From Nannochloropsis oceanica (Eukaryota > Sar > Eustigmatophyceae > Eustigmatales > Monodopsidaceae), in contig CP038117.1 in assembly GCA_004519485.1 (NCBI GenBank), positions 496,001-560,000 of the forward strand: a stretch of 64,000 bases of DNA, given 5' to 3'. The notes beneath the pieces were generated by a model. It saw only the letters and a list, made by a program, of their open reading frames with translations. It searched no databases and was not told the origin of the DNA. The position numbers and the translations under genes were made by a program. Positions within the stretch are counted from its first letter, which is position 1. Every line of letters starts with the position of its first letter. Of the stretch, positions 1 to 64,000 are shown one piece after another.

Positions 1-528
1 TTGCTTGAGTTTGGCTGGCCAGACAGGGCTTTGCCCCTTTGTGTGGGTTGGTGAGCAAAACATATAATGATTGATGGATGATGGATTCGGGCTGAGAAGA
101 CAGCGCGTCAACAGGTTAGCAAGAGCCTAAACGTAATTGATCCGTTTAATTGTAGGTAGCTGGTTCATGAGAAAGACAAGACATCCGATGGATAGGTAAC
201 CGAAAAAAGACCGTGTAGACGGTGCATGCATTAGGACGAGTGGCGGAGCCTGCTTCGCTCTCAAGCTAGGTGTCTCAACAGAGCAGGAAAAGACGGGAAA
301 AATGAAGATGCGCGACGCAAACGCCGCCACAGCAGTAAATCATGACTCTTTCATTGTACCGAGACTTGCACCTTATCTTTTTTTATTTCGTGTGTTGTCT
401 TTGCTATTGTCAAATGGAGCTCCATGCCACATAGACGGATGCCCTTCCACCTCCGCATGTACCAGGCTAGCAACAAGCGCCATCGCCCCCGGTCCTTCTC
501 CTTTCCCTCCCTGTGCATTTGTCTCCCT
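1..528. other. Intergenic, left edge
   Basis: No supportable gene. Open frames here are short and have no recognisable motif. The part next to 528 is the presumed 3' flank of the PP1-inhibitor-like gene that ends at 529 on the - strand. Confidence 0.5.
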
Positions 529-825
529 CTACAACTCAATGTTCAGCTCATCGAGTTTGGCCAACAACTCCTTGATGACAGACTCGGCCTCCGAAGGGCA
601 TGCCGTTAATTTTTCCTTGAGGAAGGCGAGGCGCTTATCAGTGGGCTTCTCTATGACTTCCAACAAGTCGAAGCTTATTGGCAGCGCATCCTCGTCCTCC
701 ACCTTGTACAAGTCTATGAGCTGCGTCGTAAACCACTGCTCCACCTGTTGCACCTTGATCAGCTGCTTCATGTCATAACGCCCTGTCAGGGTTTTGGTTT
801 CCAGCTTCTTCGGCATGCCCTCCAT
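529..825 (-). CDS. PPP1R14/CPI-17-like protein phosphatase 1 inhibitor
   Basis: A 98-residue single-exon protein starting at the ATG whose complement is at 823-825. It resembles almost end to end the PHIN domain of the PPP1R14 family (CPI-17, PHI-1, KEPI), small inhibitors of the PP1 catalytic subunit. Seen: a TLTGRYD segment at residues 12-18, matching the family's phospho-switch loop (TVKYD); a helix with the VEQWF/LIDLY pattern; and a C-terminal ELLAKLDEL helix matching the family's ELLAKLQGL. Thr14 aligns with the threonine whose phosphorylation turns CPI-17 into a potent inhibitor. The long N-terminal extension of animal CPI-17 is absent, so this is a minimal domain-only form. Assignment rests on remembered family sequence; inhibitory activity is inferred. 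Confidence 0.68.
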   Translation of the reverse strand: MEGMPKKLETKTLTGRYDMKQLIKVQQVEQWFTTQLIDLYKVEDEDALPISFDLLEVIEKPTDKRLAFLKEKLTACPSEAESVIKELLAKLDELNIEL

Positions 826-1310
826 TGTCTAGGGGATGCGGAAAGGACGAGGATGCTGAAAGGACCGTAGAGCAAGGTGTCTCTGAAACGCTTGATTCTA
901 GAGCTTGGCGCGTTATGATCGTGCAGACTGTGTCGTGTGGGGTGTGGATTGTGTGAGTGATCCGGGGGGTCGCGTACAAAAAAGTCATAACCGCTGCAGC
1001 TACAGCTCTCGCGGTGGAGTAAGAAGAGAAGGTCCAAGAGGGATGGAGCATTGGTTTATGTAGACAATTTGAGGAGGGCGTATGCATACGAGCAAGCAGT
1101 GGTCTAAAAAAATGGTAAAGAGCCCGGGTTGGCCCGGCATCAAGGCAGAGCTTCGGGAGAAAAAGAACGTACTACTGAAGAGAGACGGCCGTTAACCAGC
1201 TTCAGGGCTGACGCGCGAACGCCAAGTTGGACCCGGGTTGGACGCTAAGGGAGCAATCTCTATGTCAGGAGGAACCAGGGTTATTTTCGACAGCATACAG
1301 CCTGTTAGAT

Positions 1311-1350
1311 TTATGCTACATTCATGCTACATTCATGCTACATGTATGCC
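1311..1350. repeat. Short tandem repeat, 11-bp unit
   Basis: About three head-to-tail copies of ttcatgctaca, the outer ones degenerate, in the spacer between two genes. No function suggested. Confidence 0.7.
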
Positions 1351-1421
1351 GTCATAACAACGAGAAGAATAGGTGACACACGCTTTTTACAACCTATAGT
1401 GTAGCCATGGCTGGTGGTGCT

Positions 1422-1437
1422 CATGGGACGTCCCATG
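1422..1437. promoter_or_regulatory. 16-bp perfect palindrome with ACGT core
   Basis: The sequence catgggacgtcccatg is its own reverse complement and is followed at once by a second half-site (tcccatgg). An ACGT core in a palindrome is the type of site bound by bZIP dimers. No start codon lies close by, so a regulatory role is only a suggestion. Confidence 0.3.
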
Positions 1438-1826
1438 TCCCATGGTAAGCCTATTCTCCACCTTTTTTATTCGGTAGGATGGGGGCTGTTATTAGGAATC
1501 GTCGTCGATCACCTCTCTGGAGAGGAAGGAGGAGGATGGGGGCCAAGGGTTCTCCAGAATATCCACGTATGTATCTTTCCTATCACCAATATTTTAAAAT
1601 CCTTCATCTGAAGATCAAAAGGTCTGCATTTTTCCACCCTCCATCTGAATGAAAAATCTCAATCTCCAAGAGCCCCCGGTGGAAGGCCAGCATCCATAAC
1701 GCGCTTCCTCAGTAACAAAAGCGTCTAAACATTTTTATTTCGACCGGGATGTGCGCGTGTATGCATCACTACGAATCGTTATTTGTCTTGATAGTACAAT
1801 AGATGCGGCAAACCTGGTGTTTAATC

Positions 1827-1951
1827 GGGGTCATGGTGTAGTGGTTAACATTCCTGCTTTGGGTGCAGGAGATCGTGGGTTCAAAGACAGTCGATATCGT
1901 TCCCCCCCATCCGGGGGTGTGGTCACTATCGCCCAAATCCCACTGTCCTCC
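1827..1951 (+). tRNA. tRNA-Pro(UGG)-like gene with 52-nt T-loop insertion
   Basis: Acceptor 5' strand 1827-1833, D-arm 1836-1851 (4 bp), anticodon stem 1853-1857/1865-1869 (5 of 5 pairs) and loop tttgggt with anticodon TGG at 1860-1862. T-stem 5' strand gtggg (1875-1879) is followed by ttcaaa, but then the cloverleaf breaks off. It resumes 52 nt later: t1938, T-stem 3' strand cccac (1939-1943, 5 of 5 pairs), acceptor 3' strand 1944-1950 (6 of 7 positions pair, one as G-U, with one T-T mismatch) and C73 at 1951, the usual eukaryotic tRNA-Pro discriminator. The insertion (1886-1937) is bounded by a caaa direct repeat. A T5 run at 2009-2013 could end Pol III transcription. It is either a tRNA with an ectopic T-loop intron, an insertion-killed tRNA, or the tRNA head of a SINE (see the T tract at 2022-2038). 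Confidence 0.5.
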
Positions 1952-2021
1952 GACCGATCTCTATACATACCGTATGGCGATATGCTTTCAGGCCCATACA
2001 GGTTACGATTTTTATATCACC

Positions 2022-2038
2022 TTTTTTTTTTTTTTTTT
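2022..2038 (+). repeat. T17 tract downstream of the tRNA-like gene
   Basis: A 17-nt T run 71 bp after the tRNA-like cloverleaf. It could be a strong Pol III terminator or the tail of a tRNA-derived SINE. I found no clear target-site duplication flanking 1827-2038, so a SINE is not established. Confidence 0.45.
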
Positions 2039-2626
2039 AAAGAATTTACGTGTAAGGTTGGTACAACACTTTCAAAGCACCACCTGTGACCTTTGTCAAA
2101 CGAAAGTGACGAGAGTCCCCTGCTTCCGCCGTGTAGGACGATGGCAGGCATTAACAGGGGAGGTTGATGTCACCGGAGGGAAAAGGACTTAGATGGCCAT
2201 TTTCTTGTCGCTGCGGTCTTCTTTGGCTTCGTAGACATGCCCGAATCGACCCTACCTGATACTCTCGGAGGTAGTGGGTACGTCAAAACCGTCCCGCGTT
2301 CAGGGAGACGACATCAGCGGAGACTTGACGGGCACCTCGATGTCATCGGCTGTGTGTGGTGTTTGTGGGGAAGTGTGCAAATGTGTGGTCCGTGATAAGC
2401 AGCACTTTCAATTACGGAAAGCGCCGGGGTGAGGGAGAGACTAGAACGGCATAAGGTCTCCTTCCTGGTATGAAAGGTGTATAGTGGAGGGGAGTGTTTA
2501 GATCTGCGGCAAGTGCACGGTGGCGAAAAAATAAAAACAAAAGCTAAGTAAGAAGGACAATCAGCATGTTTGTTCATTTTCCTATTGTTTTGTGACCGAC
2601 TTTCCCCCCTATCCTCATACACTGTA
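2039..2626. other. Intergenic, 3' side of the DHH-CBS gene
   Basis: No gene recognised. The right part should hold the 3' UTR of the DHH-CBS gene ending at 2627. In particular there is no nucleotidyltransferase-like sequence that would extend that gene. Confidence 0.5.
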
Positions 2627-4552
2627 CTATCTACGAAAATCGGGACATTCCGTGTGAGCCGAGCAAGTAGAGCAAGATTCTTCTGCTGCCATCCCCCCTG
2701 TCAAGACCGCCGCCGTGGCGAGTTCTTTCCCACAGAATGTCTCTTTGGGCGTAAATGATCCCTCAGAGTACAGCTTATAGCTCTGCAAGATGTCCGTCCG
2801 CGAAATGAGCCCCACCAACTTCCCTTGCCGATCCATGACCAATACGTCCCGGCCGTCATTTTCGGCCATAACACGCTTCACATGATCGACCGGGGTGTCC
2901 ACATCTACCGTCCCGATCTTTTTCAACAACCATCCCGATACTGGTGAGTCCATCTTCCCGGCTTTGAAGGCTTTGAGAACCTCAACATCCGTCACCACCC
3001 CTCGAACCACCGCCGCCTCATCAGCTTGCTGCGGCATCCCCGCCTGATTAGCGCCGACCACCGGTACGGCATGGATAGTATATCTCCGAAGCAACTGCGC
3101 CACCTGCCCCATGGTCGTATCCCGAAACACAGTCAACACCGGTGAGCTCATGATATCCTTAGCCAGCTTGCAATCTTGTCTCCCGGCCACCTGCCTCTTC
3201 AGCTTCTCCACTACATCTGCCATGACAGTAAATTCGGCTCCCACCGACAAAGCAGGATCCTCATCAAACTTAATGTTGGCAGCCGCCGCCTTCATATGCC
3301 CACCCCCTCCCAAAGGCTTGAAGATCTCGTCGAAATTCACAAACTTCACCCCGCTCCTTGCCCGTCCAATCAGCACCAGCCGCCTCGTCTGCTTTCTCCC
3401 CGAGCCCTGCACATAGAGTCCTCCCCAAACCAAGACATCACATGATGTCAGCTCCAAGACATGCTGTGCCACCCGTGCCAACCCTCCGACGTACTCCTGA
3501 CAATCCACTATCACCGTACCTATATTCACACTTTCATACACCGTTGTCTCCAACCTCAAAAACGATTCCGACAAAAAATGCTGCTGATGCGACGTTAATC
3601 GTTGGTGGCAAAACTCTGCAATAACAGGCTGTCTCGCCCCGTGTCGCATCACCCACGCCAAAGCCTCTACATCCCTAACGGTGGTGCAATCATACGTCAT
3701 CGAACCCGTATCTGCATGAATGCCAATCGCCAACAAAGTGGCCTCCGCATCAGTCACTGCTACGTCCGCCCCTCTTAATCGCTCTACCACCATGGTGGTC
3801 ACCGACCCAACATCCTCTAAGTTCAGAACTGTCGCATTAATGTCAGGCTCTTTCATCGCGTGATGATCGAACACATGCACCTCCTTCGCCGATGGCAGCA
3901 ATCCCTGGCCGGCGCCAAATCTGTCCTTCGTCGAGGCATCCACCAATCCAAGCTTATTAACGTGCATAGGGTCGATAGTAGCAAGGGAACGAATGGGGAA
4001 GAGAACGCTGTGCAAGGCCAAAAAGGATTCTACGGACGGGTGTGCACCTTGGGGCATGCAGACAAATGCCTCCGTGCATGGGTACTGATGTTGCCAGAAC
4101 TTGGCCAACCCTACAGCGGCGGCCAGCGAATCAAAGTCGGCAATTGCATGGGTCAAAACAACGTTGATGTCCTCTTGCACAGTCATCTCTTGTCCCTCGG
4201 CCCCCAGGAAGAAAGGGCCCGGGGGAAGTTTTTTTTTCCCCTTTCTGTTTTCGTGCTGTCCCGCGATCGCGGCAGGTATCTCGGTGGTGCTGCTGCTACT
4301 GCTGCTACTTATGGATTTGTACCACTTGCGCACAGATTTTGGTTGTCCATGTCTTCTTTTCCTCCGCGTCTTTTGCAAGCCAGAGGAAGAGGAGATCGAC
4401 GACGTGTCGCACGGGGGGGGCTGGAGGAAAGCGAGGGCAGTGCCACGGTTGGCGGGGAAGGGGAGGATACAGGGGTATAACTCATGCGCGACGACACAAA
4501 ACACGACCACGACGGCCATGGCGCGCCCAATGGATAGTGGCGGGGGCCACAT
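2627..4552 (-). CDS. Plastid DHH phosphoesterase with two CBS domains
   Basis: A 641-residue single-exon protein. Residues 12-30 are a hydrophobic leader and 39-42 read A-L-A|F, the A-x-A|F signature of stramenopile plastid precursors; a basic, Ser-rich transit region follows. The DHH phosphoesterase core starts at about residue 130: motif I HAIADFDSL, motif III DHH at 229-231, then HADTGSM. A DHHA1-type part with a Gly-Gly-Gly-His motif (GGGGHMKAAA) follows, then two CBS domains (from DIMSSPV and from KIGTVDV). In cyanobacteria and plants this DHH-CBS-CBS array is usually fused to a tRNA nucleotidyltransferase/poly(A) polymerase; here the protein stops after the second CBS. It probably hydrolyses a phosphodiester or phosphoanhydride substrate (oligoribonucleotide, cyclic dinucleotide or polyphosphate) in the plastid, with CBS sensing adenylates; the substrate is unknown. 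A second in-frame Met at residue 12 has good context. Confidence 0.85.
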   Translation of the reverse strand: MWPPPLSIGRAMAVVVVFCVVAHELYPCILPFPANRGTALAFLQPPPCDTSSISSSSGLQKTRRKRRHGQPKSVRKWYKSISSSSSSSTTEIPAAIAGQHENRKGKKKLPPGPFFLGAEGQEMTVQEDINVVLTHAIADFDSLAAAVGLAKFWQHQYPCTEAFVCMPQGAHPSVESFLALHSVLFPIRSLATIDPMHVNKLGLVDASTKDRFGAGQGLLPSAKEVHVFDHHAMKEPDINATVLNLEDVGSVTTMVVERLRGADVAVTDAEATLLAIGIHADTGSMTYDCTTVRDVEALAWVMRHGARQPVIAEFCHQRLTSHQQHFLSESFLRLETTVYESVNIGTVIVDCQEYVGGLARVAQHVLELTSCDVLVWGGLYVQGSGRKQTRRLVLIGRARSGVKFVNFDEIFKPLGGGGHMKAAAANIKFDEDPALSVGAEFTVMADVVEKLKRQVAGRQDCKLAKDIMSSPVLTVFRDTTMGQVAQLLRRYTIHAVPVVGANQAGMPQQADEAAVVRGVVTDVEVLKAFKAGKMDSPVSGWLLKKIGTVDVDTPVDHVKRVMAENDGRDVLVMDRQGKLVGLISRTDILQSYKLYSEGSFTPKETFCGKELATAAVLTGGMAAEESCSTCSAHTECPDFRR

Positions 4553-4944
4553 AACTAGCTAGATGTTGATGCCCCGTCCGTCCTTGATGCTGCTCTCAGG
4601 GAAGCTTTCGAAGGCGCAGCCAAGGAGACGTAAATTCAAGCCCGCTGGACCGTCGACCGCAGTGGATATATGAGGACTTGACCTGTGGCTGTTGAGGTCG
4701 TGTGTCCGGCGTAAGTGTATCAACGCCAGATCCTCCTGGGCGTCTAGAGCATCGCCCGTTGCCGCTTCGACTCGCTCTTTCTGTTGAATTTCATTGAGCT
4801 TTTTATACAAAATGTTATTTTTTCTCTGCCTACCTGGCTTCTTGCTTTCTGTTCTAGGGCACCACACCACACCCTTGCGTCCACAGTCTTCATCCGTACA
4901 AGCCTCTGGAGGAAGGGCAAAATCTTCCTTCTGTTCACTCAAGA
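4553..4944. promoter_or_regulatory. 392-bp divergent spacer, DHH-CBS / oligopeptidase B
   Basis: The only space between two outward-facing start codons (4552 on - and 4945 on +), so both promoters and 5' UTRs must fit here, likely as a bidirectional promoter. A 127-codon frame on the - strand at 4559-4942 lacks an ATG and is not called. Confidence 0.5.
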
Positions 4945-7807
4945 ATGGTACAGCTTCGCTTGCCTCGTACGAGGAAGGAAACCACGCAGCTTTTTGTGGT
5001 GCTCCTCGCGGCTGGAGTCAGCGTCGCAGGTGCTTTGGCCCTCGCCCAACGTCAGCGGGAGAAGAAGTTGTTAAAGGACGGGCCCCGGCGTGCTCCGAAG
5101 AAGTCACACAAGGTTGGTAATTACTTTGTTGCCGGTCCGCCAGAATTTCGCTCCCTCAATCCCACGCTTACCCCATTCTCTCTACTGTTTAAAGGTGCTC
5201 TTTGGCAAGGTGGATGGCGAGAACCGAGGGCCTGATGTAGAGACTCTCATTGATCCGCGTACGTATTTGATTGATGGGAGGGAGGGTGATCATGGAGGGG
5301 CGTGGCAATGAATGAGTAGAGGGGGCTGGAAGTTTGACGCCTCTAAACTTGCAAAGACCCTGCCTGTGTATACGGCTAGGCCACATTTCATTACTTTATT
5401 ACCTCACGATCTTATTTCCTTCTTCTCATCCTTACCCATCCATGCCTTTAGCCCTAGAGCTTGACGATCCGTACTTCTGGTTGAGAGACGACACCCGCAA
5501 GAACCCCGAGATCCTGAATCTGATTAAGGAGGAGAACCAGTATACCGAGGCCTGGACACGCCACAGCAAGCATTTCCAGCAGCGAATCTACAAGGATCTG
5601 CTCCGGCATATGAAGCAAACAGATGCCAGCGTACCCTATCCCTGGGGTGGGAACTATTACTATTCCCGCACGGTGGAAGGCAAGAGCTATCCGTATATCT
5701 GCCGTCGTTGTGGGTCGATGGACGCGGTCGAGGAGACGATTTTGGATTTGAATGCGTTGGCCAAGAGAGAGAAGTACTTGGATGTTGGTGAGTGGTCGCC
5801 TGCTCCGAGCTCACTCAGCTTGTTGGCTTATTCTGTTGACACGACGGGCTATGAGGTAGGTGGAGTGAGCGAGAGAGGATGGGAGAGGGAGGGAAGAGGC
5901 TTGGAAAAGGTCACCGCAATCTTTGACTTATATATACATTAGACCCACCCCTAAATGACAACACGAAACAGACATATGAAATACGCTTTAAGGCATTGCA
6001 GGCCGGCTCAGGCATGGGGATCGAAGCCGCAAGCGAGGTCACGAGCGCCGCTGCCGCCGCCGGAGCCAAGGACCTGATTCCCGAGACAAGCGGAAGCTTT
6101 GTGTGGGGTAATGATTGTTCGACTCTCTTTTATGAGAAGCTGGATGCCTCTCATCGGCCGTATCAGCTTTGGCGTCACACGATGGGCACGCCTACGTCGG
6201 AGGACGTATTGTTGTTCACGGAGGAGGACGAGAGGTTGTGGATGGGGATCGACAAGACGGATTCGGGGCGTTTTTTAATTTTGTCCTTGTCGGGGAAGCA
6301 GCAAAATGAAACCTGGGTGATGGACTTGCAAGGCGCCAAGGGAGCGGTTGAGCATGCGGCGAGGGCGTTGAGCCTGGTGGAGAAGCGGGAGGTGGACGTG
6401 CGGTACTCGGTTGAGCACCATGGGGAGTATTTGTATATCATAACCAATAACTTCAAGGGGAAGGAATGTCTCAACTCCATGCTGGTCCGCGCGCCTATCG
6501 CCAGTCCCGGGGCCGCGCATTGGGAAGTGGTCTTTGCATACGAGCCGAACGAGCAGGTGAAGCACTTGACTTGCTTCAGAGACGCCATCGTCATCCACGG
6601 GCGCGCCGAGGGCTATGCCCAATTCTGGATCTACACCCCTCCAAAGGCGGCGACGACGACGGCGGCGACTAGCAGCAGCAACAAGAAAGAAAAGAGAAAG
6701 GGTCAGGCTGAGGCTATAAGTGAGGAGCTTCATACCAAAGTCCTGGTCACTCACCCCGAGAGCGTCTATTGCATTTACGGCTCTCACAACCGCACCTACG
6801 ATCGGACTTTCTTCCGTTACGAGTACAGCAGTCCTGTCACTCCCCGCCAGACAATCGAATATGACCTCAAAACTGGAGGGAAAACAGTACTCAAGCAAGT
6901 AGACGTCCCCCACTATGACTCCTCCCGCTTCGCCTGCGAGCGGCTCGAAGCCCCTTCTGCGGCGCCCGACCGCCGGGGCATCCCTCTCTCAGTCGTGTAC
7001 AAGAAGAGTGTACTTCCCCAAGGTGCCCCCAACCCTGCGGCACCCGTCCCTGTCTTTTTGACGGCCTATGGCTCGTATGGGGCGTGCAGTGATCCCTCCT
7101 TTGACAGCAATCGGCTGGCGCTTCTCGAGCGGGGTGTTGTATATGTTGTGGCCCATATCCGAGGCGGGGGGGAGATGGGACGGGCGTGGTATGAGAAAGA
7201 AGGCAAGTTTTTGACGAAGAAAAATACCTTTCTGGATTTCGTCGGCGCGGCTGAGCATCTTGTGGCGATAGGATTGACGTCTCCTGATCGTTTGGCCATC
7301 TCGGGAGGATCGGCGGGTGGGTTGCTGGTCACCGCATGTTTGAACCTGAGAGGGGCGAAGCTTTTTAAGGCCGCAGTGTGTGACGTTCCCTTTTGTGACG
7401 TGTTGTGCACGATGTCTGATGCCAGCATCCCTCTGACGGTGGTGGAATGGGAGGAATGGGGGAATCCGAATGAAAAGCGTTTCTTTGATTACATCAAGAG
7501 CTATTGTCCTGTCACTAACATCCAGAAGCATGCTTATCCGGCGACACTGGTCTTGGGGGGGCTGCATGATCCTAGGGTTGCATACTGGGAGCCCTTGAAA
7601 TTTACCAAGAAACTGCGAGAATTTATTGCTTTGGAGGAGGAGGGCAGCTCCAGCAGCAGCAGTAATTGCAGCAGTAGTAAGGCGCCATTGTTATTGAAAA
7701 TCGATATGAGTTCGGGGCATTTCAGTGCGAGTGATCGATATAAATACCTGCGAGAGAAGGCGTTTATCTATGCCTTCGTTCTGGGGCAGTTGGGTGTGAC
7801 GGAGTAA
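4945..7807 (+). CDS. OPB: Oligopeptidase B (S9A prolyl oligopeptidase family)
   Basis: Four exons at 4945-5112, 5195-5258, 5452-5855 and 5972-7807 join in frame to 823 residues with GT-AG introns of 82, 193 and 116 nt. Residues 17-35 are a hydrophobic segment followed by a basic stretch, consistent with a signal anchor. The beta-propeller begins at DDPYFWLRDD. The C-terminal alpha/beta hydrolase carries Ser659 in GGSAGGLL, Asp745 in GLHDPRV and His795 in SSGHF, the S9A triad. Flanking segments (RGGGEMGRAWY, EWEEWGNP, YWEPLKF) follow bacterial PtrB closely. The family cleaves peptides under about 30 residues after Arg/Lys. A low-complexity Ala/Thr/Ser/Lys insert (nt 6640-6720) lies in the propeller and a Ser/Gly/Asn insert (7640-7680) near the end. 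The membrane anchor is odd, because the family is usually soluble. Confidence 0.93.
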
Positions 7808-8697
7808 GAAATCAGTCGGGGAGAAGTGGAAGAGAAGTGAGATACACAGGTGGTCCTGTGGAGGGTTTGCGTACTAAGAAAGCTAGTGGGGGCAAAGAAA
7901 GGATTAGAAAAAGGAAGCATGACAATGTGCGTTGAGACTACGCGTGGCGGTCTGTGAGGAGGAGATTTGGGAAAGAGAAGGCTGCGTACAATTATTAACG
8001 AAAACAGATATGTGACACGGCGCGGATTAGAGAAACGCACAAGAGAAAAGAAGAAAGAAAATCTAAAGCGTGTGTCGGCGCTCGGACTGGAAGTAAGCTT
8101 TAAGCAAAATTAAAAGCTGACAAGAAAAATAACTACCACAAAATATAGTTTCTTGTAATTCTGCATTGTCATTCTCGTCTCCTCCATTCATGTCCAGACA
8201 TATTTGAGTGTCAGAAAAACTTATTGCCTCATTCCGTGGCATTTAAGGCACATCTTCTTACTTGGCTTGCTGTCACTATTTATAGTTCTGACTGTTGCAA
8301 GTGGTATCGCGTTGGTCGTAAAAAATTCTCTGATGCCACGCCCCCGACGTTTTTATCGTCGGGATCGATCGGATGCTCTTTTTCTTCTTTTACTCCTACC
8401 ATATTCGCTTTCCTCTTGGTGGATTTGATACTTCTCTTCGAGTTTTTCTTGACAAGCAAGAGATTGATTCATTTCCTCTTCCGTTTCTTTTCTTTTCGCT
8501 GGACGCGCTCCATCTTTATACATACATGTATCTTCCTCCTCCCGGTCCTTCCTCCCTCCCGCTTTCCCCAGTCTTCCAAGACAAGTCAAGCAAACAAGCA
8601 TCCTACTTACAGCCTCACCAACACGTCATTTCCAACCCCAGCTCGGCTTCGCATACACATCTTCATCTCGCCTTTCCTCCCTTCTTCCCTCCCTCCC
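7808..8697. other. Convergent 3' intergenic region
   Basis: Lies between two genes that end towards each other. No gene found. From about 8370 to 8700 the + strand is strongly pyrimidine-rich, the 3' side of the PDK-family gene. Confidence 0.5.
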
Positions 8698-10420
8698 TCA
8701 CACCATGGGCTCCTTGCACTCTCCCAGCCGGCTCAACGTTACGAACACCGAGCAGCCTTCCCCCGGCCTGTTTTCGATCTTTAAATCCCCCCCGAAATAG
8801 AGCGCATACGACTTGGCAATCCCAAGTCCATACCCCAATCCCGCCAAGGGTACCTTCTTCCCTCTGTCCCCCCCTGCACTGTTGCTGCTATTAACCCCAC
8901 TGCTATTCAAACCTCCGCCACCTACGATCGCCTGCTGGACCCCTGCATCCGCCGATGTGGAAAAAAAGTAACAGAACACCTTATCTAGATCCTTGGGTGG
9001 TATTCCTCCCCCCTCGTCTCTGATCTCGATCACTACCTGCTGCCCATCCGTCAGACTGTACTCCTTGCTCAAGACGATCTGAATGGCGGGCACCCCTTGC
9101 TTGCCATCCTTTACCAAGGCCCCATCCTCCTCGGCGTTCGGGCGGAGCAAGGCTGTGTTGTGTCGTTCTGCCACGGCACGCAAGGAGTTTTTAATTAGCT
9201 CCATGGTGAGAAAGTAGAGAGATTCTGGGATACACGCCATGACCATGTTCTCGCCACCTATCACTTCCACTCGGGGAGCGCGGCCGTTAAAGCGTTGCTT
9301 GCATATCCACCTAGCGTCAAAAGCCGCGACTTCGATTACATCTTGGAGGCGGGTTTTCGTGCAAATGATGCCCTGTGAGAAAAAGTGGGGACGGAAGAGG
9401 AGGGTGGGTTACTAAGGAGAGCGGGAGGACAAAAACCACGAGAATTTCAAGCATCCTACTCACATCCTCCTTCAACCAACGTACCACATAGTCTTGCCGT
9501 GCAGGCCGGTGTAATGCCAGGTAATGTCCTATCAGGATCCGCAAGGCAATCCGCTTCAAGTGTAGCTCATCTAACTGCGCATGCAACGCCTCAAAACTTC
9601 CCCCACGCTCCAACACATCCATTCCCAGCTTCGAGCGCAACTCGTACAACCCCCTCGCGACCAACAACAACTCATCCGCATGCCTGTCTCCCACCTGCTC
9701 CAGGACATTGACAAAGCTCGCCTCGCCATCATCCGTGATAGGGCAAGGGCTCGTGACAATGTTACGGAACGACTGCAAGTAACAATCTCGAACAACATTT
9801 AAACTTGGCGCCTCCCGGCAGACGTTCAGCTTATCAATAAATGTTATGCCACGTGCAAAGCGGATGGGAAGCTCCCGGTGCAAAAAAGTAGCCATGCGCA
9901 ACAGCCCCTTCTCCGCCGGCGAGTGAGAGTCAGAGGCACGGCACAAGCGAGAATTCAATGACGTCAGCGGGTCCCGCATTGGCACGGCATCTCGCATACT
10001 AGACAATCTCGGGCGTGTCCCCAATCCTACTTCGGCCAGGCTGCGCAAAGACACCCGCTCCGATCTCTTTTTGGCATAGGTCAGGACGGCCCCTTCCTCG
10101 TCCTGGAGGGACGAGGGTGAGGGTGGAGGCGCAGAGGCGGCAGATGTGACCGTGCCACGAGGTCGTTGTGCATGTGCCCCTCGGTTCAAAGATGAGGGAG
10201 GCAAAGGTGTGGCCTGTTGCTGTTGGAGGAATGGGGGCACCCGGTGGCCTGCCGCAACATTCGCCTGCTGCTGCTGCTGCTGTTTCGGGTGCGAGGGTTG
10301 GTGCTGTTGGTGCTGCTGTGGATGATGGGACGGCGCGGACGTGGCTAGCTGCGACAAGGCCCTCTTACATCCGAGCTGCTGGAGCATCTTGTGAAGCACA
10401 GAGGCGTGAGACGCCAGCAT
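8698..10420 (-). CDS. PDK: Mitochondrial PDK/BCKDK-family protein kinase
   Basis: Two exons, 10420-9464 and 9372-8698, give 543 residues; the 91-nt intron falls after the codons for WLKED. It belongs to the mitochondrial dehydrogenase kinases, which have a GHKL histidine-kinase fold but phosphorylate serine on E1-alpha of the pyruvate or branched-chain keto-acid dehydrogenase complex. Seen: an N-terminal four-helix region including RHADELL, the resumption after the intron with GIICTKTRL (PDK: GIISTRM), the N-box ELIKNSLRA (residues 377-385), the G1 box DEGGGI and the G2 box GYGLGIAKSYA, and a C-terminal GGDLKIENRPGEG. The first about 100 residues are Gln/His/Pro-rich and contain several CAG runs, much longer than a normal presequence. 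PDK is favoured over BCKDK by NSLRA, but the two cannot be separated safely. Confidence 0.9.
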
Positions 10421-11003
10421 TTGGCTTGTTAAGTTGAGAATGTAATGCTGCTCCCTCGGGGCAGGCTTATGATGTCAGGGCGCACCGCTTGGAGCGAGGC
10501 TTGACGATGTGTCTCTTCCCCCTAGGCGATGTAAGCCAAACAAACCACACAAGCCCCTTCTGCTCCTGTGTGATGGGGACAAAGGACAAGTCGAGAACGG
10601 GTGAGTTTGGAGCAAAGGAGTGTGGCAGAAGGCAGAAGGATAAGAGGCAAGTTGAAGAGACCGCTGCAGCAGCGTCGGTTTCTGGGGGCCACCACGGCAC
10701 CGGCGTACGCAAGGAACAGGCGGTAAACAAGGCATCCTCATTCTTCCCCGTTGCCTCAGGGATTTATGAAAGCGACGACAAGCTGCCTGTTTATGAGGGG
10801 TGGCAGTGACGCTGAATTGTATTCGGAGGTAGAAAAGAAATAACCTGGCATAGATGGCTGCTTGAATTCCCACTGCTCCCTCCACCAGGAGTACGTCAAA
10901 CACCTTTTTCGAAGCTTCCAAGTCCAACCCGGCTGCCGCGTGCCTCTTTCCACTACACAGCGTCGATGTCCTTCCTCTCAACCACAACACACTCGCCACA
11001 GGC
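10421..11003. promoter_or_regulatory. Divergent promoter region, PDK-like / PDZ protein
   Basis: Separates two outward-facing genes. A 106-codon + frame (10489-10809) and a 233-codon - frame (10475-11176) show no family features and are not called. Confidence 0.45.
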
Positions 11004-12080
11004 ATGCCTCGCTCCTTTTCCTGTCGCTCTCTTGTCGGTCTGAGTCTCATCATCTGCACGACGCTGGAGCAGGCCGCCCAGGCCTTCGTCATCGGTAGTA
11101 GCAGTAGCAGCAGCAGCAGCAGCAGCAGCATTACGCCAGGTCCCAGCCGATGGCAGCGCCAGGGTATCCGCACCATTATCTACTCATCACCGTCCAATAA
11201 GTTTTACGGCAACTCGTTCCAACGTAAGTCTGAATTCTTCCGAGCGGACTTATGCCACGCCTGTGTACGCAGTGGCCTGAGTATTATTTAGCCAGTTGAC
11301 CCTCGTGTCGTCCTTGTCAACAAACGAAACCTGCCTTACAAATTCATGCTTTCGATCGCCTGTGATCAAGATTTTCATTCAGGTCTCTCTCTTTCGCAAA
11401 ACCCTTTGACCAGCACTAGGCGCCCCGCCACCACAGGCCGACGAACCGCAAGGAAGCTTTTCGCTAGGTTTGCAGTCCGAGACAGCAGGAACACAATTTG
11501 AGGTACGCTCTATCTCCGACTTGAGACGTTTATCTCATGTTTCTCTTCCTTCATACGACCCTATGCCTAAATCGAAACCCAGATTGGCGTTCCTCCAACG
11601 CACAATTCTTTTTTTTTTCCCTCCCTTCGTAACAAGGAGTACATCGTCAACATCAGCAAGCCCCTAGGTGTCGCCGTGGAAGAGGTGGGAGACGGCTCGG
11701 GCATAGTTTATGTTGTAGAAGCAGGAGACAAGGCCCAAGCAGCGGGGATGGAAGTGGGGGACGTGATTGTAGGATGCTCCTTCATTTTCGATGATTCATA
11801 TTTGGTCAACGTGACGGGAAAGGGAGTGGAAAAGGTGGAATCGCTCATTCGGTCCCGTGGGCCGGATTACGTGTGTTTGCGCGTGAAGAAGGGATGTGAG
11901 TACCATCTGTTGGACAAGGAGGATCTCGACGCCATGCGGCGGGAATATGATGAGGAAGCCACCTTGGAGCCGGAGGAGAAAGAGGCACGATGGATTAAGT
12001 TGGCGCAGAGTATTTTTATCGATGATTTGGGCTGGAGACCTGAGGGCGAGGAAGGAGAAGAGGAAGAGGAGTCATGGTGA
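11004..12080 (+). CDS. Plastid-targeted PDZ-domain protein
   Basis: Three exons, 11004-11223, 11468-11502 and 11637-12080, join in frame to 232 residues. The N-terminus is a signal peptide (residues 8-22 hydrophobic) ending in A25-Q-A|F28, the stramenopile plastid-import motif, followed by a poly-Ser run and a basic transit segment. A single PDZ-like domain begins at about residue 86 (EYIVNISKPLGVAVEE, GIVYVVEAGDKAQAAG, MEVGDVIVGCSF). The C-terminal 45 residues are highly acidic. It resembles small plant chloroplast PDZ proteins with the same KPLG opening; a scaffold or assembly role in the plastid is possible but not shown. The 35-nt middle exon is fixed by phase: only the acceptor ending at 11467 keeps the frame open into the PDZ exon. 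Confidence 0.72.
11093..11130 (+). repeat. AGC trinucleotide microsatellite (poly-Ser)
   Basis: About a dozen near-perfect AGC/AGT units inside exon 1 of the PDZ gene, encoding a serine run just after the signal peptide. Likely length-polymorphic. Confidence 0.85.
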
Positions 12081-12273
12081 AGGAAAAGAGGGGCGAAAAG
12101 CACGCGCCACTCGCACATAAGTAAGTAAGACAGCGTGACCGCGAAAATGAAATAATCTGACATCGTGATCATGAAACACGACATTTTGTTCCTTTACTGA
12201 CTTTGTTCTCGCTTCGCGCATCCCCTCTCCCCTTTCCCTCACTTTCTCCCTCCCCCCCTTCCATCTCTCCTCC
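12081..12273. other. Short convergent 3' spacer
   Basis: Only 193 bp separate the stop codons of the PDZ gene (+) and TOM40 (-), so the two 3' UTRs may overlap. The right half is C/T-rich. Confidence 0.5.
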
Positions 12274-13569
12274 TCACAAGTTTAGTTGAAACCCATATCC
12301 GAATTTGTACTCATCTTTGGCCTGGTCCACCTCGCCAGACAGCAACAATGTTACCGCATTCGGGACGACCCTCGACTCAAGCAATGCCGAGATCTTCCCA
12401 CCGTTATCCACCGTCGTCACAAACCGCGACTGTTTCATGTTCACCTCCGCGCCTAGCACAGTCTGGCTGTCCAACGTCAATGGGTTCACCACCAAATCGG
12501 CCACCAAAGCCATCCTTCCTGGACTCACATGTTTAATATACTGCACCAAGCAAATCTGCCCATATTGTGCGAGCATCGCCACTCCGGTCCAATCCCCCCC
12601 CGTGTACTTCCCGCCAAAGCTGAACACCCCACCACCCTCCGAGAAATCAAACAGTGTATCCCCACCCAATGCCAAGGAAGGCGTGATGCTTTGCAGGTAG
12701 GAGGCATATACTTGGGGGCCTTTGGTCATCCGGAAAGTAAGGGAGTGATCCGTGCCGTGGTGCTCGGCGTCCATTTGAAACGTATCCTTGGCGGGGTTGG
12801 GCTGCAAGCTGGCAATCATCTTAACTAAAGTCTTGTCGCCCAGACCAAAGTGGATCCTATCGAATATGCGAGGTAGGTGGTTAGAGAAAAGGGAAGATTG
12901 TGTTTGTTTGATGCTATCGTAATTCGTGGACGATACCCCGTGTTGCGCCATCTAACAGGAGAAAAGAGTGCGCCTCCCCCCCCCGGCAAGACTGTACGTT
13001 CACAAGCCTAAAGATTTTCTCCTCCATCCTTTCGAAATACATCCATCTAATCATTCAATCATATCTTCCTCTCCCGTGATGGAGCCCAGCACGCACCTGC
13101 CGTCCATCGAGCCTCCATGGCCCAAGCGCGCCATTAGCAGCTGGTTCCCCGGTAGCACAACATGCGTCGAGAAATCGTACAGCGCACTCGTATCCACGTG
13201 AGGAAGCTTGACGCCCAGCATGAAGGAATGTGCCATGTAGAAATGTGGTGTCACCATCTTCTGGATCTCCAGTCGAAAGCCCTCAAAGCAGTCGACGGAC
13301 GACAATCTCTTCCCCTCTTCAATGATTTTCTCAAATGACCCCGGGTTCTTGAGCTGCGATTGCCTTCGCCGCTCTTCTGCCGCCTGTTTTACCAGCTCTG
13401 GCATCTCCACGGAAATGCTACTGGCGTCCGCGGCCGCGGCATCGCATCGGGATGCCTGGTGGTGCTGCTCCTGTTGATGCTGTTGCTGCTCGGCGGCAAC
13501 GGCCAGGCCTACCACCGGGACGCTGCCAAAAGACAGCAGCCCCCGTCTACCTGCCCGTAAAAAGCTCAT
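12274..13569 (-). CDS. TOM40: TOM40 mitochondrial outer-membrane import channel
   Basis: Two exons, 13569-13097 and 12856-12274, join at phase 2 (intron 240 nt) to 351 residues. TOM40 is the 19-strand beta-barrel pore of the TOM complex that admits nearly all nuclear-encoded mitochondrial precursors. Seen: a Gln/His/Ala-rich cytosolic N-terminus, NPGSFEKI (human: NPGTFEEC-like), the junction GSMDGRIHFGLG, HYLQSITP-type YLQSITPSLALGGD, GKYTGGDWTG, and the C-terminal strand KFGYGFQLNL, which fits the beta-signal read by the SAM complex. There is no cleavable presequence, as expected. The family match is strong through the C-terminal half; the low-complexity N-terminus is lineage-specific. Confidence 0.92.
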
Positions 13570-13991
13570 CCTTTCTGTGTTCTTTGTTTAAGACATTCAA
13601 GTGTGTGTTAATAAAATGGATGCGCCAGTGCGTGCAGTGGTGTGACGATGGGATGATGATGAGGATGGGAGGAGATCTAGAGTCTCGCGTGCGTGCTTTC
13701 GACAAGCCACGCTCTAGATACGCCCATTGGTACCTAGAACGAGATATTGAAATTTCAGAATAAGTGACTCCAGTGATGGAGGAGAGAGAGACGCTGCGTG
13801 GGGTAGGCAATCGTGGAGGTGGGAGACGTGGATGGAGCACGGATAGTCAAGAAAGGCCTTGATTGCAGCCCTTCACGCAACGCCAAAAAGAAAAGACAAC
13901 CAACAGACATTCATAGCTAGAACATCATCTCCTTAACCATTATTATTTGTGTAAAATGTCTATTTGTCTGTGAGCCGGGTTCATTTTCACG
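13570..13991. other. Intergenic: TOM40 5' flank and INSIG-like 3' flank
   Basis: Both neighbours are on the - strand. No gene recognised. It must contain the TOM40 promoter and the 3' UTR of the INSIG-like gene. Confidence 0.5.
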
Positions 13992-15022
13992 TCATCTTCC
14001 CCGGCCACTAATCTCTTCTTTATCCCTCCCTTGTAAAGCGAGCCATTGAGCACGAGCAAGGTTACACACCGGGGGTCCACCACACAAGTAAACCCAGGGA
14101 ATCCATGAAGGGACGCTATAATAGTCGGGTGACGTATAATGGTACAAATTTGTCAAACCTGTCAGGGCCAGCTCAATAACCGGACCACCGACCGCTGTTG
14201 CCGCACCCACCGCCAAGCCAGCCAACGTTCGATCAAAGCGAAGGTAACAAATCGTGGCCAGACCCAACACCACGACATTAATTTGAAAGGGATCCAGCAG
14301 GTAGATCCCTGACAGGAGCCCCGAAATATAGTACTGGAAGCTGAAGAGGGAGATGGCTTTGAGCACCTCTTGCGGCGGGGGCCGTAATTTGTCGGTAGGC
14401 GTTTTAAACCATTTGTCAAGAAGGACGGTCAGGGAACCCATAATGATGCCCGCCAACATGAACAGGAAGGGTACCTGAGAGTAGGAGGTCATGAAATGGA
14501 TAGGAACGGTTAGGATTTAAGGGAGACAGAAGGCGCTCTGTCATTTGAAAATAACTCTTAGGGCGATTCGGACTGAGACACACACACGAAACAACCTCCC
14601 GAACCAACAAACACATAACTCACCCATGCAGCACTCCCGAGAATATGCAGGCTACCGACATCAACGCTCACCGGCTCACGATAGACAAGGACACCCGTGC
14701 GTCCATGAAAATCATCCAAAAAGGGGCCTAGCAATGCAGATTCCACGCCCATCAATGCCAAGAAAGGCAGCCAGGGCTCTCTGGACGAGGTGTTATTAGA
14801 ATTTCCCACGCTCCTCAGGCTCCCGCTTCTCCTTGTTGCCGTCGTGGGCCAGTGTGCGAAAGGAGCAGGACTTTGCCATGACAAGGACTGCGGGCGTGGT
14901 GCAGAGTAGGAGGCGGAGTTGTATCCACCATGGGGGAGAGACAGTCGATGGAGTTTGGGGGGACAACAGGAAGGAGAGGGTAGTACAAAGCCGGCAGACG
15001 ACGCAGTGGTTCGAGCGTTCAT
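13992..15022 (-). CDS. INSIG-like multi-pass membrane protein
   Basis: Two exons, 15022-14624 and 14474-13992, join in frame to 293 residues (149-nt intron, donor gtgagt). After a Ser/Pro-rich N-terminus of about 80 residues come roughly six hydrophobic segments: PFLALMGVESALLG, FLFMLAGIIMGSLTVLL, ISLFSFQYYISGLL, VVLGLATICYLRF, LAVGAATAVGG, and a C-terminal segment in which YTSPDYYSVPSWIPWVY precedes GGPPVCNLAR. The DRTLAGLAVGA segment resembles the DRSRSGFGLGVGIA helix of animal INSIG, and the tail resembles INSIG-domain proteins of plants and algae. Animal INSIG retains SCAP in the ER; that role cannot be assumed here. The N-terminus could be a transit peptide, leaving plastid or ER location open. 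Confidence 0.6.
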
Positions 15023-15541
15023 GGAGGGTTTATTTTAAAGGCCCTGTCGGGTTATTTGGTGGGCAGAGCATCAATTCTCGGTGGAGACTGTGGTCTGGTG
15101 TGAAGTGCGCCATCACAAGGCAGGACTGGGAGTGATCGCCAAAAGCGTGTACTGCCGCTGCTGTTGTGGCGATCATCACAAGCACGGGCTCTGAGCTCGT
15201 ACTTGAAAATAGGATGGGTAGAAGCAGTGTATCGTGCCGTAGTGGTCTGATTACCTTGCTCTCCCAGATGTTTTGAGTGGCTGGCAGTTCTTGCCTCCCA
15301 ACGTCATCCTCACCAGCACCACACGTCTACCATAATCATCACTTTTCGTCCAATGCTCCAAATTCTTGTCTACTCCCACAACCCAATCCACAGCGAGTGG
15401 GGCTTTTATGGCATCTATGGCGGAAGATATGCAAGGGGAGGCAAGCTAAGGCTGGTGGTGGGTAACTTGGTCTCGTGGAATGAGGCGTGGGCAGGTGCTT
15501 TTTTGAAAAGCAGCACACGCTAGAGGGTTGGACGAGCTCAA
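15023..15541. promoter_or_regulatory. Divergent promoter region, INSIG-like / glycosyltransferase
   Basis: 519 bp between outward-facing start codons. No coding sequence supported. The glycosyltransferase could have a further 5' exon here, but I see no convincing one. Confidence 0.4.
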
Positions 15542-17724
15542 ATGTACACGACCAGCCTGCGCTTTCGGAAATGGCAGCACCGCATGCTGGACTCGTTGCA
15601 GCGGACAGACATTCCCGTCTATGTCAAAGGTCACGTGACGGCCGCCGCGCACAGATCCAGGTCCTGGGTTTACTACGGTGAGTGTCTTACTCACGCTAAT
15701 TCTGTGTCCCGACCCCGGGGATGCATGCATATGCCATATCCCTTCCCTCGGCCACATGCCCGCATGTTCACGTTTCTTACCCTTTGTTCAACATTTTCTC
15801 CGTAGGTTCCTTGGTCCTGACCACGGTTTACGTGGTGAGTATGCTTCATTTCTACTCGCCCTCCACTCCCACTGCTCTCAGAAACCCCGGCTACCGAGCT
15901 TGTCGACGCGGGCCTCAATCCGCCGACCGCCTCGCCTTCCTACACCACGGTAATGAGACATTGCGGCAAGGCTACGATGCGCGTAGGAGCGTCAGACGGA
16001 TGCTGTTGGCCGAAGTCAAGGATCAGGAAAGGGATTCTGGAAATAGAGAAGAGTACACGATAGGAGAGGAGGAAGGGGGAAATGGAATGGACGTGAATGG
16101 GAACTTACTCCTGGAATTGCCTCCGCGGACACGTGATTTAATGAATGATGAAATTGGGAAAGTGAGGTTGGAGAGAGAGAAACGAGAGGGAAAAAACACA
16201 AGGATACTGGCCGAGGAGGCTGGTGCAGTGGGCGCCTCGCCTGCGAAGCCGGCCCACGAGAGCTACTACCATTTTCAGGGTTTGTACGTCCCAGCAGTCG
16301 ATAGGCCCACCACCCGCTTTACGCAAGGTCGAGGGATTGTGATCACGGCCTCGGGGCGGATATCAGGGCAGGCGATCGGGGCGTACGTGACGAGTTTTAT
16401 TTTGCGGAGGTTTTTGGGTTGTCGGTTGCCCATTGAGATTTACTATGTGGGGCCCCGGGAGACATTTGATTCGCCACTGGAGGTGAAACTGAAAGAGCTG
16501 GGAGGTCTCAAGGTAAGGATGTGACGCAAATAGAGAAGGAGATAAGCATGTGACGCGCTTCTGCTTAGAGGCTTGCAAGTGAGCAAATGTGAGCATTGAA
16601 GAGAAAGGCGGACTAAACAAGCACCCTCCTATACTGCCTCTTCTCTCGTTCATGCCCTCACACCTTAGGTCCTGAGCCTTACCGAGGTCTTGGACGACGA
16701 CGACTTCTACCAAGCCGAGCTTCGTCACCTGCACGTGGTAGACAAACGACTTCGGAGCTACGCTGCCAAGCCGTATGCTCTGTATGCAGCTTCTTTTGAG
16801 GAAGTCTTGCTGTTCGACGCGGGTGTAATTCCTTTCGTAAATCCAGAGATGTTTTTTGACTTTGACAGCTATAGAGATCATGGGTACGTTTATTTTTCTT
16901 GTACATTCGCACGGGCACCCCCTCCTCGAACGTGTTATCACTCCGACGGAATGACAGCTACACATGTACTCACCCCACCTCCCTCTCTTCGCTTCGTTCC
17001 TCCCGCCCTCAGCTTCCACATATTCCGAGACTACCGTGAATTGGACCGCACTGCATGGGGTGGCTTCGTGGAAAAAGAATTCTGTGTAGATGTCAATGAG
17101 CTGCACGCACTGCTGGGGGGCACGGAGGCAGATTCTAGTTGCATCCTACTCCACAAAGGGCGCGCATGGGACTCCCTTTTAGTCACCATGGTAATGAACG
17201 GCCCCTTGCAGCCCTTCACCTACACACGCCTCAACGGCGACAAGGATACCTGGGCCCTGGCCGCGGCTTTGACCTACCATAATTTTTCAACCGCCGAAAC
17301 GACACCCGGATATTTCATGCATGAAGCACAAGCAGAGCTCACCCTCTTCGACTCAGCCTACGCGGGTTGGGCGCAGCCCGTCCGAGGACAAGTTCAATTT
17401 CTCCGTGATCCCAGCGCCCCTGGTGGTGTGGTTCCGCTGTACGTTAACAACCAGTTGTTGAACATGACGGAGTACCCGAGCCTGAAGGATGGCCTGGCTT
17501 TTGGTCTGTGGGAAGATTACGGGTACCCTTTCTGTGGATGGCGGGCTGTGAATGGCTTGCTGCGGCCAGCTCCGCAGGTTTTTGACGTGATGGATTCTGT
17601 GGTGCGCGCTCTGGAGGCAGTCGGAGAGCCTGATGAGTGTTTGTGTAAGTCGTTTCGATGTCGTTTCCCGGACCCTTTTGGTGCTGACTCTCCTTTTCTT
17701 CCTCGCCGGCTTCTGAGAAGATGA
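15542..17724 (+). CDS. MNN1-like type II mannosyltransferase
   Basis: Exons 15542-15677, 15806-16512, 16669-16883 and 17013-17724 join in frame. A short basic cytosolic N-terminus is followed by one membrane span (SLVLTTVYVVSMLHFY), a polar stem, and a catalytic part with GRGIVITASGR, LPIEIYYVG, KPYALYAASFEEVLLFDA, KGRAWDSLL and NGDKDTW, which match the fungal MNN1/alpha-1,3-mannosyltransferase family of the Golgi. The usual acidic DxD is changed: the matching stretch reads FDAGVIPF, so the second Asp is Gly. Intron 3 is 129 nt, divisible by three and free of stops, so retention would add 43 residues. A perfect donor (gtaagt) at 17645 could splice to 17721, replacing the last about 27 residues and moving the stop to 17755. 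Donor and acceptor sugars are not certain. Confidence 0.78.
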
Positions 17725-18270
17725 GGAACAAGAAGAGGAGTGGTGTATATTTTAAGTTAAAATATGTAGAACGTAGGCAGCCCAAAGTGTTGATTGACAA
17801 AACGGAAGGCGGCGTGTTATTGAAAAGCCGGCAGAACGCAAAACAAACAACAAAGTATGCGGGTTTATTTGATTCTTTGCTTGTTTTGATTTCATGTGTG
17901 AGAGGTTTGTTGCTGGGGCCCCAAATGCGAAGGCTTGACGAGCCTTCGTTCGCGCGAAGAAGCAGCAGTAGCCACGGACTGGCTCAGAGGCCGCTACAAA
18001 GGCCAGCAAGGGGAAACATGACTACCAGAAGGTGGCATTCTTATTGTTGCAGCTCTCAGTTTATTTGTCATCGACCAGTAGCATGCCTTGCTTTTTGGCT
18101 CGTTCGTCCACCCAGCCTCCTCACTCAGCCTCCACTCCTCCTTCTTTCCTGTGTGACTCTTGCTTCTTTCCTTTCCTTCGCTCCACCCCATACAGGCAGG
18201 AACCACAAATAAAATACTCGGGCGTCTCTTAAGTGACCGGGGACTCTTACATCCCTTGGAAGGACGCATT
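17725..18270. promoter_or_regulatory. Intergenic, upstream of importin-4
   Basis: Between two + strand genes. It contains the 3' UTR of the glycosyltransferase and the importin-4 promoter. The importin frame is open upstream to 18160 but has no ATG before 18271. Confidence 0.45.
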
Positions 18271-21200
18271 ATGGCGGCCCCCAACAACAGCCGGACGCCT
18301 TCGCCTGCACCTTCGAAAGAGATGCTCGCCCAGCTCCAAAACCCCACCAACCTAGAGGCCTTGCTGTTGCAACTCACGGCGCCCGACACCCAGGTCATCC
18401 AGCAGGCCGAGGCAGTAGTAAAAAAATACGTGAAAAATCCCATCTGTGTGGCTGGACTCGTGCAGCAAATGCAGGGCTCGAAATATATCCAGGTGCGACA
18501 ACTTGCGGCAATGCTTTTGCGCCGGCGGCTGGGTCCGCTCTGGAGTAAGCTGGACGCCAAGACCAAGGAAGCCCTCAAAGTGGCTCTGTTGGAAGCCGTG
18601 ACCGGGGAGCAAGAGCGAGCCATCCGTAAGAATATGGCTAGCGTGATAGCGGTGGCAGCTCGCAAGCTGCTGAGCAAGAACAAGTGGAACGAGCTCCTTG
18701 CGTTCATCTACCAATACTCCCAAGCTGAGCTGGAGGACCACCGCGAGCTGGCATTCGTCATCCTCAACGAGCTTGCTGAGACATTGGGCAAGTCGTTCGA
18801 ATCCCAATTTCCCAGCCTAAAGCAAGTGTATCAGGTGGCTCTCCAAGACAAGAGCCGGAAAGTTCAAGTGGCATCCCTCAAGGCCTGTGCGGCGTTGCTC
18901 ATGCATCTTATTACGGAAAACGCTTCAATTGTCTTCCAAGATTTGGTACCGGGCATGCTGGCCGTTGCAAAGGGATGCTTGGATGCGGGGGAGGAAGACA
19001 TTGTGTCGCAGGTGCTGGATGTCTTTTCGGAGTTGGCCACTACCTCGACGTCGGTAATTACTCCCTCCATCCCTCATGTCGTTCATTTTTGTCTGGAGGT
19101 CCTCAAGCGAGGGGAGGCCTTGCAGAGTAGCACGCAAGATGTGGCGGGCATGGTGATTATTGCCATTGCAGAGGAAAAGCCCAAGAGCTTGGGAAAGAAG
19201 GGCTTGGTCCCTGATGTCGTTGCCACGCTGTTGCACATGATGGCAATCTCCCAAGATAATGCTGCGGGGGAATTACTCAGTACCTTCGATGGGCGCGATG
19301 CGGAGGAGGAGGACGAAGACGATGACTATGAGGGGCCGAGTGGGCAGGATATCGCGCAGAGGTGCTTGGATGCCATGGCGATCCATGTGCCGGCTAAGTA
19401 CTTCTATCAACCCACCATGGCCTTGATTGGGCAGTGTTTGGACAGCCCGGATTTTAACGCACGCAAAGCGGGGACGGCAGCATTGGCCGTGATTATTGAA
19501 GGGTGCAGCGAGGAGGTCACGAAGCATCTGGGGAGTATTTTGCCGAGGGTATTTGCGTCGGCGAGGGACCCGGCCACGTGTGTACGGGAGTGCGCCTGTT
19601 TTGTCCTGGGTCAGTTGTCCGAAAATTGCCAGCCGGAAATTTTGGAGTGTCACGGGGAGATTTTGCCTACCATTTTTACCTTGTTGGAGGACGCAACGCT
19701 CTCGGTTCAATTGACGGGGTGTCATGTGCTCGAGACGTTTTGTGAGCATTTGGATAAGGCTGTGATTGCTCCTTACCTCCAGCCTTTGTTGGCTCGATTG
19801 CACCACCTGCTGCAAGCGCCCAAGACCTCTGTCCAGGAGGCAGCAATTGGTGCCATTGCGGCTACTGCTGTGGGGGCTGAAGATGGGTTTGCGCCTTATT
19901 TGCACGAGATTGCGCCATTGATCGCCCAGATTCTGCCGGTGACGGACGAGAGACTGTTGAGGATGAAGGGGAGGGCGATGGATTGTATGGGTAGAATGGC
20001 GAATGCGGTGGGCCAAGCGGCGTTTGCGCCTTACTTGGAAGTAAGTATGCAGACTGCCGTGCAATGCTTTGCGTTGGAATCGTTGTCAGCGAAGGAAGAT
20101 GCCTATCTGTTGTTGGCTCAGATGGCGGGGGTTCTGAAGGAGGGGTTTGCCCCTCATCTCGTTGGGCTGGTTCCGCAGATTTGCACGGTATTACAGGAGA
20201 GCGAGGGGGAGGTGGTGTGGGTAGATGATGAGGACGATGATGGTGGAGGGGTGGGAGAACTGCTGAACGGGTTGGACGAGGATGACGAGGATGATGGGGA
20301 GGTGGATTTGGGTGTGCGGGGGGCGAGCCCGGCTTCGGTTAAAGGGGAGGGGGGTGGGGCGGAGGGGGAGGAGGAGGACGACGATGACGATTATTCCGGG
20401 AGGGCTATCTATGACGTTCATACGGGTATGCTGGACGTGAAGAAAGCGGCCGCTTTTTGCATGGGGGAGTTGGCCCAGCACACGGGGGGGCACTACGCGC
20501 CTTATATTGAGATGTCCTTGGTGCCGTTGGAGAAGCTAACTCAGAGCTTCAATCACATGCTCCGAGAGGAAGTGGCAGTCATCATGCCTTACCTTGTTAT
20601 ATCCGCGACACTCGCCTCTCCCCCGTCCCAACCCTGGAAAAAAGCTGATTTTTGCGATACGCTCACGGCGCCCACACGCGCTGTCTGCAAGGCGGTGCTT
20701 GAGCTTTTGTTGGGTCTGACACAGGACGAGGATCAAGACGTAGTAACCCGTGCTCTGATCTCCCTGCAAGCAGTTTTGGAGCACGTGGGTCCCTGTTGGT
20801 TGGCGGGACACGAGGAGCGTGAACGTTTCATGACGGTGCTATTGCAGATCTTTCAGGAGCAATTACCTTGTCAGCAGACACTGGAGGACGAGGATGATGG
20901 GTTGGATGACGAGGACAAAGAGACAAGTCGGGACCTGATTGAGGCAGGGGCGGATTTGATGGGTGTCGTGGCAAAGGCATTTGGATCCACGTTTGTGCCG
21001 TACTTGGATCAGATTATTCAGCCTTTGTCTACATTTACCAGCGCGACTCGGCCTGAGGGGCACCGACAGGCGGCATCTGGATGCCTAGGCGAGATTGCGG
21101 AGGGGCTGGGGCCTGATAGCAAACGTTACTTTGCCGCGTTGTTGCCGGTCATAAAACTGTGCTTGACTGATGGCTGCAATAGTGTGAAGCGGAATGCAGC

Positions 21201-21705
21201 GTGGTGTTTGGGTGTCATGTGTCAGGCGCTGGGTGAGGAAGTGCAGCCTTATGTGATGGATGTCTTGCAAGCTCTCCACCCGCTCTTTGGCCTCTCCCCA
21301 ACCGAGGATGGGGGTGCCGAGACAATTGACAATGCCACGGCGGCCATTTCGCGTCTGGTTATTGCTTTGCCGGCTGCTGTGCCCATTGCAGTGGTCTTGC
21401 CTGTGTTCCTACAACACTTGCCGTTGAAGGCCGACCAGTGCGAGAATCCCACGGTCTACAAATGCTTGCATCAGCTCGTGCATTTAGGTCTCCCGGATTT
21501 GACTATTCACGTCGGCAATATTTTGGGTGTATATGGTCAGATTCTGAGCAAACCGGCCGGTACAATCCAGGAGGAGGTTCTGGTCACCGATGTCCTTCCG
21601 GGCATGCGTTTACTGTTCCAAAACCCCGCCTACAGCGAGCAGGCATCCATGGCCTTGCAAAAATTTTCGCCCGAAGAGCGCGCACTGATTTCCCAACACC
21701 TCTAG
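18271..21705 (+). CDS. IPO4: Importin-4 / Kap123-type karyopherin beta
   Basis: A single-exon protein of 1,144 residues starting at ATG 18271 (gcattATGGCG). It is a HEAT-repeat transport receptor that carries cargo such as ribosomal proteins and histones H3/H4 into the nucleus with RanGTP release. Seen: the importin-beta N-terminal signature (QQAEAVVKKYV, IQVRQLAAMLLRRRL), regular helical pairs throughout, the IPO4-like PSIPHVVHFCLEV, FALGQ-type VLGQLSENCQPEI and RKAGTAALAVI segments, and three acidic loops (EEEDEDDDYEG; the 20200-20400 region; LEDEDDGLDDEDKE) at the places where human IPO4 has them. The length fits IPO4/Kap123 (about 1,080-1,110). The long acidic insertion at about 20210-20400 is larger than in animals. 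Confidence 0.92.
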   Translation: MAAPNNSRTPSPAPSKEMLAQLQNPTNLEALLLQLTAPDTQVIQQAEAVVKKYVKNPICVAGLVQQMQGSKYIQVRQLAAMLLRRRLGPLWSKLDAKTKEALKVALLEAVTGEQERAIRKNMASVIAVAARKLLSKNKWNELLAFIYQYSQAELEDHRELAFVILNELAETLGKSFESQFPSLKQVYQVALQDKSRKVQVASLKACAALLMHLITENASIVFQDLVPGMLAVAKGCLDAGEEDIVSQVLDVFSELATTSTSVITPSIPHVVHFCLEVLKRGEALQSSTQDVAGMVIIAIAEEKPKSLGKKGLVPDVVATLLHMMAISQDNAAGELLSTFDGRDAEEEDEDDDYEGPSGQDIAQRCLDAMAIHVPAKYFYQPTMALIGQCLDSPDFNARKAGTAALAVIIEGCSEEVTKHLGSILPRVFASARDPATCVRECACFVLGQLSENCQPEILECHGEILPTIFTLLEDATLSVQLTGCHVLETFCEHLDKAVIAPYLQPLLARLHHLLQAPKTSVQEAAIGAIAATAVGAEDGFAPYLHEIAPLIAQILPVTDERLLRMKGRAMDCMGRMANAVGQAAFAPYLEVSMQTAVQCFALESLSAKEDAYLLLAQMAGVLKEGFAPHLVGLVPQICTVLQESEGEVVWVDDEDDDGGGVGELLNGLDEDDEDDGEVDLGVRGASPASVKGEGGGAEGEEEDDDDDYSGRAIYDVHTGMLDVKKAAAFCMGELAQHTGGHYAPYIEMSLVPLEKLTQSFNHMLREEVAVIMPYLVISATLASPPSQPWKKADFCDTLTAPTRAVCKAVLELLLGLTQDEDQDVVTRALISLQAVLEHVGPCWLAGHEERERFMTVLLQIFQEQLPCQQTLEDEDDGLDDEDKETSRDLIEAGADLMGVVAKAFGSTFVPYLDQIIQPLSTFTSATRPEGHRQAASGCLGEIAEGLGPDSKRYFAALLPVIKLCLTDGCNSVKRNAAWCLGVMCQALGEEVQPYVMDVLQALHPLFGLSPTEDGGAETIDNATAAISRLVIALPAAVPIAVVLPVFLQHLPLKADQCENPTVYKCLHQLVHLGLPDLTIHVGNILGVYGQILSKPAGTIQEEVLVTDVLPGMRLLFQNPAYSEQASMALQKFSPEERALISQHL

Positions 21706-22217
21706 CAATAGAATTTTGTTGGCAAGGTACAAGAGGTGTAAGAGAGTTCGTCCAAAAAGTACCAAAGTAGTTTAGGGTGGTCTTGAGCGATAGGCACATC
21801 TCCCAACATAGGCGACAGCACTCCTGTCTGTCCTTTTTACAAATGAGGTACCCGATTCGAAATTAACCGAAGAAGAAGACGTATAAGTTTTGTTCGGCAC
21901 GCTTTTTCTCTTCACTTATCCCTAATTGCGTGATGAAGCCATCACGTTTGTGTTTCTGGAACGACGGGGAGGGTGCGAAATCGCCAACGGCGACGAGGCA
22001 CGTTGTACGCGAGGATATCCCCACTCCCTCATTTCACCAGGCTTGCGAGTAGGTAACTCGTCTCATCCGTTCTGTCTGCAGTGTGCACGTATATAGCTGG
22101 AAAAGAATGACTCTTTCGTGATGCCCATCCCCCAGCTTTCCTTTCCTCATAATAATAGGCCCTTTCTCTCACCAAGACGAAGGAGTAGAAAGGTGGCACG
22201 TGGAAGCAAGCAAGGAC
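21706..22217. promoter_or_regulatory. Intergenic, upstream of the SAPS-domain gene
   Basis: Between two + strand genes; no coding sequence supported. The reading frame of the next gene is open from 22200 but the first ATG is at 22218. Confidence 0.45.
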
Positions 22218-24872
22218 ATGAATGAGGAGGGACGACGACCCGTGGACAACCCCGAACAAGCGAAAGGAAAAAATGGTCTTGGAAGACTTGCTGATAACGA
22301 GGCCGGCAGTGGAGAAGGAGTGGGAAGCGAAGGAGGAGTTTGCGTCGCAACGGAAGAAGGCAAAGAGGAAGGGGACGCAAGGCTCACACCGAACGGGACC
22401 TATGAAGAGAACGAAGACTTCCTGGCCGTCCTGATGGGAAGCATGACAACCACAATGCTAGACTTGTCAAGTCCTCCGTGTCTTGTGCAAAACAAAGGAG
22501 CAAAAGAGGAGATGAAGAATGAAATGAGCAGCACAAAGGAAAGGGGCGACAGCAAGGAGGGAACGCTGGAAAAAGAAGTAAATGGACAGGGCGTGTTGCA
22601 GGCCCGAGTAAGGGGAGTGCGTACCCAAATGTTATTAGAGACGATGCTGGAGCTGCGGGACATTGGCCCAGACCACCTGGTTTCGTTTTTGGCGCAGGAC
22701 GGGGTCTGCGAGAGATTTTTGAGCTTTATCACCCAGATCGACGACGACTGCGACGACGAGGACGAGGACGAGGACTGCCAGGAGGAAGGACACGGCATGG
22801 GATATCAGGGAAGCAGAAGCGATCTGCTGGCTTGCAGCAGCACCAGCAGCAGCAGCAGGCGGGGCCGACGGGGGAAACGTCGACTGCAAAAAGGCGATGT
22901 CTTGGACGAGGAAGATGAGATTGCTGTCTCCCGCTCATTCCACGCGATGCTCCTCCTGACCAGCACCGAGCCAAGTGAGCCACTGCCCACTTTCTTGTTT
23001 AAGAAAGTCACCATCATTACCGAGGCGATGTTCGAGGTTTTCGGCCCCCGCTCCCGAGGCTGCTTCCATCACGCCTGCCGCGTCTTAGACTACATCTTAC
23101 GATTTCACGCCGAGACCGTCCTACACATCATCGGGCGAAGCAAAGGTTCCGTCAAGCGATTCCTTGGCCCAATGATTCATAATCTTTCCGAACCTCCCGT
23201 TGCTGAAATGCTATTGAAACTCCTCACAGTCCCCTCTCCGACCAACCCCGTCGGCCAATACCGCACCCCGCCCTCCGCCAAGTGGCGCGTCTTCGAGTCC
23301 CTTGCCGAGTGGCGCATCATCCTCGTCCTCGCAGAAGAGGTGTCCTCCCCGCAAGATGTGCCCGAGCAAACCTCCGCAGCCGCAGACTTCCTCGTCGATC
23401 TAGTCGACCGCCTGACCACAGACGAGAACGGCGAACTCCTCCTCCAACCAATAGGGCACTGTCCTGAGCTTCTAGACAATCTCCTCAAGCGCGCCCTAGA
23501 CAAAAAAGCCGCGCCCACGCATCGTGCTGATTGCGTGCGCGTCATTCTTGCCTTGGCCTGCCGAAGCGGGGAGTCCCACATCCCTGCGAATGGTTACGCG
23601 CCAGCCGAAACACAGTCGCCCTACGGAGCGACCACAATTCCTATGGTTCCAAATCAATTTCGATCCGTCCGAGCCTTGTTTCGCAAAAATCTTGCTGCAC
23701 AGTTACCGAGGATATGCGATTGTTTGTTGACAGAGGGGGTGGCAACAACGATGGTAGCAGCAGCCGTGAGGGCGACAGCAGCAGGAACAGGGGTGGAGGG
23801 AGAAAAGGAGTTTGAGGGCGCGATGGCGCACCCGGGGCATGTGGTGGCTGTGCCTTTTTCTTACCTGCGTCTGTCGCTCGTGAATTTGTTGGTGGAGATT
23901 TTGGATGATTCCATGGGAAAAGAAGGAGTAGCAGGACAAAGCCACCACCAAGTGCAGCAGCAGCAAGAGCAAGCACGGAAGTTGCGTGAAAAAGTGCCGG
24001 TGCCGCTGTGGCGGTTGTTGTGTCAGTGGTTTTTCCAGTATCCATTTAGTAACCTGTATCACAGCTTGTTTTATCGGCTTGTGTATCGTATTTTGAAGGC
24101 AAACGATGAGAAAGTGCAACAAACCCTGCTGAGTAAATGCCGCCTTGTCTCCTCCCTGGTCGAAACCTACAGCAAAGGCGAACCCTCAGCGGGTAATCGC
24201 GGCCATGTCCTGAACCTTTGCAACGCCCTTCGCCTCCAAGCAGGCACCCAATCGCCTTCCACAGGCTGGCTGCGGAATTTCCTCAAGTCCCATGATACTT
24301 GGCGCCGGTTTCGTGAGCCTTTGCGCCAGGCCACTGAACGGGCGTACTTGCAGCAGGGATTGGGATTGTTGGTTCCCACAATCGTTTCGGAACAGGTGGC
24401 AGTGGACGTAGACATGCCGGGTTTGACTCTATTATGTGGGGCAGGAGGAGGGGGGGAGTCGAAGATGAATGGTTTAAGTGTGTCTTTGGAAGGTCTTGAG
24501 AGAGGGAGGGATGTTGAGGGGGAGGAGGTAGGGGGAGGAGGCCCGAAGGGGTCGATTGATTATGGCTCACCGTTGGCGAAAATTTTAGGGTTTGCTGAGG
24601 ATGTGGAGTTTGAAGAGGAGGAGGGAGTTGCGAGGGTTGCAGCGAATGGGAAGAAGAAGAAGAAGAAGAAGAAAAAGAAAAAGAAGAAGAAGAAGGAGGA
24701 GGAGGGCCGGGAAGGAGGATTGCGTCGATTGATGGATGACATTGCCGATATAGGTGGGGCGACGGAGGAGGATGAGGTGGACGAAGAGGAAGAGGAAGAT
24801 GGAGAGGAGGAGATGGAAGCAGGGATAACAGGAGAGACAGTGCCCATTGCGACGCGTCAGGCTCCAAAATAG
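22218..24872 (+). CDS. SAPS-domain regulatory subunit of PP6/Sit4 phosphatase
   Basis: A single-exon protein of 884 residues. After an acidic, low-complexity first 130 residues, a helical-repeat region follows the SAPS family (human PPP6R1-3, yeast Sap proteins): LAQDGVCERFLSFI, CRVLDYILRFHAETVLHII, VKRFLGPMIHNL with VAEMLLKLLT (the family's LLLRHIGTSAIMDLLLRLLT), YLRLSLVNLLVEIL (family: RLKVVELFATLL), CQWFFQYPFSNLYHSLFYRLV (family: LFFQYPWNNFLHFQV), and GNRGHVLNLCNAL (family: GYMGHLTRIANAI). These subunits bind the PP6 catalytic subunit and direct it to substrates. The C-terminus has a lysine run encoded by a GAA/AAG microsatellite (about 24650-24700), then a Glu/Asp-rich tail. Family membership is clear from this order of motifs; partners are inferred. 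Confidence 0.8.
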   Translation: MNEEGRRPVDNPEQAKGKNGLGRLADNEAGSGEGVGSEGGVCVATEEGKEEGDARLTPNGTYEENEDFLAVLMGSMTTTMLDLSSPPCLVQNKGAKEEMKNEMSSTKERGDSKEGTLEKEVNGQGVLQARVRGVRTQMLLETMLELRDIGPDHLVSFLAQDGVCERFLSFITQIDDDCDDEDEDEDCQEEGHGMGYQGSRSDLLACSSTSSSSRRGRRGKRRLQKGDVLDEEDEIAVSRSFHAMLLLTSTEPSEPLPTFLFKKVTIITEAMFEVFGPRSRGCFHHACRVLDYILRFHAETVLHIIGRSKGSVKRFLGPMIHNLSEPPVAEMLLKLLTVPSPTNPVGQYRTPPSAKWRVFESLAEWRIILVLAEEVSSPQDVPEQTSAAADFLVDLVDRLTTDENGELLLQPIGHCPELLDNLLKRALDKKAAPTHRADCVRVILALACRSGESHIPANGYAPAETQSPYGATTIPMVPNQFRSVRALFRKNLAAQLPRICDCLLTEGVATTMVAAAVRATAAGTGVEGEKEFEGAMAHPGHVVAVPFSYLRLSLVNLLVEILDDSMGKEGVAGQSHHQVQQQQEQARKLREKVPVPLWRLLCQWFFQYPFSNLYHSLFYRLVYRILKANDEKVQQTLLSKCRLVSSLVETYSKGEPSAGNRGHVLNLCNALRLQAGTQSPSTGWLRNFLKSHDTWRRFREPLRQATERAYLQQGLGLLVPTIVSEQVAVDVDMPGLTLLCGAGGGGESKMNGLSVSLEGLERGRDVEGEEVGGGGPKGSIDYGSPLAKILGFAEDVEFEEEEGVARVAANGKKKKKKKKKKKKKKKEEEGREGGLRRLMDDIADIGGATEEDEVDEEEEEDGEEEMEAGITGETVPIATRQAPK
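24650..24699 (+). repeat. AAG/AAA microsatellite (poly-Lys)
   Basis: About 17 consecutive lysine codons, nearly all AAG, in the SAPS gene near its 3' end, followed by glutamate codons. The array could act as a basic targeting patch and is likely length-variable. Confidence 0.85.
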
Positions 24873-25386
24873 ATTAGTTTTGAAAGAGATGGAATTGTAT
24901 AGACACAAACAAGCCCAGGTGCATGCATGAGAGTATATTGTAAGAGCTACGGCCAAGAAAGGCATGAGAAAATAAAATGAAAAGAGTCAAATGGGCTTCT
25001 CGTGAGACTTCACCTGTGATATTTTTTAAAAAGAGTTTAGACAAGTAAAGCTTGGACACCTTCATACTGCACATCGAATGAAACCTACAACCTACGAATC
25101 AAAGTCGAAAAAAATAAGGATGACTTATTTCTAGCGCAGAACGCCTCATTCGTAAAGGAATGAGCACGCGTTGATGGAAAATTGACTAGAAACTCATTCG
25201 ATGGAAAGATAGGGAAAACGAACCAAAAATAGTCTAGTGATTGTGGTTGTTCTAATTTTCACGCCCAAATTATTTATCTTATTTCATATTTTGATTTGAT
25301 TTCGCTGAATGAAAAAGGTTCAGGTGATAGTTTCCCATTTTCGCTCGTAAAGATAGCACTACAACTCGCACTGCAAGACTCATGGG
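24873..25386. other. Convergent 3' intergenic region, AT-rich
   Basis: Between the stops of the SAPS gene (+) and the HPt gene (-). It is clearly more AT-rich than the surroundings. No gene seen. Confidence 0.5.
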
Positions 25387-25854
25387 TCAGGACCACGTCC
25401 GCTGAGACACTCCCGTGGCCAAGTCTTCATAGGCGGCGCTCAAATCTGGTACATACGAACCACATGATTCTCCTTGTTTTGCCCTCAACTCGATAATTTC
25501 CGCGCTATGAGCGAGCCGCGAGGCCCCGATTGTCTTGGCGGCGCCTTTCAAGGCATGCGCTGCCTTAGCCGTCCTGCTGGTGCAGTCCTCGGCCGATTCT
25601 GTGCAAGACGCGGCCACCTCCTCCACGAGCGCCCGACCATGCTTGATAAATCCGAGCAATGTATCTCGCAAGTCTACTACGGTGCTTAGCTCCCGCAAGC
25701 GTTCCTCGTCAAAGGTGGGCATGGGGCGGTCTGGAGGCGGCGGTAGTGATGGTTGTGGTGTAGGAGCGGCGGCGGGCGCGACCGCGGCTGGAGGAGGAGA
25801 ATGAGTCAACGCTGCTGCTCCTCCCACTCCTCCCCCACCCAGACAGTTTCCCAT
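25387..25854 (-). CDS. Lipid-anchored HPt (histidine phosphotransfer) protein
   Basis: A 155-residue single-exon protein. The HPt core spans about residues 48-150, with the phospho-acceptor His100 in AHALKGAAKTIGA, matching the HxLKG(S/A)xxxxGA signature; it would relay phosphate between a hybrid histidine kinase and a response regulator. The start is MGNCLG: Gly2 with a small polar context is a typical N-myristoylation site and Cys4 a typical palmitoylation site, so the protein is predicted to sit on a membrane. Residues 7-45 are a Gly/Ala/Pro-rich linker. No kinase or receiver domain lies in the window. The HPt call rests on the motif plus helix pattern; lipidation is inferred from the first residues only. 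Confidence 0.8.
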   Translation of the reverse strand: MGNCLGGGGVGGAAALTHSPPPAAVAPAAAPTPQPSLPPPPDRPMPTFDEERLRELSTVVDLRDTLLGFIKHGRALVEEVAASCTESAEDCTSRTAKAAHALKGAAKTIGASRLAHSAEIIELRAKQGESCGSYVPDLSAAYEDLATGVSQRTWS

Positions 25855-26420
25855 GCAGCCTCACACTCCTGTATTTGTATGGGTGGAAGGTCATTTTAGC
25901 GCGGGGGAGGTTGTTTTAGGGGAGGACTCCTCTCTGAGACTCCCGCGGGGGGTTTCTTCAAGAAGTTCCCTCTTATTATAACTTCTGTCGTGTGTTTGTT
26001 GCCGCGTTACCTGTACCCTCCCTTTGCATGCCTTGTTTGCATATGTCCCCAGGCCCATTTGCTCATGGTTGCCTTGTACATGAGGACTGTTGCGTGGCCA
26101 TCTGTGAGAGGGAGTGTTGTTTTTTCGCTGCTCAGTCTTCTTTCGTCATCTTCAAGTTAAATAACGTCTGAGGCACGAGAGGTACAGGGAGTACTTACTC
26201 ACTGTCTTCTTGTCACAACCCATCATCACATTCCACCATATCTCCCTTCACTACGTAGCCCTGGTCACATGCTGTGGGATAGATGGGATTATGCGACGCG
26301 CGTGCAGACATGTGCAAGCTGACCCCCGCCGTTTGATAAAGACTAAGCCTTCGCTTCTTCTGCGCCTTATCTCACAAACCACACAGGCCCCCTCCCAAAA
26401 CACCCACCCCATCTACGATC
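25855..26420. promoter_or_regulatory. Divergent promoter region, HPt / YABBY-like protein
   Basis: 566 bp between outward-facing starts. No coding sequence supported. The 60 bp before 26421 is C-rich and resembles the 5' leader of a highly expressed gene. Confidence 0.4.
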
Positions 26421-26734
26421 ATGGCTGGCAAAGACACCAATAAGTCTACTCCCAAGAAGACGACCCCCGCCAAGAAGGCTGCGGGTGCCAAGAAGGAGCC
26501 TACCCTTTACATGTTGTACATGAAGAAGCAAATTGCCGTCTTCAAGGCTAAGAACCCTTCCCTCTCACACAAGGAGGCCTTCACCCAGGTTGGTGCTTCA
26601 AGACGTTCACTAGCATTTATTTCCTGAAGCACGTCCCTCCACCCACACAAGTACACATAAATGTATTCACCCCATTCTTACAGTTGGCCAAGGCCTGGAA
26701 GACCGCCCCCGAGAACCCCAACAAGGGCAAGTAA
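26421..26734 (+). CDS. Small basic YABBY/HMG-box-like protein
   Basis: Two exons, 26421-26588 and 26684-26734, join in frame to 72 residues (95-nt intron with a cttacag acceptor). The first 25 residues are Lys/Thr/Ala/Pro-rich, like a histone tail. The rest, from PTLYMLYMKKQI through FKAKNPSLSHKEAFTQ to LAKAWKTAPENP, follows the helix-loop-helix of the plant YABBY domain (PSAYNRFIKEEI, KAKNPDISHREAF, AAKNWAHFP), itself HMG-box-like. The YABBY N-terminal zinc finger is absent. A DNA-binding chromatin role is likely. The TAA stop lies inside gtaagt, a perfect splice donor (26731-26736), so a further exon cannot be excluded, but family members typically end soon after this motif. Confidence 0.66.
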
Positions 26735-27380
26735 GTCAAGCATGCGGCTTGCGGTAGCCATGGTTTTGGGGCAACTGAGGGAGTGGTTGGCCGTTTCATT
26801 CTCTTAGGGTCCATTTTTTTTCGAGATCCCTTCCATCGATGGTTGAATGGTTTGGTTCCCTTCCTCTTATTGTCCTGGGGCTTGGGGTTTGTTTTCGCAT
26901 TTTCTCACTCTCTTTTCTTGGACAAAGGTTGACAAAACTGAGGCGATTCAAAAGTTTACGTTCCCTCTTGCCTGAAGTTGTGGGATGGAGGGAGAAGGAA
27001 GGGGTGGGGGATTTGACATGGATGGCGATTACAGGAAGAAACAAGAAATGGAAGCTTGCTACATGTCACCGTCACCCAAGAACGCAGTGCAACGCAAGAC
27101 GAGAATTTAAAAGAATGTATATTCACAGAACGGCCACCCCTTAATAAGAATCGGCCAAGCGTGACAAAATTCAGGAGAGAAGATGAATAAGTAAACCTCA
27201 TGCAGCCATTTTCTCGGACAGCGAACCAAAAAAAAAGTGAACAAAGGGTATTTATCTGAATCATGCATGTATTACCGTAATGCTTGGTTGGAGTGCCTTC
27301 TTTCTTTATTTCTTCTTGTTGACCTATGTCTATGTGTGTAAAGAATGCTTCCTATTTCTCAACCTCCTCTCTCCCTCCTC
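26735..27380. other. Convergent 3' intergenic region
   Basis: Between the YABBY-like gene (+) and PanC (-). No gene recognised; a 101-codon + frame (26839-27144) shows no family features. It would hold any additional 3' exon of the YABBY-like gene. Confidence 0.4.
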
Positions 27381-29336
27381 TCACAGGATAATGTTATCTA
27401 TCAACCGCACCTTGCCTAGTCGCAACGCTAGTGAGATGATGGCCCCCTCGCCGGGCTCCACCTTCTCCATTATCTCCTCCATCGTGTCCTTCCGCGCCAC
27501 CGACACATATTCAACGCTTTCCACCAGCGGCTCCTGGTGTGAAACGGGGGAGAAACGGAGGGAATGAGGAAGGATACATGCCCATTCTACTCCCACAAGT
27601 GAGGGAGTAAAAAAAGAGAGCTCCCGATTTCCAGCTCGCGATAACGATACTTTCTTCCCGTGAAATCTCACCTTGGCAAAGATGGTTCTTATTATCTCCC
27701 TGAGCTTTGCAGCCTCCATAGGTTCCTGCGAGTTTTTGAATGCTTTTTGAGCGACTTGTAGCGCCCGGTAAACCACGGGGGCCGCCTGGCGCTCCTACGG
27801 AAGTGTGGGTGATGAGAAGAGATAAGAGAGTGATAGCGTGCGAAGTGGTAAGGAATTACTTTGAAAGATAAGTATAGCACGAAATACCTGCTCGCCTAGG
27901 TAGGCATTGCGACTGCTCATGGCCAGGCCGTCGTCTTCGCGGACTGACGGGAGCAAGGAAGGGGTGAAGGGTCGAAGTGAGGTATGATTGTCAGGAGGTG
28001 CTTCATCTTGGTCGTCATCTTTAGGTGACCCGCCTGACTTACTGGTTGGACAGACTACGATCTTGGGGAGAAGGTTTAGGTCTTCCACCAATCGGCGCAC
28101 AAGCACGCATTGCATGGCATCCTTCTGCCCAAAGTACGCCTGGAGGGGGCAGGAGGTTGGATGGAAAATATGCAAGTATGAGACACAAGAGAGCCCCGAG
28201 GCACACGCCGGATAGAATGGATCTTGGACAGCACTCATCGGTTGAGAAGGTGGCGCTGAGTGGATGGCTCTTTCCGAGCCCACCATAACAAAGTAACCTA
28301 TCTACCTTGGTGGGCTGCACCATGCCAAACAGCTTCGTCACGATGGTAGCCACGCCCCGAAAATGACCCGGTCGGGCATTACCCTCCGCCAGGTGATCAA
28401 AGCCGTCGGGGACCACGTAGCAACGATGTGACGAAGGGTACATGTCCGCCACCATTGGAGCGAAAATGAAGTCGACGCCTGAACAGGAGGAAAAGAGGGG
28501 GTGGAAGCGTATTACCAGAACGTTGCGGCATTTGTCAGCTAGCAGGCGAGAAAGAGAAGACCTTAGGATATATATTTTCTTACCTGTGTCCTTGGCCATC
28601 TCCACGTCCCTCTCAAGCTGCCGTGGATACATGTCAAAGTCTTCGTTTGGCCCGAATTGCTGGAATTTATTTATCAAGGGAAACAGATAGAGTGTAAATC
28701 TTTATCGTACTTCTTTTCTTTCAAAAATATTCCTGTCCGCCCCTTTCACGCGCTCCTTCACTCTTACCGTTGGATTGACAAACACACTGATGATTAGATA
28801 GTCATTTTCTTTCCGTGCTCGCTTAGTGGTGGGAAGAGCGGGAAGGGTAATGAGAAAATGAAATGAAGGAAAGAAGTGAAGGGACAAAGGAAGGCAAACT
28901 TGATGTAGCATACATACTATTAATAGGCCTGCCCAGCCGTCTGCCTACCTCCATCAGCTGCAAATGGCCGTGATGAAGGGCGCCCATTGTAGGCACGAAG
29001 CCCACGGAACGTTGGCTGTCGATACTCCTACGCAGTGCCATCATTTCCGCGGGCGTGCGTAAAATACTGTGCGTGTGGGAACGACAGCCATGACCACAGT
29101 CAAAGGGGGCCGGAGGAATGTGAGTGGCCGGAGGAATGTGAGTGATGAAAGCAAGAGGCAGGGGTCGCAAAAATGCAACAACCCATGCGCTGTAAAAGCT
29201 GAGAAACAATGAATGAAAGATACACACAAATGGCCTGAGAGAGAGGTGCTTACCGTGGCGTTTCTCCGCTTCTGAAAGACCTTTTGGCCACGAACGCTGC
29301 CCCTGCCCATCGTCGCCACCAGGAGGTATTGGTCAT
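27381..29336 (-). CDS. PANC: Pantothenate synthetase (pantoate-beta-alanine ligase)
   Basis: Eight exons (29336-29254, 29066-28949, 28821-28768, 28659-28584, 28478-28306, 28139-27888, 27794-27672, 27533-27381) close in frame to 343 residues. The enzyme joins pantoate and beta-alanine with ATP, the last step to vitamin B5 and so to coenzyme A and ACP prosthetic groups. Seen: [15 protein letters not shown] with the HIGH-like ATP site, [53 protein letters not shown], and the KMSKS-like DGLAMSSRN. Exon 1 encodes an Arg/Trp/Ser-rich leader ([12 protein letters not shown]) that looks like a mitochondrial presequence. A polar insert of about 35 residues sits just before the DGLAMSSRN motif. Exon 1 is the least certain, chosen because it alone supplies an ATG and a phase-2 donor matching exon 2. 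Confidence 0.9.
29108..29143. repeat. 18-bp tandem duplication in PANC intron 1
   Basis: Two perfect adjacent copies of ggccggaggaatgtgagt. Intronic, no function suggested. Confidence 0.9.
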
Positions 29337-30043
29337 AATTTATCCTTGACTCTGACGCCGTTGGGTCGAGAAGCCAAGGGGAAAACTTCTTGTCTATGCT
29401 CTCAGCCTCCTCACCCACACGACGACAACGACGACCTCTCTCTCGCTTGCGATGATGCTAGACCCCCCTCCCACCGTGAGCGCTTCCCTTGGACGGAAAT
29501 AGGGACAGCTAAGTCGTAGCGTCCAGGATAGGTCTTCTTGCCTTTAAAATATGGATGGAGGGCCATCGGTAGTGAATGTGGCAGGCTAATTTGCAATGCG
29601 AAGAGAGCTTGGGATGCCCGGTCCTTTGCTCACATGTTCACTCGCGGATGGGTCTCCTTTCCATGTCCCCCGGGCTTGACCATTCATCGCAACCCAGGCC
29701 AGATCTGACTTGCATTTCAAACAGGAGATATCGTGCATGACATAGGCGGGTTGTGACGTGTTTAAACGTAGCCTTGATGCCCAGACATTCGCGTGGCTGA
29801 CTTGGACTCCCTAACGCCTCGCGTACCCTTCTCCAAAACTGCTCTGCTTCTTGATTGTCGGCGCATGCGACCACAAAGTTCACGCAGACTCGGTATCCCC
29901 CACCCCCTCGCGTACGGCACACACAGGAGCAAAGGGTTGCGGTGCAAAGACGCCGGTTGTCAATCCAAGCATTCCGGCCAAACCACTTGCCCTCTCCACT
30001 TCCCGTAAAAGCCCACGTCCAGCAAAGTACAGCTCTCATCACT
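29337..30043. promoter_or_regulatory. Divergent promoter region, PANC / RAB6
   Basis: 707 bp between outward-facing starts. The overlapping short frames on both strands (e.g. 29638-30066 on -) show no family features and cut into the RAB6 start, so none is called. Confidence 0.4.
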
Positions 30044-31221
<1,178 letters not shown>

Positions 31222-31885
31222 CGTGGCGGAGGGAGAGGAAAGAGGAAGGGGGGGAGGGGGACAGGGGGAGAAAACAGTACCAGAGTATGGCGAGGACAAG
31301 GGCCCGCCAGAATATACATATCCTGTTTGTAATTTGCGTCACTCGGAATAATGGGAGAAAAGTTGATTTCATATCCTCTTCGTGAAGGGAATTGAAATAA
31401 AAAATAAAGGTGAAAGAGATGTTCCATGCAACGCACGTAGAGTGATCGTCGCCAACATCCCTCTTTTCTTGTTTTAGGCTCAACGCGGTGAGGCAATAGA
31501 AGCGGGAAGACATGAGCCCAAAATAAAGATAATCCACCTCGACGTCCAGGTTCAGTGCTCCTTTGAGTCCTCTGAAACCCAACAATGCCCCATGCTTTCA
31601 AGTAATGACAAGAAGGAAGTCAATCGAAATAACAGACCTAGAATCCTGGTGATGCCATGCTCGAACCCTTTTTGGCAGCGGCGGACTCGCTGCTGTATGA
31701 TAAGTCTTTCCGGTGTATATTGCTTTGTTGTGTCGTTCTGAAATCAACATCCCTCGCGAAGATGCCTTAAAACCACCAAAATAAAAGCCCTGTGTGTCTG
31801 ACCTTGCCATGCATATGCATACATGCCCGCCGATCAAGCGCTCCCTTCTTCTCAGGTGTTCTTAATACATTCCCATTCCCCTTTC
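31222..31885. other. Convergent 3' intergenic region
   Basis: Between the stops of RAB6 (+) and the WDR44-like gene (-). No gene recognised. Confidence 0.5.
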
Positions 31886-33931
31886 TCATGCCGTCTTCAC
31901 AGGACTAGTTCCCCCACTACTTCCTACAGTCAGGGAATGCCGCTGGAACACGCGAATCTTGCCCGAGTAATCCGCAGCAATGATCATCTTACTCACAGCT
32001 GCCCCCGCCCCCACCCCCACCCATTGCTCCTCATGCCGCGTCCCCTTCAAAGATTGCATCACAGCGGCTGCGGGCACAAACAGAGCCACCGAAACAATTG
32101 GTGGATTTGCACCACCTATCTCCGTGGCAGGGAAAAACTCATAGGCTGTGTTCCGATCCTTCTTGAAGGTAAGCGGAGCGCTCAAACCAGCCAGCCCTCC
32201 CGCCGCTCCCTGTTGCGGAGTGGTGCCTTTCCAGATATATATCTGTCCGTTCTCAGAACCAGAAATCACGTACTCCCCGTCCTCACTAAAAGTGGCTTTG
32301 ATCTGCATGTGGTCATTCGTCAGGCCCTTGTATTTGCAGAGCATGGAATAATCTTCGGTTTGGTACAGACGGAGGCGCGAGTCGTTTGTGGTAATGAGAA
32401 GTTGTTCCGAGCCTGCCCCGCCGGCTAGGATGCCCGTGGAGGAGACGACGCTAGAGGAAGATGAGGAGGAGGAATTTGTGTTATTCCCTCCTGTGGTTGA
32501 TGGCCCGAATGTGGACAAAGAGGATAGGGAGGCGGCAGCGGCAGCAGCCTTGTGCTGGGAAGAAGTGTCGTAGCACAGGCCGGTGACTTTCTTGCCGCCC
32601 TTGAGGGCTCCATGGCGGTTGCGGCATTCAACTTGGGTGTAATACTTCATGCCTTCCGCCTGATAAAAAAATACCTGGCCCCGATAAAGACCGGCGACGG
32701 CCATGGTACCCTCGGGGTTGAAGCAGGCGGCTGTAATCATGTCGGGGGTGTTCGCCCACTCCTTGACCCGCCCGTCGGTCACATTCCAGACACGCAGCTT
32801 TTTATCAAAATTGCCCGATAAAAACAAATGGTCGATCTTGGGGTGAAAATGCACAGAGGTGACGCAGTCCACGTGCGGGTAGACATGCAAACACTCCGCT
32901 CGGGCCGTGTGCCACAGCCGCACGGTCTTGTCAATTGATGCCGAAAGCAGAAAATTCTCTTTGTTCCACGACAGATCAATCACGTCGGCAGTGTGATCAC
33001 GGAATCGCCGGTGGGGCGACAGACGCAACAGCTTGATGACATCCGCGCTCACACTTGCTTCGTCCGTCACAGGTGCCTCCTCTCCTCCCCCAGCACCTGA
33101 GGGCCCCGCGCCACCTACCGTCCACACATACACCACTCCACTTTGTCCTGCTGAAGCCAAAAACTCTCCCCGCAAACTGAACTTCATCGTCCAGATGGGC
33201 CCGTCGTGCGCCTCGTGAGGTAAGGACAGAGGAGAAGAATAGGTGGGTAAGAGAAGAAATGGCCAAGTTGAAAGGGGTTGAGGGATTCGGAAAGAAGAGA
33301 TGCAAAAGCAAGAAAGTACGCACCTGCAAGCACTGAGAGACCTTCAGGTCCCCAAAGTCCGGACCATCCTTCTTGACGGTGCTCACGCGCACTTGCCCTT
33401 CGATCGTGTCCTGCCGCTGTACGCTCTTTCGCTTGGTGAATCCCAGCATAGATGACAAGGCGGACAGTCCTGCTGCCGACAGGCCACCTGAGTAATTGCG
33501 GGCAAAAGTGGATGTGAATAGAGTGAGGAGTGTCGTGAGCAGAGAAGCATGTGCACTTGAACGATGAAGGGCAAAGGGGGCTGTGAGAGATAAGCTGCGA
33601 TATCCCCAGCGACAAGCTTTCTACCACATCAGTGAAGAAGGTCGGAATTCATAACATACATCGCTTTGGCAAATAGAGAGGCAACGTTACTATTCACGCA
33701 TCACTACTTACTTCCTGGGGAAGACGTTGACTCGTCGTCCGAGTCTTCTCCTCCCTGCCCTGCTGTGCTGGAGGCTAGCCGCTGCGCAAGCTCGTCCCGC
33801 GACGGAAAGAGAGTGTATGCGTTGATATTTATGTGCTGCTCCATCTCGTCGATGCGAAAGACCTGTCCCGTATCTTTGTCGACCACCTGGAAGCGCAGCT
33901 GCTCCACGTTGATTGGCGCATCGTCCGCCAT
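31886..33931 (-). CDS. WDR44-like WD40 protein
   Basis: Three exons, 33931-33712, 33487-33324 and 33211-31886, join in frame to 569 residues. The N-terminal 130 residues hold a short domain (VEQLRFQVVDKDTGQVFRIDEME) and a linker (RQDTIEGQVRVSTVKKD). About seven WD40 blades follow: WTMKFSLRGEFLASAGQ, HTADVIDLSWNKENFLLSASIDKTVRLWH, VTSVHFHPKIDHLFLSG, ITAACFNPEGTMAVAG, GKKVTGL, LLITTNDSRLRLYQ, and YVISGSENGQIYIWK. This order and wording match metazoan WDR44 (rabphilin-11, a RAB11 effector) and its plant relatives. A Ser/Asn/Ala-rich loop interrupts a middle blade (about 32430-32570). It probably works as a membrane-traffic effector; the Rab partner here is unknown. Confidence 0.85.
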
Positions 33932-34554
33932 GACTCCCGCCTTCTGCTGTTGCAGCTGTAACCTGGTCGGAGATGGACACCTGCCGCTGTTTTTTTTTGT
34001 ATCGAATCACCTGGCAGCTCCCACAAACGCCAAGTCTGGTCGCTGAAGATTGGGCCTGGCCTGTGTTTGGGGTGGAGAAGGGGGGGGGAGGCGTTACGAG
34101 AGGGAGAGTTGATTGCCGAGACAAGTAATGAGGGACTCCCGGATGGGTTTGTTTCGACTGAAGCTTATCTTCCTGGAGAGCAGGGTGGAAACGATGAAAA
34201 CGCTTGCGTCATGTGCTGGCGCGCACGACTTCCCATGCAGATGGTATGTTGCCTGACCAAATAAGGGATGAATATGCAACATTTTATTGTTGGAAGGCTC
34301 CCCCTCGTATGCAAGTCCTAGAGGACGCAGGTTGCATGCGATAGTTCTAGAGGGATGTAGGAACGGCAAAAAGAACTAACCAGACATTTCACAGAACAAG
34401 CCACATGAGCCCGGCCGTTGGAGCGCTGATGAGGAGCAGTACAAAACATAGCATTAGATTGCTGATTCTTTTTCTGTGCTGGCTAACCCCAAGCATACCA
34501 TACCCCACACAGAGCGCCGCAATCCTTGCAGTCTAAGAGCGAACCTATAACGTT
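33932..34554. promoter_or_regulatory. Divergent promoter region, WDR44-like / MORN protein
   Basis: 623 bp between outward-facing starts. No supported gene. A G-run sits at about 34080-34090. Confidence 0.4.
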
Positions 34555-36558
34555 ATGGAGGTGGTCCTGACGGGCCGGCTGGTCCTCCTTCACCAAGTGG
34601 CGACCGCAACAGCAGAGGCAGCACCCAAGAAGACTGAAGGGGAAAAAAAACTAGCATCACATGAAGATACCGCGCCGTCTGGTCCGGTTCATGAAGTCAA
34701 GGCGACCACCACGCCTTTCCAGCGATCCAAGAATATAGCAGCAGGGCCGCTAGAGGTAACCGCAACCTCAGGCGTCGCTACCGGGGCGGAAACAACTATG
34801 TTGGTCGACGAGGCAGCCCACAAGAAGGATGGCGCGAAGTATCGGTGGGAAGGAAAGTGGTACTTCCGAGGTAACAAGAACAAGTCCAGCACCTTTGCGT
34901 ACGACGTAAGTCTTTATAATGTCAAATGAGCTTGTTTGATGGTAGGGCTCGTTGAAATGACTTAATAAGAGGGATGAAGATGAAGAGAGATGGCACCTCC
35001 TCCTGCACTTCTTTCTCCATTCCCTGACGACTGGGGCAGCGGCGAGCCTACCCACTTTCCGCTATTTAGAATGATTTGCATGCACCCCACCTGAAGGCAA
35101 GAGCTACCAGTTTTCCCTGGTGCGTATCTGACTACGTTTTGATTCCTGCCTCCCTTCTCACAGCTCCCTCCTCTTCCCCGCCTTTCTCTCTTTTGGAAGG
35201 TTCTCTGGTCCCGTCAAAATGACAAAATACAACAGCAGCCTGAGCAATACTACACAGGGCAACAATTACGGCAAGAGGATCTTAACAAGGAATGCCTGCT
35301 GGAGACGTCGGACAAGAAAAGCGATATTAACGATAGCGACAAGTCTACCCCTGCCATCGCCTCGGCCGCAGTCGAAACGACTGAAGTCCTTGCCGCCTCA
35401 AAACCTTCCCCCAAAGCCGCGAGTGTATATGCGTCGATTTTTCCCCCCTCATCTCTCATGGCAGGAGTCTTGGAGAACGACGCTCTCAATGACGAGCAGT
35501 TGAATTTCTCCCTCCTCCCTGACCTGCCATCCAACCTCCTGGGCGATGACAGCATTTTCGATTTGAATCGCGCGGGGGGCGATTTCTTGGACACTGGACG
35601 GGCTCTCACTGGCGTTATTGGTGAAGGAGGCATGCCTGCGCGTTCAGCTGTTCCGACTACAGCAGAGTCAATGGTAGCAGAGGAAGCAGCAGAAGCGGAT
35701 GCAGCGGTGGCAGGCTCTGGGCTCTCAGATTTATTTCCGGTGGATGCCTGTGCTAAGTGCCATGGAGGGTTTTTCGTGCATAATCCTACCGGGGAGGGTG
35801 TCAATGAGATAGCCGAGACATTTGAATTAACCATTCTGCGACCAGCCACGGGTATGGCGACCAATGGCAACACGAGCTCGAGTTACGTGGAGGTGCTGGG
35901 TGAGGGTCGGAATGTCTACGGGGAATTCATCTTGGAAGGGAAGATCAACGCCCAGCATGGATTACGCATGATCTGCCACCGTCGATATAAGAGTGACTTG
36001 GTCAAGCGTATAGCTAAGGCGAACAAGGCCAAGAACTGCAGTGTCAACAAGACCAAAAACACCAATAACACCAACAACGACGACAACAGTGCGAGTTTAG
36101 CAGGTGTCACAGCATTGGATGCGAGCAACAGCAGCAGCACTGCAATTTGTGCCGGAGAACACCGTCGGTCTTCCAATCGTATCACACTTGGTGTCCGCAA
36201 GACGCCATTGTTCCCAGATCAGGACGCTGGTGGTGCGGGATTAAACCTGGCTATGCCTGTCTCTGCCACGTTTGCTTCTTCCTCCGCGGGAAAGCTTCTG
36301 AAGGCAGCACAGGCCTGCAATCGCGCTGAGCTTCGAAGGGTCTGGTGGCAATGGTGGCAGCATGTGATCGCAGACAGGCAGGAAGAGGAGAAACAAGCGG
36401 AAGTTGCTAGTGCTGAGAAGAGGGCAACCTCGAGCTCTGGCGGTGGGGTGGGTGGGGGAGATGGCAGCAAGAATGGATGTAAGCGAAAATTCTCCTCGTT
36501 TAGTAACTTGACCTCGGGTGTGGATATAGAGAATAGAGCTGATACAGGTTATCATCGA

Positions 36559-36590
<32 letters not shown>

Positions 36591-37544
36591 GCAGGACTAT
36601 GAAGGGAATCCATGGCGGGAGCAGCAGCAGCAGCAGCAACAGGGGCCGGTGGCTGAGGGCTGGGTGTCGGCCTTGGCGGACGAGGACGGCGAAGTTTATG
36701 AAGGGGAGGTGGTAGATGGGGAGCGGGATGGGGTAGGCATCTGTGTGTTTCCCAACGGTTTGTTGTACCAGGGCACGTGGGCGCAGGGAAAGGAACACGG
36801 ATCAGGGAAACTCATGACACACGGTCGGTGCTTAATTTATGATGGGGAGTGGTCCGAGGGCAAGATGAGCGGGAAGGGCCGGTATGTGTTCCCTTCCGGT
36901 GGGGTCTACGAGGGGGACTGGCGAGAGAACGTACGTCAGGGACATGGTTGCTACAAACTGCCGGGGGGAGCGAGCTATGAGGGGGACTGGCGCGAGGACC
37001 TTCGGTGGGGATTTGGTGTCTTCACGTGGGCGGATGGGTCTGTTTATGAAGGCGAATGGGTAAGGGGCATGCGGCAGGGCAAGGGTACGCTGCGTTGCGC
37101 GGCGTTCGAATACGTCGGGCAGTGGACGGAGAACAAAATGGAGGGTAAAGGGTAAGTTGGGAGTTGAATATTACGAAGCGGTCGTGCCGGTCGTGATAGT
37201 CGCTATTTCTCCGCGGTGACTTTTGACTCGTGTGTCCCTCGCATTCTCACCGGTTAATTTCATTTTTTCATTTTATCAGGGTGTGCGCCTACGAAAATGG
37301 ACAACGCTACGAGGGGATGTGGCGCGGGGGCCTCAAGGACGGACGCGGCCGTCTCGTGCTCTCCAACGGGTCGGCGCAGTATGAGGGACGCTTCCGAGAG
37401 GATTTTTTGGACGGGCAAGGCACCCTGGAGCTCTTGAAACCCTTGCCTGGGGCGGTGGATGATGAATGGGTCATACCTCTTGATGTTAAGTTTGACGTGG
37501 CGAGGGCACATGTGAAGGCGGGGTTCGGGCAAGGGGGTACATAG
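34555..37544 (+). CDS. MORN-repeat protein
   Basis: Four proposed exons, 34555-34905, 35102-35119, 35200-37151 and 37280-37544, give 861 residues in frame. Exon 2 is an 18-nt micro-exon (codons for SYQFSL) suggested by an ag/gtgcgt pair; without it the frame also closes, so it is tentative. An N-terminal region (YRWEGKWYFRG, then WSRQN) recurs later as a similar element around 35840-35990 (VLGEGRNVYGEFILEG). A Cys pair (CAKCHGGF) follows VDA, then two poly-Gln runs. The C-terminal 280 residues are about eight MORN repeats (YEGEWxxGxxxGxG pattern). MORN arrays bind phospholipids or act as scaffolds at membranes and the cytoskeleton. No catalytic domain seen; the specific role is unknown. Confidence 0.8.
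36560..36642 (+). repeat. Two CAG microsatellites (poly-Gln)
   Basis: CAG/CAA runs at about 36560-36594 and 36622-36642 in the MORN gene, encoding roughly 12 and 8 glutamines with a short spacer. Likely length-variable. Confidence 0.88.
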
Positions 37545-37873
37545 AGGGGATTAGCACAAGAAGAAAAAGTACATGGTACGATTGAATGAAAAAAAACGCT
37601 TGCAGGGGTATTTATATACATTTTTGTTTCACTTTAAATTCATGATGCTCAATCGATTTGTCCATCACTTTGTTGTATCTTTCTCTTTGCGTACTGTCTG
37701 CTTCGTTACTCTCTATGGGTAGCAGCCACTTGATCCCTTAATTTCACTTCGCCTAGCTTTCAATGAATTCTTTTATTATATTTAATTGAACCTTTTTGAC
37801 CTTATTAAAGGTGTCTAGTGTTTGCTTCTTGCAAAATAAAGACCGATCTGATTCCCACGTACTGGAGGCTGAA
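37545..37873. other. Convergent 3' intergenic region
   Basis: 329 bp, AT-rich, between the stops of the MORN gene (+) and the polyketide synthase (-). No gene. This sharply ends the GC-rich synthase sequence. Confidence 0.5.
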
Positions 37874-40140
37874 TCAACGGTCAATACTATCGCACCGGCC
37901 CACCACCATACCCTTCAGACCCACTTGCAAGCACTCGAGCTGAGAGTCGTCGTCCATCTTGAATTCAGGTAACGTGGCAGCAGTCGGTCGAACGATGCAG
38001 TTCTTGCCAATATGTACGCGGTTTCGGGTGAGGAACGGCGCTTCGTAGCTGTGCCCACCCAGCAACACATTCTGCTCAACGGCGCTGCCCTCCCCTAAGA
38101 AAACCAGGTCGACATCCGGAATAGACACTGCCTCCAAAAACACGTCCCGTTCTATGTGCAGACCCAACAAACGGTAGTACATATTGTAAAAAGGGCTCCC
38201 TCGAAGCAACTCCGTGAAGTGTAGGTGCACGATGCTCTGCACCATTAAGACCATGTTCCAGGTGTAATAATGCAAGTCGTACGTACGGTGCTTCTTGGAC
38301 GGTCCCATCTTGCCTAGAAACACCCACTTGAGCACGATCACCATCGTGCACAGCAGCAGCCCGTGCATCATGTAGATAAAAGGGGTTAAGAACAAGGCCG
38401 TACTTGCCGGGGTGTACTTCCAGAATGGGAGCATGCTGAACAAGCAGGTGAAGAAGCCAGCAAACGACACCACAGTGGTGATAACAAGAGGCTGGATCAA
38501 CGGAAATAAGAAGTACAAAATCCATTCCACAAGAGTAAAGTTCCGGTCCTGCAAGCCCTCCATGGAAATGTGATAAATGGGGCGCGGCCGCGGGTTGCCC
38601 ATGTGCATGGCTCCCTCCTTAAGCTCGTCTGTGGCCGTGACCCTGCACAATGCGCCCACCCCTGTTTTGGCCGGGATGGTCGACCCCTCCAACACCACGG
38701 ACCCCATCCCGACGAGTGCGTGGTCTCCGATCTTGATCTTGCCGTATGTGGTTTCAACATTGCCTCTTTTCTCCCCATCCACAGCACGACGGGTCACGCC
38801 TGTGATGAGCGCTGCTCGGTCGCCGATGTGCACGTCAGTGCCTACTTCGATCAGGTCTGGGTCTCTGTAAGATTCCGGCAGGTCATGTATTCCGTTGCAT
38901 ACGCGTATACAGGCACGCCATCCAATCTTAGCGCCCAACACGGTGAGCCAAAAATTGATAAAGGACGTGCCAAGGGTCATTGATGCCGTGTGCCGGAAGG
39001 AATACTCGAGCAAAGAGTCACAGAACCACTTGCGCCAACCAATGTAACCACTGTCTGAAGCCGTCCCTGACTTGGTCCTTCCGACCAACAGCCACTTGAC
39101 GAGTGCAGTCAGAACAATCAGCACTAAGGAGTAACCCAAGTAGAAAGCTGGGAACACCCAGACGATCCCGATCACATCGTATTTAGTCAAGACCATCATC
39201 AGAATCTCGGCGAACCCATCCCGGTCACCTCCCACGAAGAGGGGGAGAAATGGCAGATAAAGTCCGGAGGTCAGCTGCAGGGTAGCCAGAGCAGACATGA
39301 TCCCACCTTGGTTCCGGCTGTTCGACATGCTCGAGGCAATGGCATTCACGACCAGCAAAGAGCATGACGCCAAGGCATACACGAAGTACAGTCCTAGGAT
39401 GTGGCCGAACGTTTCAAGCGCCGCCCGTCTAATATAGTGCCGCATATTGGTGTTCGATTCGTCGGAAGAACCGCTACGAGGCGTCCTGCCAATGGCTTGG
39501 CCTTGCATCTGATTCCTGCCTACACTAGCCAAAGCCGGGACAGTCGTGAAATGATCCACGCGTGCGTCCGGCTGGAGGACGGCCCGAGGTCCAATGGTAC
39601 AGGACTGACCGATGGCGATCATACCGAATGTTATCACACCATCGCGGATCGTATGCCCGAGCAAGAGTGCCCCATTCCCGATGACTGTTCCGTCATGGAT
39701 GGTGAGCATGTCAGGATCAGTGATACCGACGGTATCAATAAGAACATCTCGGCCAATGCGTGCACCCATCAAACGGTAGTATACACTCAGCAAGCGCGTT
39801 CGCTTCAATTCTCCGAGTACTAACATGTTGGCAAAACTTATGAGCCTGGTCACCACCCAGTACTGAACGAATCTGACGCTTGCAAGCGGGATCTGCTCGG
39901 TGGGTTTTATGTTCCCCAGAATCAGCTTCTTGCTGAGCACCACCAACGCGCAAACAAGCACCATATAGAGGAGCTTGGCGCATGGTGCGAGCACTAAGAC
40001 GCCTACCACTGTCGGTAGCTCGAGACCGTACTGGAAGGTGCGGCTGAGGACCAGCCAGCCAGGGAATAGAACGACAGCGGAGATATACAACATGGCAACG
40101 AGGTAACACAGGCTCAGATACCACGAATGAAGGCGCCCTT
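37874..40140 (-). other. PKS C-terminal region: 3 x (TM pair + left-handed beta-helix)
   Basis: About 700 residues after the last ACP. Three units: TM pair 39910-40130 then hexapeptide beta-helix 39560-39800; TM pair about 39085-39415 then beta-helix 38590-39010; TM pair 38310-38525 then beta-helix 37874-38215. Each helix opens alike: YYRLMGARIGRDV, WLTVLGAKIGWRA, YYRLLGLHIERDV. The layout and these openings match the terminal domain of some bacterial NRPS/PKS proteins (TIGR02353 type), best known from epsilon-poly-L-lysine synthetase, where six TM helices surround three soluble domains. In that enzyme the domains catalyse chain elongation by free substrate. Here it probably anchors the synthase in a membrane and may release or transfer the chain (helix 1 has LLGHTIRDG, helix 3 LLGGHSYEA). 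Confidence 0.8.
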
Positions 40141-43100
40141 CTTGTGCGGGAAGATTCTCCAACTCATCAACGATGGAGCTTCGAAGTGAGTGACCATGCA
40201 AGAGACCTGTCTGCTCCCCACCTTTGGTCCCGTCCACGCCGCCGGTCCTGGTCCGCGTCAGCGATCTTCCCAGGCCAAGTATTCCTGATATCATTTCTCC
40301 GATGCTCGGGTGAACAAACAAGAAATCGGACGATAGCTTAATCCCTGTTCCCTGTAGACGAGAAGAAATATCTGTGACGAAGGACACGGCACCCATCGAA
40401 TCCATCTGTAGGTCCAAAATAAGTGTCTCATCCGTTAGTGCAGGTATATCATTCAGCGTCTCTTCCAGGCATTCAAAGATAACACTCCGGATATGCTCTC
40501 GTGTGAGGGGCAATGAAAGATCTCCGAGCGGGGCTACCTTTCCTCCAATTGTCGAGTCACACCCAACGACCAGCATGTCCGTCGGCCGCTGCCACGGAAA
40601 TGGCTGACGCTTGTAGACACAGAGGTCAGGGTTTTCAGATACCGGATCGTATAACACGCCCGAGCCCGCTGCAGCCACAGCGGAGGAGTCCACAGCCACA
40701 CCATCCGCACACTCCACCTTTTCCGACAACTCCGCCGCCGTCTTGGCGAAGACGCTCTCGTCCTTTCGGTCGAGCGACGCCAGCCAGACAAAGTCCCGGG
40801 CACCTGTGAGGCATTGCCTGCCCATCTTGATCAGGGTCGGCTCAGGCCCCACCTCAACGAACACTTCGCAACCCAGCCCGCGCAACGTGCCCATACCATC
40901 AGCAAATCTTACCCCGCCGACAAGATGCTGAGCCCAGTGCTGCCCCGAACACAGTTCTGCGTCCGTGACTACCTGACCCGTCACATTCGTCACCACCGGG
41001 ATCGAGGGCGACCCCACCTTGATCTTCTCCACCACCCCTGCCAGCTCAGAGGCGGCCGGCGCCATCAGGGGCGAGTGAAAGGCGTGAGAAACTGTCAGCG
41101 CCTTACCCACTAGATTCAAGTTCCCCAGCAGCAACTCAACCGAAGCTTTAGGACCGGACACCACCAGACTCTTCGGCCCGTTGATGGCGGCGATCGACAC
41201 ATTCTCCAGGCCCGCCGTCTCCTGTATTGCCTTCAACACAACCTCCTCGCTCGCCCGCACTGCCATCATGCAGCCATCTTGCTTTGGCAACGACTGCATC
41301 AGTCGCGCGCGCTCCACAATCAACGCCAACCCGTCTTCCAGGCTCAAAGCCCCCGAAACGCACACTGCGACGTACTCCCCGGCACTGTGACCCAGCAACG
41401 CATCTGGCATCACGCCCTTGGACTTCCACAGCATCGCCAACGAGTACTCCAAAGCAAACAACGCCGGCTGCGAGTACATCGTCTCGTTGATCAGCGACAC
41501 ATCATCCGAGGCACCAGGAAAAATAATGGACAGCAGCGACCTGTCCCACAGGCCCGACAAAATGCCATCGCATTGAGTTATTGCGGCCTTGAACACCACC
41601 TCCGTATCATACAACCCCTTGCCCATGCCCACGTACTGCGAGCCTTGCCCAGTGAACAGGAAGGCCACCTTTTTACTTTGCGGCTCTGAAGTCCCAAGAG
41701 CAACGCCGAGCGACAAGCCTTCTCTCGACCACGGGGCCGCCTCCTCCACAACCACGTGCGCGTTCGTGCCGCCAAAGCCGAACGAGCTCAGCCCCGCCAC
41801 GATGCGACCCGAGACTCCCGTCCACTTACCCAAAGCTGTACGCTCCTGTGGAAAGATCAGCGGGAAGCCCTCCACGTTGATGTGCGGATTCAACTTCTTC
41901 AGGTGCAGATTCGGCGGTGCCTCCCGGTGCAGCAGCACTAAAACGAGCTTGATAAGGCCAGCCGTGCCAGCGCCCGCCTCCAAGTGGCCAATGTTGGTTT
42001 TCACCGCACCCAAGACCAGCGGTCGGTCCTCCTTTCGCCCCGACCCGTACACAGCCTTCAAGGCACCGACTTCGATCGGATCCCCGAGCGACGTGCCCGT
42101 CCCGTGAGCCTCCACGTACTCCACGTCCAGCGGCGATACCTGCGCTTCTTGTAGAGCCGCTACGATTACCTCCTCCTGCGACGGCCCGTTAGGTGCCGTC
42201 AGACTCGCGCTGCGGCCGTCTTGGTTCACCGCGCTTCCCTTCACCACTGCCAGCACGCGGTTTTGTGCCGCCGTCGCATCCGACAGACGCTTCAGCACCA
42301 CACCACTACACCCTTCGCCTCTGCCATACCCATTTGCGTCGGCATCGAATGACTTGCATTTCCCGTCAGGAGCTAGCATTCTAGCCTTCGCAAGGGCAAT
42401 GAAGGCAGTAGGGCTCAGCATTAAGTTCACTCCAGCGACAAGAGTCATGTCGCATTTGCCACGTCGAAGCTTTTCGCATGCAGCATCTAGAGCAACCAAG
42501 GACGAGGAGCACGCGGTGTCAATACTCATGCTTGGACCCTTAAGGCCAAGCGTGTAAGACACTCTGTTCGCGGCAATTGAGATAGAACATCCGGTCCCAG
42601 TAAAAACGCTGGCCCCTCGTATCATCGTGCTCCAGTCATTCGACCCAACTCCCACGAAGACCCCTGTCGAGCTACCTAACAGTGTTGCTTTGTCGTTTCC
42701 CGACGTAAACAGTGCCTGATAGCCAACTTCAAGTAACAGCCGCTGCTGCGGATCCATGCTCGCTGCCTCAACCTTCGATATGCCGAAGAAAGCCGCGTCA
42801 AACAGCTCCACATCGTTAATGAAGCCTCCGTGCCGCACGTAGCTTTTGTTCTCCGCGTCCGGGTTCGGGTCGTAGACCTTGTCCGCGTCCCATCGACTTG
42901 CTGGTACTTCCACAATGCCGTCCCGACCCTCCAAGAGCATCTCCCAGAACGCCGCAGGGCTATCGCTACCGCCCGGTAGTCGACAAGCCATGCCGACCAC
43001 CGCCAGCCCTTCAGAAGACGCCCCCTCCGACAAGAACACTCGCTGTATTCCACCTCGTCCACCTTGTGACGGCATGATCTCCTCCAGCAGGTACGCCGCC

Positions 43101-46100
43101 ACTCCGTTCACCGTCGGGTAGTCCAAAAACAGGGTCGCCGACAGCTGCATCCCGCTCAATCGAGACGACAGCGTATTCCGCAGCTCCACCTGAGCCAGTG
43201 AGTCCAGCCCCGACTCCATCAACGGCGCGTCTCCGTCCAACTCGCCGTTACCAGACACCTCCTTGGCTGTCTCCAGCACCAGGTTGCGAAGGTACTCGAC
43301 TCGACCCGTACCCGGGATAGAGCGCAATAACTCCGCTGCACCCATTGCACCCTTACGACCCCTTTTACATTCCACGATGCGTGGCACATACAGCCGGGAC
43401 CCGCGCACCGCCACCTCCACCTCATTGTCCGGTATCGACATGGAGCCGTCCAGCAGGCGGCACACATCGTCCACCATACCCTCGTCGCTGGCTCCCACGT
43501 CCACGTGGTGCACACCCAACTCGACGTGCTCGATGCCAAGCGTCTTAACAAATCCCGACACCCACGATTGACGCGTGCTTGTTTCCGATGAAATGCTCTC
43601 CTTGTCCACGGGCAAAACCCCCGCGCTCACAAACCACAACGATGACGGGAGCACCTTGCCTTCGCTTGGGGACAATGCACCCTTCACCAAGGCCAAGCTT
43701 CGCTTGATCATCATGTCCTCCTTGCCCGGCAGTGACACCACCGTCGACCACGTCTCCAACGCAATCAAGGCCGCCAAGTGCACCGGGCTCGTCAGGTCCG
43801 CGCGATACAACCGCACATTCTCATGCGACGAGTCCATGATCTCCAGGCCCTCGCACGCCCCGTGCTCTACCAGCGTCAGAGACGACAGCACCGCCGCCTT
43901 CTCAATCAGCTGTTTGAGCGAGGCCTCAGTTACGCCCAGCACCAGCACGGCCTTGGCCTTCGAGCCAGCCATGCTTGCCACTTCCTCCCAGGTCACCTCA
44001 AACAACAACTCATCGGATACCTTCTCCGAAGGGACAGACCAGGGAAAGGACTGCCGATTGAATATCGCCTCCGGTCGCTGCATGATTGCGCCAACTTGTG
44101 TCAGCCCATCCTTCTCCACAACTTCAGCTTCTTCTACCACCACGTGCGCGTTCGTGCCGCCAAAGCCGAACGAGCTCAGCCCCGCCACGATGCGACCCGA
44201 GACTCCCGTCCACTTACCCAAAGCTGTACGCTCCTGTGGAAAGATCAGCGGGAAGCCCTCCACGTTGATGTGCGGATTCAACTTCTTCAGGTGCAGATTC
44301 GGCGGTGCCTCCCGGTGCAGCAGCACTAGGATCGTCTTGAGCAACCCCGCTATGCCAGCGCCCGCCTCCAAGTGGCCAATGTTGGTTTTCACCGCACCCA
44401 AGACCAGCGGTCGGTCCTCCTTTCGCCCCGACCCGTACACAGCCTTCAAGGCACCGACTTCGATCGGATCCCCGAGCGACGTGCCCGTCCCGTGAGCCTC
44501 CACGTACTCCACGTCCAGCGGCGATACCTGCGCTTCTTGTAGAGCCGCTACGATTACCTCCTCCTGCGACGGCCCGTTAGGTGCCGTCAGACTCGCGCTG
44601 CGGCCGTCTTGGTTCACCGCGCTTCCCTTTACCACTGCCAGCACGCGGTCTTGAGCCGCCGTCGCATCCGACAGACGCTTCAGCACCATCGCACCACAAC
44701 CCTCACCACGCACGTAGCCGTTCGCTGACTCATCAAAAGTCTTGCATCTGGCGTCCGCACACAACATGCGAGCCTTGCACAAGGCGATCAACGAGGCTGG
44801 GCTCAGAAGAAGATTGATGCCTAAAATAATTGCAGCACTGCACTTTCGAGTACGAAGTCTCAGCATAGCTGAATCAAGGGCAACCAAGGATGAAGAACAC
44901 GCTGTATCAATGGTCATACTTGCACCCCTCAACCCCAAGACGTACGAGACGCGGTTTGCCGCAATCGACGCAGCAGCACCCGTGCCAGTATAGGCGGAAG
45001 CTTGGAAGATCATTGAACTCCAATCATAAGACCCAAGACCAACAAAAACACCTGTGTCTTGACCCACCAAATCCTTGCGAGCGTAACCACACATAGCAAA
45101 TGCCGAAAACCCGACCTCGAGCAACAGCCGCTGCTGCGGATCCATGCTCGCTGCCTCAATTGCGGAGATGCCGAAGAAAGCCGCGTCAAACAGCTCCACA
45201 TCGTTAATGAAGCCTCCGTGCCGCACATAGCTTTTGTTCTCCGCGTCCGGGTTCGGGTCGTAGACCTTGTCCGCGTCCCATCGACTTGCTGGTACTTCCA
45301 CAATGCCGTCCCGACCCTCCAAGAGCATCTCCCAGAACGCCGCAGGGCTATCGCTACCGCCCGGTAGTCGACAAGCCATGCCGACCACCGCCAGCCCTTC
45401 AGAAGACGCCCCCTCCGACAAGAACACTCGCTGTATTCCACCTCGTCCACCTTGTGACGGCATGATCTCCTCCAGCAGGTATGCCGCCACTCCGTTCACC
45501 GTCGGGTAGTCCAAAAACAGGGTCGCCGACAGCTGCATCCCGCTCAATCGAGACGACAGCGTATTCCGCAGCTCCACCTGAGCCAGTGAGTCCAGCCCCG
45601 ACTCCATCAACGGCGCGTCTCCGTCCAACTCGCCGTTACCAGACACCTCCTTGGCTGTCTCCAGCACCAGGTTGCGAAGGTACTCGACTCGACCCGTAGC
45701 CGGGATAGAGCGCAATAACTCCGCTGCACCCATTGCACCCGACGAGGCACCGCCCGCCGACACATCCGACCGCGCAACACGCGAGAAGAACGGAGGCAAG
45801 CGTCCGCCTGACCGGGCCGCGAATTTCGACCAAGACACCGGCAACACCGCCGCTTGGCCAATCCCGCCCTCCTGTGACATGAGGCTGCTCAGCGCAGACA
45901 CGCCCATCTCATTCGTGATGCCACTTATGCCCTGCCCTTCCAAACGCTTCACTGTGTCCTTCTCCGTTGCCATGCCCGCCGACGCCCACGGGCCCCACTG
46001 TACGCTCAAAGCCGGCAGACCCCGTCCACGACGGAAGTGCGCCAGCCCGTCCAGTGCAGCGTTCGCAGACGCGTAGTTCGACTGACCAGGCGATCCCATC

Positions 46101-49100
46101 AGCGACGAGATGGACGAGAACAACACAAAAAAGTCCAACGACACGTCCAGCTCCTCAGCCAATGCATGCAAGTGCCATGCCCCGTCCACCTTGGACGAGA
46201 ACACACGCTCAAACTTCTCCACCGTCTGATTCTCCACCGTTGCATCATCCAGCACGCCAGCAGAGTGGATCACCCCGCGCACCGGTGGCAGCATCTGACC
46301 CACGGTCTTGAACATCTGGCGAACGGACTCCCGCTTCGACACGTCGCATTTTAGCACCTCCACACGGGCCTTGGACCTGCGCAGCTTTTCTACCGCAGCC
46401 TCAGCCGCCGCACCCGACGCCCCGCTGCGCGACAGCAACACCACATTCTCGGCGCCCTCCTCGATCAAACGCTCGGCAAAGACCATACCCAGCGCCCCCA
46501 GCCCGCCCGTGATCACGTACGTAGCTTCAGGGACCACGCCCATACTGCCCGGGGCAGAAATCGAAGCCTTGCTCGACACCAAGCGTGGCACATACAGCCG
46601 GGACCCGCGCACCGCCACCTCCACCTCATTGTCCGGTATCGACATGGAGCCGTCCAGCAGGCGGCACACATCGTCCACCATACCCTCGTCGCTGGCTCCC
46701 ACGTCCACGTGGTGCACACCCAACTCGACGTGCTCGATGCCAAGCGTCTTAACAAATCCCGACACCCACGATTGACGCGTGCTTGCTTCCGATGAAATGC
46801 TCTCCTTGTCCACGGGCAAAACCCCCGCGCTCACAAACCACAACGATGACGGGAGCACCTTGCCTTCGCTTGGGGACAATGCACCCTTCACCAAGGCCAA
46901 GCTTCGCTTGATCATCATGTCCTCCTTGCCCGGCAGTGACACCACCGTCGACCACGTCTCCAACGCAATCAAGGCCGCCAAGTGCACCGGGCTCGTCAGG
47001 TCCGCGCGATACAACCGCACATTCTCATGCGACGAGTCCATGATCTCCAGGCCCTCGCACGCCCCGTGCTCTACCAGCGTCAGAGACGACAGCACCGCCG
47101 CCTTCTCAATCAGCTGTTTGAGCGAGGCCTCAGTTACGCCCAGCACCAGCACGGCCTTGGCCTTCGAGCCAGCCATGCTTGCCACTTCCTCCCAGGTCAC
47201 CTCAAACAACAACTCATCGGATACCTTCTCCGAAGGGACAGACCAGGGAAAGGACTGCCGATTGAATATCGCCTCCGGTCGCTGCATGATTGCGCCAACT
47301 TGTGTCAGCCCATCCTTCTCCACAACTTCAGCTTCTTCTACCACCACGTGCGCGTTCGTGCCGCCAAAGCCGAACGAGCTCAGCCCCGCCACGATGCGAC
47401 CCGAGACTCCCGTCCACTTACCCAAAGCTGTACGCTCCTGTGGAAAGATCAGCGGGAAGCCCTCCACGTTGATGTGCGGATTCAACTTCTTCAGGTGCAG
47501 ATTCGGCGGTGCCTCCCGGTGCAGCAGCACTAAAACGAGCTTGATAAGGCCAGCCGTGCCAGCGCCCGCCTCCAAGTGGCCAATGTTGGTTTTCACCGCA
47601 CCCAAGACCAGCGGTCGGTCCTCCTTTCGCCCCGACCCGTACACAGCCTTCAAGGCACCGACTTCGATCGGATCCCCGAGCGACGTGCCCGTCCCGTGAG
47701 CCTCCACGTACTCCACGTCCAGCGGCGATACCTGCGCTTCTTGTAGAGCCGTGCTTATCACCTCCTCCTGCGACGGCCCGTTAGGTGCCGTCAGACTCGC
47801 GCTGCGGCCGTCTTGGTTCACCGCGCTTCCCTTTACCACTGCCAGCACGCGGTTTTGTGCCGCCGTCGCATCCGACAGACGCTTCAGCACCACACCACTA
47901 CAACCCTCACCACGGGCATAACCGTCAGCAGACTCGTCAAAAGTCTTGCACCGACCACTTGTGGACAGCATCCGGGCCTTGCAGTGTGCAACGGTGACGT
48001 GAGGAGTCAGCATAAGATTGACTCCAGCCACAAAAGCCAGTTTGCAGCGACCTCGCTTCAGATTCTGGGCGGCGGCATCTAATGCTACGAGTGCCGACGA
48101 ACAGGCAGTGTCCATGCTCACGCTTGGGCCCTTCAGGCCCAAGACGTACGAGACGCGGTTTGCCGCAATCGATGCAGCAGCACCCGTGCCTGTATACACG
48201 GATGCCTTCTCGGACATAAGTTTGGTCCAGTCACTCGTCGAAAGACCCACAAACACGCCGGTATAGCTCTGAAGCAACGTCGCTTTCGTCTCTCCAGCAA
48301 AATGCATTGCGGCATATGCCACCTCGAGCAACAGCCGCTGCTGCGGATCCATGCTCGCTGCCTCAATTGCGGAGATGCCGAAGAAAGCCGCGTCAAACAG
48401 CTCCACATCGTTAATGAAGCCTCCGTGCCGCACATAGCTTTTGTTCTCCGCGTCCGGGTTCGGGTCGTAGACCTTGTCCGCGTCCCATCGACTTGCTGGT
48501 ACTTCCACAATGCCGTCCCGACCCTCCAAGAGCATCTCCCAGAACGCCGCAGGGCTATCGCTACCGCCCGGTAGTCGACAAGCCATGCCGACCACCGCCA
48601 GCCCTTCAGAAGACGCCCCCTCCGACAAGAACACTCGCTGTATTCCACCTCGTCCACCTTGTGACGGCATGATCTCCTCCAGCAGGTACGCCGCCACTCC
48701 GTTCACCGTCGGGTAGTCCAAAAACAGGGTCGCCGACAGCTGCATCCCGCTCAATCGAGACGACAGCGTATTCCGCAGCTCCACCTGAGCCAGTGAGTCC
48801 AGCCCCGACTCCATCAACGGCGCGTCTCCGTCCAATTCGCCGTTACCAGACACCTCCTTGGCTGTCTCCAGCACCAGGTTGCGAAGGTACTCGACTCGAC
48901 CCGTAGCCGGGATAGAGCGCAATAACTCCGCTGCACCCATTGCACCCGACGAGGCACCGCCCGCCGACACATCCGACCGCGCAACACGCGAGAAGAACGG
49001 AGGCAAGCGTCCGCCTGACCGGGCCGCGAATTTCGACCAAGACACCGGCAACACCGCCGCTTGGCCAATCCCGCCCTCCTGTGACATGAGGCTGCTCAGC

Positions 49101-52100
49101 GCAGACACGCCCATCTCATTCGTGATGCCACTTATGCCCTGCCCTTCCAAACGCTTCACTGTGTCCTTCTCCGTTGCCATGCCCGCCGACGCCCACGGGC
49201 CCCACTGTACGCTCAAAGCCGGCAGACCCCGTCCACGACGGAAGTGCGCCAGCCCGTCCAGTGCAGCGTTCGCAGACGCGTAGTTCGACTGACCAGGCGA
49301 TCCCATCAGCGACGAGATGGACGAGAACAACACAAAAAAGTCCAACGACACGTCCAGCTCCTCAGCCAATGCATGCAAGTGCCATGCCCCGTCCACCTTG
49401 GACGAGAACACACGCTCAAACTTCTCCACCGTCTGATTCTCCACCGTTGCATCATCCAGCACGCCAGCAGAGTGGATCACCCCGCGCACCGGTGGCAGCA
49501 TCTGACCCACGGTCTTGAACATCTGGCGAACGGACTCCCGCTTCGACACGTCGCATTTTAGCACCTCCACACGGGCCTTGGACCTGCGCAGCTTTTCTAC
49601 CGCAGCCTCAGCCGCCGCACCCGACGCCCCGCTGCGCGACAGCAACACCACATTCTCGGCGCCCTCCTCGATCAAACGCTCGGCAAAGACCATACCCAGC
49701 GCACCCAGCCCGCCCGTGATCACGTACGTAGCTTCAGGGACAAGGTGATAGCTACTCGGCAGTGACAAGATCACTTTGCCGATGTGTTGCCCCAGCTGCA
49801 TGTATCGGAAGGCCTCGATGTACTCGTACTCCATATTGAACACACGAGTTGGCGGTGCGTGTAGCAGGCCCTTTTCCGCCTTGTCGCACAAGCTCTTCAG
49901 GCATCGCCCATACCAAAACGGATCTTGGGTGATCATGTGATCCAATGCAATGGTCTCGTAGTGTACGTCCGCGCGGGCCGCATACATTTGCTCATGAGTC
50001 CATATGTCACGCTTGCCGATCTCCATAAAACGGCCTCGCGGCCCCAGGACCTCCACCGAGTGCTTGATGAAGTCTCCGGAAAGGCTATTCAGTACCACGT
50101 CGATCTTCTCACCACCTGGGAGAAAGCTTTGCATGTCCTTGAAGAACTCGTCCGGATCCCGAGAACTCGTCACGTATTGCACGCCCAGAGAACGGAGGTA
50201 ATCGTGCTTCTCCTTGCGTCCTGCGGTGGCATAAATGATGGCGCCGACAGACTGTGCATACTGTACGGCGGCGAGCCCAACACCGCCCGTGGCCGCGTGG
50301 ATCAGTACACGCTCACCGGCGCGCAACTTCGCAAAGTGGCCCAACGCCACTTCCGTCGTCGAGAAGATGCTTGGTAAGGAGGCTGCATCCTCGAAAGACA
50401 GGTTCTTCGGCTTGAGCTCCACCAGGGCTGCTACCACCGCCACGTAAGTACGCAGGCAGCCTGGCATCATGCCGTACACATTGTCGCCTACCTTGACGTG
50501 CTCCACGTTTGCGCCCACAGCCACCACCGTACCCGCGCAGTCGGACCCTGGTTGGCCGGGGTCTCCAGGGTAAAGTCCCATGACGTTCAAGACATCGCGG
50601 AAGTTCAACCCCACCGCCCGAACCCGAACTAGTACCTCACCCTCCCGCACGCTGTTGCCACCGCGCCCTGGGTCCGTCATCGGCTGAATGTTCAGGTTGC
50701 TGATAGCGCCCCGCTCCGACAAATCAACCTCGATTGAGCCCCGGAAAAGGGCACCACTGCGCATCAGTCGAGGCACGTGCACCTCATCCCCCCGCAAGCA
50801 CATCTCCACCTCCATTGCTGGTACCTTGATTCGACCGGTGACAAGGCGAGCTAGCTGTTGAGAAACACCTGCCTCCGATCCAGCCTCAGCATCTAGATCT
50901 ACGTGCACTAGGCCAAGCTCTGAATGCTCCACCTTCACGCTCTTTGCGTAACCGGACACCCAAGACTGCCAGTTGTACTCAACCTTGTGGCAGCCGTTCC
51001 CCGCCGCTTGCGCCCCTTGCGTCAAGAGCCACAGGTTTACAGGCCGAGATTTCTCCTCCATACTTAAGACAGCGTGGGTCAAGGCCAGTACGCACGCAAA
51101 CATCTCCGACCGACCCGCACTTTCCTCCAACAACAGGCCGCCATACATCACACCGCTCCATTCTCCGCTTGAGATGAGTGCTTTCACATGCGCAGGATCT
51201 GTCAAGTCGGCTGCCGTGCCTGCCTTCTTGGCCCCCTTATGGTGCCTCACAAATGACACGTCCTCAATGGCATCCATTTCTTCTAAGAGGCCACGCACGA
51301 GAGACACGAGAGGCTCCGAAAGACCCAATACCAGCCATTTACCTATCCCTGTGCTTGCTGTCTTGCTGATGGCAGAAGAGGGAATATCGACCTGCGCAGG
51401 GCTCCATTGTACTTCGTACAGACATTGAGCTGCGGACCGGTGCCGCGATGCTGATCGGGACATCCGGCGACAGGTCACTTCTTGAAGAGAAACAATCACC
51501 TCCCCATGCTCGTCCGTCAGCTCTACCTCACAAGTAATGACTTTCTTGTCGTGGCCCGTCACACGTGCGTGAGCCCACATGCGGTTTGTCATCGCCTTGT
51601 GCACGACCATCTGTCGCACCGAATACGGCAAGTAAGGGTCATTTTGAGACGTCCCATTTGACGCGCCGCCGCTTGTGGCCACCGCCACTAGCTGCAAGGC
51701 GCCGTCTAGAACAGCAGGATGGACGTAGAACTTCGATTCCCAGCCCTCTGATTCGGGTGCCACTTGTAGCTCCCCCAGTGCTTCCTTGTCGCCGCGGTAG
51801 GCCCGCTGAATGGTGCGGAACCTTGGGCCAAACTCCAGACCTAAGTCCCGCAAAATCTCGTACATCTTCAAAGCGTCGACCTCATCAGGGCAGCGTGCTC
51901 GCACGTCCGCAACTGTATCGCCCACCACAGGCTTATCAAATGTGTGCTGGAGTTCTAGCTGGCCCCTGCCGTTCACAACCACCGCTTCATGCTCCTCTCC
52001 GACAGTCTTCTGCATCTCATAGGTGCCGTCCGGGAAAACCACGCACTGCAGGTGTGCCTCCTCCTCCTCACCATCGACTACCAATGGGGCTTCAAACAAC

Positions 52101-55100
52101 ACGTCCCGTACTATCAGAACATCATCCTCGGTACACTTGCGTCGCCGTTGCTGCATGTCACGTGCAGCGGCCGCTGCAGCCTCCAGGTATGCTGCCCCGG
52201 GAACAATTACTTGACCGGAGACCTGGTGGTCCTTCAGCAACCCGTACAGCTTGCCCGCCAACTTGGTGCGGTATATCACTACACCATCAGCCGTCGTCGA
52301 CTTCATCTGCAGCAATGGGTGTCTCACCTCGTGCCACGGAAACAGCTGACGCTTGTAGAGCGAGAAGGGACTGAGGATGTCTCTCCAGCCCGCTGCAGCC
52401 ACAGCGGAGGAGTCCACAGCCACACCATCCGCACACTCCACCTTTTCCGACAACTCCGCCGCCGTCTTGGCGAAGACGCTCTCGTCCTTTCGGTCGAGCG
52501 ACGCCAGCCAGACAAAGTCCCGGGCACCCGTGAGGCATTGCCTGCCCATCTTGATCAGGGTCGGCTCAGGCCCCACCTCAACGAACACTTCGCAACCCAG
52601 CCCGCGCAACGTGCCCATACCATCAGCAAATCTTACCCCGCCGACAAGATGCTGAGCCCAGTGCTGCCCCGAACACAGTTCTGCGTCCGTGACTACCTGA
52701 CCCGTCACATTCGTCACCACCGGGATCGAGGGCGACCCCACCTTGATCTTCTCCACCACCCCTGCCAGCTCAGAGGCGGCCGGCGCCATCAGGGGCGAGT
52801 GAAAGGCGTGAGAAACTGTCAGCGCCTTACCCACTAGATTCAAGTTCCCCAGCAGCAACTCAACCGAAGCTTTAGGACCGGACACCACCAGACTCTTCGG
52901 CCCGTTGATGGCGGCGATCGACACATTCTCCAGGCCCGCCGTCTCCTGTATTGCCTTCAACACAACCTCCTCGCTCGCCCGCACTGCCATCATGCAGCCA
53001 TCTTGCTTTGGCAACGACTGCATCAGTCGCGCGCGCTCCACAATCAACGCCAACCCGTCTTCCAGGCTCAAAGCCCCCGAAACGCACACTGCGACGTACT
53101 CCCCGGCACTGTGACCCAGCAACGCATCTGGCATCACGCCCTTGGACTTCCACAGCATCGCCAACGAGTACTCCAAAGCAAACAACGCCGGCTGCGAGTA
53201 CATCGTCTCGTTGATCAGCGACACATCATCCGAGGCACCAGGAAAAATAATGGACAGCAGCGACCTGTCCCACAGGCCCGACAAAATGCCATCGCATTGA
53301 GTTATTGCGGCCTTGAACACCACCTCCGTATCATACAACCCCTTGCCCATGCCCACGTACTGCGAGCCTTGCCCAGTGAACAGGAAGGCCACCTTTTTAC
53401 TTTGCGGCTCTGAAGTCCCAAGAGCAACGCCGAGCGACAAGCCTTCTCTCGACCACGGGGCCGCCTCCTCCACAACCACGTGCGCGTTCGTGCCGCCAAA
53501 GCCGAACGAGCTCAGCCCCGCCACGATGCGACCCGAGACTCCCGTCCACTTACCCAAAGCTGTACGCTCCTGTGGAAAGATCAGCGGGAAGCCCTCCACG
53601 TTGATGTGCGGATTCAACTTCTTCAGGTGCAGATTCGGCGGTGCCTCCCGGTGCAGCAGCACTAAAACGAGCTTGATAAGGCCAGCCGTGCCAGCGCCCG
53701 CCTCCAAGTGGCCAATGTTGGTTTTCACCGCACCCAAGACCAGCGGTCGGTCCTCCTTTCGCCCCGACCCGTACACAGCCTTCAAGGCACCGACTTCGAT
53801 CGGATCCCCGAGCGACGTGCCCGTCCCGTGAGCCTCCACGTACTCCACGTCCAGCGGCGATACCTGCGCTTCTTGTAGAGCCGTGCTTATCACCTCCTCC
53901 TGCGACGGCCCGTTAGGTGCCGTCAGACTCGCGCTGCGGCCGTCTTGGTTCACCGCGCTTCCCTTCACCACTGCCAGCACGCGGTTTTGTGCCGCCGTCG
54001 CATCCGACAGACGCTTCAGCACCATCGCACCACAACCCTCACCACGCACGTAGCCGTTCGCTGACTCATCAAAAGTCTTGCATCTGGCATCCCCACACAA
54101 CATACGGGCCTTGCACAGCGCGACGAAGGATGCAGGACTGAGCATCAGGTTCACGCCGGCCACCACCGCCATATCGCACTTTCTGCGCCGTAGCTTCTCG
54201 CCGGCGGCATCCAACGCTACCAAAGATGACGAGCAGGCAGTGTCAATACTCATGCTTGGACCCTTCAAGCCAAGCGAGTACGAGACGCGGTTTGCCGCAA
54301 TCGACGCAGCAGCGCCTGTGCCGGTATATGGTGTGGCTTTGTTGCGTAATACATTCACCCAGTCTGTGGAGCCAATGCCAACAAATACCCCAGTCATGCT
54401 CTGAAGCAACGCTTCCTTGGTAAGTCCCGCTCGAGCAAATGACTCAAATGTCACCTCTAGCAACAACCGCTGCTGCGGATCCATGCTCATGACCTCGGGA
54501 GCCGTGATGCCGAAGAAAGCCGCGTCAAACAGCTCCACATCGTTAATGAAGCCTCCGTGCCGCACATAGCTTTTGTTCTCCGCGTCCGGGTTCGAATCAT
54601 AAATCTCGTCCACGTCCCATCGACTTGCTGGTACTTCCACAATGCCGTCCCGACCCTCCAAGAGCATCTCCCAGAACGCCGCAGGGCTATCGCTACCGCC
54701 CGGTAGTCGACAAGCCATGCCGACCACCGCCAGCCCTTCAGAAGACGCCCCCTCCGACAAGAACACTCGCTGTATTCCACCTCGTCCACCTTGTGACGGC
54801 ATGATCTCCTCCAGCAGGTACGCCGCCACTCCGTTCACCGTCGGGTAGTCCAAAAACAGGGTCGCCGACAGCTGCATCCCGCTCAATCGAGACGACAGCG
54901 TATTCCGCAGCTCCACCTGAGCCAGTGAGTCCAGCCCCGACTCCATCAACGGCGCGTCTCCGTCCAACTCGCCGTTACCAGACACCTCCTTGGCTGTCTC
55001 CAGCACCAGGTTGCGAAGGTACTCGACTCGACCCGTAGCCGGGATAGAGCGCAATAACTCCGCTGCACCCATTGCACCCGACGAGGCACCGCCCGCCGAC

Positions 55101-58100
55101 ACATCCGACCGCGCAACACGCGAGAAGAACGGAGGCAAGCGTCCGCCTGACCGGGCCGCGAATTTCGACCAAGACACCGGCAACACCGCCGCTTGGCCAA
55201 TCCCGCCCTCCTGTGACATGAGGCTGCTCAGCGCAGACACGCCCATCTCATTCGTGATGCCACTTATGCCCTGCCCTTCCAAACGCTTCACTGTGTCCTT
55301 CTCCGTTGCCATGCCCGCCGACGCCCACGGGCCCCACTGTACGCTCAAAGCCGGCAGACCCCGTCCACGACGGAAGTGCGCCAGCCCGTCCAGTGCAGCG
55401 TTCGCAGACGCGTAGTTCGACTGACCAGGCGATCCCATCAGCGACGAGATGGACGAGAACAACACAAAAAAGTCCAACGACACGTCCAGCTCCTCAGCCA
55501 ATGCATGCAAGTGCCATGCCCCGTCCACCTTGGACGAGAACACACGCTCAAACTTCTCCACCGTCTGATTCTCCACCGTTGCATCATCCAGCACGCCAGC
55601 AGAGTGGATCACCCCGCGCACCGGTGGCAGCATCTGACCCACGGTCTTGAACATCTGGCGAACGGACTCCCGCTTCGACACGTCGCATTTTAGCACCTCC
55701 ACACGGGCCTTGGACCTGCGCAGCTTTTCTACCGCAGCCTCAGCCGCCGCACCCGACGCCCCGCTGCGCGACAGCAACACCACATTCTCGGCGCCCTCCT
55801 CGATCAAACGCTCGGCAAAGACCATACCCAGCGCCCCCAGCCCGCCCGTGATCACGTACGTAGCTTCAGGGACCACGCCCATACTGCCCGGGGCAGAAAT
55901 CGAAGCCTTGCTCGCCACCAAGCGTGGCACATACAGCCGGGACCCGCGCACCGCCACCTCCACCTCATTGTCCGGTATCGACATGGAGCCGTCCAGCAGG
56001 CGGCACACATCGTCCACCATACCCTCGTCGCTGGCTCCCACGTCCACGTGGTGCACACCCAACTCGACGTGCTCGATGCCAAGCGTCTTAACAAATCCCG
56101 ACACCCACGATTGACGCGTGCTTGCTTCCGATGAAATGCTCTCCTTGTCCACGGGCAAAACCCCCGCGCTCACAAACCACAACGATGACGGGAGCACCTT
56201 GCCTTCGCTTGGGGACAATGCACCCTTCACCAAGGCCAAGCTTCGCTTGATCATCATGTCCTCCTTGCCCGGCAGTGACACCACCGTCGACCACGTCTCC
56301 AACGCAATCAAGGCCGCCAAGTGCACCGGGCTCGTCAGGTCCGCGCGATACAACCGCACATTCTCATGCGACGAGTCCATGATCTCCAGGCCCTCGCACG
56401 CCCCGTGCTCTACCAGCGTCAGAGACGACAGCACCGCCGCCTTCTCAATCAGCTGTTTGAGCGAGGCCTCAGTTACGCCCAGCACCAGCACGGCCTTGGC
56501 CTTCGAGCCAGCCATGCTTGCCACTTCCTCCCAGGTCACCTCAAACAACAACTCATCGGATACCTTCTCCGAAGGGACAGACCAGGGAAAGGACTGCCGA
56601 TTGAATATCGCCTCCGGTCGCTGCATGATTGCGCCAACTTGTGTCAGCCCATCCTTCTCCACAACTTCAGCTTCTTCTACCACCACGTGCGCGTTCGTGC
56701 CGCCAAAGCCGAACGAGCTCAGCCCCGCCACGATGCGACCCGAGACTCCCGTCCACTTACCCAAAGCTGTACGCTCCTGTGGAAAGATCAGCGGGAAGCC
56801 CTCCATGTTGATGTGCGGATTCAACTTCTTCAGGTGCAGATTCGGCGGTGCCTCCCGGTGCAGCAGCACTAAAACGAGCTTGATAAGGCCAGCCGTGCCA
56901 GCGCCCGCCTCCAAGTGGCCAATGTTGGTTTTCACCGCACCCAAGACCAGCGGTCGGTCCTCCTTTCGCCCCGACCCGTACACAGCCTTCAAGGCACCGA
57001 CTTCGATCGGATCCCCGAGCGACGTGCCCGTCCCGTGAGCCTCCACGTACTCCACGTCCAGCGGCGATACCTGCGCTTCTTGTAGAGCCGTGCTTATCAC
57101 CTCCTCCTGCGACGGCCCGTTAGGTGCCGTCAGACTCGCGCTGCGGCCGTCTTGGTTCACCGCGCTTCCCTTTACCACTGCCAGCACGAGGTTTTGTGCC
57201 GCCGTCGCATCCGACAGACGCTTCAGCACCACACCACTACAACCCTCACCACGGGCATAACCGTCAGCAGACTCGTCAAAAGTCTTGCACCGACCACTTG
57301 TGGACAGCATCCGGGCCTTGCAGTGTGCAACGGTGACGTGAGGAGTCAGCATAAGATTGACTCCAGCCACAAAAGCCAGTTTGCAGCGACCTCGCTTCAG
57401 ATTCTGGGCGGCGGCATCTAATGCTACGAGTGCCGACGAACAGGCAGTGTCCATGCTCACGCTTGGGCCCTTCAGGCCCAAGACGTACGAGACGCGGTTT
57501 GCCGCAATCGATGCAGCAGCACCCGTGCCTGTATACACGGATGCCTTCTCGGACATAAGTTTGGTCCAGTCACTCGTCGAAAGACCCACAAACACGCCGG
57601 TATAGCTCTGAAGCAACGTCGCTTTCGTCTCTCCAGCAAAATGCATTGCGGCATATGCCACCTCGAGCAACAGCCGCTGCTGCGGATCCATGCTCGCTGC
57701 CTCAATTGCGGAGATGCCGAAGAAAGCCGCGTCAAACAGCTCCACATCGTTAATGAAGCCTCCGTGCCGCACATAGCTTTTGTTCTCCGCGTCCGGGTTC
57801 GGGTCGTAGACCTTGTCCGCGTCCCATCGACTTGCTGGTACTTCCACAATGCCGTCCCGACCCTCCAAGAGCATCTCCCAGAACGCCGCAGGGCTATCGC
57901 TACCGCCCGGTAGTCGACAAGCCATGCCGACCACCGCCAGCCCTTCAGAAGACGCCCCCTCCGACAAGAACACTCGCTGTATTCCACCTCGTCCACCTTG
58001 TGACGGCATGATCTCCTCCAGCAGGTACGCCGCCACTCCGTTCACCGTCGGGTAGTCCAAAAACAGGGTCGCCGACAGCTGCATCCCGCTCAATCGAGAC

Positions 58101-61100
58101 GACAGCGTATTCCGCAGCTCCACCTGAGCCAGTGAGTCCAGCCCCGACTCCATCAACGGCGCGTCTCCGTCCAACTCGCCGTTACCAGACACCTCCTTGG
58201 CTGTCTCCAGCACCAGGTTGCGAAGGTACTCGACTCGACCCGTAGCCGGGATAGAGCGCAATAACTCCGCTGCACCCATTGCACCCGACGAGGCACCGCC
58301 CGCCGACACATCCGACCGCGCAACACGCGAGAAGAACGGAGGCAAGCGTCCGCCTGACCGGGCCGCGAATTTCGACCAAGACACCGGCAACACCGCCGCT
58401 TGGCCAATCCCGCCCTCCTGTGACATGAGGCTGCTCAGCGCAGACACGCCCATCTCATTCGTGATGCCACTTATGCCCTGCCCTTCCAAACGCTTCACTG
58501 TGTCCTTCTCCGTTGCCATGCCCGCCGACGCCCACGGGCCCCACTGTACGCTCAAAGCCGGCAGACCCCGTCCACGACGGAAGTGCGCCAGCCCGTCCAG
58601 TGCAGCGTTCGCAGACGCGTAGTTCGACTGACCAGGCGATCCCATCAGCGACGAGATGGACGAGAACAACACAAAAAAGTCCAACGACACGTCCAGCTCC
58701 TCAGCCAATGCATGCAAGTGCCATGCCCCGTCCACCTTGGACGAGAACACACGCTCAAACTTCTCCACCGTCTGATTCTCCACCGTTGCATCATCCAGCA
58801 CGCCAGCAGAGTGGATCACCCCGCGCACCGGTGGCAGCATCTGACCCACGGTCTTGAACATCTGGCGAACGGACTCCCGCTTCGACACGTCGCATTTTAG
58901 CACCTCCACACGGGCCTTGGACCTGCGCAGCTTTTCTACCGCAGCCTCAGCCGCCGCACCCGACGCCCCGCTGCGCGACAGCAACACCACATTCTCGGCG
59001 CCCTCCTCGATCAAACGCTCGGCAAAGACCATACCCAGCGCACCCAGCCCGCCCGTGATCACGTACGTAGCTTCAGGGACAAGGTGATAGCTACTCGGCA
59101 GTGACAAGATCACTTTGCCGATGTGTTGCCCCAGCTGCATGTATCGGAAGGCCTCGATGTACTCGTACTCCATATTGAACACACGAGTTGGCGGTGCGTG
59201 TAGCAGGCCCTTTTCCGCCTTGTCGCACAAGCTCTTCAGGCATCGCCCATACCAAAACGGATCTTGGGTGATCATGTGATCCAATGCAATGGTCTCGTAG
59301 TGTACGTCCGCGCGGGCCGCATACATTTGCTCATGAGTCCATATGTCACGCTTGCCGATCTCCATAAAACGGCCTCGCGGCCCCAGGACCTCCACCGAGT
59401 GCTTGATGAAGTCTCCGGAAAGGCTATTCAGTACCACGTCGATCTTCTCACCACCTGGGAGAAAGCTTTGCATGTCCTTGAAGAACTCGTCCGGATCCCG
59501 AGAACTCGTCACGTATTGCACGCCCAGAGAACGGAGGTAATCGTGCTTCTCCTTGCGTCCTGCGGTGGCATAAATGATGGCGCCGACAGACTGTGCATAC
59601 TGTACGGCGGCGAGCCCAACACCGCCCGTGGCCGCGTGGATCAGTACACGCTCACCGGCGCGCAACTTCGCAAAGTGGCCCAACGCCACTTCCGTCGTCG
59701 AGAAGATGCTTGGTAAGGAGGCTGCATCCTCGAAAGACAGGTTCTTCGGCTTGAGCTCAACCAGGGCTGCTACCACCGCCACGTAAGTACGCAGGCAGCC
59801 TGGCATCATGCCGTACACATTGTCGCCTACCTTGACGTGCTCCACGTTTGCGCCCACAGCCACCACCGTACCCGCGCAGTCGGACCCTGGTTGGCCGGGG
59901 TCTCCAGGGTAAAGTCCCATGACGTTCAAGACATCGCGGAAGTTCAACCCCACCGCCCGAACCCGAACTAGTACCTCACCCTCCCGCACGCTGTTGCCAC
60001 CGCGCCCTGGGTCCGTCATCGGCTGAATGTTCAGGTTGCTGATAGCGCCCCGCTCCGACAAATCAACCTCGATTGAGCCCCGGAAAAGGGCACCACTGCG
60101 CATCAGTCGAGGCACGTGCACCTCATCCCCCCGCAAGCACATCTCCACCTCCATTGCTGGTACCTTGATTCGACCGGTGACAAGGCGAGCTAGCTGTTGA
60201 GAAACACCTGCCTCCGATCCAGCCTCAGCATCTAGATCTACGTGCACTAGGCCAAGCTCTGAATGCTCCACCTTCACGCTCTTTGCGTAACCGGACACCC
60301 AAGACTGCCAGTTGTACTCAACCTTGTGGCAGCCGTTCCCCGCCGCTTGCGCCCCTTGCGTCAAGAGCCACAGGTTTACAGGCCGAGATTTCTCCTCCAT
60401 ACTTAAGACAGCGTGGGTCAAGGCCAGTACGCACGCAAACATCTCCGACCGACCCGCACTTTCCTCCAACAACAGGCCGCCATACATCACACCGCTCCAT
60501 TCTCCGCTTGAGATGAGTGCTTTCACATGCGCAGGATCTGTCAAGTCGGCTGCCGTGCCTGCCTTCTTGGCCCCCTTATGGTGCCTCACAAATGACACGT
60601 CCTCAATGGCATCCATTTCTTCTAAGAGGCCACGCACGAGAGACACGAGAGGCTCCGAAAGACCCAATACCAGCCATTTACCTATCCCTGTGCTTGCTGT
60701 CTTGCTGATGGCAGAAGAGGGAATATCGACCTGCGCAGGGCTCCATTGTACTTCGTACAGACATTGAGCTGCGGACCGGTGCCGCGATGCTGATCGGGAC
60801 ATCCGGCGACAGGTCACTTCTTGAAGAGAAACAATCACCTCCCCATGCTCGTCCGTCAGCTCTACCTCACAAGTAATGACTTTCTTGTCGTGGCCCGTCA
60901 CACGTGCGTGAGCCCACATGCGGTTTGTCATCGCCTTGTGCACGACCATCTGTCGCACCGAATACGGCAAGTAAGGGTCATTTTGAGACGTCCCATTTGA
61001 CGCGCCGCCGCTTGTGGCCACCGCCACTAGCTGCAAGGCGCCGTCTAGAACAGCAGGATGGACGTAGAACTTCGATTCCCAGCCCTCTGATTCGGGTGCC

Positions 61101-64000
61101 ACTTGTAGCTCCCCCAGTGCTTCCTTGTCGCCGCGGTAGGCCCGCTGAATGGTGCGGAACCTTGGGCCAAACTCCAGACCTAAGTCCCGCAAAATCTCGT
61201 ACATCTTCAAAGCGTCGACCTCATCAGGGCAGCGTGCTCGCACGTCCGCAACTGTATCGCCCACCACAGGCTTATCAAATGTGTGCTGGAGTTCTAGCTG
61301 GCCCCTGCCGTTCACAACCACCGCTTCATGCTCCTCTCCGACAGTCTTCTGCATCTCATAGGTGCCGTCCGGGAAAACCACGCACTGCAGGTGTGCCTCC
61401 TCCTCCTCACCATCGACTACCAATGGGGCTTCAAACAACACGTCCCGTACTATCAGAACATCATCCTCGGTACACTTGCGTCGCCGTTGCTGCATGTCAC
61501 GTGCAGCGGCCGCTGCAGCCTCCAGGTATGCTGCCCCGGGAACAATTACTTGACCGGAGACCTGGTGGTCCTTCAGCAACCCGTACAGCTTGCCCGCCAA
61601 CTTGGTGCGGTATATCACTACACCATCAGCCGTCGTCGACTTCATCTGCAGCAATGGGTGTCTCACCTCGTGCCACGGAAACGGCTGACGCTTGTAGAGC
61701 GAGAAGGGACTGAGGATGTCTCTCCAGCCCGCTGCAGCCACAGCGGAGGAGTCCACAGCCACACCATCCGCACACTCCACCTTTTCCGACAACTCCGCCG
61801 CCGTCTTGGCGAAGACGCTCTCGTCCTTTCGGTCGAGCGACGCCAGCCAGACAAAGTCCCGGGCACCCGTGAGGCATTGCCTGCCCATCTTGATCAGGGT
61901 CGGCTCAGGCCCCACCTCAACGAACACTTCGCAACCCAGCCCGCGCAACGTGCCCATACCATCAGCAAATCTTACCCCGCCGACAAGATGCTGAGCCCAG
62001 TGCTGCCCCGAACACAGTTCTGCGTCCGTGACTACCTGACCCGTCACATTCGTCACCACCGGGATCGAGGGCGACCCCACCTTGATCTTCTCCACCACCC
62101 CTGCCAGCTCAGAGGCGGCCGGCGCCATCAGGGGCGAGTGAAAGGCGTGAGAAACTGTCAGCGCCTTACCCACTAGATTCAAGTTCCCCAGCAGCAACTC
62201 AACCGAAGCTTTAGGACCGGACACCACCAGACTCTTCGGCCCGTTGATGGCGGCGATCGACACATTCTCCAGGCCCGCCGTCTCCTGTATTGCCTTCAAC
62301 ACAACCTCCTCGCTCGCCCGCACTGCCATCATGCAGCCATCTTGCTTTGGCAACGACTGCATCAGTCGCGCGCGCTCCACAATCAACGCCAACCCGTCTT
62401 CCAGGCTCAAAGCCCCCGAAACGCACACTGCGACGTACTCCCCGGCACTGTGACCCAGCAACGCATCTGGCATCACGCCCTTGGACTTCCACAGCATCGC
62501 CAACGAGTACTCCAAAGCAAACAACGCCGGCTGCGAGTACATCGTCTCGTTGATCAGCGACACATCATCCGAGGCACCAGGAAAAATAATGGACAGCAGC
62601 GACCTGTCCCACAGGCCCGACAAAATGCCATCGCATTGAGTTATTGCGGCCTTGAACACCACCTCCGTATCATACAACCCCTTGCCCATGCCCACGTACT
62701 GCGAGCCTTGCCCAGTGAACAGGAAGGCCACCTTTTTACTTTGCGGCTCTGAAGTCCCAAGAGCAACGCCGAGCGACAAGCCTTCTCTCGACCACGGGGC
62801 CGCCTCCTCCACAACCACGTGCGCGTTCGTGCCGCCAAAGCCGAACGAGCTCAGCCCCGCCACGATGCGACCCGAGACTCCCGTCCACTTACCCAAAGCT
62901 GTACGCTCCTGTGGAAAGATCAGCGGGAAGCCCTCCACGTTGATGTGCGGATTCAACTTCTTCAGGTGCAGATTCGGCGGTGCCTCCCGGTGCAGCAGCA
63001 CTAGGATCGTCTTGAGCAACCCCGCTATGCCAGCGCCCGCCTCCAAGTGGCCAATGTTGGTTTTCACCGCACCCAAGACCAGCGGTCGGTCCTCCTTTCG
63101 CCCCGACCCGTACACAGCTTTCAAGGCACCGACTTCGATCGGATCCCCGAGCGACGTGCCCGTCCCGTGAGCCTCCACGTACTCCACGTCCAGCGGCGAT
63201 ACCTGCGCTTCTTGTAGAGCCGTGCTTATCACCTCCTCCTGCGACGGCCCGTTAGGTGCCGTCAGACTCGCGCTGCGGCCGTCTTGGTTCACCGCGCTTC
63301 CCTTCACCACTGCCAGCACGCGGTTTTGTGCCGCCGTCGCATCCGACAGACGCTTCAGCACCATCGCACCACAACCCTCACCACGCACGTAGCCGTTCGC
63401 TGACTCATCAAAAGTCTTGCATCTGGCATCCCCACATAACATACGGGCCTTGCAGCAGGCGAAGAAGGATGCAGGACTGAGCATCAGGTTCACGCCGGCC
63501 ACCACCGCCATATCGCAGCGATGTCTTTGAAGACTCTGCAGGGATGCATCCAATGCTACCAAAGATGACGAGCAGGCAGTGTCAATACTCATGCTTGGAC
63601 CCTTCAAGCCAAGCGAGTACGAGACGCGGTTTGCCGCAATCGAAAGAGATGTCCCTGTTCCGGAATATGGTCCTGCCTTAAGCTCCATCACTTTGGTCCA
63701 GTCATTTGAGCCAATGCCAACAAATACCCCAGTCATGCTCTGAAGCAACGCTCCCTTGGTAAGTCCCGCTCGAGCAAATGACTCAAATGTCACCTCTAGC
63801 AACAACCGCTGCTGCGGATCCATGCTCATGACCTCGGGAGCCGTGATGCCGAAGAAAGCCGCGTCAAACAGCTCCACATCGTTAATGAAGCCTCCGTGCC
63901 GCACATAGCTTTTGTTCTCCGCGTCCGGGTTCGAATCATAAATCTCGTCCACGTCCCATCGACTTGCTGGTACTTCCACAATGCCGTCCCGACCCTCCAA
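37874..64000 (-). CDS. Giant modular type I polyketide synthase (C-terminal 8,708 aa; 5' end outside window)
   Basis: One intron-free reading frame of 26,127 bp, open at the right edge. By comparison with the other KS domains, the first KS lacks only about 26 residues here, and more modules may lie upstream. Order N to C: A KS-AT-DH-ER-KR-ACP, B KS-KR-ACP, C as A, D as B, E KS-ACP, F KS-AT-ACP, then a membrane/beta-helix terminal region. All six KS have the Cys (DTACSS), His (EAHGTG) and His (NIGHLEAGAG) triad. The three AT have GHSAGE and the HAFH motif associated with malonyl-CoA. DH has HxxxGxxxxP (HQVSGQVIVP) and LDGALQ. KR has GGLGALG, an LDD motif (B-type, predicting a D-hydroxyl) and SNYASAN. 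There is no thioesterase or reductase for release. It makes a reduced, hydroxylated acyl chain; the product is unknown. The lack of introns contrasts with most neighbours. Confidence 0.95.
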   Translation of the reverse strand: MEGRDGIVEVPASRWDVDEIYDSNPDAENKSYVRHGGFINDVELFDAAFFGITAPEVMSMDPQQRLLLEVTFESFARAGLTKGALLQSMTGVFVGIGSNDWTKVMELKAGPYSGTGTSLSIAANRVSYSLGLKGPSMSIDTACSSSLVALDASLQSLQRHRCDMAVVAGVNLMLSPASFFACCKARMLCGDARCKTFDESANGYVRGEGCGAMVLKRLSDATAAQNRVLAVVKGSAVNQDGRSASLTAPNGPSQEEVISTALQEAQVSPLDVEYVEAHGTGTSLGDPIEVGALKAVYGSGRKEDRPLVLGAVKTNIGHLEAGAGIAGLLKTILVLLHREAPPNLHLKKLNPHINVEGFPLIFPQERTALGKWTGVSGRIVAGLSSFGFGGTNAHVVVEEAAPWSREGLSLGVALGTSEPQSKKVAFLFTGQGSQYVGMGKGLYDTEVVFKAAITQCDGILSGLWDRSLLSIIFPGASDDVSLINETMYSQPALFALEYSLAMLWKSKGVMPDALLGHSAGEYVAVCVSGALSLEDGLALIVERARLMQSLPKQDGCMMAVRASEEVVLKAIQETAGLENVSIAAINGPKSLVVSGPKASVELLLGNLNLVGKALTVSHAFHSPLMAPAASELAGVVEKIKVGSPSIPVVTNVTGQVVTDAELCSGQHWAQHLVGGVRFADGMGTLRGLGCEVFVEVGPEPTLIKMGRQCLTGARDFVWLASLDRKDESVFAKTAAELSEKVECADGVAVDSSAVAAAGWRDILSPFSLYKRQPFPWHEVRHPLLQMKSTTADGVVIYRTKLAGKLYGLLKDHQVSGQVIVPGAAYLEAAAAAARDMQQRRRKCTEDDVLIVRDVLFEAPLVVDGEEEEAHLQCVVFPDGTYEMQKTVGEEHEAVVVNGRGQLELQHTFDKPVVGDTVADVRARCPDEVDALKMYEILRDLGLEFGPRFRTIQRAYRGDKEALGELQVAPESEGWESKFYVHPAVLDGALQLVAVATSGGASNGTSQNDPYLPYSVRQMVVHKAMTNRMWAHARVTGHDKKVITCEVELTDEHGEVIVSLQEVTCRRMSRSASRHRSAAQCLYEVQWSPAQVDIPSSAISKTASTGIGKWLVLGLSEPLVSLVRGLLEEMDAIEDVSFVRHHKGAKKAGTAADLTDPAHVKALISSGEWSGVMYGGLLLEESAGRSEMFACVLALTHAVLSMEEKSRPVNLWLLTQGAQAAGNGCHKVEYNWQSWVSGYAKSVKVEHSELGLVHVDLDAEAGSEAGVSQQLARLVTGRIKVPAMEVEMCLRGDEVHVPRLMRSGALFRGSIEVDLSERGAISNLNIQPMTDPGRGGNSVREGEVLVRVRAVGLNFRDVLNVMGLYPGDPGQPGSDCAGTVVAVGANVEHVKVGDNVYGMMPGCLRTYVAVVAALVELKPKNLSFEDAASLPSIFSTTEVALGHFAKLRAGERVLIHAATGGVGLAAVQYAQSVGAIIYATAGRKEKHDYLRSLGVQYVTSSRDPDEFFKDMQSFLPGGEKIDVVLNSLSGDFIKHSVEVLGPRGRFMEIGKRDIWTHEQMYAARADVHYETIALDHMITQDPFWYGRCLKSLCDKAEKGLLHAPPTRVFNMEYEYIEAFRYMQLGQHIGKVILSLPSSYHLVPEATYVITGGLGALGMVFAERLIEEGAENVVLLSRSGASGAAAEAAVEKLRRSKARVEVLKCDVSKRESVRQMFKTVGQMLPPVRGVIHSAGVLDDATVENQTVEKFERVFSSKVDGAWHLHALAEELDVSLDFFVLFSSISSLMGSPGQSNYASANAALDGLAHFRRGRGLPALSVQWGPWASAGMATEKDTVKRLEGQGISGITNEMGVSALSSLMSQEGGIGQAAVLPVSWSKFAARSGGRLPPFFSRVARSDVSAGGASSGAMGAAELLRSIPATGRVEYLRNLVLETAKEVSGNGELDGDAPLMESGLDSLAQVELRNTLSSRLSGMQLSATLFLDYPTVNGVAAYLLEEIMPSQGGRGGIQRVFLSEGASSEGLAVVGMACRLPGGSDSPAAFWEMLLEGRDGIVEVPASRWDADKVYDPNPDAENKSYVRHGGFINDVELFDAAFFGISAIEAASMDPQQRLLLEVAYAAMHFAGETKATLLQSYTGVFVGLSTSDWTKLMSEKASVYTGTGAAASIAANRVSYVLGLKGPSVSMDTACSSALVALDAAAQNLKRGRCKLAFVAGVNLMLTPHVTVAHCKARMLSTSGRCKTFDESADGYARGEGCSGVVLKRLSDATAAQNLVLAVVKGSAVNQDGRSASLTAPNGPSQEEVISTALQEAQVSPLDVEYVEAHGTGTSLGDPIEVGALKAVYGSGRKEDRPLVLGAVKTNIGHLEAGAGTAGLIKLVLVLLHREAPPNLHLKKLNPHINMEGFPLIFPQERTALGKWTGVSGRIVAGLSSFGFGGTNAHVVVEEAEVVEKDGLTQVGAIMQRPEAIFNRQSFPWSVPSEKVSDELLFEVTWEEVASMAGSKAKAVLVLGVTEASLKQLIEKAAVLSSLTLVEHGACEGLEIMDSSHENVRLYRADLTSPVHLAALIALETWSTVVSLPGKEDMMIKRSLALVKGALSPSEGKVLPSSLWFVSAGVLPVDKESISSEASTRQSWVSGFVKTLGIEHVELGVHHVDVGASDEGMVDDVCRLLDGSMSIPDNEVEVAVRGSRLYVPRLVASKASISAPGSMGVVPEATYVITGGLGALGMVFAERLIEEGAENVVLLSRSGASGAAAEAAVEKLRRSKARVEVLKCDVSKRESVRQMFKTVGQMLPPVRGVIHSAGVLDDATVENQTVEKFERVFSSKVDGAWHLHALAEELDVSLDFFVLFSSISSLMGSPGQSNYASANAALDGLAHFRRGRGLPALSVQWGPWASAGMATEKDTVKRLEGQGISGITNEMGVSALSSLMSQEGGIGQAAVLPVSWSKFAARSGGRLPPFFSRVARSDVSAGGASSGAMGAAELLRSIPATGRVEYLRNLVLETAKEVSGNGELDGDAPLMESGLDSLAQVELRNTLSSRLSGMQLSATLFLDYPTVNGVAAYLLEEIMPSQGGRGGIQRVFLSEGASSEGLAVVGMACRLPGGSDSPAAFWEMLLEGRDGIVEVPASRWDVDEIYDSNPDAENKSYVRHGGFINDVELFDAAFFGITAPEVMSMDPQQRLLLEVTFESFARAGLTKEALLQSMTGVFVGIGSTDWVNVLRNKATPYTGTGAAASIAANRVSYSLGLKGPSMSIDTACSSSLVALDAAGEKLRRRKCDMAVVAGVNLMLSPASFVALCKARMLCGDARCKTFDESANGYVRGEGCGAMVLKRLSDATAAQNRVLAVVKGSAVNQDGRSASLTAPNGPSQEEVISTALQEAQVSPLDVEYVEAHGTGTSLGDPIEVGALKAVYGSGRKEDRPLVLGAVKTNIGHLEAGAGTAGLIKLVLVLLHREAPPNLHLKKLNPHINVEGFPLIFPQERTALGKWTGVSGRIVAGLSSFGFGGTNAHVVVEEAAPWSREGLSLGVALGTSEPQSKKVAFLFTGQGSQYVGMGKGLYDTEVVFKAAITQCDGILSGLWDRSLLSIIFPGASDDVSLINETMYSQPALFALEYSLAMLWKSKGVMPDALLGHSAGEYVAVCVSGALSLEDGLALIVERARLMQSLPKQDGCMMAVRASEEVVLKAIQETAGLENVSIAAINGPKSLVVSGPKASVELLLGNLNLVGKALTVSHAFHSPLMAPAASELAGVVEKIKVGSPSIPVVTNVTGQVVTDAELCSGQHWAQHLVGGVRFADGMGTLRGLGCEVFVEVGPEPTLIKMGRQCLTGARDFVWLASLDRKDESVFAKTAAELSEKVECADGVAVDSSAVAAAGWRDILSPFSLYKRQLFPWHEVRHPLLQMKSTTADGVVIYRTKLAGKLYGLLKDHQVSGQVIVPGAAYLEAAAAAARDMQQRRRKCTEDDVLIVRDVLFEAPLVVDGEEEEAHLQCVVFPDGTYEMQKTVGEEHEAVVVNGRGQLELQHTFDKPVVGDTVADVRARCPDEVDALKMYEILRDLGLEFGPRFRTIQRAYRGDKEALGELQVAPESEGWESKFYVHPAVLDGALQLVAVATSGGASNGTSQNDPYLPYSVRQMVVHKAMTNRMWAHARVTGHDKKVITCEVELTDEHGEVIVSLQEVTCRRMSRSASRHRSAAQCLYEVQWSPAQVDIPSSAISKTASTGIGKWLVLGLSEPLVSLVRGLLEEMDAIEDVSFVRHHKGAKKAGTAADLTDPAHVKALISSGEWSGVMYGGLLLEESAGRSEMFACVLALTHAVLSMEEKSRPVNLWLLTQGAQAAGNGCHKVEYNWQSWVSGYAKSVKVEHSELGLVHVDLDAEAGSEAGVSQQLARLVTGRIKVPAMEVEMCLRGDEVHVPRLMRSGALFRGSIEVDLSERGAISNLNIQPMTDPGRGGNSVREGEVLVRVRAVGLNFRDVLNVMGLYPGDPGQPGSDCAGTVVAVGANVEHVKVGDNVYGMMPGCLRTYVAVVAALVELKPKNLSFEDAASLPSIFSTTEVALGHFAKLRAGERVLIHAATGGVGLAAVQYAQSVGAIIYATAGRKEKHDYLRSLGVQYVTSSRDPDEFFKDMQSFLPGGEKIDVVLNSLSGDFIKHSVEVLGPRGRFMEIGKRDIWTHEQMYAARADVHYETIALDHMITQDPFWYGRCLKSLCDKAEKGLLHAPPTRVFNMEYEYIEAFRYMQLGQHIGKVILSLPSSYHLVPEATYVITGGLGALGMVFAERLIEEGAENVVLLSRSGASGAAAEAAVEKLRRSKARVEVLKCDVSKRESVRQMFKTVGQMLPPVRGVIHSAGVLDDATVENQTVEKFERVFSSKVDGAWHLHALAEELDVSLDFFVLFSSISSLMGSPGQSNYASANAALDGLAHFRRGRGLPALSVQWGPWASAGMATEKDTVKRLEGQGISGITNEMGVSALSSLMSQEGGIGQAAVLPVSWSKFAARSGGRLPPFFSRVARSDVSAGGASSGAMGAAELLRSIPATGRVEYLRNLVLETAKEVSGNGELDGDAPLMESGLDSLAQVELRNTLSSRLSGMQLSATLFLDYPTVNGVAAYLLEEIMPSQGGRGGIQRVFLSEGASSEGLAVVGMACRLPGGSDSPAAFWEMLLEGRDGIVEVPASRWDADKVYDPNPDAENKSYVRHGGFINDVELFDAAFFGISAIEAASMDPQQRLLLEVAYAAMHFAGETKATLLQSYTGVFVGLSTSDWTKLMSEKASVYTGTGAAASIAANRVSYVLGLKGPSVSMDTACSSALVALDAAAQNLKRGRCKLAFVAGVNLMLTPHVTVAHCKARMLSTSGRCKTFDESADGYARGEGCSGVVLKRLSDATAAQNRVLAVVKGSAVNQDGRSASLTAPNGPSQEEVISTALQEAQVSPLDVEYVEAHGTGTSLGDPIEVGALKAVYGSGRKEDRPLVLGAVKTNIGHLEAGAGTAGLIKLVLVLLHREAPPNLHLKKLNPHINVEGFPLIFPQERTALGKWTGVSGRIVAGLSSFGFGGTNAHVVVEEAEVVEKDGLTQVGAIMQRPEAIFNRQSFPWSVPSEKVSDELLFEVTWEEVASMAGSKAKAVLVLGVTEASLKQLIEKAAVLSSLTLVEHGACEGLEIMDSSHENVRLYRADLTSPVHLAALIALETWSTVVSLPGKEDMMIKRSLALVKGALSPSEGKVLPSSLWFVSAGVLPVDKESISSEASTRQSWVSGFVKTLGIEHVELGVHHVDVGASDEGMVDDVCRLLDGSMSIPDNEVEVAVRGSRLYVPRLVSSKASISAPGSMGVVPEATYVITGGLGALGMVFAERLIEEGAENVVLLSRSGASGAAAEAAVEKLRRSKARVEVLKCDVSKRESVRQMFKTVGQMLPPVRGVIHSAGVLDDATVENQTVEKFERVFSSKVDGAWHLHALAEELDVSLDFFVLFSSISSLMGSPGQSNYASANAALDGLAHFRRGRGLPALSVQWGPWASAGMATEKDTVKRLEGQGISGITNEMGVSALSSLMSQEGGIGQAAVLPVSWSKFAARSGGRLPPFFSRVARSDVSAGGASSGAMGAAELLRSIPATGRVEYLRNLVLETAKEVSGNGELDGDAPLMESGLDSLAQVELRNTLSSRLSGMQLSATLFLDYPTVNGVAAYLLEEIMPSQGGRGGIQRVFLSEGASSEGLAVVGMACRLPGGSDSPAAFWEMLLEGRDGIVEVPASRWDADKVYDPNPDAENKSYVRHGGFINDVELFDAAFFGISAIEAASMDPQQRLLLEVGFSAFAMCGYARKDLVGQDTGVFVGLGSYDWSSMIFQASAYTGTGAAASIAANRVSYVLGLRGASMTIDTACSSSLVALDSAMLRLRTRKCSAAIILGINLLLSPASLIALCKARMLCADARCKTFDESANGYVRGEGCGAMVLKRLSDATAAQDRVLAVVKGSAVNQDGRSASLTAPNGPSQEEVIVAALQEAQVSPLDVEYVEAHGTGTSLGDPIEVGALKAVYGSGRKEDRPLVLGAVKTNIGHLEAGAGIAGLLKTILVLLHREAPPNLHLKKLNPHINVEGFPLIFPQERTALGKWTGVSGRIVAGLSSFGFGGTNAHVVVEEAEVVEKDGLTQVGAIMQRPEAIFNRQSFPWSVPSEKVSDELLFEVTWEEVASMAGSKAKAVLVLGVTEASLKQLIEKAAVLSSLTLVEHGACEGLEIMDSSHENVRLYRADLTSPVHLAALIALETWSTVVSLPGKEDMMIKRSLALVKGALSPSEGKVLPSSLWFVSAGVLPVDKESISSETSTRQSWVSGFVKTLGIEHVELGVHHVDVGASDEGMVDDVCRLLDGSMSIPDNEVEVAVRGSRLYVPRIVECKRGRKGAMGAAELLRSIPGTGRVEYLRNLVLETAKEVSGNGELDGDAPLMESGLDSLAQVELRNTLSSRLSGMQLSATLFLDYPTVNGVAAYLLEEIMPSQGGRGGIQRVFLSEGASSEGLAVVGMACRLPGGSDSPAAFWEMLLEGRDGIVEVPASRWDADKVYDPNPDAENKSYVRHGGFINDVELFDAAFFGISKVEAASMDPQQRLLLEVGYQALFTSGNDKATLLGSSTGVFVGVGSNDWSTMIRGASVFTGTGCSISIAANRVSYTLGLKGPSMSIDTACSSSLVALDAACEKLRRGKCDMTLVAGVNLMLSPTAFIALAKARMLAPDGKCKSFDADANGYGRGEGCSGVVLKRLSDATAAQNRVLAVVKGSAVNQDGRSASLTAPNGPSQEEVIVAALQEAQVSPLDVEYVEAHGTGTSLGDPIEVGALKAVYGSGRKEDRPLVLGAVKTNIGHLEAGAGTAGLIKLVLVLLHREAPPNLHLKKLNPHINVEGFPLIFPQERTALGKWTGVSGRIVAGLSSFGFGGTNAHVVVEEAAPWSREGLSLGVALGTSEPQSKKVAFLFTGQGSQYVGMGKGLYDTEVVFKAAITQCDGILSGLWDRSLLSIIFPGASDDVSLINETMYSQPALFALEYSLAMLWKSKGVMPDALLGHSAGEYVAVCVSGALSLEDGLALIVERARLMQSLPKQDGCMMAVRASEEVVLKAIQETAGLENVSIAAINGPKSLVVSGPKASVELLLGNLNLVGKALTVSHAFHSPLMAPAASELAGVVEKIKVGSPSIPVVTNVTGQVVTDAELCSGQHWAQHLVGGVRFADGMGTLRGLGCEVFVEVGPEPTLIKMGRQCLTGARDFVWLASLDRKDESVFAKTAAELSEKVECADGVAVDSSAVAAAGSGVLYDPVSENPDLCVYKRQPFPWQRPTDMLVVGCDSTIGGKVAPLGDLSLPLTREHIRSVIFECLEETLNDIPALTDETLILDLQMDSMGAVSFVTDISSRLQGTGIKLSSDFLFVHPSIGEMISGILGLGRSLTRTRTGGVDGTKGGEQTGLLHGHSLRSSIVDELENLPAQEGRLHSWYLSLCYLVAMLYISAVVLFPGWLVLSRTFQYGLELPTVVGVLVLAPCAKLLYMVLVCALVVLSKKLILGNIKPTEQIPLASVRFVQYWVVTRLISFANMLVLGELKRTRLLSVYYRLMGARIGRDVLIDTVGITDPDMLTIHDGTVIGNGALLLGHTIRDGVITFGMIAIGQSCTIGPRAVLQPDARVDHFTTVPALASVGRNQMQGQAIGRTPRSGSSDESNTNMRHYIRRAALETFGHILGLYFVYALASCSLLVVNAIASSMSNSRNQGGIMSALATLQLTSGLYLPFLPLFVGGDRDGFAEILMMVLTKYDVIGIVWVFPAFYLGYSLVLIVLTALVKWLLVGRTKSGTASDSGYIGWRKWFCDSLLEYSFRHTASMTLGTSFINFWLTVLGAKIGWRACIRVCNGIHDLPESYRDPDLIEVGTDVHIGDRAALITGVTRRAVDGEKRGNVETTYGKIKIGDHALVGMGSVVLEGSTIPAKTGVGALCRVTATDELKEGAMHMGNPRPRPIYHISMEGLQDRNFTLVEWILYFLFPLIQPLVITTVVSFAGFFTCLFSMLPFWKYTPASTALFLTPFIYMMHGLLLCTMVIVLKWVFLGKMGPSKKHRTYDLHYYTWNMVLMVQSIVHLHFTELLRGSPFYNMYYRLLGLHIERDVFLEAVSIPDVDLVFLGEGSAVEQNVLLGGHSYEAPFLTRNRVHIGKNCIVRPTAATLPEFKMDDDSQLECLQVGLKGMVVGRCDSIDR
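40290..43012 (-). other. PKS module F: KS-AT-ACP
   Basis: KS 41745-43012, AT 40790-41690 (near identical to the AT of A and C), then a short linker (YKRQPFPWQR) and an ACP at about 40290-40512 of different lineage: its phosphopantetheine site reads LQMDSMGAV instead of ESGLDSLAQ. No reductive domain. Last extension step, then hand-over to the membrane region. Confidence 0.88.
43013..45400 (-). other. PKS module E: KS-ACP with catalytic KR deleted
   Basis: 2,388 bp. KS 44130-45400 (DTACSSS near 44900), structural KR half about 43380-44060, ACP 43075-43345. The sequence runs in step with modules B and D up to YVPR, then jumps through a short basic linker (ECKRGRKG) straight to the ACP opening GAMGAAELLRS; the whole GGLGALG...SNYASAN part is missing. 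Predicted to leave the beta-keto group. Confidence 0.9.
45401..48607 (-). other. PKS module D: KS-KR-ACP, no AT
   Basis: 3,207 bp, the same length as module B. KS 47341-48607 (Cys near 48104), structural KR half 46561-47261, KR 45961-46534, ACP 45461-45736. Predicted to leave a beta-hydroxyl. Confidence 0.92.
48608..54739 (-). other. PKS module C: KS-AT-DH-ER-KR-ACP
   Basis: 6,132 bp, complete. KS 53463-54739 (Cys near 54234), AT 52501-53401, DH 51461-52321, structural KR half 50756-51431, ER 49771-50651, KR 49176-49746, ACP 48666-48946. Chemistry as module A. From the AT on, the only residue change from A that I noticed is KRQLFPWHEV here against KRQPFPWHEV in A. Confidence 0.92.
54740..57946 (-). 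other. PKS module B: KS-KR-ACP, no AT
   Basis: 3,207 bp. KS 56680-57946 (DTACSSA), a KS-to-linker jump ending in FNRQSFPW, structural KR half about 55900-56600, catalytic KR 55300-55873, ACP 54800-55075. No acyltransferase, so its ACP must be loaded by a neighbouring AT or in trans. KR without DH predicts a beta-hydroxyl. I see three residue differences from module D. Confidence 0.9.
57947..64000 (-). other. PKS module A: KS(partial)-AT-DH-ER-KR-ACP
   Basis: KS about 62802-64000 (Cys near 63574), AT 61840-62740, DH 60800-61660, structural KR half 60095-60770, ER 59110-59990 (LNFRDVLNVMG; GERVLIHAATGGVG), KR 58515-59085, ACP 58005-58285 (phosphopantetheine Ser in ESGLDSL near 58140). Fully reducing, so it should leave a saturated two-carbon unit. 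Apart from the KS cassette and the KS 3' part, it is almost base-for-base equal to module C. Confidence 0.9.

Follow-up and report, generated by a model that had tools for sequence, protein, structure and literature searches.

A giant modular polyketide synthase of Nannochloropsis oceanica ends in a predicted membrane domain related to the Pls/PosA terminal domain

The stretch of DNA analysed here, the window, comprises 64,000 nt (G000:C2:496001-560000) of a Nannochloropsis oceanica genome of 29,264,788 bases (29.26 Mb) in 32 contigs, and positions below are those of the window unless a contig prefixed with C is given. It carries a single minus-strand reading frame of 16,178 codons, free of stops and of N, which terminates at position 37874 and extends past the window end to C2:582410. 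The first ATG is residue 30 and, at about 110 Da per residue, the protein is estimated at roughly 1.8 MDa. A MORN-repeat gene (35458-37155, plus strand) converges on the 3' end of the frame. The frame encodes a polyketide synthase (PKS) that opens with a fatty-acid-AMP ligase (FAAL)-type ligase and an acyl carrier protein (ACP), continues through 11 ketosynthase (KS) modules to a last ACP, and ends in a C-terminal region that we refer to as the tail (Table 1).

When the domains of this protein were themselves used as BLAST queries, the modules came out in the order ligase-ACP; KS-AT-KR-ACP; KS-KR-ACP twice; KS-AT-DH-ER-KR-ACP followed by KS-KR-ACP three times over; KS-ACP; KS-AT; last ACP; tail. 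The last ACP was missed by this approach and was detected by Pfam, which in a whole-genome search places 11 KS and five acyltransferase (AT) domains in the frame. Of the 11 modules, six carry a KR as their sole reducing domain, three reduce fully and two do not reduce. The loading ligase is nearest to the fatty-acid-AMP ligases (PRK05850, 324.5 bits, below the cut-off of 775 for that model). The Cys, His and His motifs are intact in all 11 KS, and the protein qualifies as a modular type I PKS; Ser and His are present in each of the five AT, the His motif in each of the three DH, and a Tyr region is seen by eye in all nine KR.

The repeats of the assembly line are closely alike. Module DNA is near-identical across 43076-64000, with modules 7 and 9 differing at 4 of 3204 bases, and 10 of the 12 carriers, all DH and all ER are protein-identical copies, whereas identity between the module 11 KS and those of modules 2-10 is 81-86%. 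It looks as if everything except the KS had been homogenised. Elsewhere in the genome, a stand-alone AT frame (C7:255309-256172, minus strand) is a candidate in-trans loader of the AT-less modules.

Table 1. Features of the PKS frame within the window, in the order in which they occur in the protein.
Feature	Position	Strand	Basis
Module 6, KS-AT-DH-ER-KR-ACP, cut by window end	58010..64000	(-)	
Module 7, KS-KR-ACP	54803..57940	(-)	
Module 8, KS-AT-DH-ER-KR-ACP	48671..54733	(-)	
Module 9, KS-KR-ACP	45464..48601	(-)	
Module 10, KS-ACP; pre-KR linker kept, KR catalytic half missing	43076..45394	(-)	
Module 11 ketosynthase	41711..43006	(-)	own-domain BLAST, Pfam
Module 11 acyltransferase	40802..41662	(-)	own-domain BLAST, Pfam
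Last acyl carrier protein; Ser codon 40397-40399	about 40244..40501	(-)	PF00550, E 1.5e-5
Pls/PosA-type terminal domain, last ~750 PKS residues including stop codon	37874..40132	(-)	TIGR02353, own tail HMM, AlphaFold model
Membrane helix 1 (predicted)	40019..40132	(-)	hydropathy, model
Membrane helix 2 (predicted)	39917..40012	(-)	hydropathy, model
Beta-helix repeat 1 (predicted)	39503..39799	(-)	NCBIfam match, model
Membrane helix 3 (predicted)	39326..39445	(-)	hydropathy, model
Membrane helix 4 (predicted)	39086..39223	(-)	hydropathy, model
Beta-helix repeat 2 (predicted)	38570..38935	(-)	
Membrane helix 5 (predicted)	38414..38533	(-)	hydropathy, model
Membrane helix 6 (predicted)	38315..38407	(-)	hydropathy, model
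Beta-helix repeat 3 (predicted), bears invariant His	37880..38164	(-)	alignment, model
Codon of His 16120 (frame numbering), invariant in repeat 3 and proposed as catalytic base	38051..38053	(-)	64/64 rows of alignment A1; 116/116 matches P0006-P0121

The initial annotation had read the stretch between the stop codon and about the first membrane helix as a domain like that which ends epsilon-poly-L-lysine synthetase (Pls), standing in place of a thioesterase, and had made a match to TIGR02353 the measure of this. Those limits hold, and TIGR02353, the NCBIfam model of the terminal domain of the Pls/PosA family (the epsilon-poly-L-lysine and delta-poly-L-ornithine synthetases), does match the tail, at 228.5 bits and an E value of 1.5e-67 over three stretches; as the second-best NCBIfam model reaches only 37.5 bits, the match is not due to chance. 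Our own tail HMM scores 272.6 bits over two stretches, of which the main one covers profile positions 132-738. A bare TIGR02353 match is not diagnostic, E <= 0.001 being reached in 13 of 14 control genomes and the curated cut-off exceeded in one, and it is the score together with the full-length pattern that carries the family assignment: similarity runs along most of the domain and is far above that to other hexapeptide families. It is the homology to Pls that stands, however, and not full membership, as 228.5 bits falls short of the cut-off of 423.1, and the tail is, judged by sequence, related to the Pls/PosA terminal domain but diverged from it, outside the formal equivalog. Its own relatives also score below that cut-off (P0004, 200.9 bits; P0005, 216 bits). 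Nor does the enzyme as a whole have the Pls/PosA layout of an amino-acid adenylation domain and carrier directly upstream: the carrier is present, but KS-AT precedes it and loading is of the FAAL type.

As to the thioesterase, Pfam finds three families at E <= 0.01 in the last 958 residues, a carrier protein and two hexapeptide repeats, and no thioesterase or reductase at that threshold; models for either are likewise missing from the best 25 of the 29 NCBIfam matches (E <= 1) of the tail. The LpxA model TIGR01852 matches it weakly (20.8 bits).

In the last 800 residues, hydropathy identifies 11 segments whose overlaps reduce them to six helices, or three pairs, a measure which is not specific by itself since 18 more (partly overlapping) segments pass the same threshold elsewhere in the frame. 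An AlphaFold model of the last ACP together with the tail (883 aa, pLDDT 81.0, pTM 0.81) has helices at model residues 132-169 and 172-203, 361-400 and 435-480, and 665-704 and 707-737, and a series of short hexapeptide-type strands comes after each pair. The six membrane helices in three pairs that characterise the family are thus predicted by hydropathy and model alike, and its three left-handed beta-helices appear in the model as the three short-strand runs; this plan of three beta-helices parted by membrane pairs, downstream of the last ACP, is the one that the initial annotation had drawn. Of the two outcomes that it had named as refuting, no match to the family and no such plan, neither occurred. 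The membrane location of the tail is itself only predicted. The listed structural matches fall mostly on repeat 2 and in some cases on repeat 3, with none for repeat 1 alone, and that they are made domain by domain only counts against the acyl-transfer reading developed below. No solved full Pls terminal domain is present among the best 60 of 110 sequence matches or among the listed fold matches.

Over the searched tail, the PKS is 100% identical to homologue P0002, also from N. oceanica. A more distant relative, P0005 (57% identical), runs from the end of an AT through an ACP into the tail within one predicted protein, so the fusion of PKS and tail is conserved. Homologues of the tail number 2315 at E <= 1e-5 among 7999 proteins scored; among the 120 matches listed, four are close relatives and the remainder are mostly Pls/PosA-type proteins, and identity of the PKS tail to the 60 Pls/PosA-type rows of alignment A1 is 21-25%. 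One other protein that joins a KS to the tail occurs among 36 long homologues: P0137, 1770 aa from a eukaryotic transcriptome, in which an autopeptidase domain of the Nup98 type stands after the KS and before the carrier matches and tail. The order is odd and perhaps reflects a self-cleaving protein or a mis-assembly. A land plant protein, P0167 from chicory (2232 aa), combines an AMP-ligase, a carrier and tail-like repeats with amine-oxidase and catalase Pfams; in the tree it forms a long branch that groups with the PKS tail.

The best evidence for release by transfer is the retention of a His in the third repeat, which in Pls-type tails lies mostly within THLFED or THLYED. This His, Glu828 and Lys871 are each present in 64 of 64 rows of alignment A1, and the His recurs in all 116 matches P0006-P0121 and in 79 of 80 GTDB loci, the 80th (L094) ending at a contig edge with repeat 2 aligned instead. 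The PKS and P0003-P0005 retain it. Its invariance as a family feature was found in this analysis rather than taken from the literature, and we infer that the residue would act as the catalytic base. Glu828, on the other side of the argument, is missing from many eukaryotic tails.

All five homologues in which a reductase follows the tail, an order verified in each, lack the His (a paralogue on C3, P0138, P0139 from Effrenium voratum, P0145 and P0153); the letter at the site shifts by a place or two with the alignment, and there is no His nearby. Outside a paralogue family on C12 and P0006-P0121, the other 39 distinct homologues all keep it (40 rows, with P0002 and the PKS identical at the site). 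As the C3 protein groups with P0138, P0139 and P0145 in the tree, where long branches are flagged, the losses may represent as few as two or three events. Counted against acyl transfer is P0150, which retains the His yet also lists thioesterase-type Pfams.

Besides the PKS, three further proteins in the genome bear the tail. In the AMP-ligase paralogue just mentioned (C3:138469-145614, plus strand), whose carrier can be recognised by eye but has no Pfam match, the tail is followed by a thioester-reductase-type domain and the third-repeat His is lost. The second (C12:706974-718619, minus strand) has the order AMP-ligase-ACP-KS-AT-KR-ACP and then the tail, which is preceded by a segment of ~430 residues without a Pfam match; it has close relatives in Nannochloropsis salina and elsewhere. 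In this FAAL-PKS, Asn replaces the His, as it does in four of the five orthologues P0159-P0163 (P0163 has His; the alignment of P0164-P0166 does not cover the site). The tail can thus be maintained when the His is gone and no recognised release domain is present, which again weighs against acyl transfer. The third is a single-module NRPS-like protein (C12:799257-804533, plus strand) with a near-canonical tail, at 417.4 bits just under the cut-off, in which the His is kept; it could possibly be a eukaryotic poly(amino acid) synthetase.

We put at roughly 0.6 the probability that the PKS tail acts as an ACP-dependent acyltransferase embedded in a membrane and frees the polyketide by passing it to an acceptor with an amine or hydroxyl; its chemistry, acceptor and location are putative. 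We count in its favour the family match, the fold, the invariant residues, the loss of the His where a reductase follows, the lack of a thioesterase or reductase model in the tail and the 11 of 11 intact KS, and against it, with the points already noted, the score below the cut-off and the His-less C12 paralogue. A fatty acid would be loaded as acyl-AMP, and 11 extensions would then build a chain that, read colinearly, would consist of the fatty starter plus 22 carbons, C38-C40 in all from a C16-C18 starter. Six of its positions would bear hydroxyls, three would be fully reduced, and the two terminal ones would be beta-ketones. The tail would be held in the membrane by its six helices, the last ACP would dock onto the beta-helices, and the third-repeat His would activate the amine or hydroxyl of the acceptor, which would go on to attack the thioester. 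Release would be by acyl transfer rather than hydrolysis, as in Pls and LpxA/LpxD. The latter two are left-handed beta-helix enzymes that transfer acyl groups from ACP with a catalytic His, and they are soluble homotrimers; what the tail would share with them is the beta-helix and the proposed His-dependent transfer from ACP to acceptor, the sequence match being weak.

It is unlikely, if by no means far-fetched, that the tail only holds the assembly line at the membrane and that the chain is freed either by a separate hydrolase or by the two terminal beta-ketones closing spontaneously into a pyrone. Modules 10 and 11 have no KR, which predicts a 3,5-dioxo thioester, and such thioesters can cyclise without an enzyme; moreover, the C12 and C3 paralogues retain the tail without the His. 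Pure anchoring, however, needs none of the invariant His, Glu and Lys that are kept in the PKS and P0003-P0005.

We consider it improbable that the tail is instead a membrane polyketide polymerase, repeatedly taking finished polyhydroxy chains from the last ACP and, while these are entering or crossing the membrane, joining them by ester bonds to each other or to acceptors, either lipids or wall components; the narrower version, in which chains are joined through their own hydroxyls as Pls joins lysines, to give a membrane-delivered polyester or wall precursor, is improbable too. The predicted chain does have several hydroxyls, and the tail is homologous to a domain described as involved in polymerisation (PMC10522769), but there is no sign of iteration, the known products as given in that paper are polymers of small diamino acids, and the predicted product is unlike the C32 alkyl diol reported in PMC11211512.

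That diol has its own claim to be considered, and it is very doubtful that the product of the PKS is a long-chain alkyl diol precursor of algaenan, passed by the tail to wall assembly. A PKS step in diol synthesis has been proposed for this genus in a review (PMC8511707), the C32 diol is described as present in shed walls and red bodies (PMC11211512), and a paper on N. salina raises the possibility that a PKS makes parts of algaenan (PMC5509672). The proposal, however, has a single KS/KR cycle in which DH and ER take no part and then five or six full cycles run by elongases (PMC8511707), unlike the mix of reduction levels in this assembly line (six modules with KR only, three that reduce fully and two that do not reduce); the single KS/KR cycle of the C12 paralogue fits the first step as proposed there, and that protein is better suited to it. 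Finally, it is scarcely credible that tail and PKS are two genes or that mis-assembly has produced the giant frame, for although near-identical repeats could have led to a mis-assembled number of modules, the frame is single and unbroken by stops or N, and P0005 covers AT to tail in one predicted protein.

With Pls/PosA, the tail shares a C-terminal domain of ~730 residues behind a carrier, three helix pairs and the invariant third-repeat His, and with the published PosA model three left-handed beta-helices (PMC10522769); it differs in having a modular PKS upstream instead of an amino-acid adenylation domain. The PKS also resembles the non-canonical PKSs of Chrysophaeum taylorii, another stramenopile alga, in its N-terminal adenylation-like domain and AT-less modules, and left-handed beta-helix domains are listed among the parts of those enzymes (PMC10366177), so a beta-helix on an algal PKS is already in print; the portion of that account considered here names no Pls homology, membrane helices or release role. 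Many KS per protein, and in some cases a ligase start or AT in trans, are features too of the large type I PKSs of Chlamydomonas, Chlorella and Emiliania (PMC4661987). According to a table in that 2015 survey, N. oceanica CCMP1779 has four type I PKSs, each with a single KS, unlike the 11 KS in one frame, ending in a predicted membrane tail, seen here; near-identical repeats may have hidden the giant gene from short-read assemblies. The initial annotation had suggested a new way of releasing the chain by transfer. The kept His favours transfer, but the idea has forerunners in the reported participation of the Pls terminal domain in polymerisation (PMC10522769) and in the Chrysophaeum beta-helix PKSs. 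The novelty is the joining of a Pls-type tail to a modular type I PKS; both Pls and the beta-helix domains of Chrysophaeum PKSs were known before.

Modular PKSs are known to end in thioesterase, reductase or condensation-type domains, and the polymerase reading, were it true, would add one more way. What algal type I PKSs do and make is described as mostly unknown (PMC4661987), and the same goes for the way in which the chain leaves these enzymes. That four proteins of one genome bear the tail, whether downstream of AMP-ligase, NRPS-like or PKS parts, suggests that Pls-type tails serve in general as acyl-ACP release modules and not for poly-lysine alone. His 16120 and the tail reduce the question to one residue and one domain, testable in a transformable alga, and if release proves to be acyl transfer at the membrane, the tail would be a new off-loading part for engineered assembly lines.
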